This document shows positions 1 to 20,487 of a stretch of 20,487 nucleotides of DNA, in pieces. The DNA lies in IMG/VR virus record IMGVR_UViG_3300011114_000047, positions 1-20,487 of that record, one strand, 5' to 3'. This stretch comes from a virus. Within the stretch, counting starts at the first letter, position 1. The number at the start of each line of letters is the position of its first letter. Made by a program: the position numbers and the translations under genes. The notes beneath the pieces were generated by a model. The model did no database searches, was not told the origin of the DNA, and worked only from the letters and a program-made list of their open reading frames with translations.

Positions 1-940
1 CACCGGCCCCGCCACCCGCACCAGCATTACCTCCAGTGGATGCACCGCCGCCGCCACCACCACCAGCAACCACCAAGTATTCAACAGACACGCCGCCCGT
101 CAAAGAACCACTTGATGTGAACGTGTGAATGGTGTTTCCACCGCTTGATGTGACTGTGCCGCCGCTGAATTTTTGTGCGCCAGCGTAAGAGATGATGACT
201 ACACCTGAGCCGCCAGCGCCTCCGTTTCCGTTTCCCGAACCGCCGCCGCCACCGCCTAAATTTGCAGTTCCGTTTGAGCCAGCAGCAGCACTATTACTAC
301 CATTACCGCCGCCGCCAGAGCCGCCAGTTCCAGCCGTGTAGCTATTATTGCAACCGCCGCCGCCACCACCAGCATAGGTTACAGATGTGCCGCTAATGCT
401 GGAGACAGTACCCGCACCACCATTGCCGCCAACTTGAAAAGCAGCGTTTGCACCAACTGCGGAAGCGCCGCCGCCGCCACCACCTGCTGTGTAAGTTACG
501 GCATCGGTTAATCCAGCACCGCCAGCAAAGCCTTGGCCTGAAGTACCAGCACCACCAGCATTGCCGGAAAGTCCACCAACGCCGCCGCCACCAGAACCGC
601 CAGTGTTACCAACACCAGTGACACCTCCCGATGCGCCGCCACCGCCGCCAGTTGATGTGGCGGTATTGAATACGGAATTTGAACCATTTGAGCCATTTGC
701 AGATGAAGATGTAGAACCTGCGCCCCCAGCGCCAACGGTTACCGTATAAGTAAGCGTAGGGTTAAGAGAACTTGTCCCAGTAAGCAAACCACCAGCACCA
801 CCTGCCCCTGAAGCATTACCTTGACCACCTCCACCACCCCCGCCAGAAACGACTAAGTAACTAACACTGACAGGCGCTGCACCACCTGTCCACCCGAAGG
901 CGGCAAGAGCGGCTGCACCAATTTTTGATAAACGAGGCAT
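1..940 (-). CDS. Glycine-rich tail adhesin/fibre protein, partial (C-terminus beyond window)
   Basis: The frame is open from an ATG at 938-940 to the left edge, about 313 codons, so the C-terminus is missing. A ribosome site (GAGG, 7 bases before the ATG) follows directly after the stop of the upstream fibre gene. After a short N-terminus (MPRLSKIGAAALAAFGW) the protein is dominated by runs of 5-8 glycines with Ser, Asn, Ala and Thr. At least two modules are visible. Each opens with a hydrophobic strand, SYLVVSGGGG near residue 31 and EYLVVAGGGG near residue 295. The first closes with GVVIISYAGAQKFSGG and a Thr/Ser-rich linker. Such polyglycine modules occur in phage tail adhesins (for example the gp38 type of S16-like phages) and in many environmental phage fibres. 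As the last gene seen of the tail unit it probably sits at the distal fibre and binds the host surface. Function is inferred from composition and position. Confidence 0.8.
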   Translation of the reverse strand, partial: MPRLSKIGAAALAAFGWTGGAAPVSVSYLVVSGGGGGGGQGNASGAGGAGGLLTGTSSLNPTLTYTVTVGAGGAGSTSSSANGSNGSNSVFNTATSTGGGGGASGGVTGVGNTGGSGGGGVGGLSGNAGGAGTSGQGFAGGAGLTDAVTYTAGGGGGGASAVGANAAFQVGGNGGAGTVSSISGTSVTYAGGGGGGCNNSYTAGTGGSGGGGNGSNSAAAGSNGTANLGGGGGGSGNGNGGAGGSGVVIISYAGAQKFSGGTVTSSGGNTIHTFTSSGSLTGGVSVEYLVVAGGGGGGGASTGGNAGAGGGAG

Positions 941-949
941 CTTTTATCC

Positions 950-2140
950 TCAAGCAAATTTTGTTTGCGATGCCAAGATTGTGAAAGCGGCACTGCCTGT
1001 TTTGATAATCACGTAGGTGTAGCCATCAACAGAGCTTGCGTTGCCGCTTGTCGGGGCTGTGCCGCCCTGCCATTTCGGAGTCACAGAGTTGCCGTCAACG
1101 GTCACTGCTGAGTTGTAGTACGCCGTAGCGCCTTGCGTTGACAAGAATGTCAGCGACAAAGATTCGCCTGTGTTCATCAGAGTGTTTAGGGATATGCCGC
1201 TTGTGCCTCTAAAGTTCAGCGTGAAGTTACCCGTTGCATTGGTCGTGTAGTACAGAACCGCTTGAGTTGATGCGTCAAAGTTAATCGTGCCAGTAGAGGC
1301 AGTTGCAGAAACAGTGATGGTTTCACGAATGGTTGTGGCAAGCTGGTTGGTAATGGCGGGGCTGGTAAGAGTCTTATTGGTAAAAGTCTCTGTACCCGCA
1401 AGCGTTGCTAAAGTTCCCGTAGTGGGGAATGTGACGTTTGTTGTGCTTGTCAGCGTCCGTGTGTACGCAAAGTTGCCAGAACCAGTGACAGTCATTGCCG
1501 CATTGTTTGCTACGCCAGTACCGCCGTTTGCCGCCCCTAGGGTTCCCGTTACCCCAGTGGTCAATGGCAAACCTGTGACGTTGGTCATTACACCTGATGT
1601 GGGAGTACCAAGCAAAGGCGTAACCAAAGTTGGACTGGTAGCCAGTACATTACTTCCAGAACCTGTATTGGTGACACTGACTATGTTCTTACTTGCGTCG
1701 AGCGCCAGAGCCGTAGAAGCAGTTAGGCCGGACAAGGTTGCTGTGCTTGAAGCAGCCAAAGTGGTGAATGCCCCCGCAGCCGGGGTTGTTGCACCAATGG
1801 CTGGGGGAAAGGCCAACGTATCCGTTGTGACTGTCTTGCCCGCTGGGTAGGTGACGAATACATCTTTTGTGCCCGCTGAAAAACTTAACGCGGAAGGTTG
1901 TGTTGCGGAACTATTTGACAGCACCGTTGTTCGGGCTAAAGTTGTGCCCGAAGAGGTGTATGTACCAATCCCAACTTCCCACTCAGTACCTGTTTGGGCC
2001 ACAATAGCGTAGTAGGTGGTGTTGGCATTACCAACTGCCGCAAAAGACTGAAACCCAGTTGATGCGCCAAGAAGCGTCACTGTTCCAGTACCTGTCGTGG
2101 TAGTAGTTTCTTTTATCCGGTCTGCAACGACGAGCGCCAT
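950..2140 (-). CDS. Tail fibre protein
   Basis: 396 residues, ATG start preceded by AAGGA at 5-base spacing. The N-terminus (MALVVADRIKETTTTTGTG) is of a type I recognise from many environmental phage fibre proteins and probably attaches to the virion. The rest is rich in Thr, Ser, Gly, Ala and Asn with short alternating strands, typical of trimeric beta-fibres. Around residues 200-265 there are linker-like phrases such as GAANGGTGVANN and FPTTGTLATLAGTETFTNKTL, which recur in fibre stalks. The C-terminal third (YYTTNATGNFTLNFRG and onward) looks like a compact beta domain. It is followed 9 bases later by the glycine-rich adhesin gene, so the two probably form one fibre or adjacent fibre parts. 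No enzymatic motif is visible. Confidence 0.8.
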   Translation of the reverse strand: MALVVADRIKETTTTTGTGTVTLLGASTGFQSFAAVGNANTTYYAIVAQTGTEWEVGIGTYTSSGTTLARTTVLSNSSATQPSALSFSAGTKDVFVTYPAGKTVTTDTLAFPPAIGATTPAAGAFTTLAASSTATLSGLTASTALALDASKNIVSVTNTGSGSNVLATSPTLVTPLLGTPTSGVMTNVTGLPLTTGVTGTLGAANGGTGVANNAAMTVTGSGNFAYTRTLTSTTNVTFPTTGTLATLAGTETFTNKTLTSPAITNQLATTIRETITVSATASTGTINFDASTQAVLYYTTNATGNFTLNFRGTSGISLNTLMNTGESLSLTFLSTQGATAYYNSAVTVDGNSVTPKWQGGTAPTSGNASSVDGYTYVIIKTGSAAFTILASQTKFA

Positions 2141-2158
2141 ATATATCCTTAGTCTGTC

Positions 2159-2668
2159 TTAAGTGCTTACCAACGTCCAGCTAGAAGATTGAGCGTCGTT
2201 AACATTTTGCCAGTTTGCGGTCTGACTGTCATCTACCAAAATCCAATAAACGGGAATCACAGTTCCAACTGCACCCGAGGCTTGAACTCCAGACAACGCA
2301 AAAGACTTTGAAAATCCAACCGACCCAACGCCTCCACTTGCCAAATTCCCGGTTATCTCTGCTCCTCTAACAAATGCGACTGTACCTACAAGCCCTGAAG
2401 CTACCACTCCCGTAAGAGCATTCGAAATAGCAGGGGCTACTGTGCCAACCGACCCTATAGCCACATCGCCAGTCGTTACATCCGACTCGTTGTAGATCAT
2501 CGTCCCAACAAGACCGGAAGCCGCTACACCTGATAGATCAAGGGACGTATCTCCGCGAGAAACAGTACCAACACTTCCAGACGCGGACACGCCCGTAAGG
2601 GCGACAGCAGTTACGCTTTCACCAAGAGCCGAAAACGGGGCTTGTGAAAATGCGGATATACCAAACAT
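2159..2668 (-). CDS. Repeat-containing virion/tail protein
   Basis: 169 residues. The protein is built from six copies of a roughly 20-residue unit with core L-[TS]-G-V-x-A-S-G-x-V-G-T-V, beginning near residues 24, 45, 65, 85, 105 and 125. Copies 3 and 5 are the most diverged. The C-terminal tail switches to an 11-residue period, W-x2-V-x3-Q-x3, with tryptophans at 142, 153 and 164. The predicted character is all beta, low charge, no signal peptide and no catalytic motif. It lies between the paralogous beta proteins and the tail fibre, which suggests a fibre-associated or baseplate-like structural role. The ATG at 2666-2668 has no strong Shine-Dalgarno site, so translation may depend on the upstream gene. 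Function is not established. Confidence 0.75.
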   Translation of the reverse strand: MFGISAFSQAPFSALGESVTAVALTGVSASGSVGTVSRGDTSLDLSGVAASGLVGTMIYNESDVTTGDVAIGSVGTVAPAISNALTGVVASGLVGTVAFVRGAEITGNLASGGVGSVGFSKSFALSGVQASGAVGTVIPVYWILVDDSQTANWQNVNDAQSSSWTLVST

Positions 2669-2693
2669 GGTCTACGGCTTGCGCCGCCCCCGC

Positions 2694-3185
2694 TTAGGTT
2701 GTTGCCAAGCGAATTAACGCCGCTGCGGTTGTATTTGCAGGCATTGTCAGTAAAAACGTACCCGCCGTAATGGTCTGTGAACCAAACGTATGGACACTGA
2801 TGGCCTTGTTGCTCTGGGTCGAGTTATACAACAACACGGTATCAAACGCCGTAGACAGTGTTACGGTGGTATAGGTGAGTGAAGCTGAAGGAGTCCAGTA
2901 ACCCACACCAGCAGTAGCGGAACTGTTGGTAGAGGTAGGAGCCGTGGCATTCGTTACCGTTACGCCACCAGCACTGTAGCCTGTACCTGAAACTTCACCT
3001 GTTACCGTGTACACAGTGGTAGCGGCATTGATTGTTGCCGATGCCAAGTACAGTGCTGCTTTAAGCGTGTCTGTGGTGGGAGCGGTCAAACTTCCACGAC
3101 TAACAATAGTTGATGCACCAAGCTGGTGTTGGCCTAACATCAGTTCACCAAGGAACGATGTACACATTGATTGGGTATTTGCCAC
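2694..3185 (-). CDS. Virion structural protein, paralogue of the 3399-3845 product
   Basis: 163 residues, GTG start at 3183-3185 behind AAAGGA. It is rich in Thr, Ser and Ala with a beta pattern. It aligns by eye with the product of 3399-3845: both have an N-terminal S-F-x-x-E-L segment, then T-x-K-x-A-L-Y-x-A, then TTVYT-x3-EV-x-GTGY-x-AGG, then an LLYNSTQ or LIYNSTQ strand followed by K-[AS]-[IV]-x-V-x2-FG, and a C-terminal A-x-IR. This shows an ancient duplication. The type is common in environmental phages near tail genes. I cannot assign it to a specific part of the virion. Confidence 0.7.
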   Translation of the reverse strand: MANTQSMCTSFLGELMLGQHQLGASTIVSRGSLTAPTTDTLKAALYLASATINAATTVYTVTGEVSGTGYSAGGVTVTNATAPTSTNSSATAGVGYWTPSASLTYTTVTLSTAFDTVLLYNSTQSNKAISVHTFGSQTITAGTFLLTMPANTTAAALIRLATT

Positions 3186-3195
3186 GGTTTATCCT

Positions 3196-3390
3196 TTAAG
3201 CAAAAGAAGCGGTTTCAGCGCCAGCAAAAATAGGCGCTTTTTTTAAGGTCACATGTGCAGAGCGATGGACAAGTTCTTGACCAAACCAATACTCAACCCA
3301 AGTAGTCAACTCGTTTTCATTATCCACGGTTCCTTCTCGCTTTTCAAGCAGAGAGTCGTCCATATCGCCTTTGGTAGTAGTTACAAGCAT
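3196..3390 (-). CDS. Small conserved phage protein of unknown function
   Basis: 64 residues, acidic in the first half (MLVTTTKGDMDDSLLEKREG) with a central WVEYWFGQELVHRSAHV segment and a basic patch (LKKAP). The ATG is preceded by GGGG at 5-base spacing. It lies tightly between the two paralogous beta proteins (5 to 10 bases on each side), which supports it as a real gene. I recall similar short proteins from other environmental phages in the same place but know of no function. It is too small for a structural shell protein and may be a chaperone or connector for its neighbours; that is speculation. Confidence 0.65.
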   Translation of the reverse strand: MLVTTTKGDMDDSLLEKREGTVDNENELTTWVEYWFGQELVHRSAHVTLKKAPIFAGAETASFA

Positions 3391-3398
3391 ATTGGCCC

Positions 3399-3845
3399 CT
3401 ATGAAATTCGTACGATTGCGCTAGAAGCGTTGGCAGTTGGAAACACGATCTCAAAAGTAGTGTTGGTCACAGTTTTATCCGCGCCAAAATCCAGCACCGC
3501 TACCGACTTGTCGCCCTGCGTACTGTTGTAGATCAGAGCGCCGCGAGCCGTAAACGACGAGCTAGCCCAAGACGAATTAGTAAAGCTAACATAGGTAGTG
3601 GGCACGTTCAGGTTATTATCCCCCGAGGTCGGGCTTGTGGAGATGACAAGTGTGTTGCCCCCCGCTGTGTAGCCCGTGCCAACCACCTCATTGCTTGTTG
3701 TATATACAGTCGTGCCCGGGCCAATATTTGAGTCCGCCGTGTATAGGGCAATCTTGAATGTGTTGGGCGAGGTTGGGCCAAAGTTGTGAACCGCCTGAAG
3801 CAGTTCCACCTTGAAGCTGGTCGTGGATGTCTGGGCTATGGTCAT
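3399..3845 (-). CDS. Virion structural protein, paralogue of the 2694-3185 product
   Basis: 148 residues. Its ATG overlaps the stop of the upstream adaptor gene by 4 bases (ATGA), implying coupled translation. Recognisable segments are SFKVELLQAVHNF near the N-terminus, KIALYTAD, TTVYTTSNEVVGTGYTAGG, ARGALIYNSTQGDKSVAVLDFG and a C-terminal beta strand ending SSAIVRIS. I recognise this as a very common environmental phage family without known function, usually near head-tail adaptors and fibres. It shares most landmarks with the product of 2694-3185. It is probably part of the tail or its fibre attachment. Confidence 0.75.
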   Translation of the reverse strand: MTIAQTSTTSFKVELLQAVHNFGPTSPNTFKIALYTADSNIGPGTTVYTTSNEVVGTGYTAGGNTLVISTSPTSGDNNLNVPTTYVSFTNSSWASSSFTARGALIYNSTQGDKSVAVLDFGADKTVTNTTFEIVFPTANASSAIVRIS

Positions 3846-4567
3846 GTGTTAACCCGCAGTTTGGTCTGCCCATCACGGTACGCATCCCCGCGCTCAAGCC
3901 CATCTCCGAGACGTTTAGCCAACGCAACTGCTTCGGCGTACTTGGCGTTGTACAGCGCAACAAGATCGGCTTCACTCTTCATGTACGTCATCGCCTCGAC
4001 CAAGCTACCATACAGCAAGACCGTATCAAAGTTGTCGCCCAGCCATGTTTGCCCGCTGGAGGCGACTGTGATCGACTCAGGGTAGTAGTAATAGTGCAAC
4101 TCTACGTAGTACGCCGCATCAGGCGTTGGGCCAAGGATGAGTGATAGCTCGTTTGTAATTGCCGAACTGACGATGGTTGGCCCAAACAAAGCGTAATATT
4201 TTGGCACGCCCGTGGAGTTTGGAGTTGGGTACGCCTGACGAATAAAGTTAGCATCTTTGTTGAGCAAATATTCGTACGTACCAGTGTCTAAATTTGCCCC
4301 GGTAACACCTGTCACTAAAGCCAGCGAATACACGGCTAAAAAGTCGTTTGGCAAAGATACATACTTGTTGTTTGCTGTTATTGCCGAGTACTGATTTTTG
4401 CGGATTGCAGGAAACTGCACCGAGTTGTAGATGCGCTGCTCCGCCTGCGTGATAAGCAAGTTGATCTGCGTTGTGCTGGACACGGTAGACCCGTTCGCCA
4501 GATACGTAGTTGGGAACTGGTTTTCGGTGTAGCTCTGTATAGCTGCTACAAGTTCGGTGTAAGTCAA
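3842..4567 (-). CDS. Head-tail adaptor (SU10 adaptor-like)
   Basis: 241 residues. The start is a TTG at 4565-4567, chosen because AGGG lies 7 bases upstream and the resulting N-terminus MTYTELVAAIQSYTEN matches the family as I remember it. Landmarks are the QINLLITQAEQRIYNSVQFP helix (about residues 33-54), LPNDFLAVYSLAL, YEYLLNKDANFIRQAYP, PKYYALFGP, LILGPTPDAAYYVELHYYY, WLGDNFDTVLLYGSLVEA and the C-terminal KRLGDGLERGDAYRDGQ. These fit the helical adaptor that docks under the portal and links it to the tail, as in SU10-type podoviruses. Together with the gp4-like gene at 5421-6122 it gives this phage two candidate connector proteins. Confidence 0.78.
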   Translation of the reverse strand: MTYTELVAAIQSYTENQFPTTYLANGSTVSSTTQINLLITQAEQRIYNSVQFPAIRKNQYSAITANNKYVSLPNDFLAVYSLALVTGVTGANLDTGTYEYLLNKDANFIRQAYPTPNSTGVPKYYALFGPTIVSSAITNELSLILGPTPDAAYYVELHYYYYPESITVASSGQTWLGDNFDTVLLYGSLVEAMTYMKSEADLVALYNAKYAEAVALAKRLGDGLERGDAYRDGQTKLRVNT

Positions 4568-4580
4568 GGGTAAACCCTAG

Positions 4581-4829
4581 TTAAGCCATTGGGCCACGGG
4601 CGGTGATGCCCTTGATGGCTGCGCCATTTCCGCGAGTAATGGTACCAGCGGTCTTGGTCGTCTCGTTGCCAGCGGTCTTGCTCAGATTCCCAACGCTGAT
4701 GTCCAGCGTATCCGTCTTGCTCAAGTTTGGCATCTTGCCGGGGTTCTCTTCCACCGTCACAGATTTACCGGACATGGTGTGCGGCTTGGCGTATGCAGCG
4801 GCTTGAAGGTTGTTTACTTTGGTCGCCAT
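4581..4829 (-). CDS. Small basic virion-associated protein (unknown)
   Basis: 82 residues with ATG preceded by GAGG at 6-base spacing. It is rich in Lys, Thr, Gly and Asn. Two similar segments, MPNLSKTDTLDISVGNLSKT, suggest a short internal repeat around LSKT. The C-terminus RGNGAAIKGITARGPMA contains a motif (G-x2-x-KG-x-T-[AKR]-G) that recurs in three other small proteins of this cluster. There is no membrane segment and no cysteine. It lies only 2 bases from its upstream neighbour. Function is unknown; a DNA- or capsid-associated role is a guess from charge and context. Confidence 0.7.
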   Translation of the reverse strand: MATKVNNLQAAAYAKPHTMSGKSVTVEENPGKMPNLSKTDTLDISVGNLSKTAGNETTKTAGTITRGNGAAIKGITARGPMA

Positions 4830-4831
4830 AA

Positions 4832-5020
4832 TTAGCCTCGCTTTTGGTTTGCAACTTTAGCCAACCCACGGCCCATACTGAGCATGTCCGCATCGGTCTT
4901 GCCGCCAGAGCCGCCTTTACCGCCTTTTTGAACAGCCAGAGACGGGCCGCTATCACCGAGGTTGCGGCCTTTTGTTTTGCCTTTTGAGGCAATGCCGTTG
5001 GCTGCTGATTTGAATGCCAT
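4832..5020 (-). CDS. Small Lys/Gly-rich virion-associated protein (unknown)
   Basis: 62 residues with a strong ribosome site, AAGGAG 7 bases before the ATG. The sequence is Lys/Gly rich. NGIASKGKTKG at residues 8-18 carries the motif shared with three other small proteins of the cluster, followed by a flexible KGGKGGSGGK stretch and a short helix-like C-terminus (MLSMGRGLAKVAN). No cysteines or membrane segments are seen. The protein appears largely disordered. Tight packing between neighbours and the good ribosome site support it being expressed. Confidence 0.7.
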   Translation of the reverse strand: MAFKSAANGIASKGKTKGRNLGDSGPSLAVQKGGKGGSGGKTDADMLSMGRGLAKVANQKRG

Positions 5021-5030
5021 GATCGACTCC

Positions 5031-5420
5031 TTATGTCGTTTGAACCGTTACTGTACCAATTATCACGCCTAATGCCAATAGATTTGGCGTTAGAGCATCG
5101 TCAAAAAGCCTAGAGCCGCCAACTGGTGCCCAGCCCCACTGAATATTCCGACTGCCTTCGCCTTGGTAGCCGTTTGCCAAGAGTCCAGAAGCCACATAGC
5201 TTCGGTCTGGTCGCGGGCTACGCACGGCTTGCGGGTCGTCAATTGGGTACATACCCAACAGCAACTGCGGCTGGTCTGGGTCCCAGCATGTCGAGCAAAC
5301 CAAAATCTCGCGTATCTTTGTCTTGACAGTCTCTCGGCGCAAATGTGTCAACTTAAACCGAAAGCCACAACGATCACACTCGGCAATTGAGTTCTTACCA
5401 GAGGAAAACCGATTGCCCAC
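5031..5420 (-). CDS. Zinc-ribbon virion-associated protein
   Basis: 129 residues, GTG start immediately after the TAA of the upstream adaptor gene (TAAGTG). Cysteines at 15, 18, 42 and 45 in the pattern CDRC...CSTC form a likely zinc ribbon, and after it comes WDPDQPQLLLGMYPIDDPQA, a phrase I recognise from many phages at this position next to gp4-like adaptors. The C-terminal half is hydrophobic and beta-like, ending GVIIGTVTVQTT. The ribbon could bind DNA or a protein partner in the neck. No function has been established that I know of. Confidence 0.75.
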   Translation of the reverse strand: MGNRFSSGKNSIAECDRCGFRFKLTHLRRETVKTKIREILVCSTCWDPDQPQLLLGMYPIDDPQAVRSPRPDRSYVASGLLANGYQGEGSRNIQWGWAPVGGSRLFDDALTPNLLALGVIIGTVTVQTT

Positions 5421-6122
5421 TTACGTACCGCTTCCAATGAACATCTGGCGGGGTACGAACCGTACAGCGGCTTTCTCACGATCTTCGTCCGCAGCCAACT
5501 GCCAAGCCTCGTCATACTGCTGCTTGAGCACCATCAGGCGTTCCAGCCCTCCGGGCACCTTCATAGCCAAGTAGTACGCCAGCCCCGCCACCATGCAGGG
5601 GATAAAGCGGAATGGTACAGCCATCGTGTTCACGCCAGTGCCAGCGTCATCAATGCGTTTCATGCGCCAGTACACGAACGTGTACGTCTGGCTTGCATCG
5701 GGAACAGGCCACACGGTAATTTGGGGAGCGGGCTGAAGGCGTTGAATCCACACCTGAATAGGACGTGCTTGAGCCAGCTTGTTTGGAATCGTGGCGTAGG
5801 TAGAAACGCTGATGCGGGTAATGGTCAGGTCAGCTTGGGTGGCGGAGCTGCCTGCTCCCGTGCGAATAACGTGCTCAAGAAGGTCTACCGTGTCTGCGGG
5901 AAGGGTGTAGGTAGCTGTACCGGGAACCATCGCAATAGACCCCTGCTCAAACGTCCACATGTTGATGCCGCGATTGGCCCAATCCGCAAACAACAGGTTT
6001 AAAGACCGTCTGGCCGTCTTTAGGTCGTATCCGGTACGCATCTCAGACCCGACGCGCTCAAACGCCTCCTCGACCAGTTCTACGAGGTCTAGGTTGAATG
6101 TTGCTGTACCGGAGGTTGCCAT
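5421..6122 (-). CDS. Head-tail adaptor, P22 gp4-like (tail accessory factor)
   Basis: 233 residues. The start codon shares one base with the previous stop (TAATG). Landmarks are LVELVEEAFERVG (residues 12-24), the YDLKTARRSLNLLFADWANRG helix around 32-52, the beta phrase YTLPADTVDLLEHVIRTG around 72-89, YATIPNKLAQARPIQVW, VYWRMKRIDDAG and VPFRFIPCMVAGLAYYLA, and the C-terminal EDREKAAVRF. This resembles the gp4/neck adaptor family that binds the bottom of the portal ring after packaging and keeps DNA in the head. It matches the P22-like portal gene in the same unit. The assignment is from memory of the family. Confidence 0.78.
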   Translation of the reverse strand: MATSGTATFNLDLVELVEEAFERVGSEMRTGYDLKTARRSLNLLFADWANRGINMWTFEQGSIAMVPGTATYTLPADTVDLLEHVIRTGAGSSATQADLTITRISVSTYATIPNKLAQARPIQVWIQRLQPAPQITVWPVPDASQTYTFVYWRMKRIDDAGTGVNTMAVPFRFIPCMVAGLAYYLAMKVPGGLERLMVLKQQYDEAWQLAADEDREKAAVRFVPRQMFIGSGT

Positions 6123-6355
6123 TATCTAAAACCTGCTGTTTTCTTTGCGATGCGTTTGGGCTGGGCTACAAACTGCTTCCCGGCGGCTTTTCCTGCGCGC
6201 TTGGCTTTGGTCGTCGCAGCGTACTCAGCAGGACTGAGATTCTTGATTGCAGCTTCTGGCAGATATCGTTCACCAGTGACACTAGATTTTTTACCACTTT
6301 TCGTCCTCCATTTTTGGTCGCCCCAGTCCTTGAGGGATTTCTGCGGTGCCTTCAT
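6122..6355 (-). CDS. DUF5872-like small basic protein, C-terminal half
   Basis: 77 residues from ATG at 6353-6355. Key phrases are SLKDWGDQKWRTKSGKKS, TGERYLPEAAI, LSPAEYAATTKAKR and KQFVAQPKRIAKKT, which I associate with the C-terminal half of DUF5872-type proteins. The start lies one base after the stop of the gene at 6357-6632 (TGA C ATG), with no good ribosome site, so translation probably relies on reinitiation. An upstream in-frame ATG at 6401-6403 would give an N-terminal extension overlapping the previous gene; it is less likely. The protein is strongly basic and probably virion- or DNA-associated. Its partner half is the previous gene: see the finding on a split domain. Confidence 0.7.
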   Translation of the reverse strand: MKAPQKSLKDWGDQKWRTKSGKKSSVTGERYLPEAAIKNLSPAEYAATTKAKRAGKAAGKQFVAQPKRIAKKTAGFR

Positions 6356-6356
6356 G

Positions 6357-6632
6357 TCAGTCTCGATATCCGCCGCCTGCGGCTTTATATTTTTTGGCAA
6401 CAAGTTGCGCTTTTCTGGCTGACCACTGGCCTGCGCCCGTACCTTGCGTAGCTGCGGACTTCACTTGAGACAAGATACGTTTGCGTAAGTCAGGCTTGGT
6501 GTAGTTTCCCGCAGCGTTGACCTTGCCCCCCGCTTTGAACTGCGTAAAGGCTGTGTCGTCCTTACGGGCAACTTTCTTGCCCTTCGGCATTTTGCCGGGG
6601 GCAATATCACCCATGCCCCGGCTTGCCATCAT
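6357..6632 (-). CDS. DUF5872-like small basic protein, N-terminal half
   Basis: 91 residues, starting at an ATG that overlaps the upstream stop by 4 bases (ATGA). The N-terminus is Lys/Gly rich. Then come YTKPDLRKRILSQVKSAA and GAGQWSARKAQLVAKKYKAAGGGY, which match the N-terminal half of DUF5872-type proteins as I remember them. The protein ends at GGGYRD just where intact relatives would run on into the SLKDW segment, which here is encoded by the next gene in another frame. It is strongly basic, has no cysteines and no membrane segment. Biochemical function is unknown. Confidence 0.7.
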   Translation of the reverse strand: MMASRGMGDIAPGKMPKGKKVARKDDTAFTQFKAGGKVNAAGNYTKPDLRKRILSQVKSAATQGTGAGQWSARKAQLVAKKYKAAGGGYRD

Positions 6633-7204
6633 GCGCGTGTCCTTCCGCGCTGGGCAATCCCGTCAGCACGTTTAGAAGCGGAACCGCCACTAGACAGCTT
6701 CAAGACTGTGCCCTTGCCGCCTTTGTGCTCTTGCGCGTCATGCTGTTTAAACGCTTTTAGAATCATGGCCTTGTCTCGCACCTTATCCATTCCTACGGAA
6801 CCGCCAGAAGCCATTTTCTTGACCCTACCACCACGTTTCATGCTCATGTCGCTGACATCTTTATTTTCGTAGTTAATGTTGGTACCGGGCATAACTACTT
6901 CAGACAAAGTAGAAGTACGACGGGGTTTATAGCCGCTCATGAGCGATTCCATACTTGGCGCACCGGGGTCTATGCTGTCCGCAGCTATTTGAGCCGCTCT
7001 ATCGCGTGCTTCGCCCGCTGTTGGGTCAACTTCTTTGCGGCGCGTTAAACCACGTTCTTTGTTTAAAAAATCACGTAGGCTAAGACCAGAGTCTTCTAGT
7101 TCTTTTTTACTAACAATTCGTTGTTTAGCAGGCGCTGCTTTATCGGCAACAAACTTCATTGCCCTAGCGCGTGTAGCGTCATCAATGTTAGGATTTTGAG
7201 CCAT
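6629..7204 (-). CDS. Basic virion-associated protein (unknown)
   Basis: 191 residues, ATG start behind GGGAAG. The first half is charged and helical (residues 5-60, with VSKKELEDSGLSLRDFLNKE). A middle section around 75-120 contains MSGYKPRRTSTLSEVVMPGTN. The C-terminal third is Lys/Gly rich (MKRGGRVKKMASGGS) and ends RADGIAQRGRTRA, the motif shared with other small proteins of this cluster. It overlaps its downstream neighbour by 4 bases. No membrane segment is seen. Composition and context suggest association with packaged DNA or the inner capsid, but this is not demonstrated. Confidence 0.7.
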   Translation of the reverse strand: MAQNPNIDDATRARAMKFVADKAAPAKQRIVSKKELEDSGLSLRDFLNKERGLTRRKEVDPTAGEARDRAAQIAADSIDPGAPSMESLMSGYKPRRTSTLSEVVMPGTNINYENKDVSDMSMKRGGRVKKMASGGSVGMDKVRDKAMILKAFKQHDAQEHKGGKGTVLKLSSGGSASKRADGIAQRGRTRA

Positions 7205-7207
7205 GAT

Positions 7208-7570
7208 TTAGCACTTCCCGCCGTTTTTCATTTTGACCATCGCGCCCTTGGTCTTACCCTTGGTTTCGATGCCGCCACCTTTAGCCATCTTGGTCGCGCC
7301 GCCTTTTTTCATGCCCATCATCTGCTTTTTGTCAGTCGCCATGTCAGCTTTAGAGCCTTCTTGTGCGCCTTTTTTCTTAGCCATCATTGCCATAAAACCA
7401 GCGTTCATTTTGGAAGCCATAGTGTCACCACCTTTTGAAAATTTACGGCCTTTGTCGGCCTTGTTAAAGTCCTGTCCCACGGACTGTGGGATTCCTACTT
7501 TCTTGGCGAACGATGGCGAGTGAGCAATCGCAGCCATGAAATTGTGTTGCTTCTTACTAGTCGATGGCAT
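7208..7570 (-). CDS. DUF3008-like, Met/Lys/Gly-rich basic protein
   Basis: 120 residues, ATG at 7568-7570 behind GAGAGG, overlapping the upstream gene by 14 bases. Residues 1-45 (SKKQHNFMAAIAHSPSFAKKVG, VGQDFNKADKGRKF) match a short phage family I associate with DUF3008. Residues 51-120 are unusually rich in methionine, lysine and glycine (MAMMAKKKG, KKQMMGMKKGG) and include GGGIETKGKTKG at 98-109, a motif repeated in neighbouring proteins. A near-perfect Shine-Dalgarno sequence lies in front of Met51, so a shorter product may also be made. Function is unknown. Confidence 0.72.
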   Translation of the reverse strand: MPSTSKKQHNFMAAIAHSPSFAKKVGIPQSVGQDFNKADKGRKFSKGGDTMASKMNAGFMAMMAKKKGAQEGSKADMATDKKQMMGMKKGGATKMAKGGGIETKGKTKGAMVKMKNGGKC

Positions 7571-7799
7571 GATGCCCTCTCAAGTTGTCAATTTTGCGTT
7601 CTAGTCTGTCAAACCTATCGAGCAACTGCTGCATATCCGCACGGAACTCAGAGCGAGTGATATGGTCACGCGCCACTTCTTCACGAGTACGGTTCAGCAA
7701 AATACTGAGCCTGTCCAACTCATCAAACCTGCCTTTAAGCAAGAAACCCATAACCGCAACAATTGCGCTCAGGGCTGCGTTCCACAGCATCATTTCCAT
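7557..7799 (-). CDS. Small membrane protein with coiled coil (holin-accessory-like)
   Basis: 80 residues from ATG at 7797-7799, chosen because GGAAG lies 7 bases upstream and it begins just after the previous stop. An earlier in-frame ATG (7856) would overlap the upstream gene deeply. Residues 4-21 (MLWNAALSAIVAVMGFLL) form one hydrophobic helix. The rest is a heptad-rich amphipathic helix (FDELDRLSILLNRTREE, then QQLLDRFDRLERKIDNL). This architecture resembles XhlA-type holin-associated or other small phage membrane proteins. It is the only obvious membrane protein in the window, so it is the best lysis candidate, but a structural role is also possible. Confidence 0.65.
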   Translation of the reverse strand: MEMMLWNAALSAIVAVMGFLLKGRFDELDRLSILLNRTREEVARDHITRSEFRADMQQLLDRFDRLERKIDNLRGHHAID

Positions 7800-7800
7800 G

Positions 7801-8058
7801 TCAGCACTTCCATCTTGCCAATGACGCCGCCTTACGGGTAGGCTTACCCTTCTCATCCTTCATCGGCCCCGGCATACCGCTCATACGGGCGCAGAATGAG
7901 TCCTTGCGCTTACCGCCTTGAGGCTGTGGCGCTTTCAGGTTGCTGCCCGTTGCAGCGTTGTATTTGGCACGGCCTTTGGCAGTCAACCCCGCTCCCTTGG
8001 AGACGGGTAGCTTTTCACCGCGCCCAACCGAAAGAACGGGGCTTTTTTTCTTAGCCAT
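7801..8058 (-). CDS. DUF6321-like small basic protein
   Basis: 85 residues, very basic. The start overlaps the stop of the upstream gene by 8 bases (ATGGCTAA), so translation is coupled. Landmarks are GAGLTAKGRAKYNAATGSNLK (residues 22-42) and SFCARMSGMPGPMKDEKGKP followed by TRKAASLARWKC at the C-terminus. I recognise this as a conserved phage and environmental family (DUF6321-like, from memory). There are two cysteines: one in SFCARM and the terminal residue. Members are usually found among virion genes. No function is known to me. Confidence 0.75.
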   Translation of the reverse strand: MAKKKSPVLSVGRGEKLPVSKGAGLTAKGRAKYNAATGSNLKAPQPQGGKRKDSFCARMSGMPGPMKDEKGKPTRKAASLARWKC

Positions 8059-8557
8059 AGAAAATATTGCAAAAAGCTACGTTAGACAGGTACGCATAAA
8101 TGCCGTTAACAACAAGCACGCCGTCATCAGGAATAAAAGGTGCATTGTTAAATGTGTCCGATGCTGCTACGTCATACGACATCAACCAACGGCTTGCATA
8201 GGCCATTGCAGCGCCAGCAGTGATACTGCCAGAGTTAATGTCCGTAATGGTAAACGTACTTGAGTCGGTTACCGTGACAGGGTAGTTGCCATTGGTAGCC
8301 GTACCACCTGTACCAGCGGCAAAGTCAATGCCAATTACGTCGCCAGTTGTTAACCCATGCGCGGATTGCGTAACTGTTACGGTTGTACCAGAACGTCCAT
8401 AAGTTGCCGTAGTTACGGGGGCAGTAGTCGTATCAAATAATGCCACAAACCCAGCAGTAGATGTTCCGGTAAACGAAATGGCTTTTACACGATTACGCCC
8501 AAGAACAAGAAAGCCGCTACCGTTTAGGTGCGCTTGTTTTACAGGTGTCTGATTCAT
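8051..8557 (-). CDS. Beta-rich virion structural protein
   Basis: 168 residues from ATG at 8555-8557, with GGAG 7 bases upstream; a TTG two codons earlier is possible but less well placed. The middle carries SAHGLTTGDVIGIDFAAG and NGNYPVTVTDSSTFTIT (about residues 65-110), a beta-domain signature (HGL-x2-GD... NG-x-Y-x-V-x3-ST-F-T) common in phage structural proteins. There is no signal peptide. It sits early in the second transcription unit, after the capsid genes, suggesting a head decoration or neck protein. Confidence 0.7.
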   Translation of the reverse strand: MNQTPVKQAHLNGSGFLVLGRNRVKAISFTGTSTAGFVALFDTTTAPVTTATYGRSGTTVTVTQSAHGLTTGDVIGIDFAAGTGGTATNGNYPVTVTDSSTFTITDINSGSITAGAAMAYASRWLMSYDVAASDTFNNAPFIPDDGVLVVNGIYAYLSNVAFCNIFYG

Positions 8558-8577
8558 AATCAATCTCCTTTTATGCA

Positions 8578-8591
8578 GGGGCCGAAGCCCC
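8578..8591 (-). other. UUCG-loop hairpin between two structural genes
   Basis: On the minus strand GGGGC-TTCG-GCCCC lies between the stop at 8601 and the AAGGAG site before 8557. No T-run follows, so this is probably an mRNA-stability or partial-termination hairpin that tunes downstream expression. Confidence 0.55.
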
Positions 8592-8600
8592 CGAGATTAA

Positions 8601-9101
8601 TTAAGCAGACGCTGGGTTAGCAGAGCCGTCTGAATCACGGACAGTGTATGTGACCGACACAACTAGTGAACCAGCAGTTGCATCAGCCGTAGCCGCTGTA
8701 AACGTACCGTAGATGATTGCATCAGTTGTTCCTACGTTGTTGGTCTTAGACGCAACAGTAGCCGCAGCAATCGTTGCAGGAGAGACTTGCACCACTGCTG
8801 TTCCAGTGTTCAGCGTAGTCATATAAAAGTTGGCTGTTCCAGAGGTTCCAATAACAACGCCGCAATTACTAGCGCCAGTTAAAGCAGTAATTACGTAGAT
8901 ATCAAAACGCATAATTTGTGCGCCAGCAGGCAAAGTAAACATCTGCACTGCGGTAGGGGATGCCAAGATAGTGGCTGTGGCTACGGTATACGATTGAGAA
9001 ACAATCGTTGCACCCATATTGCGGATTGTGCCAGCGGTGGTGCCCGTAGTGTTTTTTACAGTGCCAAGCAGCCAAGGGCCGAGGTGAGTTGCGAATCCCA
9101 T
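8601..9101 (-). CDS. Beta-rich virion structural protein (first gene of second late unit)
   Basis: 166 residues, ATG preceded by AAGGA. The composition is Thr/Ala/Val/Ser rich with few charges. An N-terminal MGFATHLGPWLLGTVKNTTG leads into alternating strands such as MFTLPAGAQIMRFDIYVIT and SLVVSVTYTVRD. This looks like a small shell-decorating or fibre beta domain. It is the first gene after the promoter at 9191-9219, so it begins the second leftward transcript. Its exact place in the virion cannot be read from the sequence. Confidence 0.7.
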   Translation of the reverse strand: MGFATHLGPWLLGTVKNTTGTTAGTIRNMGATIVSQSYTVATATILASPTAVQMFTLPAGAQIMRFDIYVITALTGASNCGVVIGTSGTANFYMTTLNTGTAVVQVSPATIAAATVASKTNNVGTTDAIIYGTFTAATADATAGSLVVSVTYTVRDSDGSANPASA

Positions 9102-9126
9102 GATGATTTCCTTACATACAAGTGAA

Positions 9127-9169
9127 GTGCATCAATCGGTATGTCGTTTGCCGGGACAATTTGATGCAC
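9127..9169 (-). promoter_or_regulatory. Leader inverted repeat GTGCATCAA...TTGATGCAC
   Basis: A perfect 9-base inverted repeat (9127-9135 and 9161-9169) with 25 bases between, inside the 5' leader produced by the promoter at 9191-9219. It ends about 17 bases before the ribosome site of the gene at 8601-9101. It may form a leader stem-loop or bind a dimeric regulator. Confidence 0.5.
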
Positions 9170-9190
9170 CGGAAACCCCGGATTAAAAGC

Positions 9191-9219
9191 AATATAGCAC
9201 AGACAAACAAGAAGTGCAA
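9191..9219 (-). promoter_or_regulatory. Sigma70-type promoter for the second late unit
   Basis: On the minus strand TTGCAC (9214-9219) and TATATT (9191-9196) are separated by exactly 17 bases. Transcription would start near 9184, about 80 bases before the gene at 8601-9101. It lies just downstream of the capsid-unit terminator, as expected for an independent promoter. Confidence 0.72.
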
Positions 9220-9225
9220 CGGAAA

Positions 9226-9254
9226 ATAAAAAGGGAGCCGAAGCTCCCTTTTTT
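9226..9254 (-). terminator. Intrinsic terminator after the major capsid gene (bidirectional)
   Basis: GGGAGC (9233-9238), loop CGAA, GCTCCC (9243-9248), flanked by an A-rich run on the left and TTTTTT on the right. On the minus strand the loop reads TTCG and the stem is followed by TTTTTA, so leftward transcripts from the capsid gene end here. Rightward transcripts would end here as well. Confidence 0.85.
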
Positions 9255-9260
9255 GTAGCA

Positions 9261-9277
9261 AGCTAGCTAGGCTAGCT
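9261..9277. repeat. Inverted repeat AGCTAGC-TAG-GCTAGCT
   Basis: A perfect 7-base inverted repeat with a 3-base spacer, between the capsid stop codon (9288) and the terminator. It could extend or stabilise the mRNA 3' end, or be an operator. Function unknown. Confidence 0.6.
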
Positions 9278-9287
9278 GCGGATTCGA

Positions 9288-10220
9288 TTAAGACGAACCA
9301 GAGCTGCCCCACATTCCGAGCGGATCCGACCAGCCAAAGCTGTAGCGCTCACGAGACTTGTAACGGACGTTTCCAGTGTCGAAATCCCCGTCCATCGAGT
9401 TGTTCAATGGGGTACGCTCGAAGTGCTTCAGGCCGTTTGGCACGTCCGTGCAGAGGAACCAAGCGTTCGTGTCTGTCAAGAAGTGGTTAACGCAATAACC
9501 TTCTGGAATCGAACCGTTGTTCTTGATTGCGTTGATATCGTTGTCGGTAGTACCAACACGCAGGCTGGTTTCCAACAGACGGGTAGCAACGAATTGCAGA
9601 GCAGGCGGAACAATCATCTTGCGTGGCTTGGCGGCGATCAGCAGACCGCGCTCATCAACCCATGCAGCGATTTGAATCACAGCATTTTCCAGTGAGGTTT
9701 CGTTCAAGTCAACGCCAGTCGCTGGGCTGTTGTAGTTAACGCCGCCATTGACGAGTGGGTGACCCACACGAGAGCTGGAAGAATTAACGCCAAACAACGA
9801 TACACCGTCACCGCCGAGGTAAGAACCGCTAAAGCCGTTGTTCACGACAGAAGCTGCTTTAACCTGCTTGGTGTAGGCCATAGCGCGTGCCAGACCTTTG
9901 GTGTAACGAGCCGACAGACTGTCGTACAGGTTATCTTCGACTGCCTCTTCGGTAATCGAGAAGCCCAAAGCGATGGTCTCGTGGCTGTAACGTGCAGTGA
10001 AGGCTTCCTGCGCATTGTCATAAGCAATGGCTTGGCCCTCGTTCTTCACTGGTGCAGCACCGAAGCCGGACAGCTTGGTTTCTTCTTCAAACGAGCGTTC
10101 CGATTTCTCGGTCTCGTAGATTTCCTTGTGCTCTTCGCCGTAACGTGCGTACTCCAGACCAAACAAAGCGTTCAGACCGGGGAGCAGTTCTTTAAGTAGT
10201 TGTGCGCGTGAAATAGCCAT
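9288..10220 (-). CDS. Major capsid protein (HK97-fold type)
   Basis: 310 residues, ATG behind AAAGGAG. Landmarks are the N-terminal helix SRAQLLKELLPGLNALFGLEYAR, the extended-loop region SFEEETKLSGFGAAPVKNEGQ (about 43-63), the spine-helix segment GFSITEEAVEDNLYDSL followed by KGLARAMAYTKQVKAASVVN, and the P-domain-like PRKMIVPPALQFVATRLL. The C-terminus FGWSDPLGMWGSSGSS ends the shell domain. It resembles Mu-type and podoviral major head proteins. It forms the capsid lattice and is assembled on the scaffold encoded at 11325-12266. A terminator follows directly, as expected for a highly expressed last gene of a head unit. Confidence 0.88.
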   Translation of the reverse strand: MAISRAQLLKELLPGLNALFGLEYARYGEEHKEIYETEKSERSFEEETKLSGFGAAPVKNEGQAIAYDNAQEAFTARYSHETIALGFSITEEAVEDNLYDSLSARYTKGLARAMAYTKQVKAASVVNNGFSGSYLGGDGVSLFGVNSSSSRVGHPLVNGGVNYNSPATGVDLNETSLENAVIQIAAWVDERGLLIAAKPRKMIVPPALQFVATRLLETSLRVGTTDNDINAIKNNGSIPEGYCVNHFLTDTNAWFLCTDVPNGLKHFERTPLNNSMDGDFDTGNVRYKSRERYSFGWSDPLGMWGSSGSS

Positions 10221-10232
10221 GATTTAGCTCCT

Positions 10233-10868
10233 TTACAGACCAACAGCGTTGCTGTAAGAGTGGTATCCGGGGTTAAACTTCACCAGAATGTCAGTATATG
10301 CGTCACCCGCAACCGAGAAGCCCTGCATGTTAGGAAAACCAATAACGCGGAAAGCGCCAGTGGTTGTCTGTGCTGTGGCACTTACAGAAGTGGTTGAGTT
10401 GCCAGTGGTAGTACTACCTGTAGAGGTAGATTGCGCAGCACTCAAAATTACGTTAGCGCCCAAAGCAGCAAAAGTCAAACTGCCATCGGCTTGCACTTGG
10501 AAAACAGCGCGGTCATCATCAATGACGTATGCAGTAATCGCCGTGCCAGTAGGAGCAGCGTAGTTGGCGGGGTAGTACTGAGCGTAGATTACCTGACCTT
10601 GTGCATTCACGTACGAGCAACCAACAAAAACGCCAACTACACCAGTGTTAGCCGTACCAGTGGGGAAACCATTGGTTGTAGCATCAGCACCAGTCGCGGT
10701 AGCGATTTGCAAATAGCCTGTCGAAGCTACGTAGACCAACGAACCATTGAAAATGTTCGTGTTGTAACCAGCAGGGTTAATGGGAAACTGACGCGTGCTG
10801 CCCGAATAGGGTAGACCGCCCAGCTCATTTACGGCTTTAAAGCCATAGGGTGAAGCAGTTGATGCCAT
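10233..10868 (-). CDS. Probable head decoration/structural protein
   Basis: 211 residues, ATG behind AAAGGAG. The N-terminus ASPYGFKAVNELGGLPYSGSTRQ is one I recognise from many environmental phages directly upstream of the major capsid gene. The rest is beta-rich with a Ser/Thr-rich linker (STSTGSTTTGNSTTSVSAT, about residues 147-165) and a C-terminal AFRVIGFPNMQGFSVAGDAYTD. It is encoded 12 bases upstream of the capsid gene on the same transcript. A decoration or minor capsid role fits its composition and place; this is inference. Confidence 0.7.
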   Translation of the reverse strand: MASTASPYGFKAVNELGGLPYSGSTRQFPINPAGYNTNIFNGSLVYVASTGYLQIATATGADATTNGFPTGTANTGVVGVFVGCSYVNAQGQVIYAQYYPANYAAPTGTAITAYVIDDDRAVFQVQADGSLTFAALGANVILSAAQSTSTGSTTTGNSTTSVSATAQTTTGAFRVIGFPNMQGFSVAGDAYTDILVKFNPGYHSYSNAVGL

Positions 10869-10879
10869 AAGGCACTCCT

Positions 10880-11332
10880 TTATTTAGAACCTGAACCAAA
10901 TCCTTGTCCGCGACTGGCTGTTGACTTGCGGTCAGCAAACAGAGGCATCCGAGGGTCATTATTTCGCATGAAGTGATTGTCCACTGAGTCCATCTGGTTC
11001 TGCGCTTGCAGGTTGTAGTACTCGTCACGGGACTGTGCGCGTTCGGCAGACATCTTGCAAAGCATGAGGCCACCAATCTCGACATTTCCGGTCTTTTCAC
11101 TACCTGCCAGCATCAGTTCTGGATGGTCTACTGCCTTTACAGGCTCCCAGCCTTCGCGCATCTTGCGAGACACGTTGGTCGGGTTTGCCTCGCCCAGCAA
11201 ATGGGTCATCACCCAACGATACACATAACCCGGCTCAGGAGTCGGGTCCGGTAACGCCGATGGTGGCACATACACAGAACGAGCAGTTTTGTCGCGTGAT
11301 ACCAGATCACGAGGGGTGCGATTTTCAGCCAT
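10880..11332 (-). CDS. Conserved phage protein between scaffold and capsid genes (unknown)
   Basis: 150 residues. The start is the ATG at 11330-11332, which overlaps the scaffold stop by 8 bases (ATGGCTGA); an earlier ATG would overlap deeply. Charged N-terminus (MAENRTPRDLVSRDKTARS), then YVYRWVMTHLLGEANPTNVSRKMREGWEPVKAVDHPEL in the middle, a short hydrophobic VEIGGLMLCKM segment and a flexible C-terminus (ASRGQGFGSGSK). There is no membrane segment or known catalytic motif. Coupling to the scaffold gene suggests a role in procapsid assembly or as a minor capsid component. Confidence 0.72.
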   Translation of the reverse strand: MAENRTPRDLVSRDKTARSVYVPPSALPDPTPEPGYVYRWVMTHLLGEANPTNVSRKMREGWEPVKAVDHPELMLAGSEKTGNVEIGGLMLCKMSAERAQSRDEYYNLQAQNQMDSVDNHFMRNNDPRMPLFADRKSTASRGQGFGSGSK

Positions 11333-12266
11333 TATTTTTCTCCAATTTTGCAACTTCAACAGCATATTGCTGCGGGGTTAATCCGTACTTTTTTGCCAAC
11401 GCAATTTGCGTGGGGGTGAGTTGAATTTTTTTTGCGCCCGAAGAACGCGCTGCGGGAGCAACAACCGAGGTTGGCCGTTTTGGAGAGTCTGATGACTTCC
11501 GATCTTCTGTTTCCCCAAAAACTTCAGGGAACTTAGACTTCACGCGTGCGTCAATGCGCTCGTAGTATTCGTCACTTCGCGGGTCAACCCCGTTATTGAC
11601 TAGATTTTGGTGCAGCCCTAGTGCAAAGCTGGTAACTTCTTCAAACCCGTTTGACCCGAACCACTGGTTTTTTGCTTGCCAGCGCAAGGTTTTTTCGTCA
11701 GGTTGCACCTGTTGGGGTGCCGGTTGCCTCGTTTGTACATCATATTCTTCCGTCTGTAAAGGGGGTGGACGAAAGTTTTTTGCTGCCGCAATCTTCATTT
11801 TTGCTTCTGTCAGCGCTTCTTGGGCAGCAATAATGCCGTCCGTGTCAAACGACTCCTGCGCTACCTTGTAATCACGGCGGGCTTTGTCCAGCTCGGCTTC
11901 CGCAGCACTCTCAGCCATCTTGTTGTACTGCTGCGTGCCCGTGTCCACATACTGCTTGAGCCTTGTATTCTCGTTCTGCATGTGTTGAGCGATGCGCTCC
12001 AGCTCTTGCTTTTCACGCTGTATGGCTTCTTTAGCCCTGCGCTCGTCGTGGCGGGCGTGTGTCAACTCCTTGATACGCTCTTGAGCACCCTTGGTGTAGG
12101 TCTCAATTTCGGCATCGGTGGGGTCAAGTACTTCCCGGTCTAACGGCTTGCGCCCTCGGTCTCGTTCGGGGGTGTCATCGACAATCTCAATTTCGATCTC
12201 GTCGTCTTGTTGGTTGACTACAACAGTGGTTTCCTGTTCGTCGGGGAATTTGTATGCGTCTGCCAT
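11325..12266 (-). CDS. Capsid scaffolding protein
   Basis: 313 residues, ATG behind AAAGGAG. An acidic N-terminus (residues 16-35, including IEIEIVD at 24-30) is followed by a long charged helical, coiled-coil region (about 55-160, with REKQELERIAQHMQNENTRL), a Pro/Gln-rich linker (PPPLQTEE, PAPQQVQPDEK), and a C-terminal helical segment with LTPTQIALAKKYGLTPQQYA near 285-304. This layout is typical of podoviral scaffolds, in which the C-terminal helices bind the coat protein. The gene lies between the portal and capsid genes as expected. It should be absent from mature virions. Confidence 0.82.
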   Translation of the reverse strand: MADAYKFPDEQETTVVVNQQDDEIEIEIVDDTPERDRGRKPLDREVLDPTDAEIETYTKGAQERIKELTHARHDERRAKEAIQREKQELERIAQHMQNENTRLKQYVDTGTQQYNKMAESAAEAELDKARRDYKVAQESFDTDGIIAAQEALTEAKMKIAAAKNFRPPPLQTEEYDVQTRQPAPQQVQPDEKTLRWQAKNQWFGSNGFEEVTSFALGLHQNLVNNGVDPRSDEYYERIDARVKSKFPEVFGETEDRKSSDSPKRPTSVVAPAARSSGAKKIQLTPTQIALAKKYGLTPQQYAVEVAKLEKNNG

Positions 12267-12277
12267 TTAAAGCTCCT

Positions 12278-12712
12278 TTAAGCGCGGGTTAACCCACGGG
12301 GGTCTTGGACAACTGCGTCCACCTGATCGTCATTTATCAAACGGAATTCTTTTCCGTAGATTTTGAAGCGCGTACCTGAATACGTACGCACGAGCACAAA
12401 GTCACCTGCCTTGCACCACGGACCTGCCGGGAACTTGGTGGTGTCGCTGTACGCGTCTGGGCCTACTTTTAAGACAAACAGCACCGTGGTGGCGTGTTCT
12501 TCTTGCCGCATGAACTGTCCGGCTTTAACAATAGACGAGTTCTCAAACGTCTCTACAACGTCAGGCACAGCGCACAGGATTTTCCAGCCCGATGGGTCGG
12601 GTAGCTGGCGTGCTTTTTCGTCGTCGGTGGGAGGGTCTACTTCTGGGGCTTCGGCTAAATGAGCCGTTTCGGGCAGCACGAAGCTGTTGGGTTCAAGGCT
12701 AAGTTCACTCAT
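12278..12712 (-). CDS. GroES-like co-chaperonin (Cpn10 fold)
   Basis: 144 residues from ATG at 12710-12712, chosen because GGAAG lies 6 bases upstream; it overlaps the previous stop by 8 bases (ATGAGTGA). After a roughly 40-residue acidic, Pro-rich extension, residues 42-136 follow the GroES pattern: WKILCAVPDVVET as first strand, a mobile-loop-like ENSSIVKAGQF (57-67), VLFVLKVGPDAY aligning with the VLAVG strand, then CKAGDFVLVRTYSGTRF aligning with the VKVGDIVIF strand, KIYGKEFRLINDDQVDAVV at the end. T4 gp31 is the precedent: a phage GroES that adapts host GroEL to fold the capsid protein. No GroEL gene is visible. The position between portal and scaffold fits a capsid-folding role. Confidence 0.78.
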   Translation of the reverse strand: MSELSLEPNSFVLPETAHLAEAPEVDPPTDDEKARQLPDPSGWKILCAVPDVVETFENSSIVKAGQFMRQEEHATTVLFVLKVGPDAYSDTTKFPAGPWCKAGDFVLVRTYSGTRFKIYGKEFRLINDDQVDAVVQDPRGLTRA

Positions 12713-12899
12713 CTGATTCTTCCACTTTCTTAGCAAGGTCGAGTAAGTAACGCTCTGCGATAGCCAGACCTTGGATGATTCCGCAGAGTTTTTGGTATTG
12801 ATCGAACGACCGACAGGCTCCCCCAGCGAGGTCGTCTGTGTAGTTGTTCATATCGGTGCGTATTTGTTCGCGCAATACGCGTGCGAAGTCTTGAATCAT
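12705..12899 (-). CDS. Small helical protein of unknown function
   Basis: 64 residues, ATG at 12897-12899 following the portal stop by 9 bases, with a weak ribosome site (AAGGG about 12 bases upstream). The protein appears all-helical: MIQDFARVLREQIRTDMNNY, then FDQYQKLCGIIQGLAIAERYLLDLAKKVEES. Two cysteines are present. It overlaps the GroES-like gene by 8 bases, implying coupled expression. I do not recognise a functional family. A small assembly helper or portal-associated peptide is possible but unsupported. Confidence 0.65.
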   Translation of the reverse strand: MIQDFARVLREQIRTDMNNYTDDLAGGACRSFDQYQKLCGIIQGLAIAERYLLDLAKKVEESDE

Positions 12900-12908
12900 T
12901 TAATTAAC

Positions 12909-15374
12909 TTACCCTTTCGGTGGTTGGTTTTTCATTCCCGCCTGTTGGCGGCTTCTTGCGATATCGATGCCCATGCGAACACCGTCTCGTTCTTGGCTGG
13001 CTTGCAGTGTCTTGTCGGCTTGCGTGGCCTGCTGGCCCGCCTTAAACCCATCAAGCTGCATCTTGCCTTCCAGCGCTTGTTTCTTCAGCTCCAGCTCATC
13101 CGCCTTAGTGGCGGCATCAATCTGAAGTTTCTTTTCCTTGAGGTCAACTTCGCGTTCCTTGATCTTCATGTCCTGCTGCTGGAGCTGGATAACTGGGTCT
13201 TGGGCTTGCTGCTGCGCCTGCTGCTGCGCCGCTTGGGCTTGGCTCTGCTGGAGAACCTGCGCCGCCGCCTGCGCCATCATTCCCGACAACGCCAACTCAA
13301 TCTGCGGCGGGAGCTTCTCGTCTTCGGGCGGCAACGGCATACCCAACTGCTGCTCAATCTTCTGGCGGTAGCCAAAGCCAACGTGCTCAGCAATGTGCGC
13401 CATCATCGCGCCCTGAAGCATCTGCGCCTTGGGGTTTTGTCCCACCAACTGCATGATGATGGGGTCTTGCATTGCAGCCATGTGTACTTTGATGTGCGAC
13501 TCGTGGTCTTGGTACATGAACGCCTTGACAGGTGCGCCCTTGAGAATCTCCATGTTCTCCGTCACTGGGTCGCGTGGCTTCTGGTCGTCCGGCAGGGGCA
13601 CCAGCTTGTCTGCATTCTTAATACCCAGTACCTCAAGCATCTGGCGGTGCAGGTACGGCTGGTCGTAAATGGTCGGAGACATCTGCGCCATCTGGATGAC
13701 GGCTTGGTACTGCACCACACGCTGGCTCATGGTGGCCGCGTTGGGGTCCGATACAGGAATAATGTCAACGTGGTTGTAGTCCTCGGCCTTGGCTCTACGT
13801 CCGCCTTTTTCTGGCTCGTAGTCGTAGTCTGGGTCGGTGTAGTCGCGTATCAAGCCCGCCAACAGGCGTAGCTCTTGTTTGAAGCTGTAGTGCAGTCGTG
13901 CCTGAACTGCGGACATCACTTTAAGCTGGCGCTCCAGCAGGGCCAGTGTGGTGCCTACGGGCGCGTTAGCCGACATGTCGGCTATCTTCATATCCGCAGT
14001 AGCCGCGAACCTGCGGCCCTCTTCAACGATGGTTCCTAACAGACCCGCCAAGACCTGACTTGGCTCTTTATACGGCAGGGGCAGAATACTGTCGCGCAGC
14101 GTGCCCGAGCCAATGTCTACATCCCGGAACTCGCCGGGGGCAATCGGAGTGTCATCACCCTTAATCCGAAGTCCCCGAGACTTGAGACCTCCGGGGAGGT
14201 TGGACAGGGTGCCCGCATCGACGAGTTGTCGCATGATGCTGGTGGCTGACTTGGCGTAGCCGCCGATGAGGTGGAACAGCCCAAAGCCGTAAGCCCCAAA
14301 GCCGGGGATGTATTGGTAGTGTACGAAGTGCTGGCGCTTGAGGTGTAAATCATCACTCTCAAGCCAGTTGCGTCGAATGGACAAGACATCATTAGTTCCT
14401 TTAATTAGGGTTACTACGTAGGGAAGCGCAATGCCCGTAACTTCCCCGGCTTCATCCTTATCCTCATATCCCGGCAGGTCCAGCTCTACGTGGCACTCCA
14501 TCAGGATATAGCGATCATCGTTCAAATCACTGAAGCCCGTCTCTTTGTCCTTGGCCTTCTCAATGTTGGTCTGCTCCCGGCTCGGGTCACCCAGCTCGAT
14601 ATCGCGATAAAAGCCCGCTTGCTGGAGCTTGACGATCTCGTTCTTGGTCTTACGCATGACGTGCGTCACGCGGTAGCACGTATCCAAGTCAGTCGTGCCG
14701 TACGGCAAGATGATGTCCTCGGCGGGCACAAACATGGACACCTGCCGACCCAGTGAGGGGTCGTAGTACACCTTCTTGAATGCCGAACCCGTGGCAGGCA
14801 GTGACCACAACATGCGTTCATGCTCGGGGCGGAACTCGCGCATCACGTCCGTCAGCTCGTAGTTCATGTCCGACTCAACCCGCTGCGCAGCTTGCTGCTT
14901 CTCAGGGGTCTCTTTACCAAGAATCTTGGTGCGCACCGGGCCTGCGGCTGGGAACGTCTCGGTGATCGTCTCACTCTGAAACCGCACAACGGCTTCGGTA
15001 ATCATGGGGTGGAACACGCCAGACGCTCCGTTCCACGGCTCCGTGCGCTCTTCAATCTGCAAGCCCAGTAGTTTCAAGCCCTCGGTGTAGGCTTTCTCCC
15101 AGTCCTTGCGGGAGTTCCTGTCGTTCTCAATGTCCCCAGCAAGGTCGCCAGCCATCGTCTCTATGGCGCTTGCGTCCATGTCGTCGGCCAGATTGGCATC
15201 AAAGTCGTCTTTAGCGTCGGCTTCAACCTTGGCAAGCTCCAGCTCAAAGCCCGGACCGTGGATGCTGACCCCTTCTGGGTCTACGATCTCAATCTCAATG
15301 CCCTGCTCATCTGCTGCATAGTCGTCTATGCCTTGGGGCTGTTGGTAGAGTGCTTTGTCGATGTTCGTTGCCAT
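12909..15374 (-). CDS. Portal protein (P22 gp1-like)
   Basis: 821 residues, ATG with AAGGA 5 bases upstream; that site overlaps the terminase stop. The N-terminus is acidic and contains IEIEIVD at 26-32. The core has ERTEPWNGASGVFHPMITEAVVRFQSETI, the LWSLPATGSAFKKVYYDP segment, FVPAEDIILPYGTTDLDTCYRVTHVM, HYQYIPGFGAYGFGLFHLIGG and ALLERQLKVMSAVQARLHYSFKQELRLLAGL, which fit the P22-type portal fold. The C-terminal 150 residues are Gln/Ala-rich and then a long charged helix, like the barrel extension of P22. The dodecameric portal is the DNA entry vertex, and it docks the terminase and the gp4-like adaptor. Confidence 0.88.
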   Translation of the reverse strand: MATNIDKALYQQPQGIDDYAADEQGIEIEIVDPEGVSIHGPGFELELAKVEADAKDDFDANLADDMDASAIETMAGDLAGDIENDRNSRKDWEKAYTEGLKLLGLQIEERTEPWNGASGVFHPMITEAVVRFQSETITETFPAAGPVRTKILGKETPEKQQAAQRVESDMNYELTDVMREFRPEHERMLWSLPATGSAFKKVYYDPSLGRQVSMFVPAEDIILPYGTTDLDTCYRVTHVMRKTKNEIVKLQQAGFYRDIELGDPSREQTNIEKAKDKETGFSDLNDDRYILMECHVELDLPGYEDKDEAGEVTGIALPYVVTLIKGTNDVLSIRRNWLESDDLHLKRQHFVHYQYIPGFGAYGFGLFHLIGGYAKSATSIMRQLVDAGTLSNLPGGLKSRGLRIKGDDTPIAPGEFRDVDIGSGTLRDSILPLPYKEPSQVLAGLLGTIVEEGRRFAATADMKIADMSANAPVGTTLALLERQLKVMSAVQARLHYSFKQELRLLAGLIRDYTDPDYDYEPEKGGRRAKAEDYNHVDIIPVSDPNAATMSQRVVQYQAVIQMAQMSPTIYDQPYLHRQMLEVLGIKNADKLVPLPDDQKPRDPVTENMEILKGAPVKAFMYQDHESHIKVHMAAMQDPIIMQLVGQNPKAQMLQGAMMAHIAEHVGFGYRQKIEQQLGMPLPPEDEKLPPQIELALSGMMAQAAAQVLQQSQAQAAQQQAQQQAQDPVIQLQQQDMKIKEREVDLKEKKLQIDAATKADELELKKQALEGKMQLDGFKAGQQATQADKTLQASQERDGVRMGIDIARSRQQAGMKNQPPKG

Positions 15375-15382
15375 GTTGTTCC

Positions 15383-16918
15383 TTAGTAGTAGGCCGCTTT
15401 GCGTCCTCTGTAAATCCTATCGTCTTTCTCGTCGGTATCCAGCGAGATAAACCCACCTTGCCTGAAGCGTAGCAGCGCCTGACTGGTTGTGTCCACGTAG
15501 TCGTCGTTCTCGCCTACCGGGAACGCCGCTACTTCTTCAATGACTTCTCGCGCCCAGCGGGTATCCGGTGCCCAGACAATACCGGACGTGAACAGGTCTG
15601 CAATCGCGTTGACCCGCACCATCTTATCGTTTCCCCGGCTCGGTGTAAATTCTTGTACGGGGATGCCCATCGCCCGTAGCTCTTGGATGAGCGGACCCCC
15701 AGCGGCCTTTTTCTCCACAATAAACGCGTCTGGGTCCCACTCTTTCCAGTGCTTGAAGGCGATCACCTTCAGCTCGGGGAACGCCATCCGGTCTTTAAAC
15801 GCGTCCAGCAGCATGAGCTGCGGGGCATTGTTTTCTTCTTCGTTGTACCAAACGCCCCAAGTCGTGCAGGCCGAATAGTCGGAGGTGCTCTTGGTCTCGT
15901 GCGCCGTGTCCCAGCTCTGGATGATGTACTCACAAGGCGGCGGGTCGTCGTGGAGCCAGATGCGCCAACTCTTTCGGCTGATGATGGCCGAAACGTCCGA
16001 GGTCGGCTGCTGCATGTACTGCGCGTTCCAATACCTCGGGTCCATCGACGACTTGGCGGACTTCAAAGACTCCAGAGGCCACTGCTCGGGCCAAAGTGAC
16101 TTCTCGTTTTCCGTGCCTTCGTTGAGGATGGCAGGCAGCTCCACGATCTCCCAGCGCGGTGAGTCGGGGTTCTTGACTTGGTAGTCGATCAGCCGCCCGG
16201 TCAGGTCGAGCGGCCCCCAGCGGGTCATCACAACAATAATGGCACCGTTGGGCATCAAGCGCTGGAGCGGGCCTGTCTGGAACCACGACCAAGCCGTGTC
16301 AAACGCTAGACGACTGTTGGCTTTAACGTCTTGTTCTGAGTGGGGGTCGTCGATCATGAACAGGTCAGCGCCCCGGCCTGCCAAGGCTCCACCCACACCA
16401 GCGGCGTAATACTGACCACCGTCAGCCGTTGACCACTTGCCGGAGGCTTTCTGGTCTTGCGCGAGTTTGGTTCCGGGGAACACGGCGTTGTAGTCCTCGT
16501 CCTCCAGCATGTTCCTGACCCGGCGACCAAAGTCTTCCGACAAGGACGCGGTGTGCGTGCCCATGATAATTTTCTTATTAGGGTAATTACCTAGGAAGAA
16601 TGCCGGGAACAAATAACTGCTGAACTCGGACTTACCCATCCTCGGCGCGATATTAATAATGACGCGTTTCTTTTTGCCGTCGATCACGTCTTGGAAAATC
16701 TTGGACAGCTTGCGATGATGGGGGCCAACCTTGAAGCCGGGGTAAACGCGCCGAGCAAAGTCGATCATGTTGGTACGCGAGTTCTTAAGCGACATCCTGC
16801 GATCGCGCTCTTCCAGCATCTCCATCAGCTCAAGCTTGTTCTTGACCGTCATCGTCGGCAACGCAGCGCGTATGGCCGCGATCTCTTCTGCCTTCAGGTT
16901 GAGTGCGTCAAGCTTCAT
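15383..16918 (-). CDS. Terminase large subunit
   Basis: 511 residues. The ATG overlaps the previous stop by 11 bases, with little ribosome site, so translation is coupled. The ATPase half carries Walker A as APRMGKSE (91-98), Walker B as DLFMIDD (185-191), and the coupling motif VMTRW (230-234). The nuclease half has the acidic residues in QSWDTAHE (Asp337), FIVEKKAAGG (Glu402) and DDYVDTTSQAL (Asp473/Asp476). The length is normal for the family. It is the motor and nuclease that packages DNA through the portal encoded just downstream. The basic PRMGKS version of Walker A is frequent in phage terminases. Confidence 0.93.
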   Translation of the reverse strand: MKLDALNLKAEEIAAIRAALPTMTVKNKLELMEMLEERDRRMSLKNSRTNMIDFARRVYPGFKVGPHHRKLSKIFQDVIDGKKKRVIINIAPRMGKSEFSSYLFPAFFLGNYPNKKIIMGTHTASLSEDFGRRVRNMLEDEDYNAVFPGTKLAQDQKASGKWSTADGGQYYAAGVGGALAGRGADLFMIDDPHSEQDVKANSRLAFDTAWSWFQTGPLQRLMPNGAIIVVMTRWGPLDLTGRLIDYQVKNPDSPRWEIVELPAILNEGTENEKSLWPEQWPLESLKSAKSSMDPRYWNAQYMQQPTSDVSAIISRKSWRIWLHDDPPPCEYIIQSWDTAHETKSTSDYSACTTWGVWYNEEENNAPQLMLLDAFKDRMAFPELKVIAFKHWKEWDPDAFIVEKKAAGGPLIQELRAMGIPVQEFTPSRGNDKMVRVNAIADLFTSGIVWAPDTRWAREVIEEVAAFPVGENDDYVDTTSQALLRFRQGGFISLDTDEKDDRIYRGRKAAYY

Positions 16919-17615
16919 CGGCTTCTGATGTTAGTGAGTGCTCACTCTGTTTTAACGGTTCTACGTCCGTTATGTCGGGTTTGATCTCGCCGGAAGTTGC
17001 CTCTACATCGACCACGTTGAGCAGCGTGTCGAGCTTGTCTTGGAGCTTCTTGTCGATCTCGGCGTCGGTCATGTCCGTTTTGGTGACCGATACGCGGTCC
17101 GTGAACAGCGCCACTTCCGTGACCCGGCCCAGCATCTCGATGGCCTTGAGCCGAATCCGAGCGTCTGGGTGGTTGGTCTCCTCAATGATTTTGGCGACCG
17201 CCATTCCGCGCATCTGTTTGGCCTGCTCGACGAATTCCCAGTCATAGGCTGACAGCATGGTGACGAGGTGACGCACTGACTCAGGGGTCTTAAGCAGCGT
17301 CAACTGCGTTTTGGTGTCGTTGGGTGCCGTGTTGTTAGTTAACGCAGCGAAGACGGTACGTGCGGCCTTGGCTTCGGCTTCCTGAAGAATCTTGTTGTCG
17401 TCGTCAACACCAAGCTGCTCTAACCACTTCGTTGTATTGACCTGTGCGTTCAGCGTTTGCTCGGGCGTGGCTTTATCCAGACCGGAAACGTCTTTGCCTG
17501 TGGCCTCTACCACCGGGGGTTCAAAAGAAATCAGATGCTCAAACATGCGCGTAGTACCTTGCGGACTCGGAGCCTGTAATGTACACTGCTTTTTAGGTAG
17601 TGTCTGTGTTTTCAC
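16908..17615 (-). CDS. Putative terminase small subunit
   Basis: 235 residues from GTG at 17613-17615, chosen because a strong GGAGGAG lies 11 bases upstream. A longer frame from ATG 17672 would begin inside a terminator hairpin, and ATG at 17544-17546 (MFEHLISF) is another possibility. The central part is helical: VRHLVTMLSAYDWEFVEQAKQM, KIIEETNHPDARIRLKAIEMLGRVTEVALFTDRV, then an acidic C-terminus with MTDAEIDKKLQDKLDTLLNVVD. No clear helix-turn-helix can be read. The assignment rests on its place directly before the large terminase, with overlapping genes, and on memory of similar genes in environmental phages. Confidence 0.6.
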   Translation of the reverse strand: MKTQTLPKKQCTLQAPSPQGTTRMFEHLISFEPPVVEATGKDVSGLDKATPEQTLNAQVNTTKWLEQLGVDDDNKILQEAEAKAARTVFAALTNNTAPNDTKTQLTLLKTPESVRHLVTMLSAYDWEFVEQAKQMRGMAVAKIIEETNHPDARIRLKAIEMLGRVTEVALFTDRVSVTKTDMTDAEIDKKLQDKLDTLLNVVDVEATSGEIKPDITDVEPLKQSEHSLTSEADEA

Positions 17616-17654
17616 AGTCGTTGCTTCTCCTCCGATGGCTGAAAATCCATCTTT

Positions 17655-17679
17655 GCCCGGTTCGCCGGGCATTTTTTTG
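17655..17679 (+). terminator. Rightward intrinsic terminator with no rightward gene in front
   Basis: GCCCGG-TTCG-CCGGGC (17655-17670) followed by ATTTTTTT. The preceding GATGG..CCATC (17634-17651) could form a second small stem. The element stops rightward transcription, yet every gene to its left is leftward. Confidence 0.75.
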
Positions 17680-17687
17680 TGTGTATT

Positions 17688-17703
17688 TGTCTACTGTTAG
17701 ACA
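17688..17703. promoter_or_regulatory. Inverted repeat TGTCTA-CTGT-TAGACA
   Basis: A perfect 6-base inverted repeat with a 4-base spacer. The half TTAGACA recurs at 17825-17831. This is a possible operator in the divergent control region. Confidence 0.45.
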
Positions 17704-18009
17704 GAATTTAGCTTAATTTTTGCAAAATTTTGTGGGGTATGGGCTAATTTTTGGGTGCCGGGGGGTGTTTCTGTAGGTGCTTTGTTTGCAATTTAAGGCT
17801 AATTTGGGTGTGATTTATGGATGATTAGACAAAAATTGAGATGATGGGAGGGGAATAGTGTTCATGTGGGACGGCCCTAGCTTGCCCTGTATTGCTTGGT
17901 GGGGGGCGGGTGGGGTTCGCCATACCCGTTTACGCCCCTATAGGCGCGCGAATTTACCCCATTCTTACAATAGAGTTAGCGGTTAGGGGGTTCCTAGCCG
18001 CATAACCAA

Positions 18010-18026
18010 CGGGTCACAGTGACCCG
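18010..18026. repeat. 17-bp palindrome P1 (A-centred)
   Basis: CGGGTCAC-A-GTGACCCG, perfect 8-base arms. It lies 19 bases upstream of the first rightward start codon. See P2 to P5 and the related finding. Confidence 0.85.
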
Positions 18027-18045
18027 AACCTAAGAGGTAATTCAA

Positions 18046-18426
18046 ATGTCAACAGGAAACAAAGCACTGGCTTTCCAAACCCTCAACACCTTTGCAGATA
18101 GCAGGGTCGCACTCATCAGGGGGATGCGGGATGCGGGGTACACGTTGGAGACGGCACGCGGTGTCGTCATCGAATGGGCTTGCGGCAAGGTAGGTTCTGG
18201 CATCAAGGGGTTCAAGGTCAACGAGGAGACGGGCAAGGTGTCGCTCATTACGAGCCATGCCAAGTACGAGAAAGCCAAGACCACGGTGCGCGACACCATG
18301 CTGATGCTGGCGGGGACAACCCGCCGCCAGTCCAGTAGCAAGGAGATTGACCTTGTTGCCGAGGCTCTCAAGGCATACGGCAAGCTCAATGCCGCGCAGA
18401 AGCGCAAGTTCTTGGCTTCTGTTTGA
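18046..18426 (+). CDS. Early-region protein of unknown function (126 residues)
   Basis: 126 residues, ATG with GAGGT 7 bases upstream. The protein is basic and helical: NKALAFQTLNTFADSRVALIRGM, then YTLETARGVVIEWACGKVG, and a Lys/Arg-rich C-terminus (LKAYGKLNAAQKRKFLASV). A helix-turn-helix in residues 22-50 is possible but not convincing. It is the first rightward gene, divergent from the structural unit, and is bracketed by two palindromes (18010-18026 and 18433-18449), followed by a likely terminator. This could be a regulatory or DNA-binding protein acting on those palindromes, but nothing in the sequence proves it. Confidence 0.75.
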   Translation: MSTGNKALAFQTLNTFADSRVALIRGMRDAGYTLETARGVVIEWACGKVGSGIKGFKVNEETGKVSLITSHAKYEKAKTTVRDTMLMLAGTTRRQSSSKEIDLVAEALKAYGKLNAAQKRKFLASV

Positions 18427-18432
18427 TTCTTT

Positions 18433-18449
18433 CGGGTCACGGTGACCCG
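18433..18449. repeat. 17-bp palindrome P2 (G-centred)
   Basis: CGGGTCAC-G-GTGACCCG, perfect 8-base arms, beginning 6 bases after the stop codon of the gene at 18046-18426 and ahead of its likely terminator. Confidence 0.85.
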
Positions 18450-18460
18450 TTTTCTGTCCG

Positions 18461-18499
18461 CCGCCCTGCCAATCGGGTTGGGGCGGTATTCTTTTCTTT
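18461..18499 (+). terminator. Likely terminator after the first rightward gene
   Basis: CCGCCC (18461-18466) pairs with GGGCGG (18481-18486), with extra pairing of CAA and TTG inside, followed by T-rich TATTCTTTTCTTT. It lies between palindromes P2 and P3. Confidence 0.6.
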
Positions 18500-18501
18500 G
18501 T

Positions 18502-18518
18502 CTAGTCACTGTGACCCG
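18502..18518. repeat. 17-bp palindrome P3 (T-centred, imperfect)
   Basis: CTAGTCAC-T-GTGACCCG: the right arm is intact and the left arm differs at two bases. It precedes the leader of the two-gene unit 18617-19187. Its right flank AAAACGGT is also found just after P5. Confidence 0.8.
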
Positions 18519-18535
18519 AAAACGGTTCTACCCTG

Positions 18536-18594
18536 AAGCACAGCACGCTGTGCTTTGGAGTGCGACCAGCACGACCGCACCGGACGGTATCCGG
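18536..18594 (+). promoter_or_regulatory. Two-hairpin leader of the 18617 gene
   Basis: AAGCACAG-CACG-CTGTGCTT (18536-18555) and CCGGA-CGGTA-TCCGG (18580-18594) are perfect short stems between P3 and the ribosome site at about 18605. No T-run follows either stem, so they may control mRNA stability or translation. Confidence 0.5.
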
Positions 18595-18616
18595 AATCCT
18601 TAATGGAGATAGCAAT

Positions 18617-18955
18617 ATGTTCAAACTCAACCTGTTTACCCGGCTAACCCACCGCTACGCGGACGGCTGGCGACACCTCGACGACGAGGAATTTACTGGC
18701 ACGGTCAAGGTGCTGGGCATCACACACGAGACCGAGGACGGGGGCTACGATGACGGCGGGACTGCCCGCTTCCGGGTGGTTGCGCCCTCGGCGCTCAAGG
18801 GAGCAGACCTGTCCCAGTCCATACGCCAGACGCTCAGCGGCAGTGGATGCCGTCATGAGTACGACTGCTGCGGCTGCGCCTCGACACGGGCTAGCGTCAA
18901 GCGTGTCAGCCCCAGAGAGTACGCCGTCAAAGTTTCCATCAGCTACAACTACTAG
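18617..18955 (+). CDS. Cys-rich early protein of unknown function (112 residues)
   Basis: 112 residues from ATG at 18617-18619, chosen because GGAG lies 8 bases upstream; the in-frame upstream ATG (18560) lies in a hairpin-rich leader. The N-terminal half has FTGTVKVLGITHETEDGGYDDGGTARFRVVAPSAL. The C-terminal half contains CRHEYDCCGCASTRA, a cluster of four cysteines with a histidine that could bind zinc, then a beta segment YAVKVSISYNY. I recall similar proteins from other proteobacterial phages but no function. It forms a two-gene unit with the next gene and follows a leader with two hairpins. Confidence 0.75.
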   Translation: MFKLNLFTRLTHRYADGWRHLDDEEFTGTVKVLGITHETEDGGYDDGGTARFRVVAPSALKGADLSQSIRQTLSGSGCRHEYDCCGCASTRASVKRVSPREYAVKVSISYNY

Positions 18956-18965
18956 GAGAAATGAA

Positions 18966-19187
18966 ATGAGAAAAGCAACCCGGACAATCGTCCACGTAGG
19001 CACTATCCAAACCCCGTCAGGGGCATGGAATCTGTACGACCAGTACCCCACCAGCAGGCGCGACTTCAAGATAACCTCGGCGGTTCCTGTGGGCAAGCCC
19101 ACGCAGGGTATCGCCTTCACTTGTGACCTCGCCTTCGAGCGCTGGCTGGCTGAGCGCATGACCCCGACTCAACGGGTGTTGTTCTGA
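18966..19187 (+). CDS. Small early protein of unknown function (73 residues)
   Basis: 73 residues from ATG at 18966-18968. The AGGAGA ribosome site overlaps the stop codon of the previous gene (TAGGAGA), so the two are co-translated. A two-codon ATG AAA TGA sits at 18961 between them. The protein is basic with VHVGTIQTPSGAWNLYDQYPTSRRDF, then AVPVGKPTQGIAFTCDLAFERWLAERM. No known motif is recognised. A G-centred palindrome starts 4 bases after the stop codon. Confidence 0.7.
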   Translation: MRKATRTIVHVGTIQTPSGAWNLYDQYPTSRRDFKITSAVPVGKPTQGIAFTCDLAFERWLAERMTPTQRVLF

Positions 19188-19191
19188 AATT

Positions 19192-19208
19192 CGGGTCACG
19201 GTGACCCG
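19192..19208. repeat. 17-bp palindrome P4 (G-centred)
   Basis: CGGGTCAC-G-GTGACCCG, perfect arms, starting 4 bases after the stop codon of the gene at 18966-19187. Its left flank TTC matches that of P2. Confidence 0.85.
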
Positions 19209-19239
19209 CTTGCAGCGCGGAACAACCGAAATGCAAACG

Positions 19240-19305
19240 TGGTATATCAGTCGGGCAAGAAGTGTTGTATAAAAACCACTGTCCGGGGTGTCCACTGATA
19301 TACCA
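19240..19305. repeat. 12-bp perfect inverted repeat TGGTATATCAGT/ACTGATATACCA
   Basis: Arms at 19240-19251 and 19294-19305 with 42 bases between. Related sequences TGGTATTTAAAT (19562-19573) and TGGTATATAG (19614-19623) lie on the other side of the dyad. Confidence 0.75.
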
Positions 19306-19578
19306 GATTCATTTTCAAATACGGACACGCGCAACCCGCATGGATGCTAACGTCTGGGGGTTTAGTGTCCGTACTACTACTAAATATTTTTATTATTATA
19401 TATAGTATAGAGAGTGTATATATTTTTTCTTCCGCGCTTGTTTTCTTTCTTGCTTTTAAGCTTTGGCTAGCTCCTTCTGTATGGCGAACAGTACTTCGGA
19501 CACAAACTTCGAAAAGCTAGTATCCATGCGGGTTGCGCGTGTCCAAAAACGGGAATAGAATTGGTATTTAAATGGACA
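19289..19578. repeat. Large imperfect dyad centred near 19433
   Basis: Core arms 19323-19349 and 19518-19544 match as inverse complements at 26 of 27 positions. Outside them, TGTCC at 19289-19293 and GGACA at 19574-19578 lie exactly 29 bases from each core arm, with partial similarity between. Inside, GTGTCCG (19365-19371) and CGGACAC (19497-19503) also correspond. The centre is AT-rich and not palindromic. Confidence 0.8.
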
Positions 19579-19624
19579 GTTCAAAAAAGCTGGACACTTT
19601 CGTAACCCAACTCTGGTATATAGC

Positions 19625-20464
19625 ATGAAATACCCCAAAAGCTTCTACAGTATGTCGGTCGCTGCCATGCGCAGCTACCTCATAAAACGCAACGTGCCCC
19701 CCGAGCTTATCGATGGGCTAATCACCGAAGAGCAGACCAGACGCGATGAGACGCGCCCCTTGCGCAAGAAGCGTGAGCAGCACATCAGGCTATGGCATCA
19801 GATAATCGACCCGGCTGTGGCCGAGCTACGCAACGTGCAGCATATGCTGCGACTACCCCTGCTGTACCCTACACCTGAACGCACCGCTGCGCTCGAAGCC
19901 TATGCCAAGGTGCTCGAACTGCTCATCGACAAGCTCAAGCAGAACGTGGACAAGATAAAGCGCAGCGATGCCGATACCGCTGACGACCTCCTGACCCCTA
20001 GCAGGCAGGCTAGCAAACCCACACGGGCATTCCCACACGGCAAGCCCAACGGGGGAACGCATTGGGTGGACTACGTGCCGCCCAACATCGTCCGGGAGAT
20101 AAACGCCCTGTTCGACTCGATTCCCCGAGTAAAGGGGGTCAAGCGCAAGTACCCCTTCCTTGTCGTACTTGACCGAGCCACCAGCGCTAAACGTAGGCAA
20201 GCCCTGACCGAGCGTACACAAAACGAGCTGACCCACGTCGAGCGTCTCCTCGCGGTCGAGCTTGCCGATGCTAGGTTGACCGACACCCATGTGTTCAAGC
20301 AGCAGGAGATAGCTGACCTGCGCATCCAGATAAGCAAGATGCAGTACGCCCTGCACATCATCAGCCTGCTGCCCCCGAACGCCTTCATACCCCCGACATG
20401 GCACGGGGTGATGACCCCACGCACAGCACCGGGCGAGTTCCCTATCAACAAAGGGTCACAGTGA
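19625..20464 (+). CDS. Early protein of unknown function (279 residues), next to a dyad element
   Basis: 279 residues, starting with ATG at 19625; no Shine-Dalgarno site is visible and TATATA lies just 2 bases upstream of the ATG, so translation start is uncertain (a later ATG at 19652 also lacks a site). The protein is highly charged and mostly helical, with long helices near residues 38-72, 80-112 and 190-240. The middle has a KPNGGTHWVDYVPPNIVREINALF segment. No enzyme motif is recognised. The stop codon TGA is embedded in the palindrome at 20453-20467. Its place next to the dyad makes an origin- or site-binding role worth testing, but there is no direct evidence. Confidence 0.7.
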   Translation: MKYPKSFYSMSVAAMRSYLIKRNVPPELIDGLITEEQTRRDETRPLRKKREQHIRLWHQIIDPAVAELRNVQHMLRLPLLYPTPERTAALEAYAKVLELLIDKLKQNVDKIKRSDADTADDLLTPSRQASKPTRAFPHGKPNGGTHWVDYVPPNIVREINALFDSIPRVKGVKRKYPFLVVLDRATSAKRRQALTERTQNELTHVERLLAVELADARLTDTHVFKQQEIADLRIQISKMQYALHIISLLPPNAFIPPTWHGVMTPRTAPGEFPINKGSQ

Positions 20465-20468
20465 CCCG
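20453..20468. repeat. Palindrome P5 (A-centred) over a stop codon
   Basis: GGGTCAC-A-GTGACCC with a right-hand G; the outer left base is A instead of C. The TGA stop of the gene at 19625-20464 lies inside it (20462-20464). AAAACGGT follows at 20474-20481, as after P3. Confidence 0.85.
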
Positions 20469-20487
20469 AAACCAAAACGGTCAGCAG

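Follow-up and report, generated by a model that had tools for sequence, protein, structure and literature searches.

The palindromes dispersed over the rightward region of this phage DNA are probably the sites of c2, a 126-aa protein encoded by the first gene of that region, and c2 would be an autoregulatory dimer acting through an operator at its own promoter and through stoperator-like sites within the early operon. The protein c2 is named as the binder of these sites mainly because one of its residues, at position 94, covaries with the base pair beside the centre of the palindrome. The label "early" is a presumptive one derived from gene order, and the gene calls used throughout come from a coding model that was built in-house, these genomes serving as training data.

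Palindromic sites in the window and in related phages

The window, i.e. the whole stretch of DNA analysed, is a virus record of 20,487 bases, in which CGGGTCACNGTGACCCG was observed five times with up to 3 mismatches (Table 1). The five palindromes reported in the first-pass annotation are real: the expectation from shuffled sequences was 0.05, and none of 100 shuffles reached five copies. All five are located at gene borders, and the claim that they are absent from the structural region was borne out by the window scan for CGGGTCACNGTGACCCG, which revealed none at positions 1 to 18009. Four of the start positions originally given (18010, 18433, 18502, and 19192) are correct, but the fifth, 20453, is the start of a 15-mer, and the site itself begins at 20452. 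The copies were also described as near-identical, but the copy at 18502 is degraded and was seen in no record other than the window and its close sister G001. The fixed core of the sites is GGGTCA-NNN-TGACCC, and the TGA within S4 is the stop codon of c4.

Table 1. Coordinates of the palindromes, the promoter element, and the neighbouring genes in the window.
Feature	Coordinates	Strand	Remarks
S1 (P1), CGGGTCACAGTGACCCG	18010..18026	.	20 bp 5' of the c2 start codon
S2 (P2), centre G	18433..18449	.	directly 3' of the c2 stop, followed by TTTTCT
P3, CTAGTCACTGTGACCCG, 2 mismatches	18502..18518	.	degraded or extra copy
S3 (P4), centre G	19192..19208	.	directly 3' of the 73-aa ORF stop; non-coding gap next
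S4 (P5), AGGGTCACAGTGACCCG, 1 mismatch	20452..20468	.	carries the stop of the 279-aa gene
c2, 126-aa protein	18046..18426	+	putative regulator binding the sites; its Arg94 (GTTRR) covaries with their inner base pair
-10 box of the c2 promoter, TACAATAGA	17966..17974	+	conserved
c4, 279 aa, all-helical	19625..20464	+	conserved; S4 at its end
112-aa ORF, phrog_20892	18617..18955	+	between P3 and S3
73-aa ORF	18966..19187	+	terminates just ahead of S3
c1	16908..17672	-	conserved TerL neighbour; TerS-like by position and sequence reading
Terminase large subunit (TerL)	15383..16918	-	left boundary of the divergent region

The sister record G001 (IMGVR 3300011115_000173; 61,002 bases) carries the sites of the window at equal spacing together with a sixth at 21846, which corresponds to a position just past the window end. 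Its six sites all fall at 18.2-21.9 kb, i.e. within 3.7 kb, and a scan of the whole 61-kb record revealed none outside this interval. In this genome, the leftward structural genes begin with those for the TerS-like protein c1, for which no database match was found, and TerL; a divergent intergenic region follows, and a rightward block extends from c2, its first gene, to large genes that, according to gene calling, resemble replication functions. Within this block, the sites do not extend beyond the initial 3.7 kb.

The exact motif was present in 95 IMG/VR stretches, mostly in multiple copies spaced by a few hundred bases, and the loci with at least two sites share a common layout: TerL and the TerS-like gene directed leftward, S1, c2 directed rightward, S2, small rightward ORFs, S3, 300-550 nt without genes, c4 directed rightward, S4, variable genes, S5, c5 and c7 directed rightward, and S6. 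In an independent ASCERTAINMENT, IMG/VR was queried by the c2 protein family rather than by motif, and this search added relatives whose sites read CGGGTCAGNCTGACCCG at equivalent places, the base pair beside the centre being switched symmetrically across the sites of these genomes. When this switched motif and a widened c2 profile were used as queries, a deeper clade emerged, in which c2 is approximately 32-45% identical to that of clade A, the core GGGTCA-NNN-TGACCC is retained, and the inner pair is free. The motif search and the separate c2 search of IMG/VR gave 90 distinct c2-bearing phage loci, and the genomes of these relatives are those of metagenome-derived, uncultured phages of ~60 kb.

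In 909 kb from the 90 c2 loci, 378 sites with at most 1 core mismatch were counted, compared with 2 in the reversed sequence, and none of the 378 fell within the 459 kb lying beyond -0.6/+8 kb of c2. Among the 87 testable c2 loci, S1 was observed in 75 and S2 in 83, the latter nearly always 2-7 bp past the c2 stop, and a few loci (L393, L307, L055, and L061) had neither. Nearly all members of the c2-profile family, including those found by protein and not by motif, have sites near c2. The sites are strongly conserved in related phages, contrary to the lack of conservation that would have refuted the first-pass interpretation.

The promoter-linked site and the sites at gene borders

A -10-like box (N-A-Y-A-A/C-T-R-G-A) is located ~56-85 bp 5' of c2 at nearly all loci. 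In relatives with an upstream S1, the distance from the start of S1 to the start of the box is 34, 44-45, 54-57, 64-66, or 76 bp; the values increase in steps of one helical turn, with a best period of 10.5 bp (vector length R 0.92; p 2e-4, computed against uniform distances for 14 lineages that are not fully independent, with one locus, L405, misplaced by the automatic scan). The box is found downstream of 77% of the S1 sites, as compared with 1% of the S2 sites, <1% of the later sites, and 1% in the control. The linkage to the -10 box and the phasing together suggest that S1 behaves as a promoter-linked operator on one helix face and that the other sites do not. The evidence for phasing stems from the relatives, because S1 lies upstream of the box in most of them, whereas in the clade of the window it has shifted downstream of the promoter into the leader, between the promoter and the start codon. 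At 17912, 54 bp 5' of the -10 box, a poor match to the palindrome (4 mismatches) is present, possibly left over from an older S1 position.

The sites other than S1 track gene borders, consistent with the initial description. From -14 to +20 nt around a stop codon, 239 of the 298 non-S1 sites were counted, compared with 6.6% of random positions; 41 of these 239 contain the stop codon itself, and 3 of the 298 are deep inside genes. Among the gene borders of this region, approximately half have a site, and those without one are tight, with a median gap of 11 bp vs 96 bp. The earlier suggestion of dispersed operators of the stoperator type is likewise supported, and the other outcome that would have refuted it, an equal frequency of the palindromes inside genes or elsewhere in the genome, was not observed.

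Two other parts of that description fared less well. The division of the sites into two flavours according to the centre base does not hold in the relatives, in which the ratio of A/T to G/C is 44:41 after c2 and 111:102 at later sites, a bias toward A/T being observed only at the promoter site (68:9). The distinction that matters is made by the base pair beside the centre, either C..G or G..C, which follows residue 94 of c2. Likewise, the left/right pairing of sites that had divided the region into cassettes is a feature of the window that does not hold generally, although variable genes do occupy the intervals: 0-10 of them are present between S4 on the c4 side and S5 on the c5 side, and thus the repeats may also act as exchange points.

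A T-tract (at least 5 T in the next 8 nt) was observed 3' of S2 in 80 of 84 cases, and the combination of a GC-rich hairpin with a T-tract that defines an intrinsic terminator was found for S2 and not for most other sites. The copy at 18433, after the 126-aa gene, resembles an intrinsic terminator because a T-tract adjoins it, and S2 appears to be an operator-like palindrome that doubles as an intrinsic-terminator-like hairpin.

Covariation of c2 residue 94 with the inner base pair

Of the 204 sites at loci encoding Arg94, 154 have C..G as the inner pair and none has G..C, the remaining ones being altered on one side or, once, on both. At loci encoding His94, it is G..C at 15 of 17 sites and never C..G. 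The deep clade with other residues at this position shows a mixed inner pair, and members with Ser or Val have mostly retained C..G, which counts against the reading of the pair by residue 94. No c2 column other than 94 separates the His loci from the Arg loci (4 vs 49-51), and none of 3000 random sets of 4 divergent Arg loci shared such a column. No separating column was found among 516 in TerL or 315 in the TerS-like c1; two were found in c4, both highly variable and with only 2 His loci available.

In the TerL tree, the His loci are placed in four positions, corresponding to four changes, a single clade is rejected (p-AU 0.0076), and the site type changes where residue 94 does. The number of independent residue-94 switches is nevertheless uncertain, because a tree obtained from c2 residues 1-88 is compatible with a His class that arose once (p 0.69); a sign test with three pairs gave p 0.25. 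With either tree, the scattered sites shifted along with one residue of one protein, and this covariation points to c2 as the putative binder of the palindromes.

No match to c2 was found in Pfam, PHROGs, NCBIfam, or the named phages searched, or by sequence in PDB. The structural model of c2 (pLDDT 86), which is helical with a beta-hairpin, showed no significant fold match and no known DNA-binding fold when compared with PDB and a viral fold library. Residues 93-97 are the lowest-confidence stretch of this model, and residue 94 directly follows the helix formed by residues 74-89, which bears the invariant Y74, K78, T79, R82, and D83; the stretch around residue 94 would fit an arm beside a recognition helix. 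Named phage relatives of c2 and c4 were sought and none was found, and in the relatives DSL-LC04 and HTVC023P (first 50 kb) neither c2 nor any palindrome repeated at least 3 times was observed. Literature searches revealed no paper on these sites, and an Rfam scan of the region gave nothing over threshold.

It is unlikely that the palindromes function as mRNA hairpins between the early genes, i.e. as terminators, RNase sites, or 5'/3' stabilisers, with no DNA-binding protein involved. The palindromes do fold (-9.8 kcal/mol), they follow stop codons, and many leaders bear a second hairpin, in addition to the T-tracts of S2 described above. However, T-tracts are mostly absent at the other sites, and the GGGTCA/TGACCC arms are near-invariant over deep divergence, whereas RNA stems would drift with compensating changes. 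Moreover, the inner pair, which would lie in a 3-nt loop, switches at all sites of a given genome alongside the c2 residue, and S1, in helical phase with the promoter, is not part of the transcript in most phages.

An arrangement in which the sites are bound by a transcription factor of the host or by a phage protein other than c2, such as the helix-turn-helix (HTH) protein c58 or c4, while c2 only travels along is also quite improbable, despite the presence of c58, a clear HTH protein, in most of these genomes and the fact that c4 is likewise flanked by sites. The HTH of c58 (LGVTRQTVYNWF) is identical in C-type and G-type genomes, the high variability and the two His loci weaken the separating columns of c4, the tracking of a phage residue is not expected of a host factor, and it is c2 that is specifically flanked by S1 and S2. 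As individual candidates, c58 was rejected for a recognition helix that is unchanged across site types, and c4 for a coiled-coil-like model and the lack of notable covariation. A host-factor or chromosomal role was also rejected: judging from the matches listed, which were single copies and mostly in high-GC genomes, the exact motif seems no commoner in bacterial genomes than chance would give. A cluster of matches in cyanobacteria, seemingly an excess, falls inside the gene for a CRP-like regulator (Arg-Val-Thr-Val-Thr-Arg) and was judged a coincidence. With regard to a promoter for a phage RNA polymerase, a PF00940 scan gave no match, as was also the case for the control genomes.

It is very doubtful that the sites serve primarily for the exchange of mobile gene cassettes, as recombination hot spots or linkers at the cassette borders, and look regulatory only secondarily: the variable cargo between c4 and c5, the single site at 5/5 loci without cargo and the two sites at 21/31 loci with cargo, and the identical sequence following the G001 sites 20651 and 21846 speak for exchange, but this explanation accounts for neither the residue-base covariation nor the promoter phasing, no recombinase was found beside the sites, and repeat-mediated exchange may be a by-product of dispersed operators.

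Proposed action of c2 and comparison with known regulatory systems

We propose the following mechanism for the control of the early region by c2. The c2 gene, the first of the rightward region, is bracketed by two of its own candidate sites. In line with the dimeric DNA-binding protein inferred in the first-pass annotation, a c2 dimer would occupy GGGTCA-NNN-TGACCC, and residue 94 of each subunit would read the pair beside the centre. At S1, c2 would act on its own promoter from one helix face, thereby regulating itself as either a repressor or an activator. On S2 and the sites onward, at which no promoter was found and which are located after stops, c2 would most likely block elongating RNA polymerase at the unit borders, a roadblock role proposed by analogy with the stoperators of L5 (PMC9283540); S2 is additionally an intrinsic-terminator-like hairpin. 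As a net effect, the early region might be shut down in a timed or dosed manner. A more extended view, to which we give somewhat less than even credence, is that c2 founds a new small phage DNA-binding family with a one-residue switch that can be read from sequence, that operator and roadblock are joined in one compact arrangement, that a single element combines a binding site with a stop codon (S4) and a terminator (S2), and that the sites are also joints for the swapping of early cassettes.

This proposal would provide a protein family that is unmatched in the databases and named phages searched, and that occurs in a group of uncultured ~60-kb phages of wide distribution, with a likely function and with a binding code that can be tested. 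From the way in which the inner pair goes with residue 94, a single-mutation prediction follows, and small regulators differing in their site preferences are naturally available within the c2 family.

Several known systems share features with the one described here. The operators of the lambda cI/Cro type are 17 bp in length and arranged in tandem over one promoter. The present sites are similar in that an odd-centred 17-bp palindrome suits an HTH-type dimer and in that autoregulation is proposed, but they occur as single copies at successive gene borders, and c2 is unrelated to these proteins as far as the sequence and fold searches go. Class I activators, e.g. CRP, act from positions -61.5/-72.5/-82.5, and S1 of the relatives is likewise located at helix-phased positions upstream of the -10 box; unlike CRP, c2 has most of its candidate sites away from promoters, and it shows no CRP homology. 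T4-type phages have mobile regulatory cassettes consisting of a promoter and/or stem-loop, and these resemble the present sites as short repeated intergenic elements beside variable early genes, but here the element is a palindrome resembling a protein site and most copies lack a promoter.

The nearest functional parallel is found in L5 and the other cluster A mycobacteriophages, in which an immunity repressor acts with operators and stoperators (PMC9283540). As in these phages, one phage protein would serve several dispersed sites, one class of sites is located at a promoter and another in short intergenic spaces, and roles in both initiation and elongation are proposed. In contrast, the site is a 17-bp palindrome here and a 13-bp asymmetric sequence of fixed orientation there, ~5-7 sites are present within 3-10 kb near c2 compared with >20 throughout the genome, and c2, with 126 aa, has no detectable HTH or Stoperator domain of the kind present in the L5/cluster A repressor. 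Of the integration functions that would accompany a lambda cI-like immunity repressor of a temperate phage, a tyrosine integrase was absent in 28 records, some of which are fragments (positive controls, 14/14). The c2 system suggests more than one origin of operator/stoperator control, in this case with a palindromic site and in phages in which no tyrosine integrase was detected. Thus, it would work like a stoperator system but is not a member of that group, since the protein family, the symmetry of the site, the spread of the sites, and the integration genes differ.

Leaders downstream of the palindromic sites

Many copies of the palindrome GGGTCA-NNN-TGACCC are followed by a second, GC-rich hairpin, beyond which lies the ribosome-binding site for the gene downstream. 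In the leaders after S2 (the site just beyond the stop codon of c2, the proposed site-binding regulator) and S4 (the site that ends c4, a 279-aa gene), the pairing of this hairpin is kept, and its sequence varies among phages. In G001, the sister record of the window, two sites share one leader sequence (AAACCAAAACGGTCAGCAGCCTGCC...), site and leader together spanning 20651-20725 and 21846-21920; at these two places the repeat extends beyond the palindrome.

The 17-bp palindrome also occurs in freshwater Synechococcus/Cyanobium (hits L107, L149, L168, L170, L171, L207 and L212 in the bacterial set genome_contigs), where it falls within a gene for a CRP-like regulator, in codons read as Arg-Val-Thr-Val-Thr-Arg. 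We judged this occurrence to be a coincidence of codon use.

Features of the window and of G001
Feature	Record	Position	Remark
Leaders with second hairpin (examples)	window; G001	18450-18500; 20667-20724	
ORF	window	18617-18955	matches phrog_20892 (8.6e-25)
Inverted arms before c4	window	19289-19363 / 19504-19578	long, imperfect
c58	G001	37019-37345	clear helix-turn-helix LGVTRQTVYNWF
Single 3021-codon gene	G001	40564-49629	leftward

The gap ahead of c4

Upstream of c4, approximately 415 bp (window 19209-19624) carry no convincing gene, and a gap of similar length likewise precedes c4 in relatives. The gap is AT-rich in the middle and contains a 12-bp perfect inverted repeat and numerous GTGTCC/GGACAC words. 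It might be an origin of replication or a structured RNA.

Neighboring genes and c58

Unlike the phrog_20892-related ORF, the adjoining genes are without database relatives. In G001, the 3021-codon gene opposes the end of the early block. The c58 protein is conserved in relatives (92-108 aa), and a very large early protein is encoded directly downstream. It shows weak similarity to terminase small subunits and transcription regulators.

Follow-up and report, generated by a model that had tools for sequence, protein, structure and literature searches.

A putative island-type replication origin in an uncultivated freshwater phage, with paired copies of a core sequence that recurs in unrelated replicons

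The window considered here, that is, the whole stretch of DNA that was analysed, is a 20,487-base IMG/VR virus record. Near its right-hand end lies a large interrupted inverted repeat studded with copies of a short motif, which raises the question of what this dyad does for the phage. The initial annotation offered a replication origin with initiator sites and an unwinding region or, alternatively, a partition or recombination site. The origin is the best supported of these readings. From the anatomy, conservation and position of the dyad, together with gene content and homology, we infer that it is probably the main replication origin of the phage and that it is organised like the origins of phage-inducible chromosomal islands (PICIs).

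The two arms of the dyad, GGACACGCGCAACCCGCATGGATGCTA at 19323-19349 and its inverted copy at 19518-19544, are identical at 26 of 27 positions and lie 168 nt apart, and a repeat finder extended the dyad to 75 nt per arm (72%; 19289-19363 and 19504-19578). The heart of each arm is a core, GCAACCCGCATGRATRCTRG, and each core in the window is bracketed by GGACAC and GTGTCC. TGTCC or GGACA occurs eight times in 318 nt, four times per side (at 19280, 19289, 19323, 19366, 19498, 19540, 19574 and 19592), and the TGTCC at 19289-19293 and the GGACA at 19574-19578 each lie exactly 29 nt outside their own arm. The density of the motif in a near-identical 61-kb contig (61,002 bases, matching window positions 17601-20487, or 2,887 bases, at 100%) is 2.2 per kb, so that ∼0.7 copies would be expected in 318 nt, and the maximum per 318 nt was 5 in 200 simulated first-order Markov sequences of the length of the window. 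No other 55-nt stretch of the window is as AT-rich as the one at the centre of the dyad. Recomputation thus bore out the anatomy described in the initial annotation: the match and spacing of the arms, the 29-base offset of the outer motifs, the eight motif copies where fewer than one is expected by chance, and the very AT-rich centre. The features of the region are as follows.

19280-19596, no strand: putative replication origin, whole dyad, from repeats and conservation in relatives
19280-19284, plus strand: TGTCC motif, outer left
19289-19293, plus strand: TGTCC motif, 29 nt from the left arm
19323-19349, plus strand: left arm, 27 nt, starting with GGACAC; 26 of 27 positions shared with the right arm
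19331-19352, plus strand: left shared core (GCAACCCGCATGGATGCT...), oriented to the centre; matrix score 31.4, against a shuffled-sequence maximum of 10.7
19366-19370, plus strand: TGTCC motif within GTGTCC, inner left, bracketing the left core together with the GGACAC at 19323
19373-19430, no strand: AT-rich centre, likely melting region, 85.5% AT
19498-19502, minus strand: GGACA motif, inner right
19515-19536, minus strand: right shared core, oriented to the centre; matrix score 36.1
19518-19544, minus strand: right arm, 27 nt, including the TGTCC motif at 19540-19544
19574-19578, minus strand: GGACA motif, 29 nt from the right arm
19592-19596, minus strand: GGACA motif, outer right
19625-20464, plus strand: gene without assigned function, starting right after the dyad; a related protein is in the same place in many relatives

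When positions 19200-19660 were read through, no DnaA box (TTATCCACA) was seen in the element, and the window contained no Rfam match and no tRNA. A perfect 12-nt inverted repeat, TGGTATATCAGT at 19240-19251 and ACTGATATACCA at 19294-19305, overlaps the outer dyad, as does a third, partial copy, TCTGGTATAT, at 19612-19621.

The dyad is located at the junction of leftward structural genes and rightward early genes. The minus-strand genes of the window include terminase, portal, capsid and SU10-adaptor-like genes, and a rightward set of small genes begins near 18 kb. In the remainder of the 61-kb contig, genes resembling those for a DNA polymerase, a RecB-like nuclease and an SNF2-like helicase were recognised by eye, all rightward, along with a gene for a 977-amino-acid primase-helicase. 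The nearest named relatives, as judged from the terminase (∼45-52% identity), are phage DSL-LC04, the Pelagibacter phages HTVC027P and HTVC023P, and Planktothrix phages; a DNA search of named phages with the dyad region gave no match. Cumulative GC skew, a check that the initial annotation had proposed, was computed with detrending for the 61-kb contig and had its minimum at 20.8 kb, 1.3 kb from the dyad, and its maximum at 40.5 kb; the minimum coincides with the switch in gene strand, and the position could reflect that switch alone. The core lies within 2.3 kb of the GC-skew minimum in 9 of 12 phage contigs of 54-67 kb, many of which are related, and the association has a P value of 0.02 when the contigs are collapsed to five phage groups. 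Two contigs (G009 and G017) do not fit the pattern, and in one contig the core lies close to the maximum of the skew.

The same noncoding element is present between the same genes in five contigs found by a terminase search. All six sequences have an identical left-arm core, GCAACCCGCATGGATGCT, and an AT-rich centre, but the right arm drifts. Since it does so without compensation, a long hairpin maintained between both arms was rejected. When relatives and other phages were scanned with a 22-nt matrix, many of them proved to have two cores separated by 168-198 nt, a nearly constant spacing, with AT-rich DNA at the centre. The orientation of the pair is mostly convergent but is direct in L053, L068, L110 and L220 and divergent in L091, L098 and L227, which indicates that it is not the mirror symmetry as such that is under constraint. 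The earlier view of the dyad as an old inverted duplication is therefore upheld insofar as the two halves have one tightly constrained core in common, but not for the rest of the right arm, which drifts, or for the orientation of the pair, which varies.

Syntenic relatives without the dyad, which the initial annotation had named as evidence against its proposal, exist in part. Eight relatives (L016, L021, L022, L024-L026, L039 and L071) have no recognisable core, yet they retain an AT-rich centre ∼2 kb from the terminase gene, and several of the coreless relatives have flanking repeats of their own around it, such as ACCCAC in 6-7 copies. In L032, L035 and L041, a less similar AT-rich stretch lies nearer the terminase gene.

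The main rival to an origin is a control region, in which the rightward gene at 19625 would be transcribed from a promoter within the dyad, possibly paired with a second, divergent one, and the TGTCC motifs would be operators for a repressor or activator of the phage. The symmetry would then reflect duplicated operators, and the AT-rich centre would be promoter DNA. Consistent with this possibility, a gene starts directly after the dyad and a related gene is found there in many relatives, clusters of short inverted sites are typical of operators, and the palindromes (GGGTCACNGTGACCC) that surround the dyad can be counted as a sign of regulation. These palindromes are probably operator-like sites: six copies, one of them partial, are present in 3.7 kb around the putative origin, and the sequence is absent elsewhere in the 61-kb contig. 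However, no leftward gene begins at the left end of the dyad, where the neighbouring small genes point toward it, and phages whose flanking repeats differ have the paired core and AT-rich centre as well. Furthermore, the core recurs beside plasmid iterons. It seems unlikely that the dyad is a control region, and an origin may also contain a promoter. The palindrome copies are located at window positions 18011-18025, 18434-18448, ∼18505, 19193-19207 and 20453-20467 and at 21847 of the 61-kb contig; relatives L005 and L037 also have a copy.

A replication origin calls attention to the 977-amino-acid primase-helicase, which is encoded at 37514-40447 of the 61-kb contig, ∼18 kb from the dyad at about 19.5-19.8 kb, and matches DUF927 and the PHROG family DNA primase/helicase. 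A profile built from eight phage homologues of this protein had only two matches at E<0.01 among solved structures, PDB entries 8tch ("Pathogenicity island protein," E=1e-21) and 5dgk ("Active helicase," E=1e-18), which we take to be the helicases of staphylococcal islands (SaPI and SCCmec). In the N-terminal part of the protein, D81/D83, S115, G116, G118, H120 and R165 are invariant and look like primase-polymerase motifs; solved primases of that class match the protein only at insignificant E values. Judged by sequence, the primase-helicase is most likely the initiator, and it would be the protein that binds TGTCC.

These features suggest how the origin might work. The TGTCC/GGACA sets, four copies per side, would be initiator sites flanking the AT-rich stretch, which would melt first. 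Once bound to the repeats, the primase-helicase would melt the centre, load itself and then act as primase. A 20-nt core stands in the middle of each set, ∼180 nt from its partner, and the paired cores would probably bind a host factor or another widely shared factor or else act as priming signals once single-stranded.

The core was found in more than 100 distinct contexts. The exact 18-mer GCAACCCGCATGGATGCT is present in 42 viral and 47 bacterial contigs, where ∼2 and ∼8 would be expected by a rough estimate from the sizes of the collections. A relaxed pattern gave many more matches, from which 120 nonredundant contexts were gathered, a dozen of them seemingly chance or coding matches. Most contexts are in no credible gene, and a coding origin of the core was set aside. 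Matches in Saprospiraceae, which fall in one conserved open frame (L138, L170, L171, L173 and L177), and a weak match inside a terminase gene (L029) were set aside as coincidences. In E. coli genomes, 141 of 142 core places are on plasmids. The core was detected in 10 of 399 genomes of Pseudomonadota, compared to none of the 399 for a reversed control pattern, and in 3 of 198 genomes of Bacteroidota, at least one of which is a coding coincidence.

Several of these contexts are themselves associated with replication. On a 4-kb E. coli MobQ plasmid, the core lies upstream of rep and is accompanied by a DnaA box and four iterons of the GGTGGAGCTTTTGGGGGTGAAA type, and on a Klebsiella phage-plasmid it lies just downstream of a repA-like gene and adjoins TATGCTGTCAGCGGT iterons. 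Jumbo phage RaK2 has two copies with GTGTCCCTAATT arms, and the core is also present in phiEcoM-GJ1 (Chaseviridae) and in a Salmonella RepL plasmid. At six loci outside the family of the window, proteins with D5/PriCT_2, DUF5906, DUF927, DUF3987/Toprim or AAA_25 domains are encoded within a few kilobases of the core. Two direct cores, each within GGACCATGA / TCATGGTCC arms, lie near an AAA_25 helicase gene at one place (L325/L327). A significantly repeated 7-mer is found near the core in 21 of 88 contexts, only about a quarter, and universal iterons around the core were therefore rejected; in the window, the exact 7-mers fail this repeat test and only the 5-mer passes.

The core also occurs without a known origin, as between tnpB and the transposase gene of IS66 and beside tRNA-like sequences at the apparent attachment ends of integrated islands or prophages (L181, L217, L224, L245 and L254). 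Thus, the core alone is no proof of an origin. The tRNA-adjacent copies, together with integrase genes near several of the scanned loci, speak for the suggestion that the dyad is an attachment site, its arms and TGTCC motifs being the arm and core sites of a recombinase. However, a search for tyrosine integrase (Phage_integrase, PF00589) found none in nine contigs, comprising the 61-kb contig and eight relatives, although the control was found in 14 of 14 genomes; the window is free of tRNA, and the core is also present in plasmids and phages that do not integrate. The recombination alternative of the initial annotation is accordingly disfavoured as highly improbable. Its partition alternative, a centromere-like site of a phage-plasmid, is the least probable reading of all: clustered repeats do surround an AT-rich stretch and phage-plasmids do carry the core, but ParB_N had no match in the same nine contigs (the control was found in 10 of 14 genomes), and on the Klebsiella phage-plasmid examined the core adjoins replication iterons.

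It is also conceivable that a small mobile hairpin, the core, was inserted twice in this phage region, in which case the dyad would be the residue of insertion rather than a built origin. In many elements, among them IS66 and a mini-transposon-like unit of Nitrospira, the core does lie within inverted repeats that are unrelated. Such a history is very unlikely given the fixed 168-198-nt spacing around an AT-rich centre in many phages, the strict conservation of the core sequence and the presence of few or no chromosomal copies. The Nitrospira unit (L156 and L165) is ∼95 bp long and has inverted ends (TACTCAG...CTGAGTA), with the core mid-unit and different flanks at the two loci. In L269 (6001-6026), the core forms a long hairpin with perfect arms between tnpB and the IS66 transposase gene, and the core is likewise present in an IS66 on JX469829. 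In chromosomes of Variovorax and relatives (L131, L135, L136, L140, L141, L152, L162, L163, L166, L172 and L175), the core is inside inverted TTATCCG-like repeats, and some of these loci adjoin a sulphate-assimilation-like gene.

Folding of the core as a hairpin is strong in L265, L266 and L269 (z scores of -3.4 to -6.3) and weak in the window (-1.9 and -0.5). Because good folding is confined to part of the contexts, the core may be recognised either as double-stranded DNA or as a hairpin. A CsrA-like RNA site with a GGA loop was rejected because many copies have GAA in place of GGA, and a REP-like chromosomal repeat was rejected because the core is nearly absent from chromosomes. A search of the open-access literature with the core sequence returned nothing relevant, the classical ssi literature being largely outside its reach, and the core is tentatively regarded as undescribed so far. 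We put forward, as a possibility that falls somewhat short of an even chance, that GCAACCCGCATGRATRCTRG is a cis-acting element common to unrelated phages, plasmids and islands in Gram-negative bacteria, which might be read by one widely conserved host factor or serve as a universal priming signal. Each lineage would supply its own initiator repeats, and the phages would use a pair ∼180 nt apart around the melting region.

The dyad offers a testable origin for an uncultivated freshwater phage group, and searching metagenomic contigs of phages and plasmids for the core motif could assist in finding their origins. That a single 20-nt sequence is found in unrelated replicons, at origins or at att-proximal ends, suggests that they have a host partner in common.

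Comparison with known systems places the dyad nearest to the origins of islands. The RSF1010 oriV combines iterons, an AT-rich stretch and two inverted priming hairpins that are used by a plasmid primase; it is likened to the dyad by layout only, as a lead. The primosome or primase hairpins of plasmids known as single-strand initiation sites (ssi) are, by description, also similar in being short palindromic sequences near origins of diverse replicons, such as pIGRK (PMC6854812), but only part of the core copies form hairpins. Iteron (theta) plasmid origins, such as those of the 4-kb MobQ plasmid (Rep_3) and the Klebsiella phage-plasmids, share with the dyad lineage-specific iterons, AT-rich DNA and the same core beside the iterons. 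However, those plasmids have one core and plasmid Rep proteins whereas the dyad has two cores, and the DnaA box of the MobQ plasmid has no counterpart seen in the dyad, which sets it apart from DnaA-dependent iteron origins.

In PICI origins, an AT-rich region lies between two sets of iterons, a layout held to be unique to PICIs (PMC6092414). The dyad has this layout, with two sets of four TGTCC/GGACA motifs flanking its AT-rich centre. As in PICIs and SaPIs, the candidate initiator is a primase/helicase, and its homology to the solved island protein 8tch places an island-related helicase in the same replicon as the dyad. Unlike a PICI, the dyad is part of a phage of ∼61 kb with terminase, portal and capsid genes and no integrase match (PF00589), so that island-type layout and island-type helicase occur together outside PICIs. 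The dyad is also far from the primase-helicase gene, whereas PICI origins lie immediately 3′ of rep, and its twin cores have a sequence that hardly occurs on E. coli chromosomes, the location of E. coli PICIs. The best reading of the dyad, by kind, is a variant of the island-type (PICI/SaPI) origin.
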